Shown one piece after another: positions 1 to 64,000 of a stretch of DNA of 64,000 nt. The notes beneath the pieces were generated by a model that saw only the letters and a program-made list of their open reading frames with translations, had not been told where the DNA came from and searched no databases. Where the stretch lies: IMG/VR virus record IMGVR_UViG_3300002138_000073, positions 1 through 64,000 of that record; one strand, written 5' to 3'. The first letter of the stretch is position 1, and the number at the start of each line of letters is the position of its first letter. The position numbers were made by a program, and so were the translations under genes. Source of the stretch: a virus.

Positions 1-385
1 CCCCCTAAAATTTAATCTTGCCACGAACTATATCAAACAGCATGCACCAATCGTCTACGCCGGAATAAAATTCAATGGTTCTAACTGGCAATCCATCTGA
101 ATCGCCAGAACTTAGTGAACTGCTGCCGAATTTGTTCGCGGAAGATCAGTAAACCATTCCATTGCTGTATGACCAACTCTATCAAATGATTTTGTTGTCT
201 TTACCTTCCACAATACATCAACCAGTACAAGTTCTGGTGTTGGCGAGCTTGTTATCATCTCCACCAATTTGTCTACTAGTGCTGTATTTGAAGACACAAA
301 AGCAGAACCATGCGTTGAACCCGAGTTGGCGTCATCGGTTTTCGTTCTAAATTCGTCTTCCCCGCCAACCGGGTTAACGCTGTCG
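1..385 (+). mobile_element. partial integron-type gene cassette (cassette 0, left end outside window)
   Basis: This is the right-hand part of a cassette that ends at the recombination point inside attC-like site 1 (G385/T386). The R'' arm of that site (CAGAAC, 303-308) predicts a cassette start of GTTCTG, but no such start lies at a plausible place in the window, so the head should be to the left. The body has no good + strand gene. A broken-looking antisense reading frame covers most of it. Confidence 0.6.
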
Positions 386-408
386 TTAGCATTTAAAGAA
401 TCACGCAT
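5..408 (-). pseudogene. antisense cassette 0 gene, apparently frameshifted
   Basis: A - strand frame starts at ATG 406-408, preceded by a GAGGGG Shine-Dalgarno, runs through attC-like site 1 and ends at 112. Beyond the attC-encoded part it reads like protein (LVDKLVEM, GHTAMEWFTDLP). Another frame takes over near 110-135 and reads plausibly (LPVRTIEFYSGVDDWCMLFD) to a TAG at 5-7. The simplest explanation is one protein broken by a frameshift. Two overlapping short genes or a sequencing error are alternatives. I do not recognise the family. Confidence 0.35.
303..391 (+). repeat. attC-like recombination site 1
   Basis: In order: R'' arm CAGAAC (303-308), spacer CAT, L'' arm GCGTTGAACCCG (312-323), extra A324, GTTGGCG (325-331), a 31-base variable centre, CGCCAAC (363-369), L' arm CGGGTTAACGC (370-380), spacer TGTC, and R' GTTAGCA (385-391). 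The L arms pair except for one extra G on the L'' side, and the inner stems pair except for A324. Extrahelical bases on one arm are the hallmark that gives folded attC its polarity. Exchange would occur between G385 and T386. Confidence 0.85.
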
Positions 409-863
409 GAACAACCCCTCTCAACCAATGACCGATTTTTCCAAATACACCAAATTTGACCTTATCACAGTTACTCATGAGTACGATCTTAACGGCAGAA
501 TCCCAAATGGTTGGAGACTTCTTTCCGTTGCAATGCATCGGCCTGAACCCAGTCAGGCAGGGGCTTTTACCGATGAATTTATATGTCTTCTTGGGCAAGA
601 ATCTTCCTAAGAAAGAATCGTTTTCCAAATAAAACAACCAGTGATTGCGATATATATATTCTGAATCCGATCCATGTATATCTACAAAACTGTACATCCT
701 CCAACCGCGTTCAATTAATGCGTTCATCTGTTTGATATCAAACGTACAAACGGCACCGTGCCTTAATGTATAAAAAATGCTAACAATGCGTTGAACCCGA
801 GTTGGCGATCCTGCCGAGTTTGTGCTTTCCACGTCTTCCCCGCCAACCGGGTTAACGCTGTCG
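386..863 (+). mobile_element. complete integron-type gene cassette 1 (478 bp)
   Basis: It is bounded by the exchange points in attC-like sites 1 and 2. The junction sequence GTTAGCATTT (385-394) is exactly complementary to AAATGCTAAC (775-784), the R'' arm of the attC at the far end. That self-complementarity is what a cassette carries when it circularises through its own attC. It holds a short + strand gene (407-610) and an antisense frame from its right end. Its length is in the normal cassette range. Confidence 0.85.
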
Positions 864-889
864 TTCGTTTTCATATTTTCTTCTCTCAT
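401..889 (-). CDS. cassette 1 antisense reading frame led from the cassette 2 head (162 aa)
   Basis: It starts at ATG 887-889, six bases after a GGAG, within the head of cassette 2. It reads through attC-like site 2 (NDSVNPVGGED is attC-encoded) and then into cassette 1. The portion from about 790 down to 600 looks like protein (MNALIERGWRMYSFVDIH, YRNHWLFYLEN). There is no good start codon inside cassette 1 before that portion, so translation would depend on the leader in the next cassette. The C-terminal third is antisense to the 407-610 gene and may be meaningless. Confidence 0.4.
   Translation of the reverse strand: MREENMKTNDSVNPVGGEDVESTNSAGSPTRVQRIVSIFYTLRHGAVCTFDIKQMNALIERGWRMYSFVDIHGSDSEYIYRNHWLFYLENDSFLGRFLPKKTYKFIGKSPCLTGFRPMHCNGKKSPTIWDSAVKIVLMSNCDKVKFGVFGKIGHWLRGVVHA
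407..610 (+). CDS. cassette 1 hypothetical protein (67 aa)
   Basis: This frame lies 21 bases inside the cassette head, in the canonical orientation with its 3' end toward the attC. A weak AAAGA precedes the ATG. The product is soluble, with the segment NGWRLLSVAMHRPEPSQ. I do not recognise the family. A similar GWR-x-x-S-x-x-x-x-H pattern occurs in the convergent antisense frame of the same cassette (GWRMYSFVDIH), so the two may be related. The ATG overlaps the antisense start codon of the neighbouring frame (CATG at 406-409). The frame is also open upstream through attC 1, but that part looks like attC sequence. Confidence 0.5.
   Translation: MNNPSQPMTDFSKYTKFDLITVTHEYDLNGRIPNGWRLLSVAMHRPEPSQAGAFTDEFICLLGQESS
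775..872 (+). repeat. attC-like recombination site 2
   Basis: In order: R'' AAATGCTAAC (775-784), spacer AAT, L'' GCGTTGAACCCG (788-799), extra A800, GTTGGCG (801-807), a 33-base variable centre unlike that of the other two sites, CGCCAAC (841-847), L' CGGGTTAACGC (848-858), spacer TGTC, and R' GTTCGTT (863-869). The arms are identical to site 1, while the R boxes differ as expected when they belong to different cassettes. Exchange point is G863/T864. Confidence 0.88.
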
Positions 890-1334
890 AAATATCTCCA
901 ATGGATCACTTGATAAGTTTACTCATTACTATCTTCGGAGCTTTCCTCGGTGTATGGATCGGCATCTCGTATACCAACAGAAAGGAACTTGCTATATCAG
1001 AGTCCTCTCGTAAAGCTTCACTCAAAGCATTACTCGAATCATTTGAACAAAATCTTCAATACCTAACGCAAATTATTGATTTGGCGACTACTACTTCTGG
1101 CGGTATTCATCCCGAAACTTCTCCTCCCACCTCTTCTCCTCATCCGTCTTTAGCCAATTTTCAAGGCGTGATTCAATTGATTGCAAGCAGTCGAAAGCTG
1201 CTAGAATCAGAAATCGAAACACTGAAGAAATTCGTTTGAGAATCACAGAAAACGAACAATGCGTTGAACCCGAGTTGGCGTCGTCGGTTTTCGTTCTAAA
1301 TTCGTCTTCCCCGCCAACCGGGTTAACACTGTCG
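864..1334 (+). mobile_element. complete integron-type gene cassette 2 (471 bp)
   Basis: The junction GTTCGTTTTC (863-872) is exactly complementary to GAAAACGAAC (1248-1257), the R'' arm of attC-like site 3 at the other end, ten of ten bases. It contains one + strand gene (901-1239) that fills the cassette and stops just before the attC, the textbook cassette arrangement. Confidence 0.88.
901..1239 (+). CDS. cassette 2 small membrane-anchored protein (112 aa)
   Basis: One strongly hydrophobic segment at residues 4-23 (LISLLITIFGAFLGVWIGIS) is followed by a polar, helix-rich tail (residues 25-65 and 85-112) with a Pro/Ser/Thr-rich link near residues 70-84. This suggests a single-span protein with a coiled cytoplasmic part. 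The function is unknown. No Shine-Dalgarno is visible upstream because the 37-base head is occupied by an antisense SD-ATG. The gene stops nine bases before the start of the R'' arm of attC 3. Confidence 0.7.
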   Translation: MDHLISLLITIFGAFLGVWIGISYTNRKELAISESSRKASLKALLESFEQNLQYLTQIIDLATTTSGGIHPETSPPTSSPHPSLANFQGVIQLIASSRKLLESEIETLKKFV

Positions 1335-1369
1335 TTCGCCTCACAACTGAGGTCTTTTTCGTTTTTCAT
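1091..1369 (-). other. antisense frame through attC 3 into cassette 2 (92 codons)
   Basis: ATG 1367-1369 sits six bases after GGAG (1376-1379, - strand), encodes an 11-residue leader, then the attC peptide, then antisense of the 901-1239 gene. The part beyond the attC is probably not a real protein because the sense gene is much more convincing. It is listed because the same SD-ATG arrangement and phase occur at all three cassette heads. Confidence 0.2.
1248..1340 (+). repeat. attC-like recombination site 3
   Basis: In order: R'' GAAAACGAAC (1248-1257), spacer AAT, L'' GCGTTGAACCCG (1261-1272), extra A1273, GTTGGCG (1274-1280), a 31-base centre that matches site 1 at all but one base, CGCCAAC (1312-1318), L' CGGGTTAACAC (1319-1329, one change), spacer TGTC, and R' GTTCGCC (1334-1340). 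No further copy follows, so this is the last recognisable attC of the array. The R' boxes all begin GTT but do not fully fit the GTTRRRY consensus. Confidence 0.85.
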
Positions 1370-1490
1370 AGAATTCTCCAAGTAGGTAAAGTAAAAAATA
1401 AAACCCACCAGACTAAACTCCACATTCGTGCGTCTCAAGGTGAGATGCAAACCCCAAAAGGGGATAACCCTCGCTAGAAAGGAGAGCCTT

Positions 1491-1553
1491 ATGCTCAAAT
1501 TTTTGCAGGACCCCGCAGTCGCCAAGTTTACTTGCGGGGTTCTCGTTGGTTAG
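1491..1553 (+). CDS. 20-codon reading frame with strong ribosome site over an inverted repeat
   Basis: The ATG is preceded by AAAGGAG at a good distance. The peptide MLKFLQDPAVAKFTCGVLVG is encoded across an 8-bp perfect inverted repeat, ACCCCGCA (1510-1517) and TGCGGGGT (1533-1540). It could be a leader peptide, a small membrane peptide or chance. There is no T-run after the stem, so it is not a standard terminator. Confidence 0.3.
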   Translation: MLKFLQDPAVAKFTCGVLVG

Positions 1554-1761
1554 TAGGACTAAGAAGTAAATACAAGCATAATGGAGTTAATGGCAGTAGT
1601 GACCAAAACCACCCACCATTGAATACAATCATTGATAAAAACGCTACCGTCATCAATTGGCCCAGAACATGTAATCTTCGACATGTTTTATTTTGATGCA
1701 AGGTAAGATAATGCATATAATACTCACCAAATGTCATTTTACCCACCTGCACTTTGTTCAT
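1528..1761 (-). CDS. truncated Mpo1-like (DUF962) membrane protein (77 aa)
   Basis: The start at 1759-1761 follows an excellent GGAGG ribosome site seven bases away. The N-terminal half fits the Mpo1/DUF962 family: FGEYYMHYLTLHQNKTCRRLH (two of its residues, H and N, are typical), then a hydrophobic segment. Family members run on to a G-F-x-W-x-G-H-F-F-x-E-K-N region near residue 80. Here the frame instead ends in unrelated sequence (LSPTNQREPRK), so the C-terminus seems cut off at the junction near 1555. It lies just beyond the last attC and may be the body of a truncated third cassette. In yeast, Mpo1 acts in fatty-acid alpha-oxidation; the role here is unknown. Confidence 0.6.
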   Translation of the reverse strand: MNKVQVGKMTFGEYYMHYLTLHQNKTCRRLHVLGQLMTVAFLSMIVFNGGWFWSLLPLTPLCLYLLLSPTNQREPRK

Positions 1762-1806
1762 TTTATTCCTCCAGTCAAGACGCACCGCCCCCATAATCCT
1801 CTTCAC

Positions 1807-2210
1807 CTGAGAGGAATTCCCTAGTGCTTTGTGTCTCCTCCGGTCTGTTTGTTATCTCTTGGTGGTTTCAGGCCCTGATTAAAGGAAAGGTGCGGAATTC
1901 AACGCTACCTCTGTGCCCTTTAGAGCACCCTGAACAGACTCCTTGGATGTGCCTCCCTGCGGTAACGGGACAGCACCTCTTCAACACTCAGTCAGTGAAT
2001 TTGCTTCGGCTAACATTCAACCGGACGCCTTGACACGGTCACCTGCTGGATTTGCACAGACAGGCGTTTTATTACACGACGCTCCATTCCTACACTCATT
2101 CACTGTTTTGCCACTGTGCCCGATTGCTGTTTGAGCCTTCGAAGTTGGGCGACCACCACTCAGAAGCTTTCGCTTACACCTACTATAGTAGTTTTTGGGT
2201 GATAGGTCAA
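1807..2210 (-). ncRNA. gene-poor stretch, possible structured RNA
   Basis: No frame here is convincing. Several are open for short distances on the - strand, which is a weak sign of structured or decayed sequence. On the - strand there is a stem AAGC-GAAA-GCTT with a GNRA-type loop (near 2164-2175), a stem GTGC..TCCC/GGGA..GCAC near 1950-1980, a GTGC/GCAC stem near 1914-1929, and a perfect palindrome CTACTATAGTAG (2180-2191). I could not assign it to a known RNA family. It could also be remnant mobile-element DNA. Confidence 0.2.
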
Positions 2211-2218
2211 GGTTTCCA

Positions 2219-2247
2219 TTGACTTCTTCCGGATTCCGGACTAAAAT
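2219..2247 (+). promoter_or_regulatory. sigma70-type promoter for the SSB operon with palindromes in the spacer
   Basis: TTGACT (2219-2224) and TAAAAT (2242-2247) are separated by 17 bases. The spacer contains two copies of TTCCGGA in tandem; TCCGGA is itself palindromic, so this could be an operator. Predicted transcription starts near 2254, about 30 bases before the SSB start codon. It is the first promoter of the long + strand gene block. Confidence 0.6.
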
Positions 2248-2283
2248 AAGCTGGGATTCCATCTTCTTCAAAAGAGGCACGAT

Positions 2284-2640
2284 ATGATCGGTAATCAGAT
2301 TGTTATTCACGGCAACATCGTAAAAGAACCAAAAATCTTCACAGACAAGAGATTTGCCATTATTCGCTTAGCATCCAACTATAATGATAAAAGAGATGGC
2401 CAAAAGACCATGTTCTTTGATGTCAAGGTATTTGGAGACAGAATGGGCGATATCGATTACTTCGATCCTCAGGTCGGAGACCGTCTTGCAGTGACTGGCT
2501 CCCTAGCTCTAGACGAGTACGAGAAGGACGGAGCACAGCGATCGTCCATGGTAATCTACTGTGACCATTTTGAAAAAATCTGGAGGAGGCCGAAATCGGC
2601 CTCAGAACCAATGGTTAAAGAATCGAAGGCAGACTTTTGA
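2284..2640 (+). CDS. ssb: single-stranded DNA-binding protein (OB fold)
   Basis: A 118-residue protein with the bacterial SSB pattern: an N-terminal strand (IVIHGNIVKEPKIF), a central FFDVKVFG segment near residue 45, VGDRLAVTGSL near 64-74, and a final Y-x-x-x-D-G-x-x-R-S-S-M-V strand near 80-92. It would coat single-stranded DNA during replication. The usual acidic tip is reduced to KADF. The start has AAGAGG upstream. It is the first gene behind the promoter at 2219, and its stop overlaps the next gene. Confidence 0.75.
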   Translation: MIGNQIVIHGNIVKEPKIFTDKRFAIIRLASNYNDKRDGQKTMFFDVKVFGDRMGDIDYFDPQVGDRLAVTGSLALDEYEKDGAQRSSMVIYCDHFEKIWRRPKSASEPMVKESKADF

Positions 2641-2858
2641 AAAAGATACTGGTCGTACTAAATAATGGAGCACAGATATCTTCTGTGCTCGATAATGATG
2701 TAGCCGATAAGACTATCGACCAGTTCTACAATTTGTGTGCTGCGAACATTGATGATCATTGTTTTGAACTATCAGTTCGGAACGAACTAGAGAAGTTGGA
2801 ACATACATTAATCCCATTAAGAAGTATCCTATATGTCTCCTGTAGAGAACAACTCTGA
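2637..2858 (+). CDS. hypothetical phage protein (73 aa)
   Basis: The TTG start overlaps the SSB stop, typical of translational coupling. The product begins MKKILVVLNNGAQI and is mixed in composition with no motif I recognise. Confidence 0.5.
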   Translation: MKKILVVLNNGAQISSVLDNDVADKTIDQFYNLCAANIDDHCFELSVRNELEKLEHTLIPLRSILYVSCREQL

Positions 2859-2908
2859 ACCGTACTCGATAATTCGACTTCCTCACGAACTCATTATGGG
2901 ATTTAATT

Positions 2909-3142
2909 ATGTCGAAAAAGAAACTAAGAAACAAGAAGACAGCGGCCAGAAAGGTTGCTGTAAAAGAGAAGCTTGCAAAGAGACGCCAAAAGATTCGTGC
3001 GGAGGCAAAGGTTGCAAAGCTAATCGCCCAACTACGAAAGGAGATGGGGGATGTCATTGAACCACGAAGTGCTGATACTACAACAGAGGGTGACTTATTT
3101 GGAGGCCCTTGTAGTCCGACTGAAAACAGGACCGATGTGTAG
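2909..3142 (+). CDS. highly basic small protein (77 aa)
   Basis: The first 45 residues are dominated by Lys, Arg and Ala (MSKKKLRNKKTAARKVAVKE), suggesting a helical nucleic-acid-binding protein. The last 30 codons overlap the next gene in another frame, so the true end is uncertain. A competing frame from ATG 2833 is open to 3060; its start overlaps the previous gene, and only its first 35 residues look natural. Confidence 0.45.
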   Translation: MSKKKLRNKKTAARKVAVKEKLAKRRQKIRAEAKVAKLIAQLRKEMGDVIEPRSADTTTEGDLFGGPCSPTENRTDV

Positions 3143-3278
3143 TCGGAGCCACGCGGGGCTCGTCGAATTCGCTGAATTCTTAATCACTGTCGGTAAAGAA
3201 GAAGACTCCCATATCCACGAGGAAGCAGGCTTAGCTCTTAAGAGTACGGCCAATAGATTAAAGGTATACATGGAATGA
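3051..3278 (+). CDS. hypothetical protein (75 aa)
   Basis: The start has a strong AAAGGAG. The product begins with a likely coiled coil (LILQQRVTYLEALVVRL). I do not recognise the family. It overlaps the preceding basic ORF by about 90 bases, more than neighbouring genes do. Confidence 0.5.
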   Translation: MSLNHEVLILQQRVTYLEALVVRLKTGPMCSRSHAGLVEFAEFLITVGKEEDSHIHEEAGLALKSTANRLKVYME

Positions 3279-3559
3279 CTTGGATTCTTGAAGCATATAG
3301 GTACTATGACCACGAGGGAGAAGATACTCTATACATAGATCATGGGAACTTTGACCATATCAAGGCAAAATTTGAAGGTATAACAAAGAGCTTGCCGGGA
3401 TCTGACGATAGTCCTAGTACTGGAGGCCTGTATAAATTCGAGGTCGAACTTTCTGGAATATTTCTATATGGCGACTCTAGAGGTATCAGGATGTATGAGT
3501 TAGAGCCTACTGATCTAGCCTCTATTAAGGACTTTATGGGGATTGCTGATGAAGCTTAA
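3275..3559 (+). CDS. hypothetical protein (94 aa)
   Basis: It starts four bases before the end of the upstream gene and overlaps the next gene's start. The product is acidic (about 15 Asp/Glu) with a beta-rich middle (KFEVELSGIFLY). No family recognised. Confidence 0.5.
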   Translation: MTWILEAYRYYDHEGEDTLYIDHGNFDHIKAKFEGITKSLPGSDDSPSTGGLYKFEVELSGIFLYGDSRGIRMYELEPTDLASIKDFMGIADEA

Positions 3560-4589
3560 TTTCACGTTTGGATATAACGGCACGTCATTTGGCCTCCATG
3601 GTAGCTATACCCTAAAGCATTTGACCGAAAAGGGTTGGGACGTTAGACACATTCCCATAGGACAAACACAACACGAGTCGCGTTTCCCAGTAGCTAATAC
3701 CGAGTTCCACCACAAGGCCCCCTCTCTTCGGTTATGGCACCCAAATGATATGGCAGGATTCACTGGTGAGCCAAAAATTGGGTTCACCGTCTTCGAGCTT
3801 GAAGACCTATCCCCTGTGGAAGTTCACAATACCTCCTATCCAGACAGACTGTTGGTCCCCACCCAATGGGCCGCTGACGTATGTGCCCGATCAGGAGTGA
3901 AGGCCTCTGTCGTCCCGCTTGGTTACGACCCATCTATCTTTTTACCGAGCCCTCCAGAGCCGGGAACTCACACCATCTTCGGAAATTTTGGCAAATGGGA
4001 GATCCGCAAAGGGCACGATGTCCTAATTAAGGCCTTTAATGCTGCTTTCGAGAAGGATGATGAAGTCACCCTAGTCATGATGCCTACTAACGGTTTCCTC
4101 AATCCAGAGCAGACCAGAGCTTGGCAACGCATGTATCTCGAATCGAAGCTTGGGGACAAAGTCCAGATCGTTCCTCGTGTGAATACCCATCAGGACGTAT
4201 TCAATATTATGAGGCAGGTTGATTGTGCCGTATTTCCGGCCCGAGCCGAAGGCTGGAATATGGAAGCTCTGGAGATGATGGGGTGCGGCAAAGAGGTGAT
4301 TATCACCAATTGTACGGGCCACACCGGATTCATTGATGATTCATGCAGAAAAATTGACATGCCAGAAGAGTTCGAGGCCGCTTATGATGGCGTATTTTTC
4401 GGAGGATTCTCTAAGTGGCGTAAATTTACTAAGAATAGTTTTGACCAACTTGTTGAGCATATGCGAAATGTCCATAGGTCCAGAGTTGACTTGAAACTAA
4501 ATCAATTGGCGGTAAATAGAGCTGACCAGTTTACTTGGGAGAAATCTACTAATGTTTTGGCGAAAGAAATCGAATCCACAGAAGGATAA
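3549..4589 (+). CDS. glycosyltransferase, GT-B fold (family 4-like)
   Basis: A 346-residue protein with the two-domain layout of GT-B enzymes. The C-terminal half carries NFGKWEIRKGHDVLIKAF and the donor-site signature EGWNMEALEMMGCGKEVI, with the paired glutamates of the E-x7-E motif. It should transfer a sugar from a nucleotide-sugar donor; acceptor unknown (virion protein, DNA or host surface). I prefer ATG 3549 to the TTG at 3543. Another glycosyltransferase and a sugar-nucleotide gene cluster lie at 31766-41212. Confidence 0.75.
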   Translation: MKLNFTFGYNGTSFGLHGSYTLKHLTEKGWDVRHIPIGQTQHESRFPVANTEFHHKAPSLRLWHPNDMAGFTGEPKIGFTVFELEDLSPVEVHNTSYPDRLLVPTQWAADVCARSGVKASVVPLGYDPSIFLPSPPEPGTHTIFGNFGKWEIRKGHDVLIKAFNAAFEKDDEVTLVMMPTNGFLNPEQTRAWQRMYLESKLGDKVQIVPRVNTHQDVFNIMRQVDCAVFPARAEGWNMEALEMMGCGKEVIITNCTGHTGFIDDSCRKIDMPEEFEAAYDGVFFGGFSKWRKFTKNSFDQLVEHMRNVHRSRVDLKLNQLAVNRADQFTWEKSTNVLAKEIESTEG

Positions 4590-4815
4590 CTATATATCAT
4601 TTTACCTAGATGGGGAAGATCTACAGGTAGAATTCGGATTTGACGATATCAATCAAATAACCCTAATTGCGGATCTAGTCTTGAACGGCAAGATCCGCAA
4701 TTCTTGTTTCCAGACCATAAAATCCAAACTTGAGGAGGAAGGACTTAAGAACGAAGCAGCCTTTTTTGCACAATCAGTCGACAAAACAATCAAACCTAGT
4801 GAGTATGCCCCATGA
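4552..4815 (+). CDS. hypothetical protein (87 aa)
   Basis: It overlaps the end of the glycosyltransferase gene by 38 bases in another frame. The segment YLDGEDLQVEFGFDDINQI suggests a small alpha/beta fold. No function assigned. Confidence 0.5.
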   Translation: MFWRKKSNPQKDNYISFYLDGEDLQVEFGFDDINQITLIADLVLNGKIRNSCFQTIKSKLEEEGLKNEAAFFAQSVDKTIKPSEYAP

Positions 4816-5381
4816 TCGAGAGACAAATAGCTTGGGAAAAATGGCGTGACTTTAACGATGAAGACTCAGACATCGATCCTGTCGATACGCATGAAGACTC
4901 TGACGAGCCAGACGAATCAGATGAAGGCCATTTTGAGTTAGTGCCTGTAATTGTTAGGACGCCTATCGGAAATTACAGCCCTTTCGAGCCCCTACTTCCT
5001 AGTAACATGTTCGATTGCTGGATATGTCATACCAATTTCGACATAAATGAGTCCGATAAAGCGATGCTAGATCTAGTAGAAGGAATAGAAGTCCTCAAAG
5101 TCATGACTAGATACCGATTCTTCATCGGTATAGGTAAGATGTTTTCCCTGACCGAGGTCAGGCCATTAGTGGAAGCCGCCCTGAGAGTTAATCAAAAAAG
5201 TCACATATCTGCAATAATTTCAGAAATCTTTGGCAAAAAGAGATGGGCGGTCGGCATTTATGATGATGGGAGCCACATCTCAATTTCGTCTGAGAGTGAC
5301 AATGATGAGCTTTTTGATACTAGTCTAAAAGACCTAAAAGAATCAGGAGCGATTAATATCGTTACTTCAGAAGATGTCTAA
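4812..5381 (+). CDS. conserved-looking phage protein, acidic N-terminus (189 aa)
   Basis: Residues 15-40 are very acidic (EDSDIDPVDTHEDSDEPDES). Then follows a folded region with FDCWICHTNF and MTRYRFFIGIGKMF. I have the impression of similar proteins in other large phages but cannot name a family or activity. It is the last gene before a 73-base gap. Confidence 0.5.
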   Translation: MIERQIAWEKWRDFNDEDSDIDPVDTHEDSDEPDESDEGHFELVPVIVRTPIGNYSPFEPLLPSNMFDCWICHTNFDINESDKAMLDLVEGIEVLKVMTRYRFFIGIGKMFSLTEVRPLVEAALRVNQKSHISAIISEIFGKKRWAVGIYDDGSHISISSESDNDELFDTSLKDLKESGAINIVTSEDV

Positions 5382-5454
5382 GCGTATTTATTATTAGGAA
5401 AACAGGACTTCTCTTTTACTGGATATTTTGGACGGGTGTTGCTGGAGATCTATT

Positions 5455-6084
5455 ATGGCACTTTTGCCAAGCGGTTATGTCGTAGGTACTCGTGGCGTTT
5501 ATTCCACGCCTACTGAAGAAATTGGTGCTGTAGCGATGGGCATTACTGATGCCACAACTGTTACTGCTGGTAATCCTTATACTCAGACACTTCCTCTCAG
5601 AACTGGAATAACTTCTGGTGTTATGTCTACACGTAGAAGCCGTGTTATTGCCGCTTCTGGCCTGAACCATGCTTATAGTGCTGGTAAAGCACTTGCTGCT
5701 GGTACTTTTGCGTACGATCCTAACGCATTTTTGATTCAAGGGTATAGCACGACCATTAATGGTATTGCTAATAACTCACTTCTATTCACTGGCGGGGATC
5801 AGTATCGTCAGCGACGTTCTCTTCGACAGAAGTCTTGGGGCTACAAGTATTCTACTGCCATCCGGGCCGGATACTTCAGCTTCACTAAGATCTCTGGTAA
5901 GAGAACTAACTGGACGACTGACCCATCCGCCCTTAATGATACGTTCCGGTCTACTACGGACAATGCAGTAGCATCTGACGATCAAGCTATCTATGTAACA
6001 TACAGGTCTATTCCCGGAGAATTGGTCTACATGCAGGGGTCTCTTACTCCCCTTGTGGCTGACTACCCTGCTGTTACTGGTTAA
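5455..6084 (+). CDS. putative virion protein (209 aa)
   Basis: ATG 5455 is preceded by GGAG at eight bases; a longer TTG start at 5428 is less likely. The product is rich in Gly, Ser, Thr and Tyr with few charged residues (LPSGYVVGTRGVYSTPTEE, TTINGIANNSLLFTGGDQY), the composition of a capsid or tail surface protein. It is flanked by a gap and a strong terminator, so it may be transcribed separately. Specific role unknown. Confidence 0.45.
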   Translation: MALLPSGYVVGTRGVYSTPTEEIGAVAMGITDATTVTAGNPYTQTLPLRTGITSGVMSTRRSRVIAASGLNHAYSAGKALAAGTFAYDPNAFLIQGYSTTINGIANNSLLFTGGDQYRQRRSLRQKSWGYKYSTAIRAGYFSFTKISGKRTNWTTDPSALNDTFRSTTDNAVASDDQAIYVTYRSIPGELVYMQGSLTPLVADYPAVTG

Positions 6085-6095
6085 CCTGACCGACT

Positions 6096-6120
6096 AGGGG
6101 GCGAAAGCCCCCTGTCTTAA
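6096..6120 (+). terminator. rho-independent-type terminator
   Basis: The stem AGGGGGC/GCCCCCT (6096-6113) closes a GAAA loop and is followed by GTCTTAACTCTTCT. It lies 12 bases after the putative virion gene. The same core hairpin recurs in sense orientation on the other strand at 62093-62110. Confidence 0.75.
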
Positions 6121-6142
6121 CTCTTCTATAAAGGCTTAAGCC

Positions 6143-6400
6143 ATGAACTTCTTGTCTAAACTAAAAAACGTAATGTTCGGCAAGTCAGAACCGTCTAAAT
6201 CAGAGACTGGCGTTATAGACGTAGTAGATATCACCAAGGTAACCCGCACTGGTATCCTAATGGGCCTTGCTACAACTGTCGCATACCTGCTCTCGAATGT
6301 CAAACCAGAAATGTTTGGCGATCATGCGGGAATTGCCGCTGTAGTACTTACAGTAGTTGGGGAACTTTCTTTGAGGTTTTTGAAATCAAACGGGAAATAA
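6143..6400 (+). CDS. small membrane protein (85 aa), holin-like in size
   Basis: Two hydrophobic segments (ILMGLATTVAYLLSNV near 37-52, and IAAVVLTVVGELSLRFL near 63-80) end in a short basic tail. The layout and the position before other membrane and secreted proteins would fit a holin, but this is inference. Confidence 0.5.
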   Translation: MNFLSKLKNVMFGKSEPSKSETGVIDVVDITKVTRTGILMGLATTVAYLLSNVKPEMFGDHAGIAAVVLTVVGELSLRFLKSNGK

Positions 6401-6401
6401 C

Positions 6402-6695
6402 ATGGATACAATTTATGATTTTTTGGTGGCCAACAAGCTACCTGTCGGTGGTGGACTTATTGCTATTGTTATGCTGTGGGACAAGATCAAGGTAGCCTTC
6501 GGCTCCCTCAAAGGAAAGATCAAACTTCCAGTCTTGTCAAAAGCTGAGCCAGACCAAGAATTGGCAGATCAAAGTGCTATTAAGCATCTTCGAGATAGAG
6601 CTGCTTCTTTTGGTGATAAGGAGCTTACACTACTAATCAAAGAAATTGATACAAGATTCTATGACATTCATTCAGGAGTAAAAAATGAGAAGTAA
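6402..6695 (+). CDS. small membrane protein with soluble tail (97 aa)
   Basis: A hydrophobic segment at residues 14-27 (LPVGGGLIAIVMLW) is followed by a charged helical tail. It is one base after the previous gene and overlaps the next, so the three are co-translated. No family recognised. Confidence 0.5.
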   Translation: MDTIYDFLVANKLPVGGGLIAIVMLWDKIKVAFGSLKGKIKLPVLSKAEPDQELADQSAIKHLRDRAASFGDKELTLLIKEIDTRFYDIHSGVKNEK

Positions 6696-7065
6696 GCTCT
6701 TCGCACTCCTTGCACTGATTGTGATGTCATATTCTGCTTTGGCTGTGGACAAAGATGCAGTAGCTAAAGCTGTCAAAGACGACAACATTTCAGCACAAGA
6801 CTGCCGCAAGTGGTACACAGTCTATAAAGGCGCGTACATCTACGTCAAAGAGCTAGATGCTGCAGGCTCAAAAGACTTTGGCGATGTCTTTGATAAGATT
6901 ATCTTTGTAAGAGATAAGACTCTTCCAACTAAGGGCAACGCCAACTTTGTCAAAGCAACAGACCTGTCTGCTTATACTGACGCCGACTTCACGGCAGAGA
7001 AAAGAACAGATCTAGCTGAAGACCTATACAAAATCTGTGAAGGCCTTAAGGCAGGAATGAAATAA
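6685..7065 (+). CDS. secreted protein with signal peptide (126 aa)
   Basis: It begins MRSKLFALLALIVMSYSALA, a typical Sec signal with predicted cleavage after residue 20. The mature part is mixed helical with two cysteines (residues 39 and about 119 by rough count). It should be exported to the periplasm or cell surface of the host. Its stop overlaps the start of the cysteine peptidase gene. Confidence 0.55.
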   Translation: MRSKLFALLALIVMSYSALAVDKDAVAKAVKDDNISAQDCRKWYTVYKGAYIYVKELDAAGSKDFGDVFDKIIFVRDKTLPTKGNANFVKATDLSAYTDADFTAEKRTDLAEDLYKICEGLKAGMK

Positions 7066-7958
7066 TGGAAACTTATAACATTTCTGGCTGGGTTGACTTG
7101 CCAGAAGAAGTAGACGCTGTTGAATCTGAATTCGGTGTATTCGGATCAGTAGCGTCTTTTCTTACAGAGACCGGCAAAGGTAAAATAGTTTGTCTCCATG
7201 ACAACTATACTAAAGCTGGTTCTAGTTTCTACTATGTGAATCAGGGAAATATAGGTAGCTGTGTAAGTGCTTCCGCGTCCCTCATCACTAATACCTTGAT
7301 GGTGACAGAGATAGCAAATGGGGAGAGAGAGATCCTCAAAGGATGGATTGCTATCGAACCATTGTACTATGGGGCCAGAGTTGTCATAGGTGGCAATAGG
7401 ATCAGAGGCGATGGTGCTATTGTAGCTCACCAGATTCAATACATGAATGAATATGGGACTCTACTAAAGCAGAAGTATGGAGCTATTGATCTAACGGAGT
7501 ACTCTGTAGATAGATGTCGCAAATGGGGAACTGGATCTGGCTTCCCAAAGACACTAGAGGATATCTCTAAAGACCATACTGTTTCAGTCTTCTCAAGAGT
7601 TAAATCTTATGAGGAAGTAAGAGACAGTATTGCTAATGGGTATCCTGTAGAAGTTGGATCATCTTATGGTTTTGCTAGTGAGACCGATGAAGAAGGTTTC
7701 TGTAGGCAAAATACAACTTGGCAGCATGCTCTATCTATTATTGCAGTCGATGACGACAGTAAAAGAAAAGGGTGTATGATCTCCAATACTTGGCCACTTA
7801 GCTGGCTTAAGATTCGTAAGCGTAAGCTCAATCAGCCAGATGGATGTTTCTGGGTTGATGCTGAAACAATCGATCGTATGGCGAAAAATGGAGATGCGTG
7901 GTCTATAGGCGGATTTAACGGCTATAAGAAGCCAGTCAATACAAACGTTAGCTGGTAG
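7065..7958 (+). CDS. papain-like (C1-type) cysteine peptidase
   Basis: A 297-residue protein with the papain-fold signature in order: Q60-x5-C66 (NQGNIGSCVSASAS), H221 in WQHALSIIAV, and N241 followed by TW (SNTWP). That gives a complete Cys/His/Asn triad plus the oxyanion-hole Gln. No signal peptide is seen. It could process a phage protein, act in lysis, or inactivate a host protein. It sits in a chain of small membrane or exported proteins and directly before a thioredoxin-fold protein. Confidence 0.7.
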   Translation: METYNISGWVDLPEEVDAVESEFGVFGSVASFLTETGKGKIVCLHDNYTKAGSSFYYVNQGNIGSCVSASASLITNTLMVTEIANGEREILKGWIAIEPLYYGARVVIGGNRIRGDGAIVAHQIQYMNEYGTLLKQKYGAIDLTEYSVDRCRKWGTGSGFPKTLEDISKDHTVSVFSRVKSYEEVRDSIANGYPVEVGSSYGFASETDEEGFCRQNTTWQHALSIIAVDDDSKRKGCMISNTWPLSWLKIRKRKLNQPDGCFWVDAETIDRMAKNGDAWSIGGFNGYKKPVNTNVSW

Positions 7959-7966
7959 GATACCAA

Positions 7967-8581
7967 ATGAAAAAGATATTGATAGTTATAATCGTAATAC
8001 TTATGCTCCTGCCAAATTCATCAAGTCCGTCAATAGTCTCTGTAGATGTGTCAGCAGAAGACTTTGAAGCATATGGAATCGCTGGTGCTCTGGCAATGCT
8101 ACCAAATGAAGATGGTGTCCCAGATGTGCCAACTCCAGTAAATGACAAGTGTACATGTGTAAATGGCAAAGTGTCATATGATGGTGGGACCTCCTTGACG
8201 GATTGTAAGTGTAAAAACTCTGACTCGAATTGTGGATGCAAGAAGTCGGTAAAAGAAGAAGTGCCAGACTTGTTCCCCCGCACTGTACTGGTGACCCAAC
8301 CATCCATTTGTCCCCCATGTGTGACGGTAGATAGGAACATTGTAGCTAGACTAAGAAATGAAGAACATAAGAAAGCTGGCTGGGATGTAGGTACAGAAGC
8401 ATTCAATGACTTTCAGGTTCTAGACCTTGATGATGAGTCTGCATCTGCCGAAGTTAAGAGGCTTAACCTGAGTTACACCGCTATTCCTACTTTCTTCTAT
8501 ATGGATAAGGATGGAGTGACGAAGATTCACACCGGACTTATGTCATATGATGGCTATATCAAATGGTCTAAAAAAAACTGA
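7967..8581 (+). CDS. membrane-anchored or secreted thioredoxin-fold protein
   Basis: The N-terminus is a hydrophobic anchor or signal (IVIIVILMLLP). Residues 62-91 form a cysteine-rich segment (eight Cys in C-x-C and C-x-C-x-C type spacing). The thioredoxin domain carries CPPC at residues 115-118 and the cis-proline motif AIPTFF at 172-177. It should do thiol-disulfide exchange outside the cytoplasm. It follows the cysteine peptidase; the 1813-residue cysteine-rich virion protein encoded at 41638-47079 is a possible client (inference). Confidence 0.65.
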   Translation: MKKILIVIIVILMLLPNSSSPSIVSVDVSAEDFEAYGIAGALAMLPNEDGVPDVPTPVNDKCTCVNGKVSYDGGTSLTDCKCKNSDSNCGCKKSVKEEVPDLFPRTVLVTQPSICPPCVTVDRNIVARLRNEEHKKAGWDVGTEAFNDFQVLDLDDESASAEVKRLNLSYTAIPTFFYMDKDGVTKIHTGLMSYDGYIKWSKKN

Positions 8582-8598
8582 GTACTACGTACTCTCGT

Positions 8599-8778
8599 GT
8601 GAGTCATCGTCTATGGAAGCTAAATGGGTCATTCTCTCCTGACATGAATCAATTAATTCAGCATCTCCAATCAGAGCATAGAATATCTAATCTAGACGAT
8701 TTATCATACGAAGACCTATTAGCAATTCACGATGATGATCACAACGGAGTATACAATGAAGCTAATAGATCTTTTTGA
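8599..8778 (+). CDS. small hypothetical protein (59 aa)
   Basis: A short frame fills the gap after the thioredoxin-like gene. GTG 8599 gives 59 residues and ATG 8644 gives 44; no clear ribosome site distinguishes them. The C-terminal part (NLDDLSYEDLLAIHDDDHNG) reads like a real acidic helical protein. It overlaps the start of the next gene by 23 bases. Confidence 0.4.
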   Translation: MSHRLWKLNGSFSPDMNQLIQHLQSEHRISNLDDLSYEDLLAIHDDDHNGVYNEANRSF

Positions 8779-9049
8779 GGAACTCGTCAAGAATAAAACT
8801 GTTGAAGTATCAGATGGGGTAAATATCAGATGCGGAGACGAAATCAACTTGGTGGTATCATCGCATAATGATGAAGTCGTAATCAGGTTTGGATCTCCCG
8901 CTGTTCAGGTTTTCATTTCGAAGATGGGGCCGCTGCGGCTCTTGAATGCTGTTCGGCCCACTATCGAATCAATCACTATAACTGACAAATCTTTCAAGAT
9001 CAGTGTAGATAATGCTCCAGATATGGAGGTGAAGCGTGAACTGGTATGA
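8756..9049 (+). CDS. hypothetical protein (97 aa)
   Basis: ATG 8756 is preceded by GGAG; upstream in-frame starts lack a site. The protein alternates strands (EINLVVSSHNDEVVIRFG, ESITITDKSFKISV), suggesting a small beta fold. No family recognised. Confidence 0.5.
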   Translation: MKLIDLFEELVKNKTVEVSDGVNIRCGDEINLVVSSHNDEVVIRFGSPAVQVFISKMGPLRLLNAVRPTIESITITDKSFKISVDNAPDMEVKRELV

Positions 9050-9314
9050 CGAATACTGCAAAGAATTTGGCTACTCTGCAAAAGCCGGTCGCAGGGGTGA
9101 GAGAGATGCAGAAAGACTCAAGAGGAGAGTAGAGAAAGCCGCCACTCTGGAAAAAGAGGATCTCTCTTCTTTTACTGATCGGACTTCGGCAGAAGCCCAT
9201 CTGGAGGATAAAGCCGTAGGCATGTACGGGTCGTTTGGATTCATGCTGTTTCAGGTGATCATTTCGTGGGTGATCAGGAAAATTTTAGATTCATATTTTG
9301 GGGCAAATAAATGA
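9036..9314 (+). CDS. small protein with C-terminal membrane segment (92 aa)
   Basis: The GTG start is preceded by GGAGGTG. A charged helical N-terminal region (RGERDAERLKRRVEKA) is followed by a hydrophobic stretch near residues 65-82 (GFMLFQVIISWVIRKIL). It could be a tail-anchored membrane protein; spanin- or holin-related roles cannot be excluded. Confidence 0.5.
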   Translation: MNWYDEYCKEFGYSAKAGRRGERDAERLKRRVEKAATLEKEDLSSFTDRTSAEAHLEDKAVGMYGSFGFMLFQVIISWVIRKILDSYFGANK

Positions 9315-9820
9315 CAATCAAAGTTGTAGCTAGTTCTCAGGTCAAGACCACATACAATTTTACAGAGACATCTTCTACTTCGGTAAGATCGAATCTGGAA
9401 ACTGTAAACTCTGCTCCTGCTTACACCTATGGAAGTGGAAACTTTGAGATTAATGCTGGAGTAAAAAATACTGGGGTATTACCATCTGGTGGTGCTACTA
9501 TAATAGACCTTGCATCTATGTCTAGTACGTCCTTTGGGATCACATCCACTGTCGCATTTACAGGCGTGAAGAATGTGACAGTGTATAACACTTCTACGGT
9601 ACAAAACAGAGACATCAATATCAGAGCCACAGGCTCTAATGCTTTCACGAACCTATTCAATGGTGAGTCTGGCAATCTACTGATTAAACCATACTCAAGC
9701 TTCAGCTACAGCGACCCATACAGCTTGGCAGTAACTGGTTCACAAAAGAATATCAGCTTGTTCGACGTGAGTGGGTCTGGTGCCACTTACGAGATTTGTG
9801 TGTTGGGAAATATTGTTTAA
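9311..9820 (+). CDS. putative virion protein, beta-rich (169 aa)
   Basis: Rich in Ser, Thr, Asn and Gly, low in charge, with the C-terminal pattern LLIKPYSSFSYSDPYS and a DVSGSGATYEI ending that I associate with phage head- or tail-associated proteins. Exact role unknown. Confidence 0.5.
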   Translation: MTIKVVASSQVKTTYNFTETSSTSVRSNLETVNSAPAYTYGSGNFEINAGVKNTGVLPSGGATIIDLASMSSTSFGITSTVAFTGVKNVTVYNTSTVQNRDINIRATGSNAFTNLFNGESGNLLIKPYSSFSYSDPYSLAVTGSQKNISLFDVSGSGATYEICVLGNIV

Positions 9821-9833
9821 TATAAGGCATAAA

Positions 9834-10688
9834 ATGAACGAACCACCCATTGATGGCGAAGAAGAAGTAGATTACATGCGAAGATGCATGAAGTCTTTTG
9901 GTGATCAAGACATAGACAATGAAGAAAAAGCCTCAATATGTCTAGCTTCTTTTAGGGGCGACTCTAAAGGCAGCAAGGACATACTCTCAAGAATAGATTT
10001 TCATCTCTGTTGTTCAAAATATCTAACAGATATTGAGACTGGCTACGAAGAAGAGCTTACCGAGGCCAACTTTTATATTCCAGAAGTTTCTGAATATGAG
10101 GACTTTGGCGAAGAAACAGAAGAGGTGTCTGCGTCTAGCTTGTGGGAGAATATAAGAAACAAGAAGAAAAAGCTTGGCAAAAATTATAAACCAGCAAAGC
10201 CCGGAGACAAGGATCGTCCTGATCCAAAGTCTTGGAAAAAGGCTCAGTCTGGAGAAGGCGAAATGGCCAAGGACCAGATAAAAAAGATGCACACTCAGTT
10301 GGTGTCTATTGTTAGCAAGATGGAAACAATGGACATTGAACTTGAAGAGTGGACCACTGACATGGTGTCAAAGGCAGAGATTTACATTCAAAACATCTTT
10401 GACTTTGTTGAATCTTATAGTGGAGAGTCTGATACATCGTACTCTTCTGAGTATCAAGGAAGAACTGTAACCCTCAACAAACCATTCAGAACTCCCAAAG
10501 GTCCCAAGAAGTTTTCTGTTTATACGAAAAACGAAAAGGGCAATGTAGTGAAGGTGAATTTCGGCGATCCGAACAGTACCATTAAGAAAAATATCCCAGA
10601 ACGTCGGAAAAGTTTTAGAGCTAGACACAACTGCGACAATCCGGGGCCGAAATGGAAAAGTCGATACTGGAGCTGCAAGAACTGGTGA
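9834..10688 (+). CDS. phage protein with C-terminal Cys-containing prohead-type domain (284 aa)
   Basis: I start at ATG 9834; the frame is open upstream but that part overlaps the preceding gene. The first half is acidic, with three Cys near residues 18, 36 and 59, then a Lys/Pro-rich linker. The last 80 residues (KPFRTPKGPKKFSVY ... FRARHNCDNPGPKWKSRYWSC) match a domain common at the end of prohead core or maturation proteins of large phages. A promoter/terminator element follows. Confidence 0.55.
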   Translation: MNEPPIDGEEEVDYMRRCMKSFGDQDIDNEEKASICLASFRGDSKGSKDILSRIDFHLCCSKYLTDIETGYEEELTEANFYIPEVSEYEDFGEETEEVSASSLWENIRNKKKKLGKNYKPAKPGDKDRPDPKSWKKAQSGEGEMAKDQIKKMHTQLVSIVSKMETMDIELEEWTTDMVSKAEIYIQNIFDFVESYSGESDTSYSSEYQGRTVTLNKPFRTPKGPKKFSVYTKNEKGNVVKVNFGDPNSTIKKNIPERRKSFRARHNCDNPGPKWKSRYWSCKNW

Positions 10689-10713
10689 CATTGCCCGAAT
10701 CCGCAAGTTGCTC

Positions 10714-10742
10714 TTGACATCCTGACCTCCGAGGGCTATAAT
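10714..10742 (+). promoter_or_regulatory. perfect-consensus sigma70 promoter
   Basis: TTGACA (10714-10719), a 17-base spacer, and TATAAT (10737-10742) match the bacterial housekeeping consensus at every base and spacing. The -10 box lies exactly in the loop of a 10-bp hairpin. It would drive the genes from 10783, starting near 10749. Confidence 0.7.
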
Positions 10743-10760
10743 CCTCGGAGGTTATTTTGT
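10725..10760 (+). terminator. hairpin terminator enclosing the -10 box
   Basis: Stem ACCTCCGAGG (10725-10734) and CCTCGGAGGT (10743-10752), loop GCTATAAT, followed by TATTTTGTTT. It ends the upstream gene block. As DNA, the same inverted repeat flanks the -10 box and could serve as an operator. Confidence 0.75.
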
Positions 10761-10782
10761 TTAACGTCTAGATGGTGTACGC

Positions 10783-11310
10783 ATGATGATTCTCCAGCTC
10801 AACCCGCCAATCCATGTGATGACCCCATTGGGCGAGGCATTTGCCAAGCTCGTGATCGACTATGGGCCTGATGTAAACCCAATCTTTGTGTGTGACATTT
10901 TCAAAGACAGGGCCTGCGTTAGCATCGATAGTGCCGAGATACGTTTCGGGGGCAACCCGATGTATGATTTGCAAGACCCAGAACCATTCAAGAGTTGGGC
11001 TGATTATCATGGAGAGAGAGATATGAAGAATCGCTGTGTTGAGACGATGACCAAGACCACATTCTACGGATACAACGTCCGGGTCTGGTCCAACTGTGAA
11101 CAGCCAGACAGGGCTCTGGCAAACTTCATGGGACCAGACAAGAGGGTGGTTGAGGTCATCACTGAGGTGCTGGGGTTCGTGCTGCAAGTAGGTCTGACCG
11201 AGTCGCTTGAGTACCTGCGGGACGAGCTTGAGAAGCTGGACCACGTTGCTGCGTATGAGATCGTTGATTCAGAAGGCCAAGGGGTTGTAGTTTATCCGGA
11301 TTGGAAGTAA
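10783..11310 (+). CDS. conserved-type phage protein, possibly two joined parts (175 aa)
   Basis: The first 65 residues (TPLGEAFAKLVIDYGPDVNP, then FVCDIFKDRACVSIDSAEIRF) look like a small phage domain in which TP-G-A-x-x-I-DYGP-x-x-N is typical. The rest is a helical region of unknown family. An in-frame ATG near 11023 has a good purine-rich site (GGAGAGAGAGAT), so a shorter second product is possible. It is the first gene behind the promoter at 10714. Confidence 0.5.
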   Translation: MMILQLNPPIHVMTPLGEAFAKLVIDYGPDVNPIFVCDIFKDRACVSIDSAEIRFGGNPMYDLQDPEPFKSWADYHGERDMKNRCVETMTKTTFYGYNVRVWSNCEQPDRALANFMGPDKRVVEVITEVLGFVLQVGLTESLEYLRDELEKLDHVAAYEIVDSEGQGVVVYPDWK

Positions 11311-11312
11311 CT

Positions 11313-11678
11313 ATGACTTATGAATATTTAGCTACTGTAATCTCGGTCTATGATGGTGATACGATCACAGTCTCAGTCGATCTCGGGTTCCATATCTCAC
11401 AGACGATGTCGGTAAGACTCGCTAGAATCAACTCTCCTGAAGTCCGAGGGGTTTCTTCCACAGAGGGGCTAGAGGCAAGAGACTTTCTTAGGTCTATCCT
11501 GCCAGTCGGCACGAGGGTGACTCTTGTCACCCACAAAGATGGTCGAGAGAAGTATGGGCGATATTTGGCGGACGTTTACTTGAACGAACTGGAGTGTTGG
11601 TCCGAGCCAAACCTCTTCAAATGCGTTAACGATATGATGGTGGCTAAAGGGTTCGCTCAATTGAAGGAATACAAATGA
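11313..11678 (+). CDS. staphylococcal-nuclease-like (thermonuclease) protein
   Basis: A 121-residue SNase/TNase domain without a signal peptide. Visible motifs are YDGDT (residues 13-17, metal site), VRLARINSPE (34-43, with the catalytic Arg and Glu), and KYGRYLADV (80-88, second catalytic Arg). It would cut DNA or RNA to 3'-phosphates, calcium dependent. A cytoplasmic version in a phage could degrade host DNA or RNA. The ATG at 11313 is preferred over the TTG at 11301. Confidence 0.8.
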   Translation: MTYEYLATVISVYDGDTITVSVDLGFHISQTMSVRLARINSPEVRGVSSTEGLEARDFLRSILPVGTRVTLVTHKDGREKYGRYLADVYLNELECWSEPNLFKCVNDMMVAKGFAQLKEYK

Positions 11679-12364
11679 CAAATCACGTTGATGGTATTGT
11701 GTCTTTTATGCAGAAGGCTGGTCAGGCAACCCCAGAGAAGCTGACTGTTCCTTCAGAACAGGATCGAATGCTTCGAGCCAAGCTCATTATCGAAGAAGCC
11801 TTTGAACTGATCAATAAGGGTCTAGGAATTGAGGTCAGTAATTTTGGCCACTTTTTGAACCCGAATGATTTCAAATACATTATTACTGGAGAGGCCGATC
11901 CTGTTGAGTCTCTCGATGGGGCTGCTGACCTGTATTGGGTTGGTGTGGGCGGGGTTTCAGTCATCTTCGGGGCTCATCTGGACTCAGTCCTCGACGAGGT
12001 AGATCGAAGCAACCAGTCCAAGTTTATCGATGGGCATAGACGCGAAGACGGAAAATGGATTAAAGGTCCGTCGTACAGTCAAGCCGACATTAAATCTGTT
12101 CTTCGCGACCGTGTCCGCCCTGTCAGCCCATTGGGCGAAGGCTACTATGCCATGCCGCACGAATGTGGTGATAACGCTTGGTATATTGTTGATAAGGATT
12201 TCTGGCATAATCACCGCTATATTCCAGACTGGGAGATTTGCTTGAGGGTTCCGGGATTTGACGAAGGCTCAGAATCTTGCTATCACCCAGTCGATGATCG
12301 GGTTGGTAGTAACGAAGCTGAAAATATGCTGAAAGCCCTTGGTTTTACTATTTTGGACGAATAA
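11675..12364 (+). CDS. MazG/PRA-PH-type NTP pyrophosphohydrolase with extra C-terminal region
   Basis: Residues 1-145 match the all-alpha NTP pyrophosphatase fold: RAKLIIEEAFELI (the E-x-x-E metal helix), DGAADLYWVGVGG (second metal helix with D), and VDRSNQSKFIDGHRREDGKW. Such enzymes hydrolyse (d)NTPs to monophosphates plus PPi, and phage versions may tune nucleotide pools or alarmones. Residues 150-229 are unrelated, with several His, Trp and Cys (HNHRYIPDWEICLRV), and I do not recognise them. Confidence 0.75.
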   Translation: MTNHVDGIVSFMQKAGQATPEKLTVPSEQDRMLRAKLIIEEAFELINKGLGIEVSNFGHFLNPNDFKYIITGEADPVESLDGAADLYWVGVGGVSVIFGAHLDSVLDEVDRSNQSKFIDGHRREDGKWIKGPSYSQADIKSVLRDRVRPVSPLGEGYYAMPHECGDNAWYIVDKDFWHNHRYIPDWEICLRVPGFDEGSESCYHPVDDRVGSNEAENMLKALGFTILDE

Positions 12365-12365
12365 G

Positions 12366-13103
12366 ATGCTTCGCGTTGTGGGCGATGTTCACGGAAAGTT
12401 CAGTCAGTACCTGAAGATAGCAAAAAAGGCAGAGCACAGCCTTTGTCTGGGCGACTTTGGCTTCGCCGATAGCTGGAATAAGCTGCACTATTCGGGACTC
12501 AATCCTGAGTCCCATAAGGTGCTTGCTGGGAACCATGACCCGTATGATATGGCTCCTCAGAGCCTATTCTACCTTGGCGACTTCGGAGAAGCCACCATCG
12601 GCGGTGTAACCGCCTTCTTTATTAGGGGAGGCATCTCCATCGACCGCACCTACCGAGAGGCTGAGCGGATCAATAGGGGGCCTAGAACATGGTGGTCTCA
12701 GGAGGAACTCAACTTCGCCCAAATGATCGAGTGCATGAAGGCCTACCGGAAGGCGAAGCCCTCCATCGTGGTATCGCATGTGCCTGCGGCTAGTTTCGCT
12801 TCAATCATGTCCCCAGACGATAAGATTCTGACAGACTTCGGCTTTCATAAGGGGTTTAAGGAAGCCACCCAGCTATTGGGGGATGAGCTTTTAAAGATCC
12901 ATAGACCGAAGATGTGGCTGTCTGGTCATTTTCACAAGTCCTTTCAGGATGAAATTGGTGGGACTAATTTTATTGGTCTTGCCGAGCTAGAATACGTAGA
13001 TGTGTGCGTCTGCGGTGGGCTGCTTGAAAGAGTCGCTTCAAGTTTCCCATACTCTGAGAGTCATTTTCAGTGCAATTTATGTGATTCAACAGTTGGAGAA
13101 TAG
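12366..13103 (+). CDS. calcineurin-like metallophosphoesterase
   Basis: A 245-residue protein with the full metallophosphoesterase motif set: D7-x-H9 in GDVHG, GD30 in LGDFG, G-N56-H57-D, a VVSHVP histidine, and GHFH near the C-terminus. Substrate unknown; phage relatives act on protein phosphates, nucleotides or RNA ends. It overlaps neither neighbour and starts one base after the preceding stop. Confidence 0.75.
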   Translation: MLRVVGDVHGKFSQYLKIAKKAEHSLCLGDFGFADSWNKLHYSGLNPESHKVLAGNHDPYDMAPQSLFYLGDFGEATIGGVTAFFIRGGISIDRTYREAERINRGPRTWWSQEELNFAQMIECMKAYRKAKPSIVVSHVPAASFASIMSPDDKILTDFGFHKGFKEATQLLGDELLKIHRPKMWLSGHFHKSFQDEIGGTNFIGLAELEYVDVCVCGGLLERVASSFPYSESHFQCNLCDSTVGE

Positions 13104-13104
13104 T

Positions 13105-13419
13105 ATGCAAAGTGCAAAAAAGCAATACATTGAGAGTGTGGTTCCCACACTGACTCGTGAAGGAAAAACTCTTGACGAGGCAGTAGCTCACGCATCAGTG
13201 CTTTGGGAGAAAAGTATTGCTCTCGAATCGCAGCAGGCTCTTGAGGTATGTTCTGAGAGTAGCTTAGAATTTACAGCCGAAGTAACGAGCGATGGGTTCA
13301 AGACCGTCGTTCAGGAAGAAGACGTCTTTGAAGATATGACTTTTGCTCAAGCATTTGCAGCTCTAAAGTGCGAGCCCGGCAAGAGATACGAAATCGAGAT
13401 TTCGGTTGAGGAAGTATAG
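13105..13419 (+). CDS. hypothetical acidic protein (104 aa)
   Basis: ATG 13105 follows GGAGAA. The first 50 residues look helical (PTLTREGKTLDEAVAHASVL), and the C-terminal half is acidic (QEEDVFEDMTFAQAF). No family recognised. Confidence 0.5.
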   Translation: MQSAKKQYIESVVPTLTREGKTLDEAVAHASVLWEKSIALESQQALEVCSESSLEFTAEVTSDGFKTVVQEEDVFEDMTFAQAFAALKCEPGKRYEIEISVEEV

Positions 13420-13456
13420 GGCTTTGCCCATATCCTTTTTTTTAAGGCGAAGCCAA

Positions 13457-14005
13457 ATGCAACGTAGATCTTTCCTAGCGGCTATCGCCGCCCTCCCCGT
13501 CTTTGGCCTATTCAAGAAGGCTCCCCGTGATCTGTCTATGTGGACGGACTACCCTGTAAAATTGACTGAGCCAGTTTGGATAGACCCGTTCATTGAGGTG
13601 AACCTCGATAATGGCTCAGTTATAATTGGAGATGTCACCTTCGATACGAACGTGCTAAGATCAAATCCAAAAACAATCCAAAAGATGCGTGAAGTACTAG
13701 CCGCTGGAGAGGGGACTATCTCTCTCATCTGGGGACCAGATGATGAGTGCCGTGACTATGTGAGAGTATCATATAGCAACTCATTTGATCATATTATTCC
13801 CGTTGAGGCCAAAGACTTTGATAAGTGGGAATTCTATACTGAGATAAAAAGAAACGCTCCTGATCAGAGGCTAGAGTTTTACCATATCGCCTACAAAGGC
13901 AAGCATAACTTGTTTGTTCGTACTTTTGAGACTACTCGCAGGGATAACTTGGTTATCTCAAAAGAGGCCATGGAAGATATTCTAAATTGGACACCTAGGA
14001 GCTAG
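13457..14005 (+). CDS. putative exported protein with twin-arginine-like signal (182 aa)
   Basis: It begins MQRRSFLAAIAALPVFGLF: the twin arginine plus F-L motif and an Ala/Leu-rich stretch resemble a Tat signal. The remaining 155 residues are soluble and unrecognised (IWGPDDECRDYVRVSY). Tat signals are unusual in phage genes. A second frame beginning MKRRSFLSFL starts three bases after this gene's stop. Confidence 0.5.
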   Translation: MQRRSFLAAIAALPVFGLFKKAPRDLSMWTDYPVKLTEPVWIDPFIEVNLDNGSVIIGDVTFDTNVLRSNPKTIQKMREVLAAGEGTISLIWGPDDECRDYVRVSYSNSFDHIIPVEAKDFDKWEFYTEIKRNAPDQRLEFYHIAYKGKHNLFVRTFETTRRDNLVISKEAMEDILNWTPRS

Positions 14006-14007
14006 CC

Positions 14008-14194
14008 ATGAAGAGAAGATCCTTCTTGTCTTTCTTAGTCGCTCGACGAAGTCGAGGAAGAATTCAAGGGCGAATATGACCTATGTCCATTTTGTTCTGA
14101 CGAAATTATCACTACTGAAAAGCTATTAATGTTCTCCGTTAAGAAGCTAGGAACTACACTTAAAAAGCTCACGAAAGAATACGAGAATGGTTGA
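14008..14194 (+). pseudogene. frameshifted (or programmed +1) small gene, twin-Arg start and CPFC motif
   Basis: ATG 14008 has a strong TAGGAG site but reads only 23 codons (MKRRSFLSFLVARR...) to a TGA at 14077. A frame shifted by +1 is open from 14039 to 14194, with no start codon near its beginning, and reads naturally: SLDEVEEEFKGEYDLCPFCS. Joining them near TTA-G (14035-14038) gives one protein of about 60 residues. This could be a broken gene, a sequencing error or programmed frameshifting. Confidence 0.45.
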
Positions 14195-14918
14195 TATTGT
14201 ACTGAAACAGGACATAGACGTTAGCCTCATTCAAAGCTGCGGCGGGGACCATATGGTTGTCGCTTCTGCCCGCGTCTCAACAAGTGGGGATGAATGTCTC
14301 AAGTACACGGATGCGGATTCTGCCGCCGAGAATGTTGGGGTTATCAACTACCTAATTAAGCATAGGCACGGAACCCCTTTTGAGCATAGCTCCATGACCT
14401 TCTATGTGAAGGCTCCGATCTTCGTATGGAGAGAGTGGCATCGTCATCGTATCGGCTTTAGTTACAATGAAGAGAGCGGACGCTACAAAACTCTCGATCC
14501 CGTATTTTATATTCCCAGTCCAGATAGGGCTATGTCAAAGATCGACAATTGGAAGGCTGGTAGGCCAAAGTTCCAACCAACAGACGCATCGATAAATAAG
14601 AAGGTCTGTGATAATCTTGAGAAGTCATATCGACTCTCCTACGACATGTACATGGACAATCTGGACTTGGGTATTGATCCGGGAGTGGCTAGAGCTTGCC
14701 TGCCGGTAGGCATCTATAGTGGTTGCTGGGTTACATGTAATCCTCGCTCCATTATGTCATTCCTATCTCTCCGAACCTACGAGCCAGAGAACGCATTATT
14801 CGTCAGCTATCCGCTCTATGAAATCGACATGGCGGCTAGAAGTTGCGAAAAGATCTTCGCTGAATACTGGCCCATCACCTACAAAGCTTTCTGCGACAAC
14901 AAAAGAGTCGCACCATAA
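14187..14918 (+). CDS. thyX: flavin-dependent thymidylate synthase ThyX
   Basis: A 243-residue protein with the ThyX signature at residues 84-100: WHRHRIGFSYNEESGRY. It converts dUMP to dTMP using methylene-tetrahydrofolate, FAD and NADPH. By my count there are eight residues between RHR and the signature Ser instead of the usual seven; related sequences with this variant may be common. The C-terminal NPRSIMSFLSLRTYEPEN is typical. It belongs to the deoxynucleotide cluster with NrdA/B and dNMP kinase. Confidence 0.9.
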   Translation: MVDIVLKQDIDVSLIQSCGGDHMVVASARVSTSGDECLKYTDADSAAENVGVINYLIKHRHGTPFEHSSMTFYVKAPIFVWREWHRHRIGFSYNEESGRYKTLDPVFYIPSPDRAMSKIDNWKAGRPKFQPTDASINKKVCDNLEKSYRLSYDMYMDNLDLGIDPGVARACLPVGIYSGCWVTCNPRSIMSFLSLRTYEPENALFVSYPLYEIDMAARSCEKIFAEYWPITYKAFCDNKRVAP

Positions 14919-14928
14919 GGACGAAGTC

Positions 14929-15348
14929 ATGCTCATAGATGTAATCAACGCCGATATTACTGCGGCTACAAGAAGCCGCAACCAACTTGCAAGCGACATC
15001 CTAAAGGTTGTTTTGGGCGAATGCCAAACTCGGAACAATTTCACTGACGATTTTATCGTCCGATATTGCCGCGAAATAGTCAAGGGCAATACCGAAACTA
15101 TGAAATTTGGCGAGAGCGTCAAGCTCTCCCGCGAGAATGAGCTACTACGTAGTTATCTCCCGAAGGAAGTGAGTAAAGAAGAACTCATAGTCTATGCTGG
15201 CCAAATTTCTGGGGAAATTAAGGCTGCTCAAAGCGATAAGCATGCAATCGGGGTTCTGATTAAGTATGTGAAGTCGTTAGGGTTGCTTGCAAGCGGTGAT
15301 GTATCTAAAGAAGTGATTTTACCAATTAGAAAAGAGCGAAACTCATGA
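14929..15348 (+). CDS. YqeY/GatB-tail-like protein
   Basis: A 139-residue protein resembling the YqeY family: LLRSYLPKEVSKEELIVYAG, then a final helical part ending GDVSKEVILPIRK. YqeY domains resemble the tRNA-binding tail of GatB, with function uncertain. The ATG at 14929 follows AAGGACG. Why a phage carries it is unclear. Confidence 0.6.
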   Translation: MLIDVINADITAATRSRNQLASDILKVVLGECQTRNNFTDDFIVRYCREIVKGNTETMKFGESVKLSRENELLRSYLPKEVSKEELIVYAGQISGEIKAAQSDKHAIGVLIKYVKSLGLLASGDVSKEVILPIRKERNS

Positions 15349-15539
15349 AATTCGAAATTGTTATTAATAAAAATGGGGCATATTTCTTCCGTCTCGTCGC
15401 AGACAATGGGAATATCCTAGCATCGTCAGAGGCGTATTCCTCGAAGACAAAATGCGTACAAACAGTAAGAGCGATAGCCAAGGAATTCAGCCTTCAATAC
15501 GATCCTAGAGGTCTGACAGCGGAGATTAGTTATGAATGA
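15345..15539 (+). CDS. DUF1508 (YegP-like) small protein
   Basis: 64 residues matching the DUF1508 repeat: FEIVINKNGAYFFRLVADNG, LASSEAYSSK, and a final helix. Such domains are small beta-alpha units of unknown function in many bacteria. Start overlaps the preceding stop. Confidence 0.65.
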   Translation: MKFEIVINKNGAYFFRLVADNGNILASSEAYSSKTKCVQTVRAIAKEFSLQYDPRGLTAEISYE

Positions 15540-15780
15540 TATGAAGCTTTGGATTCTGAAACCAGTCAAAACACTGAATAGCCCATGGGACCCATGGTAT
15601 GATAAATGCTTCGGTATGGTAATACGTGCCGAGAGTGAAGAACTAGCTAGATCTTTGGCCTCAAGACATTGTGGGACTGAGGGATCAGAACCATGGCAGA
15701 ATCCTATACAATCTTCCTGTGAGATCCTTGACAAAGAAGGGCCTGAAGTGGTTTTGATGCTTGATGTCGCTAATGCATAA
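15532..15780 (+). CDS. hypothetical protein (82 aa)
   Basis: A small soluble protein with many Trp (WILKPVKTLNSPWDPWYDK) and a likely helix ELARSLASRH. No family recognised. It overlaps the preceding gene by eight bases. Confidence 0.5.
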   Translation: MNDMKLWILKPVKTLNSPWDPWYDKCFGMVIRAESEELARSLASRHCGTEGSEPWQNPIQSSCEILDKEGPEVVLMLDVANA

Positions 15781-15821
15781 GGTATATTGTTTGTGATTTA
15801 CCTTCGGACAACGGCTATTGG

Positions 15822-16043
15822 ATGTCCACCGGAAGAAATGTGGTCTATGGGCCTCCCCGGTTCCGGGGAAGAGTAGGCGTAGCTGGAAGTCGCGGGACCA
15901 GTGAAGAAGACGATCTATATGAGCGTATAGCGGAAAAGTCAGCAGCAAAGAACTGGCCATCTAAGTTGCCGGGTAATAAATTGATAGCCGTGGGGCGATC
16001 CGGAGCCTTCCGCCAATCACTGGGTTCACAAACAATTCCTTAG
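15822..16043 (+). CDS. hypothetical basic protein (73 aa)
   Basis: Gly- and Arg-rich N-terminus (VVYGPPRFRGRVGVAGSRG), then an acidic helix (EEDDLYERIAEK). The frame is open upstream to the previous gene without an ATG, GTG or TTG start, and the upstream codons read plausibly (CDLPSDNGYW), so the true start may be an unusual codon such as ATT near 15789. Confidence 0.4.
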   Translation: MSTGRNVVYGPPRFRGRVGVAGSRGTSEEDDLYERIAEKSAAKNWPSKLPGNKLIAVGRSGAFRQSLGSQTIP

Positions 16044-16052
16044 GGGCGTAGC

Positions 16053-16589
16053 ATGATATTTCTGTTAGATATGGATGGGGTCATCTGCAACTTCGTAGAT
16101 GGCCTCATTAGGTCTGCCAAGTGGACCCTTGAGCATGAGGATTGGGTCTCATGGAGCCACCACCAGACGTTCGGAATAACGGACGAGGAAATGTGGGCAT
16201 TCACGAAGGAAGAGGGTTGGTGGGCTAACCTACCAGAGTATGGTTGGGCTTGGAGACTAGTACAAGCACTACAATCTCGTGGAGAGGTCATATTCTGTAC
16301 CTCTCCTAGCCTAGATCATAAGTGCCCCGGAGAGAAAATCCAATGGCTTAGAAGTCGCAACTTTATGTCACATAAGAGAAACGACTTCCAGATTGGTCCA
16401 CGAAAAGAGCTTATGGCTGGGTCTGGGGCTATCCTGATCGATGATTATGAGACTAACGTCTCTAAGTTCCGAGAGAATGGCGGGAGGGCTATTTTGTTTC
16501 CACAACCTTGGAACTATAATCGCTCGGTAAAAGAAGATAAGGTGGAGTTTGTCCTTAATGAGTTATCTGGTATATCGAGTTTATATTAG
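16053..16589 (+). CDS. 5'(3')-deoxyribonucleotidase, HAD family
   Basis: A 178-residue HAD-fold enzyme: nucleophile motif LLDMDGV (D6, D8), motif II FCTSPS, a conserved Lys region, and motif III LIDDYETN. It dephosphorylates deoxynucleoside monophosphates and would fit turnover of host nucleotides in this dNTP cluster. RBS AGGGGCG before the ATG. Confidence 0.75.
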   Translation: MIFLLDMDGVICNFVDGLIRSAKWTLEHEDWVSWSHHQTFGITDEEMWAFTKEEGWWANLPEYGWAWRLVQALQSRGEVIFCTSPSLDHKCPGEKIQWLRSRNFMSHKRNDFQIGPRKELMAGSGAILIDDYETNVSKFRENGGRAILFPQPWNYNRSVKEDKVEFVLNELSGISSLY

Positions 16590-16601
16590 GATTTTGTGAC
16601 T

Positions 16602-17327
16602 ATGTCCAGTAAAAGAGAATGGGTAATAGAAGATGGAGTTTTTCCAGAGAATGAGCCCAAGATTAGGGATATCCTTGGCGACCGACTAATCTGGATGAAT
16701 TATACTATCGACGGGCCGACGTACTCCAAGTCTCCTGTTACAGACTACATCTTCTACGGTTCTCCCATCACAGGTAGACGCCTACAGAAGGCTCAGGGCC
16801 CTAAGGCCCTATCTTGGCTCTATGATCGTGTGTATGACTGTAACTATTACCTCCCATACTTTCAGGGGTTAGCCCTAAACAATCCCCATATGTTTGTAGA
16901 ATCGGGCACTTTGCCTTTACTGGCTGAGTTTCTGGGAAATCCAGAGTGGTTTATTAAGGAAAACTCCGGTTATAAGACCTTCACAGGGCTCGTATCCTCT
17001 GGCCCAATAGAGACTGGACTATTCTCGGATGACCTTCTTTTGCTTGCTCAGAAGAAGCCGATCGAAGCCGAGTGGAGATTCGTCATAAAGGAGGATTCTG
17101 TCTTGACTTACTCGGCCTGCGGAGATAATATGCAGTGCGAAAAGGAAGCTGAGGAATTCGCAAAAACCTGCCTTTCTACTGGGTACGATCCGGCCCCAAT
17201 GTGGACTCTTGACATCTGTAGATCCGAAGGATCTTATAAGGTGCTAGAGGTTAATAGTTTGCTAAGTGCTGGCTGGTATGATTGCGATGTAAAAGCCATA
17301 GTGGAGGCTGTTGATGAATACAACTAG
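16602..17327 (+). CDS. ATP-grasp domain protein (R2K clade-like)
   Basis: A 241-residue protein with the C-terminal half of a compact ATP-grasp: EWRFVIKEDSVLTYSA, then LDICRSEGSYKVLEVNSLLS with a metal-binding Asp, Glu and Asn. R2K-type ATP-grasps are common in phages and are thought to ligate peptides or modify proteins; substrate unknown. A GTG at 16596 is an alternative start. Confidence 0.6.
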   Translation: MSSKREWVIEDGVFPENEPKIRDILGDRLIWMNYTIDGPTYSKSPVTDYIFYGSPITGRRLQKAQGPKALSWLYDRVYDCNYYLPYFQGLALNNPHMFVESGTLPLLAEFLGNPEWFIKENSGYKTFTGLVSSGPIETGLFSDDLLLLAQKKPIEAEWRFVIKEDSVLTYSACGDNMQCEKEAEEFAKTCLSTGYDPAPMWTLDICRSEGSYKVLEVNSLLSAGWYDCDVKAIVEAVDEYN

Positions 17328-17532
17328 AATAGTAGTACTGGCTACTTTTGTAATTCTTGGAATCTATGATGCTTGGGTTTGTTCTGCTGGTAAGACGGAC
17401 GCTTCTATCAGTCAGTTCATAGTAGACCTAGTGAACATTAGTCCAGTTGCCTATGGCGTTTTCTGTATTCTGTTAGGACATTTCGGATTCCCCATGGTTT
17501 CGAAATTTAAGAAGATCCCGCCGCCCGATTAG
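17314..17532 (+). CDS. small membrane protein (72 aa)
   Basis: Two hydrophobic segments: IVVLATFVILGIYDAWVC (6-23) and ISPVAYGVFCILLGHFGFP (around 42-60). Likely two transmembrane helices with a short basic, Pro-rich tail. The start overlaps the ATP-grasp gene. Confidence 0.5.
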   Translation: MNTTRIVVLATFVILGIYDAWVCSAGKTDASISQFIVDLVNISPVAYGVFCILLGHFGFPMVSKFKKIPPPD

Positions 17533-17574
17533 GGCGTATTAATCTATGCACCTCATTTTTCACTAGGGAATGAC

Positions 17575-19791
17575 ATGACCGAGATTCTGGTAAAAAAACG
17601 TAATGGTAAGATGGAGGATTTTGATGCGGAGAAGGTTAATAAGGTACTAGAGTGGGCATGTGAAGGTGTTTCAGACGTTAGCCCTAGTGATGTCGCGATG
17701 AATGCCAAGCTAAGCATCTCCAACAAAATCAAGACAAAAGACATACAGGAAGTCCTGATTCAGTCTGCTTACAATCTAATCAGCGAAGATTCTCCGAACT
17801 ACCAGTTCGTTGCAGCACGCCTTAGGCTGTACGCCCTCCGTAAGGAAGTATGGGGAGGGAATTTGCCACCCCGCCTACTCGACCATCTAAAGAAGAACAA
17901 GAGGGTCTATGATGATGTACTCCTAGAGTCCTACTCGGAGTCAGAAATCCACAAGATTGACAAAATGATCAATCATGACAGGGATTTTCGTTTTACCCAT
18001 GCGGGTATTCAGCAGATGATTGAGAAGTATTTGATCTGCGATCGTTCGACGAAGAAGATCTTTGAGACTCCCCAGTTTGCTTTTATGCTTATTCCTATGG
18101 TGCTTTACGCAGGTAGGGAAGACCGCATGGAGTTGATCAAGCAGGCGTATAACTACATCTCAAAGTTCAAGATTAACCTGCCAACTCCGGTCCTATCCGG
18201 CGTGCGATCCCGCACCAAATACTATAGCTCCTGTGTGCTAATCGATTGTGGCGATAGCCTAGACTCTATATTCACGTCCTCAATGGTGGCTGGTAAGTAT
18301 ACGGCTCGCAGGAGTGGAATCGGCATCAATATGGGCCGAATTCGAGCCAAGAATTGCCCGATTCGTGATAGTGAAGTAATCTCTACCGGGATTGTGCCGT
18401 TCCTCCGAGTCATGGAAAGTACGGTCAAATCAACCTCCCAAAATGGGACTAGGGGCGGTGGGGCGACAATATCAGTTCCTTGGTGGCATTATGAGATTGA
18501 AGATGTGGTTGTTCTGAAGAACAATCGTGGCACAGACGACAACCGAGTCAAAAAACTTGACTATTGCATTCAACTTGATAAAACCTTCTTTGATAGAGTA
18601 AGGAACGACGAAGACATCACCCTAGTCTGTCCACATGAGTCGGACCTATATCAGTATTGGGGGAGTAAAGAGTTTACTCAGAAATACGAAGAAGCTGAGG
18701 GGAAGTCTCTTAGACTAACGAAAACTATTAAGGCGAGAGATCTCCTATTCCTTATCGCTAAAGAGCGACTTGAAACTGGTCGAATCTACGTCATGTTCAT
18801 GGACAGTTGTAATCAGTCATCTTGGGATGAGCTTATCCAGATGACAAATCTCTGCGTAGAGATCCTACAGCCCGTATCCCCCCTATCTTCTGTAGATAGC
18901 CAACATGGCAGAATTGGCATCTGTATTCTTTCTTCCATCAACCTAATCGAGACGAAGCACGCAGAAATTCCTAAGGTTTGCGAAACCATAGTCAGATTGT
19001 TGAACAGCCTCATTGATTACCAACTCTACCCATTTCCAGCCGCAGAACTCTTCTGTAAAAGAAAGAGATCTCTTGGAATCGGCATCACCAACTTTGCCGC
19101 TTGGCTGGCAGAGAATGGTATGAATCACGAGACTTTGGAGTCTATTGAGGCCTCTAACGACCTCATGGAATGCATTCAGTATAATCTTCTATTAGCTTCC
19201 TCGAAGCTGGCAGATGAAAACGGCCATGCCCCAGACTTCTATGCTTCGAAGTACTCACGCGGCTGGCTACCGATCGACAACCATTCATCTTTACCGGATG
19301 ATCTTCAATTCCCGCTAAAACAGGACTGGGATTGGTTGCGATCAGAGATCGCCAGAACGGGATTATTCAACTGTACTCTCTCAACGATTATGCCCGCTGA
19401 AAGTTCGAGCGTTTTACACTCGTCCACTAATGGATTCGAGCCAATCAGAGCCTTGCTCACCGAGAAGATTGCTAAGAATGGCGTCAAGAAAGTGCTAACG
19501 CCTAACTACCCAAAGAATAAGAAGCAATATACTATCGCTTGGGATATGACTAGCAATCTAAATTGCATCAAGATGGCTGGAGCGTTTCAGAAGTGGGTTG
19601 ACATGTCTATGAGCTTTAATACATACCTTAACTATAACCACTACGAGAACGGGGAAATCCCTATCTCTGTGGTAGTTCAGGATATTATTAATGCTTACAA
19701 GTACGGTCTTCGTACTATGTACTACAACAATACCCCAAACGATAACGAAGAGGCCGACACGTCATGTGCCGGTGGGAGCTGTTCGATATGA
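17575..19791 (+). CDS. nrdA: class Ia-type ribonucleoside-diphosphate reductase, alpha subunit
   Basis: 738 residues. An ATP-cone region is at the N-terminus (VKKRNGKMEDFDAEKVNKVL), the catalytic barrel follows with the active-site cysteine C220 (YYSSCVLIDC), N425-L-C427-V-E429 carries the thiyl-radical Cys, and MPAESSSVLHSSTNG forms the phosphate loop. The C-terminal pair C731/C736 (CAGGSC) shuttles electrons from thioredoxin or glutaredoxin. It reduces ribonucleotides to deoxyribonucleotides. Intact, and followed directly by nrdB. Confidence 0.93.
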   Translation: MTEILVKKRNGKMEDFDAEKVNKVLEWACEGVSDVSPSDVAMNAKLSISNKIKTKDIQEVLIQSAYNLISEDSPNYQFVAARLRLYALRKEVWGGNLPPRLLDHLKKNKRVYDDVLLESYSESEIHKIDKMINHDRDFRFTHAGIQQMIEKYLICDRSTKKIFETPQFAFMLIPMVLYAGREDRMELIKQAYNYISKFKINLPTPVLSGVRSRTKYYSSCVLIDCGDSLDSIFTSSMVAGKYTARRSGIGINMGRIRAKNCPIRDSEVISTGIVPFLRVMESTVKSTSQNGTRGGGATISVPWWHYEIEDVVVLKNNRGTDDNRVKKLDYCIQLDKTFFDRVRNDEDITLVCPHESDLYQYWGSKEFTQKYEEAEGKSLRLTKTIKARDLLFLIAKERLETGRIYVMFMDSCNQSSWDELIQMTNLCVEILQPVSPLSSVDSQHGRIGICILSSINLIETKHAEIPKVCETIVRLLNSLIDYQLYPFPAAELFCKRKRSLGIGITNFAAWLAENGMNHETLESIEASNDLMECIQYNLLLASSKLADENGHAPDFYASKYSRGWLPIDNHSSLPDDLQFPLKQDWDWLRSEIARTGLFNCTLSTIMPAESSSVLHSSTNGFEPIRALLTEKIAKNGVKKVLTPNYPKNKKQYTIAWDMTSNLNCIKMAGAFQKWVDMSMSFNTYLNYNHYENGEIPISVVVQDIINAYKYGLRTMYYNNTPNDNEEADTSCAGGSCSI

Positions 19792-20831
19792 GAAGTGTTC
19801 TAAACACGATGGTGGTTGATACCACAAAACAGCCCATGTTCTTAGGAGAAGGACTATCCTTACAACGCTATGATAAATGCAAGTATGAGATCTTCCTGAC
19901 CCTGTTCAAGAAGCAATTGGGATTTTTCTGGCGACCCGAAGAAATCTCTCTGTCCAAAGACATCGGGGACTATAAGCTACTTAGTGAGCACGAAAAATTC
20001 ATCTTCACTTCGAATCTGAAGTTCCAAACGATGATGGATTCGGTGATCGCTCGGGCTATTCCGAACCTGACTCAGTATGTCAGTCTTCCAGAACTAGAAG
20101 CCTGTATGAATATCTGGGCGGCTTTTGAAACTCTGCACAGCTACTCATATAGTTACCTAATCAACAATGTCTACCCTAACCCATCAGAAGTCCTAGATGG
20201 GGTTCTTGAAGATGAGGAGATCGTTAAACGTGCGAATTCAGTGTCAAGTGCATTCGACGCACTCAACTTTGATTCTAGCAGTCGCCCACTGAAGGAAAGG
20301 ATCTATTTGGGGCTCGTTAGCACTAACATTCTCGAAGCCGTCCGATTCTATGTCAGCTTTGCCTGTGCTCTGGCTTTCGAACAGAATAACAAAATGTGCG
20401 GTAATGCACAGATCATCAAGTTGATTCGTAACGACGAAGCCGTGCATATGTCCATTACCCAAACTATCTTACGACTAATGCGAGACCACGAGCAAGAAGG
20501 ATTCCAAGAGGTGGCAGAAGCCTGTAAGGCCGAAGCCACCTCTATGTTCCTTGAGGCTGCTCAAGAAGAAAAAGCTTGGGCATCCTACCTATTCAAAGAT
20601 GGCGGCATGATCGGGCTGAATGAAAAGATCATGCATCAATATATCGAATCTCTTGTCGATAAGAGACTTATTGGCGTAGGTCTTGAGAAACATTTTCACA
20701 CGAAGAATCCAATTAGTTGGCTTGAAGCAGACAGTAAGGGCAAGCAGACTGCTCCACAGGAGCAGGAAATCATCTCTTACAAAATTGGGGCGTACAAAAA
20801 CGATCTATCTAACGCGACACTGGAGTGGTAA
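19788..20831 (+). CDS. nrdB: ribonucleoside-diphosphate reductase, beta subunit
   Basis: 347 residues. Iron and radical residues are visible: D84 (FQTMMDSVIARA), E114 and H117 with Y121 in ETLHSYSYSY (the tyrosyl-radical position), and later ILEAVRFYVSF and IIKLIRNDEAVH for the second iron set. It generates the radical used by NrdA. Its start overlaps the nrdA stop by four bases. Confidence 0.93.
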   Translation: MRSVLNTMVVDTTKQPMFLGEGLSLQRYDKCKYEIFLTLFKKQLGFFWRPEEISLSKDIGDYKLLSEHEKFIFTSNLKFQTMMDSVIARAIPNLTQYVSLPELEACMNIWAAFETLHSYSYSYLINNVYPNPSEVLDGVLEDEEIVKRANSVSSAFDALNFDSSSRPLKERIYLGLVSTNILEAVRFYVSFACALAFEQNNKMCGNAQIIKLIRNDEAVHMSITQTILRLMRDHEQEGFQEVAEACKAEATSMFLEAAQEEKAWASYLFKDGGMIGLNEKIMHQYIESLVDKRLIGVGLEKHFHTKNPISWLEADSKGKQTAPQEQEIISYKIGAYKNDLSNATLEW

Positions 20832-21157
20832 TGATAATTGACCATATTAATGACGAGCAGCTACTGTCGATTCTCTTGGAGAACCAATCCATCACCGATT
20901 ACGAGATGGAGGGTCTTAGTGGCGAACTAATCACGCTCTACTGCATGGAAAAGCTTGGAGTAGATACGCCCTTTGCCGAAGTCTATAAAGAGATCTGTAG
21001 CTTGGTCACATCTCATATTACAGAGAATCTACTCAAAGATGGCCTCATAGAAGCAGAATTCGGAGAAGATGGTTTGACTTATCGAGCCACTCCAGACGGA
21101 GAAAAGATCGTTCAGATGTGCAAAGAATTTGGAGGGGATGATGACCAGACGAACTAA
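20831..21157 (+). CDS. hypothetical protein (108 aa)
   Basis: Its ATG shares a base with the nrdB stop. The acidic, helical sequence (LLSILLENQSITDYEMEGL, then FGEDGLTYRATPDGEKIV) could be a winged-helix-type fold, but no motif confirms this. The last 17 bases overlap the phoH gene. Confidence 0.5.
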   Translation: MIIDHINDEQLLSILLENQSITDYEMEGLSGELITLYCMEKLGVDTPFAEVYKEICSLVTSHITENLLKDGLIEAEFGEDGLTYRATPDGEKIVQMCKEFGGDDDQTN

Positions 21158-21854
21158 GCAAACTCCACACGTTGGTTCTAGCGTCCCGATGTCTAGATAC
21201 AAGTTGATAAAGCCTAAGACGATTAATCAAAGAGACTATGTCTCTTCTATAATGGATAACGATGTTACAATTTGCTCTGGCCCAAGCGGCTCAGGCAAGT
21301 CTCTAGTAGCTTTGTCTACAGCTATCGCTAATCTAACAGATCCCACTACTCCCTACGCCCGGATCTATGTAACTAGACCCATGATATCAACCTCCACTAA
21401 GGACTTCCCGTGGATCAAGGGTAGCCTTATTGACAAGCTGAGACCTTGGTTCGCTCCTATCCTTGCCAATCTGGAAGAGCTTGTCGGGTCGAAGACTGAG
21501 CTAGAGAAATTAATCGAGTCAGAAACGATCTGTCTTCAGGCCATCGAGCTAATGAGAGGCTTCACATACAAGAATTGCTTTGTTCTTGTCACAGAGGCCC
21601 AGAATATGACAGTCCCGCAGGCGGTAATGGCTATTACTCGACTCGGCGAGAACTGTAGAATGGTGTTCGAGGGAGATACAGATCAGAAAGACCTTCGAGG
21701 AGAAGAGAGCGGCCTGTCGTACCTAAAGAGAAAACTACAACATAGAGAAGATCTTTGCGGCATGGTCGAACTTGACGCTACAGATATCCTGAGACATCCT
21801 CTGATTGGTCAGATCCTAGAACAACTTGACTATCGGGGGCTTGGATCATACTAG
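21141..21854 (+). CDS. phoH: PhoH-like ATPase
   Basis: 237 residues with the PhoH pattern: Walker A GPSGSGKS (47-54), TRPMISTSTKDFPWIKG (78-94), and FVLVTEAQN at the Walker B position (147-155). Most family members have DEAQN; here the Asp is a Thr (residue 151). PhoH proteins occur in many phages, with a likely RNA or nucleic-acid role. ATG 21141 lies five bases after GGAGG. Confidence 0.85.
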   Translation: MTRRTKQTPHVGSSVPMSRYKLIKPKTINQRDYVSSIMDNDVTICSGPSGSGKSLVALSTAIANLTDPTTPYARIYVTRPMISTSTKDFPWIKGSLIDKLRPWFAPILANLEELVGSKTELEKLIESETICLQAIELMRGFTYKNCFVLVTEAQNMTVPQAVMAITRLGENCRMVFEGDTDQKDLRGEESGLSYLKRKLQHREDLCGMVELDATDILRHPLIGQILEQLDYRGLGSY

Positions 21855-21863
21855 GAGCTACGA

Positions 21864-22076
21864 ATGATATTCCGACTATTCCAGAACGGCGATCCTATTC
21901 GTACTAGATCTAACAAAGACAATATCTACACCACAATTGAGGGTGCTAAAATTGGACTTAAGCAGTATCTGACGTATGCCAATAGAAAGATACGCCAGAA
22001 ACATCTACAGATTAAGGCTGACGATTGTTCGATCGTTGGCTTTGATTTAGTAGAAAAGACTAGGTATTTCCTATGA
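21864..22076 (+). CDS. hypothetical protein (70 aa)
   Basis: AGGAG precedes the ATG. A short mixed alpha/beta protein (DNIYTTIEGAKIGLKQYL), basic in the middle. No family recognised. Confidence 0.5.
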   Translation: MIFRLFQNGDPIRTRSNKDNIYTTIEGAKIGLKQYLTYANRKIRQKHLQIKADDCSIVGFDLVEKTRYFL

Positions 22077-22426
22077 GGTTTTTGATTCTCTTCATATGTT
22101 TGGTATGTGTTTACGATATTTATTGTACTGTGAAGTATCAGGACTTTATCGGAGACCACGAGCGTAACTTAATAGCCAGAATGCTGATAATAAAGACCCA
22201 CGAAATAGATTACATCTACAACGATCCAGTCTCAAATAAGTCTAGATTGTTTCACACTACCACAGTGGATGTGTCATTGCTGGTCGCTTTTAAATGTCTT
22301 GGGCTTCTGGCCGCTGCGGATATACTAGAATGGGTCTATAGATTCAATACTCCGGCGAGTCGGAGCATCATTTATATCGTAACCATGATCCAAGCCGCCC
22401 TTCTCATTTACCTGACTGCCGCCTGA
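22073..22426 (+). CDS. integral membrane protein (117 aa)
   Basis: Hydrophobic segments at residues 2-17 (FLILFICLVCVYDIYC), near 66-82 (SLLVAFKCLGLLAAADI) and near 97-115 (IIYIVTMIQAALLIYLT) suggest three membrane helices. No known family. Confidence 0.5.
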   Translation: MRFLILFICLVCVYDIYCTVKYQDFIGDHERNLIARMLIIKTHEIDYIYNDPVSNKSRLFHTTTVDVSLLVAFKCLGLLAAADILEWVYRFNTPASRSIIYIVTMIQAALLIYLTAA

Positions 22427-22743
22427 TGCCAATATACGAATACAAGTGCAATAAGTGTGAACACCAATTCGAAATTGTGCAGGGCGTAAAAGACCCGGTA
22501 AAAAAGAAGTGTTCAGAGTGTAAGGGGTTTGGGCTGGAGCGGCTATTGTTTCCCGCTATGGGCTGCGTCAAAGAGATCCGGACTCTGGGACAACTTGCTG
22601 AGAAGAACACAAAAATGGCTGGCTCTAAGCTGGATACACCAGAGATGTCTAAGGCTCTAAAGACTAAGGCCAAGGCGAGAGAAATCAATGAGATTAACAG
22701 AATGTCTGTTAGTCAACAGAAGAAATTCATAGAGGGCAAATAA
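22426..22743 (+). CDS. FmdB-type zinc-ribbon protein (105 aa)
   Basis: The N-terminus is the FmdB regulatory-protein zinc ribbon: MPIYEYKCNKCEHQFE with C8-x2-C11 and C29-x2-C32. The rest is a basic helical tail (MSKALKTKAKAREINEINR). In bacteria such proteins are thought to be regulators or stress proteins; role in phages unknown. Confidence 0.65.
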   Translation: MPIYEYKCNKCEHQFEIVQGVKDPVKKKCSECKGFGLERLLFPAMGCVKEIRTLGQLAEKNTKMAGSKLDTPEMSKALKTKAKAREINEINRMSVSQQKKFIEGK

Positions 22744-23054
22744 TGACCAAGTTTATCAGTGATCCATCAGAAATTGACCGAACTGTTATCGTCACTAAAT
22801 ACTATGGTCAGGCTGGCAAAGAGTGCGATGCAGAGAAAGCTATACTTATTGCCACCGGCTCTGATGACAAAGAGACGTATCGTGCTCTAATTCACAATGG
22901 CACCATCTACGATCCCACATCTATTAGATTCCCACGCGACAAACAGTATCAGGTCGTAACCAAGGCCTGTTTTGACAAGTATCTACATTCTCTAACTACA
23001 GGCGATTACGCAGATTATGAAAAAGCAGCCCGCGAGTACCGCAAGCTTAAGTAA
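22743..23054 (+). CDS. hypothetical protein (103 aa)
   Basis: The start overlaps the previous stop by one base. Soluble and mixed (VIVTKYYGQAGKECDAEKA). No family recognised. Confidence 0.5.
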   Translation: MTKFISDPSEIDRTVIVTKYYGQAGKECDAEKAILIATGSDDKETYRALIHNGTIYDPTSIRFPRDKQYQVVTKACFDKYLHSLTTGDYADYEKAAREYRKLK

Positions 23055-23385
23055 GATTCAAAAGTTCTACATTGCACATCATAGGTCTAGAGACCCTAAG
23101 GCTCTGTCAGTAGATGTAGGCTGCACCATCAAGTTGGTCAGGGCATTTCTTCTGTCTTTAGACAAGAGAGACGCCAAGAAAGAGGCCGAAGCAAAAGAGG
23201 CTGAAGCCAACAAGCCACCAGATCGTGGTATTCAACCGGTTAAGACTGACGACCTGATGATGAAGAATAAGAAGAGGGGCATAGTCGTGATGACTCAGGC
23301 CGCTTCTGAACTTGGTGATGCGACCCGTTCAAATCGAATGTCTCCCAGATTGGCCCAAAATGTCCAAAAGATACGACCAGAGTGA
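23017..23385 (+). CDS. hypothetical protein, possible helix-turn-helix (122 aa)
   Basis: Residues 12-48 (IQKFYIAHHRSRDPKALS then VDVGCTIKLVRAFL) resemble a DNA-binding helix-turn-helix, followed by a charged linker of Lys, Glu and Ala. It could be a regulator or DNA-packaging accessory factor. It overlaps the previous gene by 38 bases. Confidence 0.4.
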   Translation: MKKQPASTASLSKIQKFYIAHHRSRDPKALSVDVGCTIKLVRAFLLSLDKRDAKKEAEAKEAEANKPPDRGIQPVKTDDLMMKNKKRGIVVMTQAASELGDATRSNRMSPRLAQNVQKIRPE

Positions 23386-23770
23386 TTTGCGACCATTTCA
23401 GTCTATGTATAAAGAAGGCTGTGTCACAGTCGACAATTACATAGCTGAGATGATCTTCAAGAGACGTGCGGAGTTCAGCAAAGAAGCACTTCCGCAAGCA
23501 TTCTGGAATAATCCTAAATACAAGGGGACGTACCTAAAAGAGATTATTGGGATCAATAGACTCCTTGAGAGGGTATGCTCCTCTTGCATCATTAAGGCTT
23601 TTAGTAAGACCAATGCCTGCTCTATCACCAATCCGGCACTAGTCAGCTTGGCTGAGAAGTACCAGCAAGAGATGGAAGACGTCAGAAAAGTGGTCACTAA
23701 AACCGAGGAGAAGACAGTAGAGGCTCCTCAGAAGCCGTTCGGAAAAGTAAATAGATTGAGTGAATTATGA
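23360..23770 (+). CDS. hypothetical protein (136 aa)
   Basis: I start at ATG 23360, though the frame is open from a TTG at 23312 and ATG at 23318. Helical, with a pair of neighbouring Cys (RVCSSCIIKAF) and a basic C-terminal tail. No family recognised. Confidence 0.45.
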   Translation: MSKRYDQSDLRPFQSMYKEGCVTVDNYIAEMIFKRRAEFSKEALPQAFWNNPKYKGTYLKEIIGINRLLERVCSSCIIKAFSKTNACSITNPALVSLAEKYQQEMEDVRKVVTKTEEKTVEAPQKPFGKVNRLSEL

Positions 23771-24006
23771 GTGTTACTCAGAAAGATCTATTTGGCCTAT
23801 TGCTAGAGAACGCCGAGAACGGACAGGTTCAGATAAAGAGTATTAGCTCTGATACTCATATATTCACAGACTTGGTCGGAGATGGTCGTGGAAACTTATT
23901 TGCGACACCCTTCAGACCTGATCATGTGGAGCTAAATATCTCTATCAAAATGAAGAGAGATATGTATTTACAAATTAGTGATTTACTTTCTAAGGTTATG
24001 GCGTAA
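23767..24006 (+). CDS. hypothetical protein (79 aa)
   Basis: Overlaps the previous stop by four bases and ends one base before uvsX. Mixed alpha/beta (VQIKSISSDTHIFTDLVG). No family recognised. Confidence 0.5.
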   Translation: MSVTQKDLFGLLLENAENGQVQIKSISSDTHIFTDLVGDGRGNLFATPFRPDHVELNISIKMKRDMYLQISDLLSKVMA

Positions 24007-24007
24007 C

Positions 24008-25054
24008 ATGGCGAAAAAAGCAAAGAGTGAAGAAGTAGATTCTGGTGATCTTGGTATGGCCGCCATAAAGAAGAAGTATGGAGACATAGTTCGTCGTGGG
24101 TCTACTATTTTCGAAGAAAAGTCTAACAAGAAGTGCATCAGCATAAGCCCTGCGTATGATTATGCTCTTAACGGTGGCATTCTCGAAGGTAGTTGGACCG
24201 TTATTTCTGGCGTAGAAAAATGCGGCAAGTCTTCTCTATGTCTTCAGACAATTGCTAACGGTCAATTACAAGGCCGCAAAGGAATATATGCTGACGCAGA
24301 AAGCCGTATTAAGTCTTACAACCTATCAGGAATACATGACCTAAATCAGGATGAACTAGAAATTATTAGTGGTAAAAAGGAAGATTTGTCAGCAGAAGAT
24401 ATTCTAAATACAGTCAATGACATGATAAGGCTACCAAAATTTCATGGGTCAGTTGTGGTTATTGACTCAACCTCTTCTCTACTACCAAGAGATGAGATGG
24501 ACGCAGAAGTCTCATCTAAACTTAGAGCCCAACTACCAAAATTACTATCCCACTGGATCAAGAAGAATGCACAAGTTGTAGTACGTAACGACATCTTGAT
24601 GATCCTGATCACCCACTATATCACTAATACTAGCGGATACGGTAAGCATAAGCTTGCAGATTGTGGAGTGATGGTACAATATCAGGCCGATAATAGGCTA
24701 AATTTTACCCATGTAGAACCTTGGGAAGAAGCCGGTAAAAAGATAGGCCAGAAGACATCGTGCGACATTAGTTGTTCAGCCATGGGAGCTAGTGGAAAAA
24801 CCGCTACTTCATATCTCAGATTCGGTCACGGGATAGACTTTACGCAGGAATGCGTAGAGCTATGCGAGCAATTCTGTTTGCTGGACAAGAGCGGATCTTG
24901 GTATACGATTCCATGCTTTGCGCGTAATCCAGAACTTGCAGAGTTTGCGACTCAAAGCTTTCAGGGCAAGAGTAAGATATACGAGTTCATCTCATCGAAC
25001 TCGGTAGCTGGAGATTTTCTCAAGAAGGAGCTTGCATCATTGCTCGCATCGTGA
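24008..25054 (+). CDS. uvsX: RecA/UvsX-like recombinase
   Basis: 348 residues with a RecA core: Walker A GVEKCGKS (68-75), a Walker B strand SVVVIDSTSSLLP, and a motif-3-like LMILITHYITNTSG. The middle also has the UvsX-like GIYADAESR. It would form filaments on single-stranded DNA and catalyse strand exchange in recombination-dependent replication. It is shorter than bacterial RecA at the N-terminus. Followed by a nuclease gene. Confidence 0.8.
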   Translation: MAKKAKSEEVDSGDLGMAAIKKKYGDIVRRGSTIFEEKSNKKCISISPAYDYALNGGILEGSWTVISGVEKCGKSSLCLQTIANGQLQGRKGIYADAESRIKSYNLSGIHDLNQDELEIISGKKEDLSAEDILNTVNDMIRLPKFHGSVVVIDSTSSLLPRDEMDAEVSSKLRAQLPKLLSHWIKKNAQVVVRNDILMILITHYITNTSGYGKHKLADCGVMVQYQADNRLNFTHVEPWEEAGKKIGQKTSCDISCSAMGASGKTATSYLRFGHGIDFTQECVELCEQFCLLDKSGSWYTIPCFARNPELAEFATQSFQGKSKIYEFISSNSVAGDFLKKELASLLAS

Positions 25055-25446
25055 TAGGACTGGATGGAAAGCAGCATAAGCTTATTCTCCAGTCCACCAA
25101 ACGGAAGACTAGGGCCAAGTCAGCCCCTCACCAAAAAGCCCTTTCTCTTTTACTGGAGATTCTTCCCGGTGCCGTCATCTTTGAAGAGGTGACACTGCCG
25201 GGCTGTGGGCTATATCTGGATATATTCCTTCCCTCGATGTCTTTAGCTGTTGAAGTGCATGGCAGACAGCATTACGAGTTTATCCCGTTCTTTCATAAGA
25301 CTAAGGCCGACTTCTTTCTTGCCAAAAAGAGAGACAGGGACAAAGCGGAATGGTGCTCAATTAACGATATAGCCTTAGTATCCTTACCACACGACGAGGA
25401 GGACAAATGGAAGACCTTAATAAGTTCGGCGATATTACAGGACTGA
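25051..25446 (+). CDS. small endonuclease, VSR/PD-(D/E)XK-like
   Basis: 131 residues; the GTG start overlaps the uvsX stop. Motif LYLDIFLPSMSLAVEVHGRQHYEF gives D57, E68 and H70 plus Q-H74, the pattern of EDxHD/VSR-type nucleases (also in some free-standing homing enzymes). It could be a repair nuclease or a homing endonuclease inserted next to uvsX. Confidence 0.6.
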   Translation: MIGLDGKQHKLILQSTKRKTRAKSAPHQKALSLLLEILPGAVIFEEVTLPGCGLYLDIFLPSMSLAVEVHGRQHYEFIPFFHKTKADFFLAKKRDRDKAEWCSINDIALVSLPHDEEDKWKTLISSAILQD

Positions 25447-25895
25447 ATGACTTAACTTCGTTCATCGACCGGTACTGCATGGAGTTTATGACTCCTGACT
25501 GCAAATTCGACCCAGTTATTCAATCAATCATGGATCTTCCATATGAAGATTTGATCTCGCTGTCGTCTGACGAAGCCTATGCAAATTCTTTCAAGCTACA
25601 TTCTTATTGTGTGTATATCCGGAAGGAGATGGACAAGTGCCTAGCGAAGCGACTATGGTGCGAAGAGACTCTGAATAATATGGTTGCCAAAAACTGGAAG
25701 AACCATTCAGAGTATATGAAGTATGAGGTTAAGAGACAGGCAGTCATAGCCGAAGATACTTTTGCAACAAAAGTGGAGAAGATGAGGATTTATCTAAACG
25801 GGGCGATCTCCCAGTCAGACAACAAACTTGATTCAGTAAAGAGAATGGCAGACATCCTTCAAGACATTGGAAAGAAGAGATCATATGATCGGTAA
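25407..25895 (+). CDS. hypothetical helical protein (162 aa)
   Basis: A very strong GAGGAGGACAA site precedes the ATG. Helical, with many charged residues (DSVKRMADILQDIG) and four Cys. Its position between recombinase and helicase suggests a replication accessory role, but no motif supports this. Confidence 0.5.
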   Translation: MEDLNKFGDITGLNDLTSFIDRYCMEFMTPDCKFDPVIQSIMDLPYEDLISLSSDEAYANSFKLHSYCVYIRKEMDKCLAKRLWCEETLNNMVAKNWKNHSEYMKYEVKRQAVIAEDTFATKVEKMRIYLNGAISQSDNKLDSVKRMADILQDIGKKRSYDR

Positions 25896-26391
25896 TTTGA
25901 AGCTAGCGATAGATCGTAAAGACTGGGGATTGGTAGTAGAGTTTTACAGACAGCTCACCGGGACTCTTTCGCCAGTAGTTGTAGATACCGCCGTGGTTAA
26001 GCCGACACCAAAGGCCAAAAGGCCTCCAGAGCCCGCGAAGAAGGCGGCAGACGACTTTACGATGAGGCCATCTAAGGCTGTGGCTAGGCGAGATGTGAAG
26101 ACCGTTGAGGAGCCAAAGCAGAAGCCCAAAGGTCGAAAGACAAAACAGCCGGTAAAAGCGAAACAGACTAAGTTCGTGGATACTGGAGAGCAACTCGAAG
26201 AAGTTGGTGCCGATAAGATCAATGATCAGATTACGCCAACCCCGAGAACAAGGAAGCCATTTAAGCTCCTCAAGATGACATGCATCACCTGTAAAGCGGT
26301 GGACGAAGTTAATCCCATCTTCAAAAGGGACCCCGAGATGTATAAGTGCAACAGTTGTCTTTCAAAGGGAAAAATTAATGGACCTGAGTAA
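25885..26391 (+). CDS. basic linker protein with C-terminal zinc ribbon (168 aa)
   Basis: I start at ATG 25885. A short helical start leads into a long Lys/Pro/Arg-rich low-complexity linker (residues about 45-125). The last 40 residues hold C-I-T-C and C-N-S-C pairs about 20 residues apart, a zinc ribbon. It could bind DNA or RNA. It lies directly before the helicase gene. Confidence 0.5.
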   Translation: MIGNLKLAIDRKDWGLVVEFYRQLTGTLSPVVVDTAVVKPTPKAKRPPEPAKKAADDFTMRPSKAVARRDVKTVEEPKQKPKGRKTKQPVKAKQTKFVDTGEQLEEVGADKINDQITPTPRTRKPFKLLKMTCITCKAVDEVNPIFKRDPEMYKCNSCLSKGKINGPE

Positions 26392-27811
26392 TGTCGCTAG
26401 TGAACGGGCCGTACTAGCTGGTATATGCTCGCATGGAATTGATTGCTATTTAGATGTAGAACCATTTCTTGAGGAAGGAACCTTCACTGTCGATTTCAAT
26501 AAGGTTATGTACAAGTGCATCAAGCACGTAGTTAACAAGATTGACAAGGTCGACTTTGTGTCGCTGCTTTCGGCGGCAACTGATCTGTCGTTGGGGGACT
26601 ATGTAAATAAGCCCGATGTTTTGAAACACTTTAACGGGGTTCTTGCTACTCCAGTAGAGTGCTCAAGCGTAACTGGACATGCCAAGAAGATCAGACGACT
26701 GCAATTCGCCAGACACTTGCAGGACACCATCAAGGAGGCCTATAAGGGACTCAATGACGTATCAGGAGAGGAATCCCTATCAGACATAGTAGCCCTCGTA
26801 GATGCCCCACTACAGAACGCCTCCACGTCGTATCTGAAGAAGGATGAGAATCGCCCAAAACTTCTCGGCGATGCGGGCATGGACTACTTTGATTACTTAA
26901 TGTCTGATGAGATTAAGCAGATAGGTGTTCCTAGTGGGTTCCCATCATATGATGAAGCTATTGGTGGTGGATTCCTTAGGAAGTGTGTAGACTTGGTCGG
27001 GGCAAGGACTAAAGGCGGGAAGAGTATTTTCTGCGAAAATGTATCTCTTCATGTTGCGGGCAAATTAGGTATTCCGGTTTTAGTACTAGATACCGAAATG
27101 TCCGAACTAGACCATATGAATAGATCTTGGGCAAATCTATCTGGAATACCGATCAATACCATCAAGAAAGGGGAGTTTAAAACTGATCCTCTATCTATTG
27201 ACTCGGTAAGATCTGCTAGAGATTCACTTAAAGGAATGCCGTATCACTACATCAATGTTTCCGGTAAGGGGTTTGATGAGATCCTATCTATTGCGAGGCG
27301 ATGGGTTCTTAAAGAAGTTGGGTTTGAACCTACTGGGAGAACTAAAGACTGCTTAATCATCTATGACTATTTCAAACTGATGGACTCTTCAGGTCTCTCT
27401 GAGAACATAGCAGAATTCCAAGCTATGGGCTTTCAAGCAACGAAGTTACATAACTTCTGCGTCGAATATGACGTTCCATGCCTGTCGTTTGTCCAATTGA
27501 ACAGGGATGGCATAGAGAAAGAGTCTGCCGATGTAATCTCCCAATCTGACAGAATTGGCTGGCTCTGTACTTCGTTCACCATCCTAAAGGCCAAATCCAC
27601 AGAAGAGATTGCTGACGATGGTCCTAAAAATGGCAACAGAAAGCTAGTGCCAGTACTCTCTCGCCATGGTCCGGGCATGACCGACGATGGGTATATCTGT
27701 CTCGATATGCGTGGCGAACTAGCAAGGATGAAAGAAATTGGAACTGTTAGACGACTTTCTAAAAACAAAGAATTCCCAGAAAGACCTCCAGAATCTGAAA
27801 GCGAGGCTTAA
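26378..27811 (+). CDS. dnaB: DnaB-family replicative helicase
   Basis: 477 residues with an N-terminal DnaB-like domain (SERAVLAGICSHGIDCYL), a linker, and a RecA-type motor: Walker A GARTKGGKS (208-216), VLVLDTEMSELDH, LIIYDYFKLMD (Walker B region) and FVQLNRDG. It unwinds DNA at the fork. Its end overlaps the primase gene by 74 bases, suggesting coupled translation of a helicase-primase pair. Confidence 0.88.
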   Translation: MDLSNVASERAVLAGICSHGIDCYLDVEPFLEEGTFTVDFNKVMYKCIKHVVNKIDKVDFVSLLSAATDLSLGDYVNKPDVLKHFNGVLATPVECSSVTGHAKKIRRLQFARHLQDTIKEAYKGLNDVSGEESLSDIVALVDAPLQNASTSYLKKDENRPKLLGDAGMDYFDYLMSDEIKQIGVPSGFPSYDEAIGGGFLRKCVDLVGARTKGGKSIFCENVSLHVAGKLGIPVLVLDTEMSELDHMNRSWANLSGIPINTIKKGEFKTDPLSIDSVRSARDSLKGMPYHYINVSGKGFDEILSIARRWVLKEVGFEPTGRTKDCLIIYDYFKLMDSSGLSENIAEFQAMGFQATKLHNFCVEYDVPCLSFVQLNRDGIEKESADVISQSDRIGWLCTSFTILKAKSTEEIADDGPKNGNRKLVPVLSRHGPGMTDDGYICLDMRGELARMKEIGTVRRLSKNKEFPERPPESESEA

Positions 27812-28748
27812 GGCTAAGATCCCTGTAATTCTTGACTTCTTCGGAGTCCGGACATACAGATCTGGCCAATTGTTGGTGTGCAACTGCCCAATTCACGCTG
27901 GAGATAATGCTACCGCGTTCAATGTGAACGCGGACACCTCGTCTGAGTTCTGTGGTAGATGGTTCTGCAACACAGCAGGATGTCATAAGAAGTATGGTGG
28001 CGACATTCTGGGCCTCCTGAGAGGGTTGGCCGAAATAAAAGGCGACGTCTCTTTTACTGATGTCCTGAATCTTGCCTCATCTCTATGTGGAACGGAACAG
28101 ATTGACTATGTCTCCGATGCCTTTAATGACTTAATGCTCAGAGACAAGGTAAAACCATCTGGTCCAAGTCGAGCAGAAGTAAGGAGTAAGCTTATCCGGC
28201 CAGTTGAATTCTATCTGAAGAGAGGATTTTCTGAAAAGATCCTTGACGAATTTGATGTCGGGATTTGTTTAGATCCAACTAAGGAAATGTATAACCGTGT
28301 TGTGTTTCCGGTATACGACCCTAATGGGAACCATTTGATTGGATGTGTTGGAAGGACCATCACTAACGATCCAGTAAAATGGAAGAACCAGAAGGGTTTT
28401 AAGAAATCTAAGCACCTCTATGGGTATTGGCTAGCTTTTCAGGCCATTTGTCAGACGGGCAAGATTATACTAGTAGAGGGCCAAGGTGACGTGATCAGAT
28501 TCCACGAGGCCGGGATAAGAAACGTCGTCGGGATTTTCGGAAGTAGTTTGTCAGATTGCCAAGAATTATTGTTACAGAAGACTGGTGCTGCGAACATAAT
28601 AACAGTACTCGATAGAGACGAAGCTGGCGACAAATGCAGAGAAGACTGTAACAAACTGAGTCGCCTATTTAATGTGAGGCACGTTGTGCCTCTGGTAGAC
28701 GATGTTGGCGAAATGACCGTAGAAGAAGTTCAAGGATTAAAGCTATGA
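27738..28748 (+). CDS. dnaG: DnaG-type DNA primase
   Basis: 336 residues. A CHC2-type zinc site (C50, H53, C77, C82 in CPIH and WFCNTAGCH) is followed by a TOPRIM region with ILVEGQGDVIRFHEAG and TVLDRDEAGD. It makes RNA primers with the helicase. The only usable start is TTG 27738 inside the helicase gene (AAAGAAA upstream); CTG codons are the only others. Shorter than bacterial DnaG, as in many phages. Confidence 0.8.
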   Translation: MELLDDFLKTKNSQKDLQNLKARLKAKIPVILDFFGVRTYRSGQLLVCNCPIHAGDNATAFNVNADTSSEFCGRWFCNTAGCHKKYGGDILGLLRGLAEIKGDVSFTDVLNLASSLCGTEQIDYVSDAFNDLMLRDKVKPSGPSRAEVRSKLIRPVEFYLKRGFSEKILDEFDVGICLDPTKEMYNRVVFPVYDPNGNHLIGCVGRTITNDPVKWKNQKGFKKSKHLYGYWLAFQAICQTGKIILVEGQGDVIRFHEAGIRNVVGIFGSSLSDCQELLLQKTGAANIITVLDRDEAGDKCREDCNKLSRLFNVRHVVPLVDDVGEMTVEEVQGLKL

Positions 28749-29596
28749 CTCAGATTGTTTGTTTGGCTGGATCTAAAGAGAGTGGTAAGACGACGTCCGC
28801 TAATTTTCTCCATGGACATTTGCTTAAGCTTAATGAGGTGATCAGGGAATATGAGATTACCAAGGAAGGTGAGCTTAAGGTAAACACCCACTACATGAAG
28901 GATGGGGAAGTCAAAGAGGACATGGGAGTCCTTGACCTATCCCGTAAGGACGATCTATACGTCCAATATGCCGATCAGATGATCTGGCCCTATGTGAAGA
29001 TGTATAACTTTGCTGATGCACTGAAAGAACTCTGCATCACCATGTTCGATATTTCCCATGAGCAGGCCTATGGCAACTACAAGAATAGTCTGACTAAGCT
29101 GAAGTGGGAGAATATGCCGGGGGTTATTACCCCCAGAGATGCTGAAAACTTCCTGTCTAAAATGGGATATAGTCCAGAGCCAGAGATTCTTTCTGAAATT
29201 TTCGATGGCATCGCCATCATCCATAAGCCCGGCTTTATGACGGCTCGCGAAGTTCTCCAGTTCGTCGGCACGGACATCTTCCGCCGCATGTACGAGCCAG
29301 TGTGGGTTAATCTGCTGATGAATAAGATCAAAATGGACTCTCCATTGGTCGCGGTTATCGCCGACTGCCGCTTCGATAACGAGGCACGGGCAATAAAAGA
29401 CGAAGGTGGCACTATCGTGCGACTAACACGACGCCCGACAAGAGACAATCATCCATCCGAAGACGGATTTAAGGATTTCTCAGATTTCGATCTAGTTTTA
29501 GATAACGAAAAACTCGACATCAAATCTGCAAATCAACAACTGCTGGATTTCTTGATCCAGAAGGGTGTAAGCGAGTTCGTTAATAAGGCAGAATGA
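28745..29596 (+). CDS. deoxynucleoside monophosphate kinase (dNMP kinase)
   Basis: 283 residues with Walker A GSKESGKT (9-16), a dNMP-kinase-like middle (LQFVGTDIFRRMYEPVWV) and AVIADCRFDNEARAI. It phosphorylates dNMPs to dNDPs, linking ThyX and the nucleotidase to DNA synthesis, and resembles T4 gp1-type enzymes. Start overlaps the primase stop. Confidence 0.8.
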   Translation: MTQIVCLAGSKESGKTTSANFLHGHLLKLNEVIREYEITKEGELKVNTHYMKDGEVKEDMGVLDLSRKDDLYVQYADQMIWPYVKMYNFADALKELCITMFDISHEQAYGNYKNSLTKLKWENMPGVITPRDAENFLSKMGYSPEPEILSEIFDGIAIIHKPGFMTAREVLQFVGTDIFRRMYEPVWVNLLMNKIKMDSPLVAVIADCRFDNEARAIKDEGGTIVRLTRRPTRDNHPSEDGFKDFSDFDLVLDNEKLDIKSANQQLLDFLIQKGVSEFVNKAE

Positions 29597-29622
29597 GGTG
29601 CTTCGCACCTCTAGGAGATGCT

Positions 29623-30666
29623 ATGATTTTGACCTACCTACGCTCTAGTTCGATTGGCACTTATGCAATGTGCCCCCAGAAGTACTTATTCACATACCTT
29701 TTAGGTATGAAAGATAAGGATAATGGTAAGGCCATAATGGGCAGTACCATGCATAAAAATCTTGAACTATTGGGCAAGCAGAAAATAGCACAGCAGAATA
29801 AAAAGAGAAGTTTTGTCGATGAAGAATTTGGCAAGATAAATTTCTCTAAGTGTTCAATCGAGTATTTCAATGAGTTATCCCACTCATATTATGAGAAGCT
29901 CTTTCCGGGTATAATGCCCAAAAACTCTAAGAAGATAACATTAGAGTGGACTCATCTAGCCGTCACGAAAATGGATGGAGAGATGAATCCCCTAAATCAA
30001 AATGTTCATGCTGTAGAAGAGTTTTTTGAGGTTGAAGTGCCCCATGAATGGGCAAATTATTCATACAGGGTCGGGGATGAGGTTATTGAGGGGCGATTAG
30101 GACTCAAGGGCACAGTGGACTTGATCCTAAAGGAAGATGATGTCTTCTTTCACGTAGTAGATTATAAATCTGGCAGAAGATACAACTGGGCAACTGACAC
30201 AGTAAAGACCTATGACTGCCTATCTGAGGATAAGCAATTATTACTTTACTACTATGCCTTACGGCTAAAGTATCCAGATAAACACTTCTACATCTCTATC
30301 TATTATACAAACGACTATACCATCGACAAAGTTTTTGTCCCCGGCGGGGTATTCACTTTTGCCTTTGACGATAAAGATTTCAAAAAAGCCGAAGGCATGA
30401 TTCGGGAGCAGTTCGAGACTATCAGGGATGATAAGTTCCCCAGAGTCATAAGCAAAACCTGCAACCATTTCAAGTGTAAGTATCTCTGTGCATTTTCCCA
30501 AATCATCCCAGAGATTTCCCCAGATGTACCAGCCTGCATCTTTATGCGTAGCGAAATAGAGCGGATTGGGCTGGACGCAGTTACTGAGAAGTATGCCGAC
30601 TTGAGTCGCATGAAGGTGTACTCTGGGGGCGGCAGGCAGGACGTAATTTTAGAACCAAAAGAATAA
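29623..30666 (+). CDS. Cas4/RecB-type PD-(D/E)XK nuclease
   Basis: 347 residues. Motif GTVDLILKEDDV with FHVVDYKSG gives the D and D-x-K catalytic set, and an N-terminal helix region fits RecB-family exonucleases. Cysteines at residue 17 (MCPQKY) and three near the C-terminus (CNHFKCKYLC) could hold a Fe-S cluster as in Cas4/AddB. It would process DNA ends in recombination. AGGAG precedes ATG 29623. Confidence 0.75.
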   Translation: MILTYLRSSSIGTYAMCPQKYLFTYLLGMKDKDNGKAIMGSTMHKNLELLGKQKIAQQNKKRSFVDEEFGKINFSKCSIEYFNELSHSYYEKLFPGIMPKNSKKITLEWTHLAVTKMDGEMNPLNQNVHAVEEFFEVEVPHEWANYSYRVGDEVIEGRLGLKGTVDLILKEDDVFFHVVDYKSGRRYNWATDTVKTYDCLSEDKQLLLYYYALRLKYPDKHFYISIYYTNDYTIDKVFVPGGVFTFAFDDKDFKKAEGMIREQFETIRDDKFPRVISKTCNHFKCKYLCAFSQIIPEISPDVPACIFMRSEIERIGLDAVTEKYADLSRMKVYSGGGRQDVILEPKE

Positions 30667-30677
30667 GGAGTAGTACA

Positions 30678-31331
30678 ATTAACTACGAAAATTTTATTTG
30701 CTACGATTTAGAAACATCAGGAATAGATACTAATACGGCACAGATAGTACAAATTGGTGCTGTATGTATTGACTCTAGGAGATTAGAGATCATTGAAGGA
30801 AGTGAATTCGACGTACTAATCAAGCCATTATACGGAGAGGAGTGTGCTAAAGCTGGACTACAAGAGTTAACTGACGGAGCCATTAATATCCATAAGAAGG
30901 GTCATGCCCTTTTAGCAGAGAAGGGTGTGACATTAGAAACAGGAATTTCTAATTTTGTGTCATACGTAAATACACACAACTACGGAAAGACAAAGTGGAA
31001 AAGTCCTATTCCGGCAGGCTATAACATCAACAACTACGATACCCCAATTCTTAAAAGGGATTTAGCTAGAACTGGGCTATCTAGTCCATTTCATCCATCT
31101 ATATCGATAGATGTTCTCCAATTAATGTTCCTCTTTTTCGAAAATAATAAAGATGTCACCCGCCTATCCGCCGACTCCCTAATCCGTAAGCACATGGGAT
31201 GGAAAGATAAGGGAGAGTCACACGACGCTCTTGGGGACGTTATTATGACAGCAGAAGTCCTGATCAAGTCAATGCGACTAATCCGCAAGGCCGTAGGCAC
31301 CGTCAAATTCGAGAACTGTTTCTCTGTTTAG
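30678..31331 (+). CDS. DnaQ-type 3'-5' exonuclease, probable ATT start
   Basis: 217 residues. DEDDh motifs are visible: CYDLETSG (D10, E12), NNYDTPIL, and SHDALGDVIMT. It probably proofreads or degrades DNA. There is no ATG, GTG or TTG at the front: the frame opens at ATT 30678, seven bases after AAGGAG (30665-30670), and the first conventional start (GTG 30927) would remove the catalytic DLET. I therefore take the ATT as the start. Confidence 0.7.
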   Translation: MNYENFICYDLETSGIDTNTAQIVQIGAVCIDSRRLEIIEGSEFDVLIKPLYGEECAKAGLQELTDGAINIHKKGHALLAEKGVTLETGISNFVSYVNTHNYGKTKWKSPIPAGYNINNYDTPILKRDLARTGLSSPFHPSISIDVLQLMFLFFENNKDVTRLSADSLIRKHMGWKDKGESHDALGDVIMTAEVLIKSMRLIRKAVGTVKFENCFSV

Positions 31332-31344
31332 CTTAGGGAAACCC

Positions 31345-31773
31345 GTGGAAAACATAACCAAATACGAAGCTCTCATAGCCGATCTAGCTCATACCCTGTA
31401 CAGAAAGACTCACCTATATGACTTTGAAGATCTTTTTCAGATAGGGCTACAATCGGCTGTGAGGCTTCAGAAATCTTTCAATCCTGAAAAATCACAACTT
31501 TCTACCTTCTACACCCTATGTGTCAGAAGAGATATGGTCAAATTTATCAAAAGGCACAATAGGCTATTCGCGGATGTGCCACAGTATAAAGATTCTCCAG
31601 TATCACTATCGAATGAAGTATGGGAAAGTTTGCCCGACTTAGACCCAGAAGATACAGAGATGGTAAGAATGCTCGTAGCAGGCCACAGTAAAAGAGAAAT
31701 AGCCAAAAGATTGTGTCTGCCTATGCCGGAATTGCAGGCCAGACTGAACAAAATAGGAGAGTCAATTGCTTAA
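31345..31773 (+). CDS. small RNA polymerase sigma factor (142 aa)
   Basis: Region 2 spans about residues 10-72: DFEDLFQIGLQSAVRL, then STFYTLCVRRDMVKFIKRHN, the core-binding and -10-melting pattern. Residues 98-140 (AGHSKREIAKRLCLP) look like a short region 4 helix-turn-helix. Its size matches phage late sigma factors such as T4 gp55. It would direct host RNA polymerase to phage promoters. The GTG start has GGGAAA upstream. Confidence 0.7.
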   Translation: MENITKYEALIADLAHTLYRKTHLYDFEDLFQIGLQSAVRLQKSFNPEKSQLSTFYTLCVRRDMVKFIKRHNRLFADVPQYKDSPVSLSNEVWESLPDLDPEDTEMVRMLVAGHSKREIAKRLCLPMPELQARLNKIGESIA

Positions 31774-33421
31774 GAAAGTTCTGGTCGGTTCGGAAGCCTC
31801 ATACCTAAATACTGGCTATGCCTCATATGGTAGAGAACTCATTAAGAGACTTATCGCCACTGGCAAATATGACGTGGCTGAGATTTCCTGTTACGGATCG
31901 GCAGATGACGAACGTCGCAAGGAAATCCCATGGAAGAACTATCCAATCGCTCCCAGTAAAAGTGATTCTGATGATGTTAAGAAGCTCTATGGGTCGAATC
32001 CTGCCAACCAATTTGGGGCATGGAGATTTGAGCGAATCTGCTTAGATTTTAAGCCCGATTGCGTGATCATGCAGAAAGATCCATGGATGGACTCGTGGGT
32101 TAAGCATTCTCCATTTCGGCCATTCTTCTCGTGGTTGTGGGCTAGTACTGTAGACAGTGCCCCTCAGAATCCTGAATGGATAAATCAGTTCGCTGACGCT
32201 GACTATTTTTATACCCTATCTGAATGGGCCGAGGGCATAATCAAAGAGCAAGCTGGCGATTCTGTAAATCTGGTTGACTCCGTCACTATGTGTGCCGCAG
32301 ACGAATTCAAGCCAGTCCCTAATAAGGTCGCCCATAAGCTCTCCATGGGCCTTGATCCCGACTGGAAGATTATTGGCACCGTCATGAGGAATCAGAGACG
32401 AAAGCTCTTCCCTGACCTATTTGAGGCCTTTGCCCTATATCTTGCGTACACCGGGGATGAAAAGACATATCTCTATTGCCATACATCCTACCCAGATAAT
32501 GGATGGGATCTAGCTCAATTGCTGATGAAGTGGGGAATTTCTTCTAGAGTCCTGTTCACCTATACATGCGAACAGTGTGGCAATATCTCAATCAGCAAGT
32601 TCAGCGATAGCATAAAGCAATGCAAAAAGTGCAAGGCGTATGCGGCCAAGCTTGCCAGCGTTAGTAGTGGTGCTACTACTGAGGAATTGGCCAAGGTGTA
32701 CAACACATTTGACCTGTATGTACAATACTCAAATAGCGAGGGTATGGGCATCGGCCAGCTAGAAGCAGCAGCATGCGGCGTTCCAATCATGTCAACAGAC
32801 TATTCCGCTATGGAGTCTATCGTAAGGAAGCTTGATGGATATCCAATGCCCCTTAAGACTAAAGTCCTAGAACTAGAGACTGGCTGCTATAGAGCCATTC
32901 CAGACATAGAAGAAGTCGTCAGCTACTGGCGGGAGTTTTTCTCTTTACCGGAAGATGCTAGATTGGCCAAAGGTCACGAAGCTAGATTAGCCTATGAGAA
33001 GAATTTTGACTGGGACACAGTGGTAGCCAAATGGATGAAGTCGCTGGATGCTTCTCCACCGAGCAAATGGGATGCACATCTGCGACAGGTTAAGATCCCC
33101 ACAAACGAGCAAATTCCCAACTTCAACAATAATAAGTCCTTCTTGGATTGGGCGATTGGAACGTTCCTGCCGCACTCTGATATGATTAACTCCTTTGAGG
33201 CTAACTGCCTCTTGAGGGATCTAAATTTTCAGACATTTAAACCTAACCCATGTGGTTATTTTTATTCAGAGAACTCATATTTTGACAGGGTCAATTTTGT
33301 TCCCTTCTCGCGTGATAATGTGCTGAATATGCTAAAGGCTAAAGCAGACATTTTTAACTTTTGGGAAAAGGCCAGAGTAGGCAATACCGTACTGCAAATG
33401 GAGGATTGGCTCAGTGATTAG
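31766..33421 (+). CDS. glycosyltransferase family 4-like with zinc-ribbon insertion
   Basis: 551 residues. The GT-B donor motif is EGMGIGQLEAAACGVPI (325-341). Between the two domains, residues 268-289 form a zinc ribbon (C268, C271, C286, C289), unusual in this family. The C-terminal 120 residues are unrecognised. TTG start overlapping the sigma gene. It begins a cluster with a nucleotidyltransferase and later Glf. Confidence 0.75.
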   Translation: MLKKVLVGSEASYLNTGYASYGRELIKRLIATGKYDVAEISCYGSADDERRKEIPWKNYPIAPSKSDSDDVKKLYGSNPANQFGAWRFERICLDFKPDCVIMQKDPWMDSWVKHSPFRPFFSWLWASTVDSAPQNPEWINQFADADYFYTLSEWAEGIIKEQAGDSVNLVDSVTMCAADEFKPVPNKVAHKLSMGLDPDWKIIGTVMRNQRRKLFPDLFEAFALYLAYTGDEKTYLYCHTSYPDNGWDLAQLLMKWGISSRVLFTYTCEQCGNISISKFSDSIKQCKKCKAYAAKLASVSSGATTEELAKVYNTFDLYVQYSNSEGMGIGQLEAAACGVPIMSTDYSAMESIVRKLDGYPMPLKTKVLELETGCYRAIPDIEEVVSYWREFFSLPEDARLAKGHEARLAYEKNFDWDTVVAKWMKSLDASPPSKWDAHLRQVKIPTNEQIPNFNNNKSFLDWAIGTFLPHSDMINSFEANCLLRDLNFQTFKPNPCGYFYSENSYFDRVNFVPFSRDNVLNMLKAKADIFNFWEKARVGNTVLQMEDWLSD

Positions 33422-34172
33422 TACCACATGTAAAGATTGTGTCTTCAAAGAGATGCACGGCAAGGTCCAGACTGGTTGCTCCTTAGGGATTCTAGACCGG
33501 TTCGAGGAAGCTGGTGCCGAAATAACTCTTCATTGTGACGAGGGTGTCGCCTATAAAAAGGTAGACAGAGTCTGTATGTATCGGAGGCCCGATTGGGACT
33601 GGAACTCGAACATTTATGACGAAGTCTTCATTAGGAGCACAATAGTGGTTCTTCACTCAAGTGGGGACGATCTAAAGGAGACTCTCAAAAGTGTCGCCGC
33701 TCTTGACACTCCCAAGCCCCCTAATGTAGTTGTTGGCCATACTACTGACAACCTATCTGAGATATATAAGACTGGGACTTCGATCATATCGCCTAAGAGA
33801 TTCTCTTGCGTTTATATGGTCGAGTCTACCTATGATGGGGCTACCCAAGATGAGGCTTTCAAGAGATGTAAGAACGGCTGGATCTTTTTCGTCAAATCCG
33901 GCACCGTCCTCGACAAAGATACACTTAAGGTCCTCAACCACTCGGTTAACTACACCATGAACAACAATCTAGCCACTACTGGCATAGAATGTTATATGGC
34001 TCTTGCTTACAAGGTACTTCATGGGCATAGAGGACTCATGCTAGAAACCCTATCTCAAATTCCAAAGGCAGTAATAGGCTGGGACAAACTAAATGAAGAT
34101 TATCGGCTATACATTGAAAGACAATCCACCGAAATCAAGCCCATTCGTCGACGAAGTGGTAAAACTGACTAA
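33414..34172 (+). CDS. hypothetical protein, possible GT-A-like fold (252 aa)
   Basis: GTG start. An N-terminal Cys group (CKDCVFKEMHGKVQTGC) is followed by a Rossmann-like part (STIVVLHSSGDDLKETLKSV, then VVVGHTTDN) that could be a remote family-2-type glycosyltransferase, but no D-x-D is clear. The last 79 bases overlap the next gene. Confidence 0.4.
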   Translation: MISTTCKDCVFKEMHGKVQTGCSLGILDRFEEAGAEITLHCDEGVAYKKVDRVCMYRRPDWDWNSNIYDEVFIRSTIVVLHSSGDDLKETLKSVAALDTPKPPNVVVGHTTDNLSEIYKTGTSIISPKRFSCVYMVESTYDGATQDEAFKRCKNGWIFFVKSGTVLDKDTLKVLNHSVNYTMNNNLATTGIECYMALAYKVLHGHRGLMLETLSQIPKAVIGWDKLNEDYRLYIERQSTEIKPIRRRSGKTD

Positions 34173-34461
34173 GTATTCCGATCTGGATTCTGATTATGCC
34201 ATTGATATCACGGTTGGTTACTTGGCGGAAGATCCACGACCATGGATGGAAGATGCAGGGGCATACTATGGGGATTATTATGACCTAAATGGTACTTACT
34301 CTCTCCACAGTATGTTCCCGTCTATCAGAACTACTTATCCGGGAATCGTATACAAGACTTCCCTGTTAGTCGACTGCAAGACTGATAACCCACTACAGGA
34401 GATAGCTAAGCACAGCATCATCTCTTATATCCCCCGCCCAATATTTAAGATGTTTGCATGA
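34093..34461 (+). CDS. hypothetical protein (122 aa)
   Basis: Soluble, with an aromatic middle (DAGAYYGDYYDLNGTYSLH). Its position between glycosyltransferase-like genes suggests a glycan role, but no motif shows this. Confidence 0.45.
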   Translation: MKIIGYTLKDNPPKSSPFVDEVVKLTKYSDLDSDYAIDITVGYLAEDPRPWMEDAGAYYGDYYDLNGTYSLHSMFPSIRTTYPGIVYKTSLLVDCKTDNPLQEIAKHSIISYIPRPIFKMFA

Positions 34462-35117
34462 GTACTTACATACTATTGTCAGCAGGATCTGGTAGAGCGA
34501 TGCAAACGAAAGGGGCCAAATCCCTTTTATTGCATGATGGCCTGTCCGTAATCGATCATCAGATTAAAACCATTCTGTCTGTAGACAAGAAAGCAGACAT
34601 ACTCGTCGTTACAGGTGTTGGGCATGACAAGATAGTTAAGCATGTCCATAATAAGCACTACGACATTAGACTTTTGTTCAATTACAACTACAAGTTGACT
34701 AGTCAGACAGAAAGTCTGAGATTGGCTCTAAATGCGGCAAGGTATGATTCCCTATATATCATACATGGAGACATCATCTTTAATGAAATGGCCATTTCTG
34801 CTAATCCGGCAGAAACCGCAGTCATGCTCGATTGCGGTAAAGAAGATAAGAGGAGTGTTGGGGTTGCCTATAATGGGGACAATTTAATCAACATGTCTTA
34901 CGGCCTAGAAGACAAATGGGCACAGATTGCTCATATATCAAAGAAGGATTCTGTTGTCGCCAAGACAGTTATTAACTCCTTCAAAAACAATAAGATGACG
35001 TTTGAATATATCAACATGCTTTTGAAGTACATAAAATTCTCCATCCTGTACGACGGAATCAAAACCGTAGAAATCACGAAGAACTATGAAGAGCTTAGTA
35101 ATAACCCAAAGAAGTGA
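34458..35117 (+). CDS. nucleotidyltransferase-like protein (sugar-nucleotide type)
   Basis: The N-terminus YILLSAGSGRAMQTKGAKSL resembles the G-x-G-x-R and K signature of NTP-transferase enzymes that make NDP-sugars or CDP-choline, and LYIIHGDIIF gives a metal-type Asp. 219 residues. It could supply activated donors for the neighbouring glycosyltransferases. Confidence 0.55.
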   Translation: MSTYILLSAGSGRAMQTKGAKSLLLHDGLSVIDHQIKTILSVDKKADILVVTGVGHDKIVKHVHNKHYDIRLLFNYNYKLTSQTESLRLALNAARYDSLYIIHGDIIFNEMAISANPAETAVMLDCGKEDKRSVGVAYNGDNLINMSYGLEDKWAQIAHISKKDSVVAKTVINSFKNNKMTFEYINMLLKYIKFSILYDGIKTVEITKNYEELSNNPKK

Positions 35118-35775
35118 TTTCCGGATTCATTCTCTAGTCTCTCCACTTAAGGCGATCATGGAAGTAGGGTTTATCCCTACGCACGACCATGCCTCTGTAG
35201 AGTCTTTTGGTGCCGACCTCATTTTTACTGATGAGATTGGGAAGTATCCAGATGGATTCGACCTGTTACAGATCTCTAAACTAGACCCGTTCATAAATCT
35301 ACTGAGTTACTCTGAGCCTTCTCTATGCAGCAAGTACGAATCAGATATCTCTTACATTGGGCCTGTATCGGACCTCGAATCTTCGATGTTAGACCTGTTC
35401 AGAATGGGCTATAACGTTAAGAATTTCTACGGGGCTCCATCCCTGCTCCCCTGCTATAGTGGCTCTATCAGTATGAATGACTGCTGGAACGTTTACAAGA
35501 ATGCCAAGGTTAGTCCTGTCCCACGATCCGATATGGGCTATCGAGAGCTAGACATTATCGCTTCTGATGGAAATCCTCTTAAGTACACTCACAGGGATGA
35601 GTTTATCGCTGAGGCCCTCAAGGGCGTATCTGGGAAAAAGTTCAAGGTAAATACTACTAAGAAAGCCATTTTCGGCCTGAACACCAATTTTGATAGACTA
35701 TCAGCTATAGTAGAGAAAATGGGCTTTTCTGCGATAGCGAAGAAGATCAAACAGGAGAAAGCATGCTTGGTTTAA
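35086..35775 (+). CDS. hypothetical protein (229 aa)
   Basis: Overlaps the previous gene by 31 bases. A Rossmann-like start (EVGFIPTHDHASVESFGAD) and a later IGPVSDLESSMLDLFRMGY suggest a GT-B-like or CgeB-like fold, but the evidence is weak. It continues the glycan cluster. Confidence 0.45.
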   Translation: MKSLVITQRSDFRIHSLVSPLKAIMEVGFIPTHDHASVESFGADLIFTDEIGKYPDGFDLLQISKLDPFINLLSYSEPSLCSKYESDISYIGPVSDLESSMLDLFRMGYNVKNFYGAPSLLPCYSGSISMNDCWNVYKNAKVSPVPRSDMGYRELDIIASDGNPLKYTHRDEFIAEALKGVSGKKFKVNTTKKAIFGLNTNFDRLSAIVEKMGFSAIAKKIKQEKACLV

Positions 35776-36203
35776 TAGTCTCAGACACAAATTTTTCTGA
35801 AAAATCGTTGATGGTTTTTGAAGAGCTAAACGAGAAAGTGAAAGGGCTTGGAGAGTACTCCTTATTCTATGTAAATCTTAGCTCCCAGATGGCACATGCA
35901 GATTTTTCCATAATGAATATTACTGAGATAAGTAATGCATGTGGGTGGAAGCTCATCGCGACGTGCCCGATGTCTGCTGATATCCTCAAAAAGGCGGCAG
36001 TAAGAGCCAAAAAGGCGTATTATTTAATGGATCTTGAATTTTTAATGAGGCCGTATGACTTCAATAAGATGTACGAGATTCTGTCTGGCCTGACTCTCAT
36101 TGTTAGATCAGAGTGGCACCAAAAATTCATCAAGAATTTGTTCAATCTAGAATCTCTAGTACTACCGTTTAAACTGGACCTAATATGCAATACGCTGTCG
36201 TAA
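35763..36203 (+). CDS. hypothetical protein (146 aa)
   Basis: Alpha/beta pattern (LGLIVSDTNFSEKSLMVFEE, then YYLMDLEFLMRPYDFN). It may be half of a GT-B-like enzyme cut short where the homing-endonuclease gene begins. Function not assigned. Confidence 0.45.
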   Translation: MLGLIVSDTNFSEKSLMVFEELNEKVKGLGEYSLFYVNLSSQMAHADFSIMNITEISNACGWKLIATCPMSADILKKAAVRAKKAYYLMDLEFLMRPYDFNKMYEILSGLTLIVRSEWHQKFIKNLFNLESLVLPFKLDLICNTLS

Positions 36204-36991
36204 ATGGAGCAAAGCTCCGTCATGCTTATCTCGAAGAACTCAAATCTGTACCCGTTATCGCAAGAGAAATGGGAACGAACGAAACCAAGATCCGAAGAGC
36301 CCTGAAGTTCTTAGGAGTGGCAATCAGGTCATACGCCGAAGCACAGAGTGTAGCTATCTCCCAAGGGTTGGCAAAGCATCCCACGAAAGGGAAAAAACTA
36401 TCTAAGGAAACGATTAATAATATCTCCGCAAAGAGATCACAAGCTTGGATTGACCTCCCGGAAGAGGACAAGCAGAAGTTCCGAGATGTCAAAAAGGAAC
36501 AGTGGAACAATATGACCGAGTCCGCAAAGAGCAATCTAAGATCCGCAGCCTATGCTGCAATTCGAGAATCTGCAGAGATTGGTTCTAAGACCGAGAGATA
36601 TGTTTCTGCTGCTCTGGAAGAAGAAGGTTATGGCGTGATCATTCATGCCAGAAATCTCATACAAAGTCAGGCTCTTGAGGTTGACATGTTCGTCCCTGAC
36701 CTTAAAACTGCTATTGAGATCGATGGTCCGTCGCATTTCGAGCCGGTCTGGGGAGCGGATCGTTTAAAGAAGCAGCAATCCGCCGACGCCGCTAAGCAGG
36801 GACTGCTACTTAACAACGGATATGTCCTGATGAGAGTAATTCAAAGAGATAAAAGTATGTCTGTTAAAAGAATGAAAGATGTTTTTGACTTAGTTCTGTC
36901 GGAACTAAGAAAAATTGAGGCCGAGTTCCCCCCAATTAGTAAAAGACTCATAGAGCTTGAGGTCAAAGATGGTGTTACTAGGAGACTATAA
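36185..36991 (+). CDS. homing-type endonuclease with NUMOD3 and EDxHD nuclease domain
   Basis: 268 residues. An N-terminal helix-turn-helix (VIAREMGTNETKIRRALKFL) is followed by a NUMOD3-like DNA-binding repeat (TKGKKLSKETINNISAKRS). The VSR/EDxHD catalytic core at residues about 163-205 includes EVDMFVPDLKTAIEIDGPSH. This is typical of free-standing homing endonucleases. It overlaps the end of the preceding gene by 19 bases and joins a second endonuclease gene at one base. Confidence 0.75.
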   Translation: MQYAVVNGAKLRHAYLEELKSVPVIAREMGTNETKIRRALKFLGVAIRSYAEAQSVAISQGLAKHPTKGKKLSKETINNISAKRSQAWIDLPEEDKQKFRDVKKEQWNNMTESAKSNLRSAAYAAIRESAEIGSKTERYVSAALEEEGYGVIIHARNLIQSQALEVDMFVPDLKTAIEIDGPSHFEPVWGADRLKKQQSADAAKQGLLLNNGYVLMRVIQRDKSMSVKRMKDVFDLVLSELRKIEAEFPPISKRLIELEVKDGVTRRL

Positions 36992-37587
36992 TGCTTGAAC
37001 TTATTGGGGAGAAGTTTGGAATCCCAAATAAGAAGGGAAGAAGCATCTTACATATCAGATGCAAATGTATTTGTGGCAAGGTCATGATCCGCCAGTATTG
37101 GAGTGCTCTTAAAAATAGATCTTGTGGTTGTCTGGCGAGGCAAGCAACAAGGGATAGGTTGTCCACGCATGGCCTATCTAAGACTAATACCTATACCATC
37201 TGGTACGGTATGATCAGGAGATGTTGTGATAAGAAGCACAAAGACTACAAGAATTATGGCCTTAGGGGAATCTCTGTGTCTGAGGAATGGAGAAATTCCT
37301 TTGAGACTTTTTTAGCGGACATGGGGGAGAGACCAGAGGGATTATCCTTGGATAGAATTGATGTATTCGGAGATTATTCTAAGGACAATTGCAGATGGGC
37401 AACCGACAAAGAGCAATGTAGGAATAAGAAAAGTAATAGAATTCTCACGATAGGTGGAGTTTCGAAATCAGCATCGGAATGGGCCGAAGTCGAAGGTGCT
37501 GCTAGCTACCCAAATATCTTATGGCGAGCCAGAAAGGGCTGGAGCGACGAGGACGCGGTTTTTAAGAAAGCTCGTAAAATGAGCTGA
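36991..37587 (+). CDS. HNH-like mobile endonuclease
   Basis: 198 residues. Two Cys pairs (CKCICG and SCGCL) form an N-terminal zinc region, and the core HGLSKTNTYTIWYGMIRRC ... LSLDRIDVFGDYSKDNCRWA has the shape of HNH/phage mobile endonucleases. A C-terminal segment (GVSKSASEWAEVEG) may bind DNA. Together with the previous gene it is a likely invasive insertion. Confidence 0.65.
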   Translation: MLELIGEKFGIPNKKGRSILHIRCKCICGKVMIRQYWSALKNRSCGCLARQATRDRLSTHGLSKTNTYTIWYGMIRRCCDKKHKDYKNYGLRGISVSEEWRNSFETFLADMGERPEGLSLDRIDVFGDYSKDNCRWATDKEQCRNKKSNRILTIGGVSKSASEWAEVEGAASYPNILWRARKGWSDEDAVFKKARKMS

Positions 37588-37634
37588 TAGATTGTGGAAT
37601 TTTACTATAGTATAGTAGACCAAAAGGAAAACGA

Positions 37635-38297
37635 ATGAGTGCTGAAGAAAAGACGATTCCGGATTATCTCTCGCCAGAATGGGACGCTTATGTGATGGAG
37701 CAATTCGCTCCTCATGAGCTTATGGATGGGCATCCTAACGCTGCAGGGCTCAGAAGGGTTGCTGAACTGCTTCTTGGGCCTATCATTGAGAGCGGACCAA
37801 CGCAGGTTTTCCCATCTGAAGGGAATGGCCCTACTCGTGCCACCGTTGTATTTAGTGTTACCTTCGACTGGAACGACACTGGGAAGACAAGAAAGTATTC
37901 TGAAGTTGCCGACGTGTGGCACGGGAACACAGACGCGATGTTCACAGCTTATGCTGTCGCTACTGCTTCAACCAGAGCAGAAGGACGTGCTCTAAGAAAA
38001 GCACTCAAGCTCAGAAAGTGTTCTGCAGAAGAAATTTGTAAGCTGGATGTGGCCAAAATTGTGGCCGAGGAAACCGTTGAGAAGATTTCAAACGAGCAAG
38101 TTAGTTTTATTGATAGCAAGTGTAAGAAGCTTGATATCAGTGTTATCGCTTTCATTAACTCTGGGGAGAAACAGTATCGCAGCATTTACGACGTGACGAG
38201 AGAAACAGCAGCAAAAATGATCAAGAAATTGACAGAGTTCACAAATGACAAAAGCCTAATTGGCGAACCAATTAAGTCTTATACAGAGTGGCGATAG
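37635..38297 (+). CDS. Rad52/Sak-like single-strand annealing candidate
   Basis: 220 residues. The middle reads KYSEVADVWHGNTDAMFTAY, then AVATASTRAEGRALRKALKL, a pattern like Rad52/Sak-family annealing proteins. It would support recombination with UvsX and the Cas4-like nuclease. A purine-rich site lies upstream, and a TACTATAGTA palindrome also found at 2181 precedes it. Family assignment is moderate; it could be another conserved phage protein. Confidence 0.45.
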   Translation: MSAEEKTIPDYLSPEWDAYVMEQFAPHELMDGHPNAAGLRRVAELLLGPIIESGPTQVFPSEGNGPTRATVVFSVTFDWNDTGKTRKYSEVADVWHGNTDAMFTAYAVATASTRAEGRALRKALKLRKCSAEEICKLDVAKIVAEETVEKISNEQVSFIDSKCKKLDISVIAFINSGEKQYRSIYDVTRETAAKMIKKLTEFTNDKSLIGEPIKSYTEWR

Positions 38298-38337
38298 GGC
38301 TGTCGCCCTTCCCAATGAATTTTTAGAAGGCGAAGCA

Positions 38338-38937
38338 ATGAGCAGGACTGATACACAAGCATCCAACAAGATCAAGTCACCTATTAAGTACTACATCGAA
38401 TTCGGTGGTGCTGAAGGTGTTTGGGCCTATTGGGATGGTGAGAAGAATGTGAGGGTCGACGCCCTCGAATTTGTGGTAATGGATGTTCGGTCGTCGATTG
38501 GCGGATGGAGCGATTCAAACAACTGTCGTATTCACTCGAACATCGTGAAGAATGTTCAGGTCCCATTCTCGGTCAAAGCTGGGAAGAACGTAATTGTTGA
38601 AGGCCTATACAAAGACATTAAGAACGAGATTATCGCTGCTGGTGGTAAGTTCGTGACTAATATCTTTGCCATGGCGAAAATTGACGAAGTCTGGGCCCCT
38701 GTTGACATTCAGTTGTCAGGTGCATGCCTGCGAGACTGGTCAGCCTTCGTAGAAGCTAGTGGCAATATCTTCAAGGTCTATAGTGCTACTGTCACAGCCG
38801 CTCGTGGCGAACAGCAGAAGAAGGGGTCAGTCAAGTACTACACTCCGACTTTTGTGCTGAATCCACTTGTGGAGGAAGTAGCGGTTGCAGCAGATGAGTT
38901 CGACAGAGACTTTCTGAAGCCGTATCTGGAGCAGTAG
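38338..38937 (+). CDS. possible ssDNA-binding OB-fold protein (199 aa)
   Basis: ATG 38338 follows GAAGGCGAAG. The protein has alternating strands (VWAYWDGEKNVRVDALEFVV, NVIVEGLYKD) and an acidic end (AADEFDRDFLKPYLEQ), as in phage SSB-like proteins. It sits between the Rad52-like gene and a strong terminator. Low certainty. Confidence 0.35.
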   Translation: MSRTDTQASNKIKSPIKYYIEFGGAEGVWAYWDGEKNVRVDALEFVVMDVRSSIGGWSDSNNCRIHSNIVKNVQVPFSVKAGKNVIVEGLYKDIKNEIIAAGGKFVTNIFAMAKIDEVWAPVDIQLSGACLRDWSAFVEASGNIFKVYSATVTAARGEQQKKGSVKYYTPTFVLNPLVEEVAVAADEFDRDFLKPYLEQ

Positions 38938-38964
38938 ATCTAGGGATCTAAATTGATTTTCAAC

Positions 38965-38995
38965 GAAAGGCTGGGATGTCCCGGCCTTTCATTTT
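38965..38995 (+). terminator. rho-independent-type terminator
   Basis: An 11-bp stem (GAAAGGCTGGG / CCCGGCCTTTC, one G-T wobble) with loop ATGT is followed by ATTTTAGG. A smaller inverted repeat TAGATC/GATCTA (38935-38950) lies just upstream, over the stop codon. It ends the recombination gene block. Confidence 0.8.
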
Positions 38996-39008
38996 AGGTG
39001 GAGACAAG

Positions 39009-39245
39009 ATGAAATATTACAGACTAATATTCAAGTGCGAAAATGGGACGGCAATGATATCGGACCTTATTGAGCAAACTATAGATGAGGAGACCTTCAA
39101 CAGTATGAATTGGAATAGGCCAATTCTGCGACAGTTTGATGGCAAGCATCTGCACTTCATGTCCCTGCAAAGAGAATATCTAGAAGCTATGGTTGACGGA
39201 ATTCAGGCTCTTAAAGAGATCCAAAAATATGATAGACCCGTGTAG
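39009..39245 (+). CDS. hypothetical protein (78 aa)
   Basis: ATG 39009 after GGAGA; the upstream part of the frame crosses the terminator. Small, mixed alpha/beta (LIFKCENGTAMISDLIEQTI). No family recognised. Confidence 0.5.
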   Translation: MKYYRLIFKCENGTAMISDLIEQTIDEETFNSMNWNRPILRQFDGKHLHFMSLQREYLEAMVDGIQALKEIQKYDRPV

Positions 39246-40131
39246 TTGTTACCTCGCAGGGTTTTGCGATAGACATCAGAGAGAGAAGACCGCAAAAGAA
39301 ATACGCCTATGTAGATCTGATTGGCAGTATCGTGAGTATTATGACAACCTACACTTCAAGTATTCGAAATTAGAGCTAGAGTATTTTGAGGAGTACAAAT
39401 GTGATGATCTGGATACGTCTAGGGTCAGCATAGCCGTCTTGGGCCATTGTGAACAACAATTTGTAGACATCAAGGAAAGAAATTATCTCAATCGTATATT
39501 CTTGCAGGATTTAGACTTGGGCAATAGCTCTAAGTTTCAAAGGAATGAATCGGCAGAGGCCAGAGCCTTTTTGTGCCCAACCCTATTCGATGCTTCATAT
39601 GAGTATGTAGGAGTTGTAACTGCTTCTTGGAACTATAAATATTCTGGGACAAACAATATAGATGAATTCCATAAGTGGCCATCGGCACATGCTTTGATTA
39701 ACTCTGGCAGAGACGACATAATCCTTTGTGCAAATACCTATGACTTTGATGCCATCACTACGCTGTCCAATATCCTCAGATACAAAGATATGGACAGGAT
39801 ACCTTCCTATCTTTCGCAGATATCACAAGGGCAAATCGGCAAAAGGGGAATTTTATCTAACCAAATCATATGTCATAGATCTATTTATGAAAACCTATGC
39901 AACTTTTTAAGACCTCATCTAGAGTTTATATATGATTATTGCGAAGATAATAAGTGGGATTGTTCTACGCTGAAATCCACCAATGACAGAATTATTGGTT
40001 TTTTCTGCGAACAACTTACATGTCTTTGGACTATTGGCCAAAACTATACGATCATAGAGAACGAAAAAACTCAACAGGGCTGGTACTCGGAGCAAAAAGT
40101 TCTCAGCAGAGAAAAACACATATATGTATGA
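39229..40131 (+). CDS. putative glycan-related protein with N-terminal metal-binding motif (300 aa)
   Basis: The first 27 residues hold C-x-C-x4-5-C-x-R-H-x2-E-K-T...C, almost the same as the start of the - strand gene at 41621 across Glf. The remainder (VGVVTASWNYKYSG) hints at a glycosyltransferase-like or DUF4422-type enzyme, weakly. Directly followed by glf. Confidence 0.4.
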   Translation: MIDPCSCYLAGFCDRHQREKTAKEIRLCRSDWQYREYYDNLHFKYSKLELEYFEEYKCDDLDTSRVSIAVLGHCEQQFVDIKERNYLNRIFLQDLDLGNSSKFQRNESAEARAFLCPTLFDASYEYVGVVTASWNYKYSGTNNIDEFHKWPSAHALINSGRDDIILCANTYDFDAITTLSNILRYKDMDRIPSYLSQISQGQIGKRGILSNQIICHRSIYENLCNFLRPHLEFIYDYCEDNKWDCSTLKSTNDRIIGFFCEQLTCLWTIGQNYTIIENEKTQQGWYSEQKVLSREKHIYV

Positions 40132-41212
40132 CTATCTCATAGTAGGAGCTGGCTTATTCGGGGCCACTTTTGCTAGGATAATGACAGACGCGGGTAAGTC
40201 ATGCCTCGTGATAGACGAGAGAGATCATATTGGCGGTAACTGCTTCTCACACAATATGTCGGGCATTGAGGTCCATAAATATGGGCCTCATATCTTTCAC
40301 ACCAATAGTGATATGGTTTGGAAGTTTGTCAACAGGTTCTGTGAGTTCAATACATTCACATATCGCCCAAAATCAATGTATAACGGGAAGATCTACTCAT
40401 TCCCTATCAACCTTCTCACCATGCACCAACTGTGGGGCGTAACGACTCCGGAAGAAGCAGTAGAGAAGGTGAATTCTCTCAAGATCCCCGACGACAATCA
40501 GAATATCAAAGGGTGGGTCTTAAGCAATTTCGGTAAAGAGATATATGATAAGTTCGTGTATCATTATACCCTCAAGCAATGGGGCAGAGATCCGGAGCTA
40601 TTGCCCTCCTCAATCATCAAGAGAATACCATTCAGGTACACCTTCAACGATCGCTACTTCTCTGCCAAATATGAGGGAATACCGATCAATGGCTATACCA
40701 GCATGATTCAGAATATTCTAGATGGCATAGAGGTGCGTCTTGGAGTCGAATACTTGGCGGGCCGAAAGAATCTAGACAGGCTCGCCCATCGAGTGGTCTA
40801 TACTGGGCCAATAGATAAGTTCTTCGACTATTCTCTCGGTAGGCTAGAATGGAGGAGTCTCTCATTTGACTTTACTGAATATCAGACCAAAGACTACCAA
40901 GGAGTTGCAGCTATCAACTACAACGATAGTACTCCTTACACCCGGTCGGTGGAATACAAGCATTTCACAGGAGTTAAGACTTCTTCTACTATCGTTAGCA
41001 GAGAAACCTCTGATTCTTTTGGGAGCCCCTCCTATCCGATCCGAGATGAGAAGAATTTAAAATTGCTAGCCCAATACAGGTCCATGATTGACAACAAATT
41101 CATCTTTGGCGGCAGATTAGCAGAATTTATGTATTACGATATGGATCAGACTATTGCTTCAGCAATCACCATCTGCCGATTGGGCATGACGAAGTCTTCC
41201 ACTCTGTTTTAG
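40124..41212 (+). CDS. glf: UDP-galactopyranose mutase
   Basis: 362 residues. An N-terminal FAD-binding motif (GAGLFG at 8-13, DERDHIGGNCFSH) and the mutase core HKYGPHIFHTNSD, with YTLKQWGRDPELL later. It converts UDP-galactopyranose to UDP-galactofuranose, the donor for Galf. In a phage this points to Galf decoration by the nearby glycosyltransferases (inference). Its 3' end overlaps the convergent gene by 47 bases. Confidence 0.85.
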   Translation: MYDYLIVGAGLFGATFARIMTDAGKSCLVIDERDHIGGNCFSHNMSGIEVHKYGPHIFHTNSDMVWKFVNRFCEFNTFTYRPKSMYNGKIYSFPINLLTMHQLWGVTTPEEAVEKVNSLKIPDDNQNIKGWVLSNFGKEIYDKFVYHYTLKQWGRDPELLPSSIIKRIPFRYTFNDRYFSAKYEGIPINGYTSMIQNILDGIEVRLGVEYLAGRKNLDRLAHRVVYTGPIDKFFDYSLGRLEWRSLSFDFTEYQTKDYQGVAAINYNDSTPYTRSVEYKHFTGVKTSSTIVSRETSDSFGSPSYPIRDEKNLKLLAQYRSMIDNKFIFGGRLAEFMYYDMDQTIASAITICRLGMTKSSTLF

Positions 41213-41621
41213 TATTCAGATAGCACCCGCAAGCAGAACATCTGGTTGTCTCTTTGACGAACTTATCGCAGCCATAGCATATATCCAGCCTCGCCTGCTT
41301 CTCTTCTGGAGAGACATTCATTCCTCCACTAAGAGCATGCTTGGTGGCAGATTTGGCCAAATTAGCCGCCTGAGTGAATAGGTTCGGCATCTTCTGGGGC
41401 TGAGCGACCTGTGGAGTCTGGGGAGGTGATTCTTGGGCCACTTCCTTTTTACCGCACTGCGATTGGTCTTGCCCCGGACCCATGCATTTCTCCCATGCGT
41501 TAAAATAACCCACATGGTTTTGACATAGCTTGTGCCAGTGTGGAGTTTTCTCTACATTGTGTCGCGAACAGTGGCCCGCCAATGGGCAGGTACATCCTGT
41601 CTTTGGTGTTTCCTCGGTCAT
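41166..41621 (-). CDS. Cys-rich metal-binding protein with DUF6171-like C-terminus (151 aa)
   Basis: The N-terminus CTCPLAGHCSRHNVEKT mirrors the start of the gene at 39229. After a Gln/Pro-rich linker, the C-terminus has several Cys pairs (ICYGCDKFVKETTRCSACGC). It is likely zinc binding. It is the last gene of the - strand virion block, and its 3' end overlaps glf. Confidence 0.55.
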   Translation of the reverse strand: MTEETPKTGCTCPLAGHCSRHNVEKTPHWHKLCQNHVGYFNAWEKCMGPGQDQSQCGKKEVAQESPPQTPQVAQPQKMPNLFTQAANLAKSATKHALSGGMNVSPEEKQARLDICYGCDKFVKETTRCSACGCYLNTKTEWKTSSCPIGRW

Positions 41622-41637
41622 AAATTCCTCATACTTC

Positions 41638-44600
41638 CTATATCATCTCTGTGATTGTTGCCTTGATCATAGATCCATCTGGACATGCTGCCTCTTGTCC
41701 GGGCTTAAAGGAGCAGTCACATTCTGAACGCCACTGTAGACTTAGGTTATTTATATCTGCCCCAGTAGTGACGGTATCAGCGAAAATACATGATGAATTC
41801 ATGTCGAATCTCACCCCAGAAGCTATGACACTGCAATGCGTAAACCCAATGATGTCGCAACAATCCTCCTGTGAGTCAGCCATCAGATTCCCGTATACTA
41901 TATCTCCGCACGTCCAAGTTCTTATGTATCTGACCGGATCTAGCGAAAATACTCCCGGATAGCAGTCCGATTCATACAGTTCGAGGGGGACAACCGTAGA
42001 AGAACAGGTTCTTTTTGATCCAGCCACAGCAGACGGAGTGAAAGAATTCCCAGAGTAATCTATTACGTAGCGTCCTACATAAGTTGGTGGAAGCCCAGCA
42101 TATGTCACCCCAGAACAATCGAATGTAGAATATGCTGAAGTGATTAGCCTAACAGGAGTACACGTTCCGGGATTAGCAAATTGATCTCCGCATATAGATT
42201 GTCCGCAACCACAAGCCGGGGCGGTGACCAGACCATTACAGACAGCCGCATTGACATCCGAGAACACATAATTCAGCATAGTAGGAGCGTCCAGAGGCCT
42301 ATTCGCCCTCTTCACTCTGTCAGGACAGCATTCTACGTCTACAAAAATCTTGAACTTGTTGAATAGGCAATTGTCGCTTCCTGAGGCTTCAGTACTAGTA
42401 AAATACCCCATGGAATTTGCCCCATCCTGCGAAAGGGTAGATGGGCCAGCAAATGACACACTTAGTGTCTGATCTGTGTGGGTCACCGGCAGTGTTACAT
42501 TACAGGTCTCTCCACTCTTTGGAAGAACACATGATTTGATATCTATCGTACTTCTCCAGCTAGGAGAAGAGATACCAACTAACGGGAGATAGTCATCCAC
42601 ATATATGATTGTGTCGTCTATTCCCATTGACTGAATGATTGTCGCAACCGAGTCAGGATCACAAGGGTCAATCAATTTACCAAGCACAGATTCTGACAAA
42701 ATCTCGGGGGAAAGATCGAAGCTCTGATATCCATTATACCAGCTTGGATTTTCAAGCTTGGCGTTCTGTGTACAGATTGACAGTGCCCCAAATGCTGACA
42801 CTTTAGTCCCGGTCGCATAGCTCCTCCGAGGGAAGAACATCTTATTACAGAAGAAGTCTCCACCACACTCGGTTATGTCCTGAATGCAGCTATGTCGCTT
42901 GTTGGCTTCTCCGCTTCCAAATATGATCCCGGTTGATACTACTGGCAGCAAAATATCACATCCTGTAGGACTAACTGAAGGTTTGTAATATGAGGATGGA
43001 ATTCCACTCCCATAATACAGGTTGTAGTAGTTCCAGAGTAGCCCATCGAACAGGAAATCTTGATTAGCGAATTCTCCAGAAGAAGGATGAATGTCGCAGA
43101 CACCATCATAAGCGGGAGTCACAGAGTCTGTCGGGACAGCATAGGGTATTTGGGTACAAGAAACCCCATCGTTATACGCCCCATATCGAGCAACACATGT
43201 TACGTCGCCATCAACTATTACTTCATCTTTCCAAGATCTATCGTGGGTGTGATATTCTCTTGAGACATGGAGAGCGTATCCGCTGTATAAGCACTCAATT
43301 TTGTTGACTATCATCACCTCAGGAAAACAAGACTTCCTATTTACTGTAATGCCGCTTGCTACTCCACTAAACGGAATTGGGTCTCCGCAGACAGAAGACA
43401 TAGCTCTTGGGTCTTCGCAGTCGCCAGTGTCGCACGTAGCTGGTGTAAGCTGAGAGCAATCTGCATCCTTTGTTGGCTCTGTGAATTTGTACATGACATT
43501 ATCTACTGTAGCATTCGGCCCAGTATGGTATGAGCAGTAGCTAGTAGCTGTGTTTGTATAAGGACCAACCCCAATACGAGTGTATGGTGGGGCCGGATTA
43601 ATCAAGAACGGGTCGGTAACTCTGTTTGCACCACTGATGGAAATCCAATAACCATCTCCAACACAACCGTATGGCTCATAACTGACAGATAGAACAAGTC
43701 CAGTATTTGTTACATCATACTCTCTCATGAGGGTTGGAGTCGAACATTGGCACTTGCAAGAATTTAATTCATAGTGCGAGGGGACTCTTCTGGTTTGAAG
43801 TCCATTTACGGAAATTACATCGCCACAATCGTCGCACACCACCCCCTGACCGGAGCAACTGACACAAACGCTCTCAGGAGTACACCCAACGCATGGGTAA
43901 AATGATCCACCAAGCGAGCACCCATAAAGGAGTACTTTCTCTCCAGAGCATAATATTATGTTCGCTGCTTCGGCACTAATAGGAGGGCCTACTTTGATCC
44001 CATCGCTCAAAACACTCGCGATATCTGTTCCACCGACCCCCATCAGTTCTTGTTCGGTCAAGGCTTCAAATTGAGCCTTCATTGGTTGAGAGACTACGAA
44101 GAATCTAGATTGTAAGCTCAAATTCCCATCTTGAGCAGGATATGAATCCACACAACTACCACCCCCACACGACCATAAGTTCGACACTGAGTCACCAGTG
44201 TAGAAGGCGAATGGGAAAATTGGATCTGTGATGTATTGAAGGTTCTCTTGACAAGCGAGCGAGAAAGCCCCATAGACAAGAAGCCCCGCTGGAGCGGATG
44301 GGAAATAATCGCTAATCAGGTAGTTAGACGCAATATCGTTGCATCCACTGATCTGAACAAACGAATTGTTTACCCCGCTTGATTGCCAGCCGATCACAAG
44401 ATCACTTCCGGCAATAGTCTTTACCCGCATTGGGATCTCTGTCCCGTCGATACAAGGGCATGTATTTCCAAAGTATGGATTGCCATGTTCTGCAGCTAAG
44501 GTATCTCCAGACCCACAATATGAAGATGCATACCCACTTTCACATACATAGGTTGGATCTATTGCGACTCCTTTATATTCACAATTATTATATCCATATT

Positions 44601-47079
44601 TGCCCCCATGACCAGCGACAGCATTGACGTTGTGTAAATATTTAGTATCCATGCCGGTAAGAGTCAACATCAGATCAGAGCTTTCCATTGTGACAGTACC
44701 GCACCCGGCACATATGTCATCATGGTCAATCTCGATCAAGAATGGAACGTGGTCTGTCGGCCATCCACTAAAAAATGTACCAGAGGAATCAAAGTCTACA
44801 TAGTTCGTCGGAAGATCATTACAACAGGCAAAATCTCCAGACTTAGCCACAAAGTATGGACTAATCAAAGCACCGTTTGAGTCCGCCAAGCCCCAATATG
44901 GGTACAGCCCAGAATCAGTGAAGCCACCACCCGTATCGCCATTCCAGTCTCCAGAAGCGAATACCGCTGGCTCAGGCCCATAGTTCTGAAACTCCCAATA
45001 CATAGGAGCATCTATGTCTACAGACGGAGTAGTGTTTCTGTATGACCCGTCTTGATACAGGGCAGAAAATCCAGCAGTAATTACGTCTTTTCTGTCCTTG
45101 GTTGATTTGCCACAAAGATTTCGCATGAACCCATACGTAGTATATGGCTGTCTGACATTGCACGCTTCTGGCACCTCTGGAAAAGGATCACAAAAGTCAT
45201 GATCAAAAGTGTACCCAAGATACTGTTTATATTTAGAGACCTGATATCTAAGATCATTACACCCATATACCTCTGGCCGCAAGTCAAAAGCTAGCAGACA
45301 AGGAAAAGAAACAGGAGACATCACTTGAACCATTGTTGGTGGAAGCTCTCCAAGTATCTGCTCTTCGCAGACACATGGGCATCTGTCTATTTCCCCGCCC
45401 CATGCTGTGCCCAAATTAAGGTACATGTATAGCTCTTGGCCAGCTAATCCTCTCTTTAGGTCTTCAATGCTTGTTGGGGCTCCTCCACTCCAACCAGCTA
45501 TTGGCCTGCCGGATGCGTCGAAAGAACAGTCGTCAGCAAAATTACACCCACGATATACAAAGGCCAGCCTCTGCAATCGATTTGTACTGTACTTGACGGT
45601 TCCGGTATAGCATTCGTTATACTGGAGAAACTGAGTTACACAGTCTGGGAATATGTCCAGAGTGGCTTGTTTTGAGTAGCAAGTCCCATTTCTGCCAGTA
45701 GTAGTATTGTATGAACTATCATGCCTAACCTGCGTGTCAAACAGGTCAACTTCGAAAAACGGGCCGTAGTAAGGAAGAGTCCTATCGAATACTGGGACAC
45801 CGCTATTTATTTCTACGGTCCCGCTATCTGATACACTTGGATAGGTGTAATCCTTACGATATCCTGAAGACGCAGGATTAACTATATCTGAATTGTAGGT
45901 ATACCGATTTTCTGGGAATCTGTTGGACTGAATCTTATTCTTGTTGTTGTTAAAGATCTTTCCAAAGTCTGTATGGTAATTAGTCTCATTCGAGAATTGC
46001 TTCAGGCTGTCATCAACTCCGTAGGCGACCCCACCGCAGCATGTGGCAGGATCGTATGTGTTGTGAGCGACCCAAGACCCACTTCCATTTACCGATTCGT
46101 TAGTCGTTCCCCATGTCCCGAGTAATTCTGCCCGAGTGTAGGACCCAGAGTGGGAGACCGAGTGGATATGGTATGACTTACTGTAAGAGCCGACATCAGT
46201 AAAAGAAAGAACCATACCCTCTTTTAGGGCAGAGGCAGGACCTCCATCATAACTGAGCGTAGCAGCCGCCAAATAAGATACCCCAGTATCTCTAACAATA
46301 GAGCCAGTCGGCTTAATATCTCCAGCATATCTCCCAGCTATGGCTCCATCTGGAAGGCAACCTCTCTCACCACTCACTCTTATAGAGTATGGGTCATATT
46401 GACTGCCAAAATTACTATCGTGTATAAAGTGCTCTTTATATGTGCCATCGCATTCTATTACATGATATGGGCTTGTAGTAGTTGATGAATAGCAAGATTC
46501 AATCGACGACATTCGCCAAGCACCAGTGGCGTTTTTATAGAGAGATTCCTTGAAATTTATCTTGTTGCCAAAGCCGTAATTTTCTGGGAACTTCTTGAAT
46601 ATTTGCGTGGGCTTTGTAGTATCACATGACGGATTGTCGGACGTAACAGCATCAACCGCTCCGGCTGCTCTATCTACAAGATAGACTTCTGCCCCACCCC
46701 TCTCAACGCCATCCAGCAACCCATCGCTCCCATAATGCTTAATTCCATCTGGGTCGAATACTGTTCTGAAAAGAGTGTCTGGCCTTTGCTCGTTCCTATA
46801 TGGCCCAGTCGTTATTGGTCCGCAGGTCCGGTCAGAGACATGGGATTCCTGAAAGCCGTCAAAATAATCGAAGTGGCCGTTTTCATATCTGGCCCAGCCA
46901 GAGATTAGCACGCCATCAAAGCCCCAGAAAGCTGGATTGGCAATAACCTTAACCTTAAGGTTCCTTGGTACTGATATGCCGCCAGTCTGGGTGCTATCGA
47001 ACGAGGCACCTTCTGAGCAAAAGGCTGTCTCGATACAATTCTTACCACATTCGTGGCAATTGTTAAACATATCAGCCAT
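41638..47079 (-). CDS. giant cysteine-rich virion protein (1813 aa)
   Basis: A single uninterrupted frame at the end of the structural block. By my count about 86 of 1813 residues are Cys (about 4.7%), often as C-x-C or C-x2-C pairs (CVGCTPESVCVSCSG). Many segments are rich in Gly, Ser, Thr, Asn and Tyr, as in tail fibre or surface proteins. The Cys could form disulfides or bind metals. No enzymatic motif seen. Its size and position suggest a tail or fibre component. Confidence 0.55.
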   Translation of the reverse strand: MADMFNNCHECGKNCIETAFCSEGASFDSTQTGGISVPRNLKVKVIANPAFWGFDGVLISGWARYENGHFDYFDGFQESHVSDRTCGPITTGPYRNEQRPDTLFRTVFDPDGIKHYGSDGLLDGVERGGAEVYLVDRAAGAVDAVTSDNPSCDTTKPTQIFKKFPENYGFGNKINFKESLYKNATGAWRMSSIESCYSSTTTSPYHVIECDGTYKEHFIHDSNFGSQYDPYSIRVSGERGCLPDGAIAGRYAGDIKPTGSIVRDTGVSYLAAATLSYDGGPASALKEGMVLSFTDVGSYSKSYHIHSVSHSGSYTRAELLGTWGTTNESVNGSGSWVAHNTYDPATCCGGVAYGVDDSLKQFSNETNYHTDFGKIFNNNKNKIQSNRFPENRYTYNSDIVNPASSGYRKDYTYPSVSDSGTVEINSGVPVFDRTLPYYGPFFEVDLFDTQVRHDSSYNTTTGRNGTCYSKQATLDIFPDCVTQFLQYNECYTGTVKYSTNRLQRLAFVYRGCNFADDCSFDASGRPIAGWSGGAPTSIEDLKRGLAGQELYMYLNLGTAWGGEIDRCPCVCEEQILGELPPTMVQVMSPVSFPCLLAFDLRPEVYGCNDLRYQVSKYKQYLGYTFDHDFCDPFPEVPEACNVRQPYTTYGFMRNLCGKSTKDRKDVITAGFSALYQDGSYRNTTPSVDIDAPMYWEFQNYGPEPAVFASGDWNGDTGGGFTDSGLYPYWGLADSNGALISPYFVAKSGDFACCNDLPTNYVDFDSSGTFFSGWPTDHVPFLIEIDHDDICAGCGTVTMESSDLMLTLTGMDTKYLHNVNAVAGHGGKYGYNNCEYKGVAIDPTYVCESGYASSYCGSGDTLAAEHGNPYFGNTCPCIDGTEIPMRVKTIAGSDLVIGWQSSGVNNSFVQISGCNDIASNYLISDYFPSAPAGLLVYGAFSLACQENLQYITDPIFPFAFYTGDSVSNLWSCGGGSCVDSYPAQDGNLSLQSRFFVVSQPMKAQFEALTEQELMGVGGTDIASVLSDGIKVGPPISAEAANIILCSGEKVLLYGCSLGGSFYPCVGCTPESVCVSCSGQGVVCDDCGDVISVNGLQTRRVPSHYELNSCKCQCSTPTLMREYDVTNTGLVLSVSYEPYGCVGDGYWISISGANRVTDPFLINPAPPYTRIGVGPYTNTATSYCSYHTGPNATVDNVMYKFTEPTKDADCSQLTPATCDTGDCEDPRAMSSVCGDPIPFSGVASGITVNRKSCFPEVMIVNKIECLYSGYALHVSREYHTHDRSWKDEVIVDGDVTCVARYGAYNDGVSCTQIPYAVPTDSVTPAYDGVCDIHPSSGEFANQDFLFDGLLWNYYNLYYGSGIPSSYYKPSVSPTGCDILLPVVSTGIIFGSGEANKRHSCIQDITECGGDFFCNKMFFPRRSYATGTKVSAFGALSICTQNAKLENPSWYNGYQSFDLSPEILSESVLGKLIDPCDPDSVATIIQSMGIDDTIIYVDDYLPLVGISSPSWRSTIDIKSCVLPKSGETCNVTLPVTHTDQTLSVSFAGPSTLSQDGANSMGYFTSTEASGSDNCLFNKFKIFVDVECCPDRVKRANRPLDAPTMLNYVFSDVNAAVCNGLVTAPACGCGQSICGDQFANPGTCTPVRLITSAYSTFDCSGVTYAGLPPTYVGRYVIDYSGNSFTPSAVAGSKRTCSSTVVPLELYESDCYPGVFSLDPVRYIRTWTCGDIVYGNLMADSQEDCCDIIGFTHCSVIASGVRFDMNSSCIFADTVTTGADINNLSLQWRSECDCSFKPGQEAACPDGSMIKATITEMI

Positions 47080-47128
47080 ATAGGGTCCTAATCAATCAGC
47101 AAATTATTTGCAATGTTCCTGAGTACGC

Positions 47129-47156
47129 CTATTTTAATGATGTTTGTTTAAAATAG
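47129..47156 (-). terminator. AT-rich hairpin, possible terminator
   Basis: Inverted repeat CTATTTTAA / TTAAAATAG with a 10-base loop in the 84-bp gap between two - strand virion genes. A smaller GCAAA/TTTGC repeat lies at 47098-47110. It could separate expression of the giant Cys-rich protein from the upstream genes. Confidence 0.45.
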
Positions 47157-47162
47157 ATTAAA

Positions 47163-48755
47163 TTAAAAAGAATTAATCAGGGCTGTGCTGGTCCCACAGT
47201 ACTCACAACTGACCATTCCCTGAGTTTGTATTTTTCTTGAGCAAGTTTGCAGGACTCCACCATCACATCCTACATAAGTAGCAACTTGTGTAGTTTTAAA
47301 TTCGGCCTGCATAATCCAGTGTACATCTAAAGATTCTGTTTCCGCTTCTGAATTTAGTGGGTAAATACCGACTTGATATGTTTTACTTCTTGGTAGTCCG
47401 CTAGACGGGACGATTGTCCCAGAAGAGAGTGCTCCACCAGTAAAAGATGGAGTGACGCCAACACAAAGCCCAGAAGATATTAGGGCAAATCCCCCATAAA
47501 TATACCCAGATCCGGGACTAGAGACATTAAAGGTGGCCACTCCTGAAGAATTGGTAGTAATATTACCAGACGCTCCAACCCCAGATCCTCCGACAAACGA
47601 CCCTGTATTGACGTTCTTAGCCCTTCCGGTCTTTACGGTAAAACAGAGATCTCCTACCTCTAGGCTCTGTTTAAGGGGATTTTCGATAAGGATCTTCTTG
47701 CCGATACTAGCATCCCCATGTCTTGTAGAGTCTCCAGATGAACACGGATTAGAGGTGTGACCACAGTCAGAACAATCTTCAGTCCAAATATTATAGTAAC
47801 TTGGACCGATATCGTCCGTGGTTTGCCTCAAGATAAACGCTTCATAATGGGGAAATTCAAGCCCTGTATAGTCAAGCTTTTCATAGGCCCCAACATTGTT
47901 TTCGTCGGCGTCATACGCAAGTTGCTCTGGATCGTATATGGTCCCAGCAGAGTCAAAGGCCCTTCTGATTGTTGGGCCAACTCTACTAAATTGATCTCGG
48001 GAAGCACTCCGTTCAACTTCGTATGAGAAATTTGATGGGTTATAAGTGTTTGTGACTTTAGAGAGAAAGACCTTAGTAGAAGTCCCAGCACTCCATGTTT
48101 GCCTATCATTGTCCCATCTAACATCTAACGGGCCAGACTTCCATAGTTTGGGATCTCTGAATGCCCCAGTGGCAAACACTTCTGGATCGCCGCTGTCTGC
48201 TGGAACAGGCTTCCCATTAGTATCATATCCCCACCCCGTTATGATCATTGGGGCCTTAAACCCTACACCTTTAACCGAATTAAGCTCTAAATTCCCATTT
48301 GGGTAGATATTCTTGTATTGTGAGAAGTCCCCAGATCCAATCTGTTCCCCATTGAGGATCTCGATCGAATTGTAAAGAGCTACGTTAGGGCCTTCGGCAT
48401 AAAACGTGGCAGCATCTACCATAGTTTTACCGGGATTGAACGGGTTTAGCTCGGTGGCTGTAATATCTCCTGATACTTCTGGCTGATTCCAATATGGAAG
48501 GGATTCATGAGTAGCCCAATCTGCCCCAATCATGTATGGGCAAAATAGCTGGTCTAAGCTGACCATGCCAATATTATCAAGATCTTTTCCAGCAGAAGAC
48601 ACAGCTTTAGAGATATTTGATGTGCCAATTTCAATCGTTGAAATAATTTGGCTGCTTCCACTATGCTCAATATACTGAGGGGCAACCCTGCCAGTTATGA
48701 CAAGGTGCATCTCTCCTTCTATTTTAACATTAGCAGCATTATCGTTGTTTGCCAT
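47163..48755 (-). CDS. virion structural protein (530 aa)
   Basis: Beta-rich, low in charge, with Gly/Ser-rich repeats near the C-terminus (GSGVGASGNITTNSSGVAT) and several Cys pairs (DCSDCGHTSNPCSSGD). Probably a tail or baseplate protein. No specific family recognised. Confidence 0.5.
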   Translation of the reverse strand: MANNDNAANVKIEGEMHLVITGRVAPQYIEHSGSSQIISTIEIGTSNISKAVSSAGKDLDNIGMVSLDQLFCPYMIGADWATHESLPYWNQPEVSGDITATELNPFNPGKTMVDAATFYAEGPNVALYNSIEILNGEQIGSGDFSQYKNIYPNGNLELNSVKGVGFKAPMIITGWGYDTNGKPVPADSGDPEVFATGAFRDPKLWKSGPLDVRWDNDRQTWSAGTSTKVFLSKVTNTYNPSNFSYEVERSASRDQFSRVGPTIRRAFDSAGTIYDPEQLAYDADENNVGAYEKLDYTGLEFPHYEAFILRQTTDDIGPSYYNIWTEDCSDCGHTSNPCSSGDSTRHGDASIGKKILIENPLKQSLEVGDLCFTVKTGRAKNVNTGSFVGGSGVGASGNITTNSSGVATFNVSSPGSGYIYGGFALISSGLCVGVTPSFTGGALSSGTIVPSSGLPRSKTYQVGIYPLNSEAETESLDVHWIMQAEFKTTQVATYVGCDGGVLQTCSRKIQTQGMVSCEYCGTSTALINSF

Positions 48756-51700
48756 TTTCCATCCTTCTCGCTAGGCTAGTGAGCCTGTCCAGTAGATACT
48801 TGTTTGTCCTACCAAACTTTGGAGCGAACGTTGTCATATTATAGGAAGTAGTGACCTGAGAAGCTGTGATGTTTACAGAGATATCAGAGACTAATGGACC
48901 ACCCTCAACTAGGGCTTGTCCCAAGTGAGTAATCTGCGGGTATCCCGCGATTGTTAGGGAACCTTCTTCAGTAAAGAGAAAGTCAAAGTTCTCCACAGTA
49001 TTCGCCATTAGTCGGCCAGCCGTGTTCATGCCATCATAACCAGAGGCTATCTCGATCAAGGTGCCTCCAAAGCTAACACTGCTTGGAAGGATGTATTTCT
49101 CTGGTACTAAGGAGTCATCCTTTACATATTCCACCTTGGCTCCGTAAGGAGTGGAATTCTCTGTGGCCCATGGGCCGTAGACATATCTGTTGGACTGTTG
49201 GGGAATTCCGAATGATTTTGGGGTCACAGCGAATTGATGAGTCTTGATTTCCTCATTGTTCGAGGCAAGCGATTGAGCATTTTGACCCTGTATTTTTTCA
49301 GCGTCTCCAGATAATGATGATGAGCCGTTTGGGCTGAAAAGTGATTCTTCTACAAATGGCATTGTGCTTATGTGGGAAACTAATTTGAAGACCCCTTTTG
49401 TCTCACATTTCGCATATGGCACGCACCCTAGCCCGTTATATGGAATATACGTTGTAATCAAAAAATTGATAGCTAGTTCTGGCGAATTATACGTAGACAC
49501 AGGATTATAGAAAGTAAAATAGGTAGATGGTAGCAACATATAATTCTCATCTAGAGACACAGGCACACTCATAAGAGTCCTATTATTAGCTATTTGTCTA
49601 ACATATTTTTCTTCATCTGTGAAATTCTTAAATGATATTATTTGAGCGGACGAAGACACTACTTCTGCATAATCTGGATTGCTAAAGAACTTATTTTTTC
49701 CAGCTAACCCCGGAAGAATTGGCTCTGCCGTTTGCATATCATGTGTTGGTGCTACTCCGAAGTAGTAATTGGCATAAGCAGACAACCTGCCACCTTTTAC
49801 AAATGTCCCATCTGGGGCTTCATAATCAGCGTAAGAGATTGGGTCTAGATATCCATCCTGAGATAAATCCCAACTCTTTATATATGAACCAAGTGGGCTT
49901 TCATTGTTTACATCCTGCTTAATTGTAAAAGCGGGACTCTTGACAATGAAGGTTTTCCCATAGTGAGCTTCCCCTATATCCTTTAGAGCCTGCCAGAGCG
50001 TGTTCAAGAATCCTTGCGTTTGCTCAAAAGTAGCTTCAAGTTCTGTCACTTGAGTAGGTATGAATCTTGCAGGCTTAGTTTGTGCATTAGAAGCTGCCGT
50101 AGAAGCTTGAGCCCTAAATGATTCCATCGCATAGCTTGTTGCTATTGCATTATTCACATCCAGAAAATTACTCATAACTGTTGTTTTGATCAGATTAAAC
50201 CTAGCACCAATTGCTGCTATTTTCCTTGGCCTCATCCTAATAACATATTCCAACCACTGCTGATAATCGTTCTTAGCTTCCATGATTTCTAGCACTGATG
50301 CTAAATATATTCCATGGCTCATCAGATCCGGAATATCCAAATCTCCAACAGACTCAAATAGGTCTACAGCTATAACATCTACCCCTATCAGATTAGGATC
50401 GTCAAGAATCGGAGTTACGACTGGAACATTTGGAGTCTGAACGCCAGTCCTAGCAAAGATATTGATATCTCCCCAATACCAGTAGACATCAGGCGTCGGG
50501 TCTAGATCTCCGGGGCTTGAGACGCTACAAGTACTTCCGTAAATCTCTGGGGACTTATTATTGTTTATACCGTAAGAGCATACATAATTAATTCTAGACT
50601 GATATCCACCAACCACATATTTAGCAGACACCGCTCCAGAGTTCAGCCTAACCTTCAGATTAGTATCAATAAACCTCTCAGTTTCGTCTGGTGTGATACT
50701 CTCTACTGGCGATTCTCCACCAAACGGGGATGACGCTACTGGAGGACCATCTGGATGAGCATCCCCAGTCATTCCGATATCAAGTGGCAAATCCCCTATC
50801 TGGCCAATCCCACCTAGCTTATCAGACGCTTCACGTCCAACGACATAGGCTGAAAGTGGAAATTTCGTAGGAGCAGAGTTGTTCCTGTTTTGAGTTATGA
50901 CTACAATCTGGCCACCGTAGACCGTGTTTGCGTGCGTCTGAGTCGGAATGTAGGTGGAAGTGTGCCCATCAGAAAAGTAGGGGCTAGCTGCCCCCGGAGG
51001 CTTCAATAGATCCACATAATAAATATGGTTGGCTAACGAGCATAACTCATTAACAAAGTCCATAATTGTGGCGGCTTGAATCCGATAATCATTCGGTAAA
51101 AAGGAAGCGATTTGGTTTAGGAACCCGTATACGTCGAAATTGTAAGCGTATGCATTGCTATTGACGTATGAATCGGCCCCATAGATAATATTGCTGCCTA
51201 GGGCCGGAGTTATTGCCGGATTCCCATTAAGGATTTCGTTCAGGGCATATGCGAATGCGTCTACTCTCATTCCTTGTCCGTTTACTACTGCCCTGCCGAA
51301 ACCCGCCCCAAGTAACCCGTTAGTGTCATTCTCAAAGACCCCAAAAAGGTTCAGTATGTTGTAGATGGCAGACGTATTGATTGTTGAGTTCTTGCTGCCG
51401 AAGTCTAAGCATGTAGTGATATTGGGTCCTGATGCCTCAAGAGCCCCTCCATATCCTGCGAAGCTATCGGTGATCAAGGATGGGGCTTCAAGCAGCAGGG
51501 TTGGAGACTGCAATGTAACTGAGTACATCTTTGAGCCAGCAGATACAGATCTGGCCATATCCATGAGGATTCCGTAGAATCGGAACACTGGCTCATTATC
51601 GCTGGATAGTATCTCAAAGTACTGTGGTGACCCAACTACCGCATTCTCTAGGTATTGCCCATCATCTTGGATTAGCTTGATCGTACATTGGCCACCCTCT

Positions 51701-51819
51701 GAACTCCAACTTGAGTTGCAGGAGAAGTCTACGACTGTAAGCCCCAAAAATATTGGTGGGGTCAGAGAGAACGGATTACTCTCGGCAGAGTCTGTCCCGA
51801 ACGGTTCAATATCAGCCAT
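48739..51819 (-). CDS. large tail or baseplate protein (1026 aa)
   Basis: The N-terminal 150 residues (PIFLGLTVVDFSCNSSWSSE, IKLIQDDGQYLENAV) resemble tail-hub-type beta domains. It overlaps the next gene by 17 bases and follows one after four bases, an operon of tail genes. It could be a baseplate hub. No enzyme motif seen. Confidence 0.45.
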   Translation of the reverse strand: MADIEPFGTDSAESNPFSLTPPIFLGLTVVDFSCNSSWSSEGGQCTIKLIQDDGQYLENAVVGSPQYFEILSSDNEPVFRFYGILMDMARSVSAGSKMYSVTLQSPTLLLEAPSLITDSFAGYGGALEASGPNITTCLDFGSKNSTINTSAIYNILNLFGVFENDTNGLLGAGFGRAVVNGQGMRVDAFAYALNEILNGNPAITPALGSNIIYGADSYVNSNAYAYNFDVYGFLNQIASFLPNDYRIQAATIMDFVNELCSLANHIYYVDLLKPPGAASPYFSDGHTSTYIPTQTHANTVYGGQIVVITQNRNNSAPTKFPLSAYVVGREASDKLGGIGQIGDLPLDIGMTGDAHPDGPPVASSPFGGESPVESITPDETERFIDTNLKVRLNSGAVSAKYVVGGYQSRINYVCSYGINNNKSPEIYGSTCSVSSPGDLDPTPDVYWYWGDINIFARTGVQTPNVPVVTPILDDPNLIGVDVIAVDLFESVGDLDIPDLMSHGIYLASVLEIMEAKNDYQQWLEYVIRMRPRKIAAIGARFNLIKTTVMSNFLDVNNAIATSYAMESFRAQASTAASNAQTKPARFIPTQVTELEATFEQTQGFLNTLWQALKDIGEAHYGKTFIVKSPAFTIKQDVNNESPLGSYIKSWDLSQDGYLDPISYADYEAPDGTFVKGGRLSAYANYYFGVAPTHDMQTAEPILPGLAGKNKFFSNPDYAEVVSSSAQIISFKNFTDEEKYVRQIANNRTLMSVPVSLDENYMLLPSTYFTFYNPVSTYNSPELAINFLITTYIPYNGLGCVPYAKCETKGVFKLVSHISTMPFVEESLFSPNGSSSLSGDAEKIQGQNAQSLASNNEEIKTHQFAVTPKSFGIPQQSNRYVYGPWATENSTPYGAKVEYVKDDSLVPEKYILPSSVSFGGTLIEIASGYDGMNTAGRLMANTVENFDFLFTEEGSLTIAGYPQITHLGQALVEGGPLVSDISVNITASQVTTSYNMTTFAPKFGRTNKYLLDRLTSLARRMENGKQR

Positions 51820-51822
51820 TTC

Positions 51823-53301
51823 CTACCCTTCATAAATCCACTCGACAGAGTACGAAAACGCTCCGGTCTTGGGATTCCAATTCTCTATTGGAGCACTGTA
51901 ATAAACCTTAGTACCAGCCGGTTTGTACATTTCATAGATAGCGGCCAACTCACCTGTCGGTGGTTTCACCGCTGCACAATTAACGAATGGCATATTAACC
52001 GACAATTGCATACTTCGCTTATACTCAGACCTAGAGTTTATATACTGAATTATAGGCTGGCTTCGGCCAATAACTGGAACTACATTTATAATTTGGCCCG
52101 GATATGTATCTGATATCTGTATGTCTTCTGTGAGTGCGTCTGTGATAAAATTGGCTGGCCTATTATCATAGGTATAATTGTATGTGATTACACCTTCAGA
52201 TATATTATTTCCTACAGACGAAGAAGTTGGCAGAGTATTCAGGTCACAAGTACCACCAAGAAACTCATTAGCTCGATCGTAGATCTTGGTCTTGACAACA
52301 TCCCAATATGCTAAAGCATTCGCATAGCTATCTACCAATGCACTATCTACTTCTACTGTTTTTAGTCCCTTGATATTTCCATTAATAGCGATTCGGCTGA
52401 GTGCCCCTAGATCTTGATCAATATTGATAGTTACACTCTCGATAGCCGCCTGAGGACTCAAAGTGAATGTCTCAGCGGCCTGATATGAGCCAGTGAATTT
52501 ATTGGTAGTCTCTACTAGCTTTCTATCACAGAGATCCAAGCCTACCACGATTGAGAGAAGAGATGCGGGAATATTAGCCAGACCGAGCCCTATAACATTT
52601 TGAACATAGCCCATGGCTTGTTCTAGGGGCGATACGGGGACGGCCCCATTCGTGTATACCCTTTTACCGACTGCCGACGCCGTATGAGATATAGAGTAAA
52701 GCCTCTTCTGGTCATACGCACTATCCGTTGTTGCGGTATAGGTATCTAACTCTTCTATTGTCCACTCTTCAGACGCATCAGAGATGTAATACTCGAATGC
52801 ATCTTCTGAGGAGTTATCTGAGAAGATATCATTAGTAGAAGAAATAAACTTACTAGCCTTGAGTGTTATTGTATAACCGCATCTAGTAGTCCATCTAGAC
52901 TCATCATCAAATGAGATACCGTCTACTTCACAGTATGCCTTTATTCCCTCATCCGCGTCATACCCAATGATCTCCAGTAAAAGAGGAAGGCCTGTGGATT
53001 GGCCGATTGAGACAACATTCCTAAGATGTTCCTGCTTTCGCATAATAGTGCCGAGCAGGCCAGTGTCGGCTATTGCAGAGACGGGATCATCATCGGAAGA
53101 GTAGGTTGAATACTCTGCATCCGTGGACATTGTCACTGATGATGGAGACGATACTGGATTCCCCTTATAGGCAACGAACTTCCCATTGAGAGTAATCGAG
53201 TACTCTGCCGCGAAGGCCCCCAGAGTATTCCTAGAATAGGTCTTCTCGAAGGTGACAATCGGGGCAGGAGTTATTGGAAATGAGTTTATCTTTACTGGCA
53301 T
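51823..53301 (-). CDS. tail or baseplate protein (492 aa)
   Basis: Beta-rich with regular strand patterns (AEYSITLNGKFVAYKG, SVTINIDQDLGALSRIAING). It lies directly downstream of the tape-measure gene, where distal-tail or baseplate proteins usually sit. No motif gives a more exact role. Confidence 0.5.
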   Translation of the reverse strand: MPVKINSFPITPAPIVTFEKTYSRNTLGAFAAEYSITLNGKFVAYKGNPVSSPSSVTMSTDAEYSTYSSDDDPVSAIADTGLLGTIMRKQEHLRNVVSIGQSTGLPLLLEIIGYDADEGIKAYCEVDGISFDDESRWTTRCGYTITLKASKFISSTNDIFSDNSSEDAFEYYISDASEEWTIEELDTYTATTDSAYDQKRLYSISHTASAVGKRVYTNGAVPVSPLEQAMGYVQNVIGLGLANIPASLLSIVVGLDLCDRKLVETTNKFTGSYQAAETFTLSPQAAIESVTINIDQDLGALSRIAINGNIKGLKTVEVDSALVDSYANALAYWDVVKTKIYDRANEFLGGTCDLNTLPTSSSVGNNISEGVITYNYTYDNRPANFITDALTEDIQISDTYPGQIINVVPVIGRSQPIIQYINSRSEYKRSMQLSVNMPFVNCAAVKPPTGELAAIYEMYKPAGTKVYYSAPIENWNPKTGAFSYSVEWIYEG

Positions 53302-53302
53302 T

Positions 53303-56300
53303 TTATGTTCCTGTTGACAGGCTTTGTTTTACCTGATTCGTGATTGAGCCAAGCTGGGACTGAATCTGTTCTAGGATCGTAGTCTTTAATATGTCTGGCA
53401 GCTTGGCTAAAAACTCGGCACTATTAAGGTTTACATTGACTCCTTGTGATTCTAGCTTGATATCAAAAGTCTTTGGCATTTCTACGAGCTTCATAACTGA
53501 AGCATCAAACTGAGTTCCAAAAGTCTTCAGGGAATCGAATAGTTTTGAAAAGTCTAATCCTCCTTGAGCTTGCGATACTTGGCCACTATTTGGCCTAACA
53601 CTTCCTCCCATGGCTACAGGACTACTCTGACTATTATTCTCTTGGATATTCGGAATCTGTGGGATACTAGCATTTCTTCTTTTTTGTTGAGTACGCTCAC
53701 GAAAAGCTTTTTGCCTTTCAGAATAAGTAGGGCCACCTTCTCTAATAGGTTCAGGTTTAGTAGAAACACTAGGGCCTTTAGACTCCTTAATCTCTCTCTT
53801 CGCGTCTAGATCTGCTTTATACGCAAAATACTCTGGAGAATTTTTCTCTTTAAGCATTTTTTGTTTAGCAGAAGCTGCTGCTCGATCTTTCTCTCGCTCT
53901 ATTGCGGCAGCCTTTTGTTGTCCATACGTAATAAGACCTACCTCATTTGTGCCTTTCTTCGCTAGCTCTTTTGCTGCTCTACCAGAGGCTTCACCCTTTT
54001 TTCTAATCTCATCTCTTCTCAAATCCTTGGCGGTAGGCACATAATTAGCTTTTCTAGCCGCATCCTTAGCTTTAATTTTGGCTGATTTAGCTAGGTCTTG
54101 CTGTCTAGCTTCCGCCATCGCCATATTCCCAGCAATACCTGTTGTGGACTGGTTTCTTTGCTGCTCAAACTCCTGCTCATAGGATGACTTGCCAGAATCA
54201 TAGTATTTCTCTAATGCTCCACCAGATTTAAATCTATTACCTAGGCCAGTCGTATCTTTTACGAGCCTTTCTCTATTCTTTTGGCCCTTCTTAGCCGCTT
54301 CGAGCTTCATATCTGGGGTTAATCGCTCGTCAAAAGCGGTTAAAAATGTGCTATACCTATTAGCCTGCCATGCTAATTCCTTATTCATATTGCTCGACCC
54401 ACCACTAACAGCAAGATTTTGGCGAGCGAATTGTCCAGCTTCTATAGAGCCACCAGCAACTCCACGGCTATTAAAAAGGGCTTCTTGTTCAGCTTCTTTT
54501 TTAGCGGCAGAATCTCTCATAAGATCTTCGCCCCTCTTGCGAATATCTATTATTCTTTCATTAGTCTCAGAACTTACAGAAGCATTGAAGCTAGGACCAT
54601 TTTTTGCTTCTTCAGTTTGAGCCTTAATTTTAGCCCTAAGTTCATTTTGTTTTTTTTGCTCTGCTTGTTTATTAGCAATTGTTTGTCCACGAAGACTATC
54701 CAATAATGCCGCTTGGGCCGGAGATGGCTCCTTCTCCTTCTTGGTGCCGTCACTCAGATAAGCTGTTCTACCACTATTTATGGCAGTTAAAACTCCCATA
54801 TTCTTATTTGAGTCTTTAGCATTGACTACAAACTCACCGGGAGTAAGCATAGCTGGAACAGTATCTGTTCCTTTCGGGGCGAATTGTGGCCCCACATTGA
54901 TCGGACCACCTTTGGCAACGAGAAGTGGAACCTTTCCCGGTTGTGCTATCGCAGCCTGAGGTCTGCTAAATTGAAAAAGCTGTCGGCTTAAAATTTCTAT
55001 GACTTTATCTAGCTTCTCATTTCTCTGTTGATCTATGCCAACATTATCTTTCATAAGCGCAAGAGCCTGCTCTTCGCTCGGGATCATCTTGGCCATGATC
55101 TCTTCAACTTTTTGTTGTGAAACTCCGCCTCTTCGGAGGAAATTCCTAGTGGTTGCATCGATAACTTCTTGGCCGGTTTTACCACCAAATGCAGGTATAT
55201 CTTTCATTTGCTTGAGGAACGAGAATACGTTGCCTTTATCCTTATCCCGAAGAACATCAGCAGTCCCGAATGCGGCGACTCCACGAGCCTGATTTAGTGT
55301 TCTAAAGAAGTCCTTCCTGTCTTGATTACTGCCAAAGGCCAAATTAGAAGCAGCTTCCCTAACTACCGCCCTCTTCTCCTGATTCTTGGCAATCTTGGCC
55401 TCAATAGCTGCATTCTCTTTACTGACATCTGCAAGAGAAGACATTGCTTGTCCAAGCAATTCTGTCTGTTCAATCAGTCCAACCATTTCTTGGTCTAGGC
55501 TTAAAACTTCATTTGTATTGCCTGATGCAGTTGCAGTTTTTCTTTCATCTACTATCCTCTGCTTGCGAAGCTCTGCTTTAACCAACGCGGCAGATATCTT
55601 GTCTATATCTGTTTTATCTCCTGCAAGATCCGCCCCTCGCAACTCGGTCCCCTGAAGGATAGTACCGGTCCTCTTTAGTCGCTCGGCTCTGGCCGCTCTA
55701 GGATCAGCCTCTTCACCTCTGACCCTCGCTACTGTGTCAGCGATTTCTCTCTCGGCGTCAAGACCCGCAAGCCTATACTCCAACTGCTTCTTCTGAAGCT
55801 CTGACTGCTTCTTCACAAGCGAAAGTTGATTTTGTAACTGTGTATTGATGGCCTTTCTCTTGTCTTCTGAATTATCTGCAAATGGCTTTAAGATACCAAT
55901 TACTTCTTGTTTAACAGCAATAGGGTCAAATGGATCGTCTGGAGTAGCTGCGTTCCTAGCCTTTTCTATAGCATTAAAGATATCTCTTGATGTTTCAGGA
56001 GATACACCAGCGGCCTGAAAAGATTGGCGAATCTCTGCACTGCCTTGGTTTATTAAACTATTCTCTAAATTATTCAGAAGGGGAATCGCCCTTCCCAATG
56101 TCGCAGCCTGCTCAGCGGATTGACCACCCATTGAATAAACTGCATTCAGTCCTGCGGCATATTCTGGATTTGCCGTATTACGACTGCTCAGATCAGTAAG
56201 ATCAACCCCGATATCTTGTGAAGAATAATCTTCCCCAAGGGCGATTCCAAATTTCATCAGTCCCTCGGTCTGGGACCTGATTACCGAATCCATATTGGCT

Positions 56301-59300
56301 AAAGTCGTATTGACCTGCTTCTGTATGGCCACCTGTCTTAACTGTAAGTTGATAGACGCTAATTTGGCTTGCCTTTCTCTGGTGACAGCCGTAGATACAG
56401 CATCAGTATTAGCCCTAAGACCTTGCAAAACCTGCTCATTATCTGCTAGGCTAGCACTCGATCTCTCAAGTGCATTGACTAAACCAAAATTTTCTCTTTT
56501 GAGTTGATCAAACCCCTTACCAGCATTTTGAGGCAAAGTTCTAAGTTGTTCAAATGCTGAAGCGAGCTGGTCGTAAAATTGTTTAGACTGTTCCTGAGTC
56601 GCTGGATTACCTAGTTGCTGAGCCGCTGAGCTATTTTTAAACTTATCAAAGCCTTTTACAAGTTCGTCATTAGCAGCATTTGGATTGAACTGTCTTAAGT
56701 TATTGCTTTTAGTGATAGAATCGCTAGTGGTCTTCTCGACATCTTTAATATTGGCACTCTTCTGAGCAGCACTAGCTTTTCGTTCGACCTCCATCTGCCT
56801 TGCAGCAGGATCTGTGAGGCCGAGCCCGTCTGTTATATGGTCAACCGCACCGAAAAAACCAAGTAAAGCCCCTATGCCAGTTCCAAGTGCAGCCCCTAGA
56901 GCCCCAAACAGTGAAACCAAAGGAAGTAGTGGAGGGAACAATATACCAACTATCCCTCCAACTGCTAGGCCTAGAAAGCCACCAATAGCTACACCCCCAG
57001 AGGCCCCTTTATCAATCTCCGATCCTTGAGCTTCTTTTTCTGAAGCAGCAATAGTATTATTATATGCTCCCTGAGCATCTCCGGCTTCAATAGCTGAATT
57101 GGCAAGCTTATCCAACGCCTGAGCAGCACTTCTAGCTGAAGAAGCAAAATATGCGGCAGCAATGGTGATGGCCATTTGTGCTTTTTCTATACCGGCCTGT
57201 ACCTTTGCTCTCCGGGCATCGCCCGCATCTCCCTTTTCTGCCAATCCCCTGAATCCTGCTCCTATTCTCTCCCTAATTCCGCCAGTGTTGATCTTTGCTT
57301 CAGCCTCCGCTGTTGCTTTTGCTTCTGCTGCTTCTCTTTCTTCAAGAGTATCTATCAACTTCTGTTGTACTACATTCCCTCTACTTACCAACTCAGTATA
57401 TTTAACTACCGCATCAGATTGATCTTTTATATTACTAATTACACCAGTCTTGGCATCTATAAAAGTTCTCTCAATTGCTGTTGCTCTTTTCACCTCTTCG
57501 GAACCAACACCATACTGAATAGTTAGTCTTCTTATGGCGCCCTGTAATTTGTCTTGAGCATCCATAGTCCCCTTCTGATCAAGAACTGGAGCTTTTGTGG
57601 TTGTTGGTCTTGAGATAGATAATATAGCGGCTTTCTCAGCAGCATTTATATCATCAGCATTGTTGGCGACAGGAGCTGCAATTAAAGGAGCCCTAGCGGC
57701 TGCAAGTTCTGCTGTGGTTTTAGCCTGAGCAGCAACAGCGTCTTGATACCCCTTAATCTCAGCATCCCTAACATCAGAAAGTCTCTTAGACTCTGCCTTG
57801 TATGCAGTAAAAAAGTCAGATACACCTTTACCAGCATTTAATATACCCGAAAGTCCAGATGAAGTAATAGATGCAGCAACCGACATTTTAGCAAAGCTTG
57901 CCGTAGCACTTGAGAGAGCAGGAATAAGCTGGTTAACAACAATAGCTAAGTCACCAAGACCCTCAAGGCCCGGCAGTATCGCTCCACCAACTGCCCCACC
58001 GCTAGCGAATCTCTGCACTCCAACCACGCCGCCCGAGGCGTACTTATTGACCTTATGGAGGTTTCCATACCCAAATGCTTGAGCGGATTTCTTGTTGACA
58101 ACAAACTCGCCGGGGGTTAGGAGAGATGGAACAGTGTCGGTGCCTGCGACACCGCCCCCCAAAGCTTTTTTCTGTGGTGGTTTAGATCCCACATTTCTTA
58201 CTTTTGCAGCTTTCTGCTGCTGCTTTGATAACTTACTGTTATTGTAGATAATACCGACTTTACCGGGAACGGTTAAAGATTCTCCAGCCTTAGAAGTATT
58301 CTCAACTAGATTACCCTTAGTACGCAATCTCCATCTAAAAAGTTTATCTAATAGTTCATTGTCATCGGTAGTTTTGTTCCGACTTCTGACTTCTACAGGA
58401 TATGGACCACCAATCAAGTCTAACGGATCGGTGGCTCCGGGAGCGAGTGCCACACCACTAAAGCCCTTAAATTTTTGCTTCAAAAAAGATGCTGCATATT
58501 CTTCGAAGGCTTTTGGGGCTAGGTCTCCACCATCAATTCCCATCGGAACTTTAGTGAAATGCATTGAATCTGTAGCATTGATCTTCTGTCCAGTTGTAAA
58601 TTCTTCATTTTGGCTTTTCTGTGAAACTACTCTTTTTCGAATAGCTGCTGATCCTAGGTCTTGTCCCTTAACAGGCCCGCCTTTGGCATACCTATTGATC
58701 CCATGCAGAGCCTCAGCCCCCATAGCCTGAGCCGCACTCTTGCGAATGACGAACTCGCCCGGCGTCAGCATAGCTGGAACCGTATCCCCGTTGCCGCTTC
58801 CGGGTACGAACCCACCCGTGGCAAACCCCCTGCCCAGAAAGGCTTTGGGTCCGCCAAGTGCCAATTTACCTACAGACTTGGCCAGATTGAACGCTAGCAG
58901 TGCCGATATGAGCGGTAGCACATCCTTGATGGCTGCTGCGAAGTGGATCATGGCATTTGTCATAGACAAAACACCACGAACCAGTGTGTCGAATCCTTTA
59001 GAGCTGGCAATGTCCCCAATCAGCTTAGCAAAGTTCTGTTGTGTCTGTGCGATCTTGAAAGACAACGTGTCCTGAGCCTTGGCCAAGTCCATAGCCGTTT
59101 CGCTAGAGGCAGACTGAGCATCGGCATAAACCTGCTGGAGCTTCGCTCCCTGAGTCAACAGCGGGATCACTCTCGACTGCTGTAGAACCCCGCCGATCTC
59201 TTCTACGACTTCGGCAAACTTGATAGAGCCCGGTCTTACTCCAAAAGCATCAAGCCCTCGCTGAATTCTCTGAATCGCTTCAAAGTTCCCAACGAATTGG

Positions 59301-60094
59301 CCTTCAAGATTCACAAGCTCAATTCCGAACTGCTGAAGGTACTCAATAGTCTTGGGTCGTTGTAGTCTGGTGAAAATAGTTCTCAAACCTACCGAAATAG
59401 TCTCAGCACTTTCTCGGGTTGTATCTCGAACCGTAGTAAATACGGCCAACAACTCTTCAAGCTTGCCGCCAGTGGCAGAGAATGTACCCCCAGCTTTTCT
59501 GACAACCTCGACCAAGTCGGCAGATTCAACAGCGTACTTCTTAGATACAATATTGAACAGACTAAGAACCTGTGCAGATTTCCCAATTGTATCAATGAAC
59601 TGCTTATTTACGGCAATCAGACCATCGGTCGTATCAGTGATACTTTCGAAAGATGACAAAAGAGTAGTCTGAGCCAAACTATCAGCCGCTTCCTTGGCTT
59701 GGCGAAGCGTGTAACCGGCTTGACCTAGAACCCTGACCGTCTCGGCTATCTTGGGAGCAGAAAGGCCATAGAGAACAGATAGTTTCCTGATCTCTTCTCC
59801 ATGCTTTCTTGCTTCTGCGGTAGATATCCCAACGGTCTGGGCGATCTTCGCCATTTCCGATTCAAATCTCAATGCATCCCTAGTCGCCATGGAGATAGAC
59901 TCAGTGAGCTTTACAACAGCGGTAGAAGCCACCGCGAAGACGCTCAAATTCGCCCCCTTGAGGGCGACAGCGTCTCCAAAGCTACGAGCCTTTCTCGTGC
60001 CACGATCCATTTCAGAATTGATGTCAGATACAGCAGCTTTTACAGAAGATGTATTGGCACCAACAATATTAAGGACAGCATTTATGTTGAACAA
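53303..60094 (-). CDS. tail tape-measure protein with internal nuclease-like domain (2263 aa)
   Basis: The N-terminal TP901-like region is at about residues 75-330 (MAKIAQTVGISTAEARKHGE). Long helical stretches follow. Three copies of a motif DTVPAMLTPGEFVV (about 438-455, 653-667, and near 1820), with an A/G-rich surround, are typical of tape measures. Between the first two, residues 525-625 look like a PD-(D/E)XK domain (DPLDLIGGPYPVEVRSRN). It sets tail length and may lead DNA entry. Confidence 0.85.
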   Translation of the reverse strand: MFNINAVLNIVGANTSSVKAAVSDINSEMDRGTRKARSFGDAVALKGANLSVFAVASTAVVKLTESISMATRDALRFESEMAKIAQTVGISTAEARKHGEEIRKLSVLYGLSAPKIAETVRVLGQAGYTLRQAKEAADSLAQTTLLSSFESITDTTDGLIAVNKQFIDTIGKSAQVLSLFNIVSKKYAVESADLVEVVRKAGGTFSATGGKLEELLAVFTTVRDTTRESAETISVGLRTIFTRLQRPKTIEYLQQFGIELVNLEGQFVGNFEAIQRIQRGLDAFGVRPGSIKFAEVVEEIGGVLQQSRVIPLLTQGAKLQQVYADAQSASSETAMDLAKAQDTLSFKIAQTQQNFAKLIGDIASSKGFDTLVRGVLSMTNAMIHFAAAIKDVLPLISALLAFNLAKSVGKLALGGPKAFLGRGFATGGFVPGSGNGDTVPAMLTPGEFVIRKSAAQAMGAEALHGINRYAKGGPVKGQDLGSAAIRKRVVSQKSQNEEFTTGQKINATDSMHFTKVPMGIDGGDLAPKAFEEYAASFLKQKFKGFSGVALAPGATDPLDLIGGPYPVEVRSRNKTTDDNELLDKLFRWRLRTKGNLVENTSKAGESLTVPGKVGIIYNNSKLSKQQQKAAKVRNVGSKPPQKKALGGGVAGTDTVPSLLTPGEFVVNKKSAQAFGYGNLHKVNKYASGGVVGVQRFASGGAVGGAILPGLEGLGDLAIVVNQLIPALSSATASFAKMSVAASITSSGLSGILNAGKGVSDFFTAYKAESKRLSDVRDAEIKGYQDAVAAQAKTTAELAAARAPLIAAPVANNADDINAAEKAAILSISRPTTTKAPVLDQKGTMDAQDKLQGAIRRLTIQYGVGSEEVKRATAIERTFIDAKTGVISNIKDQSDAVVKYTELVSRGNVVQQKLIDTLEEREAAEAKATAEAEAKINTGGIRERIGAGFRGLAEKGDAGDARRAKVQAGIEKAQMAITIAAAYFASSARSAAQALDKLANSAIEAGDAQGAYNNTIAASEKEAQGSEIDKGASGGVAIGGFLGLAVGGIVGILFPPLLPLVSLFGALGAALGTGIGALLGFFGAVDHITDGLGLTDPAARQMEVERKASAAQKSANIKDVEKTTSDSITKSNNLRQFNPNAANDELVKGFDKFKNSSAAQQLGNPATQEQSKQFYDQLASAFEQLRTLPQNAGKGFDQLKRENFGLVNALERSSASLADNEQVLQGLRANTDAVSTAVTRERQAKLASINLQLRQVAIQKQVNTTLANMDSVIRSQTEGLMKFGIALGEDYSSQDIGVDLTDLSSRNTANPEYAAGLNAVYSMGGQSAEQAATLGRAIPLLNNLENSLINQGSAEIRQSFQAAGVSPETSRDIFNAIEKARNAATPDDPFDPIAVKQEVIGILKPFADNSEDKRKAINTQLQNQLSLVKKQSELQKKQLEYRLAGLDAEREIADTVARVRGEEADPRAARAERLKRTGTILQGTELRGADLAGDKTDIDKISAALVKAELRKQRIVDERKTATASGNTNEVLSLDQEMVGLIEQTELLGQAMSSLADVSKENAAIEAKIAKNQEKRAVVREAASNLAFGSNQDRKDFFRTLNQARGVAAFGTADVLRDKDKGNVFSFLKQMKDIPAFGGKTGQEVIDATTRNFLRRGGVSQQKVEEIMAKMIPSEEQALALMKDNVGIDQQRNEKLDKVIEILSRQLFQFSRPQAAIAQPGKVPLLVAKGGPINVGPQFAPKGTDTVPAMLTPGEFVVNAKDSNKNMGVLTAINSGRTAYLSDGTKKEKEPSPAQAALLDSLRGQTIANKQAEQKKQNELRAKIKAQTEEAKNGPSFNASVSSETNERIIDIRKRGEDLMRDSAAKKEAEQEALFNSRGVAGGSIEAGQFARQNLAVSGGSSNMNKELAWQANRYSTFLTAFDERLTPDMKLEAAKKGQKNRERLVKDTTGLGNRFKSGGALEKYYDSGKSSYEQEFEQQRNQSTTGIAGNMAMAEARQQDLAKSAKIKAKDAARKANYVPTAKDLRRDEIRKKGEASGRAAKELAKKGTNEVGLITYGQQKAAAIEREKDRAAASAKQKMLKEKNSPEYFAYKADLDAKREIKESKGPSVSTKPEPIREGGPTYSERQKAFRERTQQKRRNASIPQIPNIQENNSQSSPVAMGGSVRPNSGQVSQAQGGLDFSKLFDSLKTFGTQFDASVMKLVEMPKTFDIKLESQGVNVNLNSAEFLAKLPDILKTTILEQIQSQLGSITNQVKQSLSTGT

Positions 60095-60099
60095 TTTGG

Positions 60100-60843
60100 T
60101 TAGCCTTCTTCAAATTCTGCCGTATCGATATCAGACCCAAGTCTGTGCCCATTAATATCAACGCGAACACCTTCTGCATCTAGCCGATAGCCATCTTTGT
60201 CAACTCGATTTCCATCGACATCGACATAGTTGCCATCCTTGTCCAAGAATCGGCCATCTTCATCAATGAGCTTGAATCTTCGCAGGAACTTATTTTCTAC
60301 GAGATTGTCATCATACTTTTCGTCAACCCCGTAAAGGAAATTGGCAAATTTAGCAGCCAGCTCAACAGACAGATCTTCTGAGCCACGCTTGTGATAATCC
60401 TCTAGGGAAGAATACACTGGCTTCTGCGTGTCATAGTTGAAGACGCAAGCGGCGACCAAAGCATTGAAGCGAGCATTATCTGCCTGCCCCTCTGCTGTGT
60501 TTGTGTCCATCATGTTTCGTTCTGAGATAAGTTCTCTGAACTCGTTTCTGCACTTAGACAGTTCAACGGCCAGAGCTTTTCCCTCAGAAATCTTCATCTT
60601 GCCAGAAGAAAGCCGATACTCAAGATCGCTGATCTTCTTGATGTATTCTTGATATTCTGATTCCTTCTTATCGTCCCAAGCCCCTTGCTCTCGCATATAC
60701 TTTGTGAGGCTCTTGCGTAGCAAAGCCCCATCTTCAAGGGCTTCTCTGAAGGCTTTATTGTGAGCCTTCTTGCCTTCGGACATAGCCTCTGGCGATACCT
60801 TGATGAAGTAATCTTTTTCCCCAACTGTGAATCTATTTTCCAT
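60100..60843 (-). CDS. tail assembly chaperone-like protein with heptad Asp/Gly repeats (247 aa)
   Basis: ATG 60843 follows AGGAGAG. It lies directly before the tape-measure gene, the usual place of tail assembly chaperones, and has a helical N-terminal part. Residues 197-238 are six tandem 7-residue units of the form G-x-x-[LV]-D-x-[DEN], which may bind calcium. Downstream of this gene only five bases separate it from the tape measure. Confidence 0.5.
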   Translation of the reverse strand: MENRFTVGEKDYFIKVSPEAMSEGKKAHNKAFREALEDGALLRKSLTKYMREQGAWDDKKESEYQEYIKKISDLEYRLSSGKMKISEGKALAVELSKCRNEFRELISERNMMDTNTAEGQADNARFNALVAACVFNYDTQKPVYSSLEDYHKRGSEDLSVELAAKFANFLYGVDEKYDDNLVENKFLRRFKLIDEDGRFLDKDGNYVDVDGNRVDKDGYRLDAEGVRVDINGHRLGSDIDTAEFEEG

Positions 60844-61081
60844 GATCTCTCCTAAGCGGCATAAAGTAAACTGTCTTGTATTTGATGTCAAACCCGTCCA
60901 AGTCCCTCTCCAGTTCTCTGATCTGGAAATGTCCTTTGTCCAAAATGTCTTTTCTCAGTTCTTCATATTCATCCTCCTCAAAAATTTCCTTGAACTCTTC
61001 CAAACTTGCAAGAGCCCCAATCATAGTTGTCATGATGCGTTTACGCATCGTCTGATAAAGTTGTACTGCGCCATTTCCCAT
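60833..61081 (-). CDS. hypothetical small helical protein (82 aa)
   Basis: GAGGGG precedes the ATG. Helical and charged (LEEFKEIFEEDEYEELRK). It overlaps the chaperone-like gene by 11 bases, so coupled expression is likely. Could be part of tail assembly; no family recognised. Confidence 0.45.
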   Translation of the reverse strand: MGNGAVQLYQTMRKRIMTTMIGALASLEEFKEIFEEDEYEELRKDILDKGHFQIRELERDLDGFDIKYKTVYFMPLRRDHGK

Positions 61082-61112
61082 TTTTAACCCCTCAATCCTT
61101 ATTGAGGCAAAT

Positions 61113-62045
61113 TTATTTGCCTCTGAAACTTAATTCGTTCTTTTTGATACCTATCTCCTGTTTTACGTGCGAGAACTGTCGCTCATCGAGGGTGCCTTTG
61201 TCCTTCAAATCCTTGGCTCTGGACTTAAGAATTTGCTTGCCCTCTGGGCTGTTCAGGTTATTGACCTCCTTGATCTCTTTTTTGCTGGTGATTGGCACGA
61301 AAATCTCACCAGCGTCACTGCTGGGCAGTGCATTCTTTCTGTCTTCAGTTTCCCGCTTCTTGGCTTGCTTGATGAGCCAGCCATCTATCGCGATATGATC
61401 CTTCATAGCACTGCTGCTCGGAGCATCCATAGACTCAGAGATACTGTCATAAAGCTTGCTCCAGTAAAGGAGAGACAGTTGATTATCATTCAGGTGAGAT
61501 AGGGGAGTCCCAAATATTGCTTGTGGGTCTTTAGAAACGCCCCAAATCATTCGCCAAGTTTGGTCGAAGTAAAGATCCCTGACTTCGTCCTCGGATAGGT
61601 TGGACAGAATCAATTTTCGGTAAAAAGAAAAGGGGCAGTCTCTGTCTTTGAACAGGTAGAATCCATATGCTTCATCTCTGGATGCTTCACAAGTGTACTC
61701 AGAGAGGTATGATTTCTTCTGGAATGCGTTATTGAGGATTGTAGTCTTGGCCCGAATTGCCCCTTTTATCCTGTTACGCCGGGTCTCTAAGGCGAAGGCC
61801 TCATAATAGTCCATCTTCATCTGCTGGATGTCTTCAAAGCCCTGAGTGAAATCGGCCTCTTCTTCTTCGGTCCATAGGTCCATCTCTAAGAGATATTCCC
61901 CAAGTTCCTTTTTATCGAAGGCTCCTGCTTCAAAACATCTGTCATAGACTGTTTTGGCGTATGCGGCTGCTTCGGCTTTCTCAATAGGTGAGAAGTTGGC
62001 TAGTCTTACCGGCTTTGCAAAATGTAATAGTGTCGTACTAGACAA
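61113..62045 (-). CDS. tail-associated or assembly protein (310 aa)
   Basis: Soluble and charged (LWTEEEEADFTQGFEDIQQ), unlike the beta-rich virion proteins, and positioned between the tube-like gene and the chaperone-like gene. An assembly factor is the best guess; no family recognised. Confidence 0.45.
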   Translation of the reverse strand: MSSTTLLHFAKPVRLANFSPIEKAEAAAYAKTVYDRCFEAGAFDKKELGEYLLEMDLWTEEEEADFTQGFEDIQQMKMDYYEAFALETRRNRIKGAIRAKTTILNNAFQKKSYLSEYTCEASRDEAYGFYLFKDRDCPFSFYRKLILSNLSEDEVRDLYFDQTWRMIWGVSKDPQAIFGTPLSHLNDNQLSLLYWSKLYDSISESMDAPSSSAMKDHIAIDGWLIKQAKKRETEDRKNALPSSDAGEIFVPITSKKEIKEVNNLNSPEGKQILKSRAKDLKDKGTLDERQFSHVKQEIGIKKNELSFRGK

Positions 62046-62092
62046 CAGTTCCTGTATGATGGCTCTCGCCCCCCTAAAGTCCTATACGAGAA

Positions 62093-62110
62093 TGGGGGCT
62101 TTCGCCCCCA
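62093..62110 (-). terminator. rho-independent-type terminator
   Basis: On the - strand the stem TGGGGGC/GCCCCCA with GAAA loop is followed by TTCTCGTATAGGACTTTA. The core is the same as at 6096-6113. It follows the tube-like gene, which would allow high expression of that gene with partial readthrough. Confidence 0.65.
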
Positions 62111-62122
62111 CTCAATCCTAAA

Positions 62123-62149
62123 GTTTACGTAGCTAAGGCCTACGTAAAC
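62123..62149 (-). repeat. inverted repeat overlapping the tube gene stop codon
   Basis: Perfect 10-bp arms GTTTACGTAG (62123-62132) and CTACGTAAAC (62140-62149) enclose CTAAGGC. The TAG stop of the upstream gene lies in one arm. Together with the next hairpin it forms two consecutive stems, perhaps protecting the mRNA end. Confidence 0.6.
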
Positions 62150-63351
62150 CAGTACTTAAAGTATGCAGCAGACTCAAGCCCCATTGGGTCTCCAGAGTGA
62201 AGTACTACATAGTCGTTGTTGTTCTGCATTGAATAGGTGATTTCAGCATTACCCCCGCCAGCATCACCACCACCGTAGCTAATGCTCGTCAGCTTGTTTT
62301 TGTTGCCCACCTGAATTACAGTAGAGTCATCAAGGCATATCTGAATAGTGTGGTTGCTCAAGTTACCACCGCTTGGCACGTTTTCGACAGCATCAATATT
62401 ATCGCCACCGACAGCAATAACTTTGATCTCCGTTGAAACCTGAACTGGGAAGTTCACATATCTGTAATATGGAGCGTATGTACCAAGCTGATTAATGGCT
62501 TCACGTCCGGCATCAACAGAGAAGCTGATAGACTGAATGTGAACATTGTCTGTATTGATGGTCCCACAATTCTTGAATGTCGCATAGCCATCTGCGGAAG
62601 TAATATCGCTACCATTATTAGACACACCAGTAATAAAGCTTGGGACGACTGTGACAAAGCCGTTTCCACCGCGAGTTACAACACCTGAACCAGTTACGAA
62701 GTTGTTTCTTCGAAGAACCCCGCTGTCTGGAGAATCAGGAGAGTCGTTACCGAAAGCGAATACAGAGTTAACAACCTCGCCATTTCCAAGTAGAATACCA
62801 GCAGTGCCATTAGAAGAAATCCACTTCTTGTTGTTCCCAACCAGAGTCAGACTCTCGGTGAAGTTCCCATCTGTAGGCAAGTTAATCCCGCAAGATGACC
62901 AGTACATACCAGAGCAATATAGCTCAGCGGCCAAGCTATTTCCGCTGGAAACAGCCGCATCAGTATCAAGACCAATAACCATTCTCAGGTCTGCTCGTGC
63001 GTTAGCTCGACCAGAAAGAGTAGGGTCCGTAGCCGTAATAGTAGCCGCGTGATAGGCCAGAGTGTACCCATCAAGCAATCGCTCGAAGGTTGCCTCGATG
63101 TCTGGAACTTCTTCCACGTTTTCATAGATTGAAAGCTGACCTAGCTCCTGAACGGCTTCAAGACTGAAGTTAGTATTAACTCCAATGCTCTGAAGACCAT
63201 GCATGATGATCATATTTCCAGAACCATCGAAGGTAGTTGGGCCATCACTGGCTCCCCATGCATCCTTAACGCCAGTAGCTCCTATGTCACCAATAGCTAC
63301 ACCTTGGGTGGCGTAGAAGACACGCTTATTTGAACTTGTATTAAACGCCAT
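62140..63351 (-). CDS. tail tube-like or major tail protein (403 aa)
   Basis: An abundant-protein composition (Gly, Ser, Asn, Thr) with FDGSGNMIIMHGLQSIGVN near residue 42-60 and a final tube-like fold. Its position upstream of the chaperone and tape-measure genes, and the strong hairpins after it, fit a highly expressed major tail or tube protein. Not certain. Confidence 0.5.
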   Translation of the reverse strand: MAFNTSSNKRVFYATQGVAIGDIGATGVKDAWGASDGPTTFDGSGNMIIMHGLQSIGVNTNFSLEAVQELGQLSIYENVEEVPDIEATFERLLDGYTLAYHAATITATDPTLSGRANARADLRMVIGLDTDAAVSSGNSLAAELYCSGMYWSSCGINLPTDGNFTESLTLVGNNKKWISSNGTAGILLGNGEVVNSVFAFGNDSPDSPDSGVLRRNNFVTGSGVVTRGGNGFVTVVPSFITGVSNNGSDITSADGYATFKNCGTINTDNVHIQSISFSVDAGREAINQLGTYAPYYRYVNFPVQVSTEIKVIAVGGDNIDAVENVPSGGNLSNHTIQICLDDSTVIQVGNKNKLTSISYGGGDAGGGNAEITYSMQNNNDYVVLHSGDPMGLESAAYFKYWFT

Positions 63352-63386
63352 TTATTTTCTCCAGTAAAAAAGGAATCTCTAAAAAT

Positions 63387-64000
63387 TTATACGCCAAAGT
63401 GAATTACTTCAGTAGTAATTTTGACTGTGCCAACCTTTACCCTGCCCAAACTATAAACAGAGTCTAGCTTAGCATCTGAAATATAAATCGTTCTGCCGGG
63501 GTGGCTGCTCACCAAAGTGGGGAAGGTTTTGGCCCCAGATTCAGGAACGCCACGATAATCCAGCGGAAAATCGCCAGAATCAGCTATCTTGTTGAGGTCA
63601 TACATTTGGAAGGACCCCTTGGATTGATATGTGACTGCATCAACTAGGGAATCTCTGGTGTATGAGTCTTCTGCCACACAATGGCAATAGAAGTCGGTTA
63701 TGACGGTTTGTCCACCCCCTAATTGGAATGGGATGAGCTTTCTGCCCGCCAATTCAACCCCAATTAGAGGAAGAACCTGCCGATTTTCAGGCAAAAGTTC
63801 ATATATGCCACTCTGATTGGCAAAATCCCCATCTGATCTCTCGGACCTTTCCTGAATTTGCTTGAACCACTCGATTCCCTCGGCGGCAGAAACTGAGATA
63901 TACTTATAGGAATGGGGGCAGTCCACTACAGAGCTGGCCGGAATTGATGAGTCAAATCTCACAACACCATTTATATGGTCAATATGATAAGCATAAGTAC
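63387..64000 (-). CDS. virion protein, 5' end outside window
   Basis: The frame continues past the window edge: beyond GTG 63962 it reads plausibly through HIDHINGVVRFDSS to the last base. Soluble beta-rich (VGTVKITTEVIHFGV at the end), possibly a head-tail or tail completion protein. The stop lies 35 bases before the tube-like gene's start. Confidence 0.5.
   Translation of the reverse strand, partial: TYAYHIDHINGVVRFDSSIPASSVVDCPHSYKYISVSAAEGIEWFKQIQERSERSDGDFANQSGIYELLPENRQVLPLIGVELAGRKLIPFQLGGGQTVITDFYCHCVAEDSYTRDSLVDAVTYQSKGSFQMYDLNKIADSGDFPLDYRGVPESGAKTFPTLVSSHPGRTIYISDAKLDSVYSLGRVKVGTVKITTEVIHFGV

Follow-up and report, generated by a model that had tools for sequence, protein, structure and literature searches.

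The window analysed here covers bases 1-64,000 of a linear virus record in IMG/VR that is 69,294 bases long. At its left end it carries an enzyme-like phage gene interrupted by integron-type gene cassettes, and we consider it very likely that this phage genome captured part of a cassette array of planctomycete type. Read from left to right, the insert begins with the 3' part of a cassette (cassette 0) ending in attC1, continues with cassettes 1 and 2, which include attC2 and attC3 respectively, and closes with the 5' part of a further cassette (cassette 3); it is bordered on both sides by remnants of the gene that it interrupts (window coordinates; E-values refer to the covariance model R2, described below):

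1-52, minus strand: left phage flank, encoding the remaining C terminus of an Mpo1-like gene (DWCMLFDIVRGKIKF; stop codon 5-7)
53-1579, no strand assigned: insertion of 1,527 nt, a cassette-array fragment in place of 91 nt of phage gene
53-301, plus strand: cassette 0, truncated (3' part only), with attC1 at its end
302-390, plus strand: attC1 (R' at 385-390, GTTAGC; E = 1.2e-13; bottom-strand fold z-score -3.8)
385-862, plus strand: cassette 1, complete, including attC2; head/R'' match 10/10
407-610, plus strand: cassette 1 ORF, 67 aa, predicted DUF4177/DUF1737-like fold
778-868, plus strand: attC2 (R' at 863-868, GTTCGT; E = 2.1e-13)
863-1333, plus strand: cassette 2, complete, including attC3; head/R'' match 10/10
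901-1239, plus strand: cassette 2 ORF of 112 aa with an apparent membrane segment at its N terminus
1251-1339, plus strand: attC3 (R' at 1334-1339, GTTCGC; E = 5.9e-15)
1334-1579, plus strand: cassette 3, truncated (5' part only); no attC found by R2 before the phage junction
1580-1761, minus strand: remaining N-terminal part of the Mpo1-like gene (starts with the ATG at 1761 and runs into the insert as far as a stop at 1528)

The insertion was mapped to the base by comparison with two relatives in which the site is empty. The first (IMGVR_UViG_3300035438_001158, hereafter L005; SSB 90% identical) encodes an intact Mpo1-like gene of 106 residues on the minus strand (PF06127, E = 2e-27), and the second (IMGVR_UViG_3300042556_001858, hereafter L115; 123,595 bases) has the same locus, again with the gene intact. 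Against both relatives homology breaks at window positions 52 and 1580, with no match in between; 91 nt of the relatives' gene are absent from the window and the 1,527-nt insertion stands in their place. The left flank matches L005 (3948-3999) and L115 with 90% identity over 52 nt (E about 1e-15) and aligns by tblastn to the last 21 residues of the intact protein (76%), while the N-terminal remnant aligns to residues 1-54 of the L005 protein (tblastn, 93%) and retains a PF06127 match (E = 1e-8). The left junction thus rests on a short stretch, a 52-base flank at the very end of the contig. Since the lost 91 nt encode the GHxxxExNxPA motif, which each of the 80 related viral loci retrieved has in frame, the Mpo1-like gene is almost certainly inactive in this phage, as judged from its sequence. 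No attC sites were present in these 80 loci, nor were any recovered when parts of the two phage relatives were searched with R2.

The 123.6-kb relative is collinear with window positions 1-17,059 and with the right part of the record, and its sequence goes on for about 55 kb past the counterpart of window position 1, so that the record holds the phage genome only in part. As both flanks of the insert belong to one phage gene (each matching the two relatives) and the longer relative is collinear, the cassettes are internal to the phage genome. The first-pass annotation had envisaged either a phage carrying cassettes or a phage adjoining the terminus of an array in a chromosome; the former is supported by an insert contained within a single phage gene, and the latter is not supported, the gene being intact in two relatives and the longer one running past the left end of the window. 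A chromosome or prophage boundary at the left end was likewise rejected, both flanks being one phage gene. The chimeric join that had been suspected between 1340 and 2284 is unlikely, given that phage sequence runs without interruption over 1580-2852, at 90% and 82% identity to the two relatives.

All three attC sites lie on the plus strand and point in one direction. Their full attC architecture, proposed from the letters of the sequence, was borne out by an independent covariance model, by bottom-strand folds and by pair counts. The model (R2) was assembled from 16 attCs, drawn from viral contigs other than this one and from planctomycete genomes and arrays; window sequence was excluded so that the sites under test had no part in the training. 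It recovered the three sites (E-values between 5.9e-15 and 2.1e-13) and, in a scan of the whole 69,294-base record, no attC besides them. An Rfam search gave no match, the relaxed threshold included. Each site is an imperfect palindrome of R''-L''-L'-R' layout whose arms pair and which has its extrahelical bases on one half; folded as single-stranded DNA, the bottom strands of attC1 to attC3 give the expected bulged hairpins (z-scores of -3.8, -3.0 and -2.4, respectively). In the alignment of an earlier model, which included the window sites, the arms covaried strongly, and the signal was gone once the partner was slid by one base. The finer features noticed in the first-pass annotation were found again: relative to L', the L'' half has one extra G and one extra A, and two of the variable centres (attC1 and attC3) are one base apart.

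The textbook R' core site of attC is GTTRRRY. The box of attC1 reads GTTAGC, and those of attC2 (GTTCGT) and attC3 (GTTCGC), two of the three thus beginning GTTCG, depart from this consensus. The complementarity described between cassette heads and R'' arms was re-found in both complete cassettes (385-394 with 775-784 and 863-872 with 1248-1257, 10 of 10 bases each). In the planctomycete arrays used for comparison (51 cassettes) the head/R'' match beyond the GTT averages 5.0 of 7 positions, and the window's 7 of 7, reached twice, sits at the high end of the range.

With three attCs in the same direction within 1.04 kb and no match to the tyrosine recombinase family (PF00589) in the record, which is incomplete, the locus is a CALIN, a grouping of at least two attC sites without an integron integrase nearby. 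It is not a complete integron, in which intI and attI lie beside the array: the proposed search for them yielded no PF00589 match and no attI in the 69,294-base record, and phage gene adjoins both edges of the insert. The head of cassette 0 (expected GTTCTGC, matching R'' GCAGAAC) is absent from window positions 1-1700. For the cassette 1 ORF, AlphaFold2 run from the sequence alone predicted a fold with fair confidence (pLDDT 78.7), whose best viral fold match was DUF4177 (probability 0.99, with a weak E-value of 0.076), DUF1737 also matching with a weak E-value. The cassette 2 ORF has the top coding score among the six frames and no significant family match. Within cassette 3, a plus-strand ORF of 20 codons (1491-1553), preceded by a good ribosome site (AAAGGAG) that overlaps a GC-rich hairpin, stops just before the right junction and resembles the start of a truncated cassette gene. 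The cassette ORFs that were searched had no convincing homologues in phages, viral contigs or 294 genomes of the planctomycete phylum.

The donor was probably planctomycete-like, as judged from the attC sequences. The array that donated the fragment was not found. Among the attCs recovered, the closest is a lone site in a MAG of Fuerstiella (Planctomycetota; L008 1739-1829), which shares the attC type and an identical R' half (CGGGTTAACGCTGTCGTTCG), although it differs in its chromosomal rather than phage location and reaches only 74% identity over 85 nt. At the L'' arm of this Fuerstiella attC (L008 1714-1760), AATGCGTTGAACCC is tandemly repeated. Attachment sites of this kind are common in the class to which Fuerstiella belongs, where the R1 attC model found matches in 55 of 149 genomes. 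The GTTC box (C at the fourth base of R') is also common in planctomycetes: it was counted in 37 of 80 planctomycete, none of 34 gammaproteobacterial and none of 29 other viral sites, counts that are not independent (array members share ancestry) and in which the viral sites form a biased sample, their contigs having been found with one attC pattern. Against a planctomycete source, the insert has a G+C content of about 0.43, which is near that of the phage and falls below that of most planctomycetes. Planctomycete attCs have been found distinctive enough to support a taxon-specific model (PMC8352920). By extension from the donor type, a planctomycete may also be the host of the phage.

The exact attC half-site had zero matches in the viral and genome collections. 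The gapped attC pattern gave seven matches in genomes, of which those in Fuerstiella and one Phycisphaerae MAG were kept; the other five (L009, L010, L011, L012 and L014) were discarded as chance-like, being located in coding sequence and devoid of the outer attC arms. Seven contigs listed as viral in IMG/VR (L015-L021) have attCs, and two of them (L018 and L019) hold long arrays of about nine or more.

We propose that a piece of the donor array, comprising two complete cassettes and a partial one on each side, was inserted into the Mpo1-like gene, an entry which, as the empty sites show, replaced 91 bases and removed the GHxxxExNxPA motif. From the insert edges at 53 and 1579 to the nearest attC or core site the distance is about 249 and 240 bases, respectively. 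Integrase-catalysed entry would place an R' core at the edge of the insert; as none is seen there and the cut in each outer cassette falls within the cassette body, the entry was probably not catalysed by an integrase, and would instead have proceeded by illegitimate recombination or by the mending of a broken end while the phage grew in its host. The competing account, in which an integron integrase inserted the cassettes serially at a secondary site (attC x GTT-like) and the ends eroded later, could draw on the 10/10 head/R'' matches of both complete cassettes, which are like those of recently mobile cassettes, and on the capacity of phage attCs to serve as integrase substrates (PMC9892861). 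We nonetheless regard it as very unlikely, for it has to accommodate edges that far from any core, two incomplete outer cassettes and the disappearance of 91 target bases.

An assembly artefact joining a bacterial cassette contig to a phage contig appears extremely unlikely. Metagenome contigs are known to be sometimes chimeric, and the left flank amounts to 52 bases at a contig end; against this, both ends of the insert lie in one phage gene, whose halves are in the right order and orientation, and the 91-base gap is identical with respect to the two relatives, so that two joins at matching places would be required. Insertion by a transposon or at a tRNA was rejected too, there being no tRNA in the window and no end repeats seen at 53 and 1579. 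Following array-fragment capture, the attCs would have retained the features needed by an integrase, even though the record is without one (the missing portion of the phage genome could encode it). Given a host that produces an integron integrase, both complete cassettes would be expected to excise as circles and to insert at the host attI.

The cassette heads further hold a recurrent pattern on the minus strand. In all three of them an SD-like core precedes an ATG by 6 nt (ATGs at 1369, 889 and 408), and the three ATGs are in one common phase with respect to the crossover triplet, each opening a frame that traverses the adjacent attC:

1091-1369, minus strand: antisense ORF A, start signals in the cassette 3 head, runs through attC3 (sequence and shuffle test)
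401-889, minus strand: antisense ORF B, start signals in the cassette 2 head, runs through attC2 (sequence and shuffle test)
112-408, minus strand: antisense ORF C, start signals in the cassette 1 head, runs through attC1 (sequence, shuffle test and coding score)

These could be read as expressed genes that start in a head and run back through the attC into the preceding cassette, their N-termini being swapped in frame. Such a reading concerns expression and not origin, and is compatible with array-fragment capture. In its favour, the same-phase SD-ATG pattern is found in three of three heads, arises in shuffled heads at frequencies of 0.032, 0.028 and 0.006 (product 5e-6) and recurs in 2 of 143 other attC heads; ORFs B and C have coding scores about those of phage genes (C scoring above its plus frames), and reading on the minus strand follows the direction of the interrupted gene and of the glycosyltransferases that lie downstream in L005. 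The test, however, was picked after the pattern was seen, the searched ORFs are without homologues, and ORF B is not predicted to fold (AlphaFold2 pLDDT 34.5, a low-confidence result that is not decisive alone), whereas the plus-strand ORF at 407-610 is predicted to fold and that at 901-1239 has the best score in its region. By predicted fold or coding score, the plus-strand ORFs of cassettes 1 and 2 are better supported than the antisense ORFs, and we consider expression from the minus strand unlikely. Its fuller version, where cassette genes run antisense to attC, each cassette head supplies the neighbouring gene with its start signal in a fixed reading phase, the attC encodes a linker peptide, recombination swaps N-terminal leaders in frame and the phage holds a small gene set oriented as its own glycosyltransferase operon, strikes us as quite unlikely. 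The planctomycete heads examined contained no such antisense starts, in which they differ from the heads of the window. The two other occurrences (L018 20-78 and L015 7808-7876) were the only others examined with a same-phase antisense ribosome site and ATG.

The attCs of the window resemble that of aadA1 from class 1 integrons, which has the same AACAA spacer, the same GTT.AA..CGA layout of L'' and extra bases in the same two places; they differ from it in their arms, their longer centre and their GTTC R' boxes. Finding cassettes in a phage had been considered unexpected, but attC clusters without integrase were published in 2023 from temperate and virulent phages (PMC9892861). That study reported 17 phage CALINs, found that IntI1 recombined five of the six attCs assayed, and left the entry route of phage-borne cassettes conjectural (PMC9892861). 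Our locus is like those in being an attC cluster without integrase in a phage genome, with sites in one direction and canonical bulged arms; unlike them, it lies in a metagenomic phage and has planctomycete-type attCs, two of them with GTTC R' boxes, and its insertion is resolved to single-base precision in a phage gene for which two relatives show the empty site. Relative to the known phage CALINs (PMC9892861), the locus adds an empty site that has been mapped, a phage gene that is broken and attCs of planctomycete type. The two empty-site relatives make the event readable, as a fragment cut across cassette boundaries that replaced part of an accessory-looking gene. Phages become plausible carriers of planctomycete cassettes, and the locus offers a defined substrate for asking whether phage-borne cassettes re-excise; the antisense start signals, if true, would constitute a new way of wiring cassette expression.

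To the right of the interrupted gene, about 500 bases upstream of the SSB gene (1774-2283) are without a convincing gene, and the part from 1774 to about 2160 is nearly identical in L005, its conservation being above that of the neighbouring coding sequence. This region may be a structured RNA or a control region; it has no Rfam match and an ordinary folding energy. As for the interrupted gene family, Mpo1-like genes (PF06127) were present on at least 109 viral contigs, but a search of 50,697 deposited phage records found them in only two; they represent a common uncharacterised phage gene.
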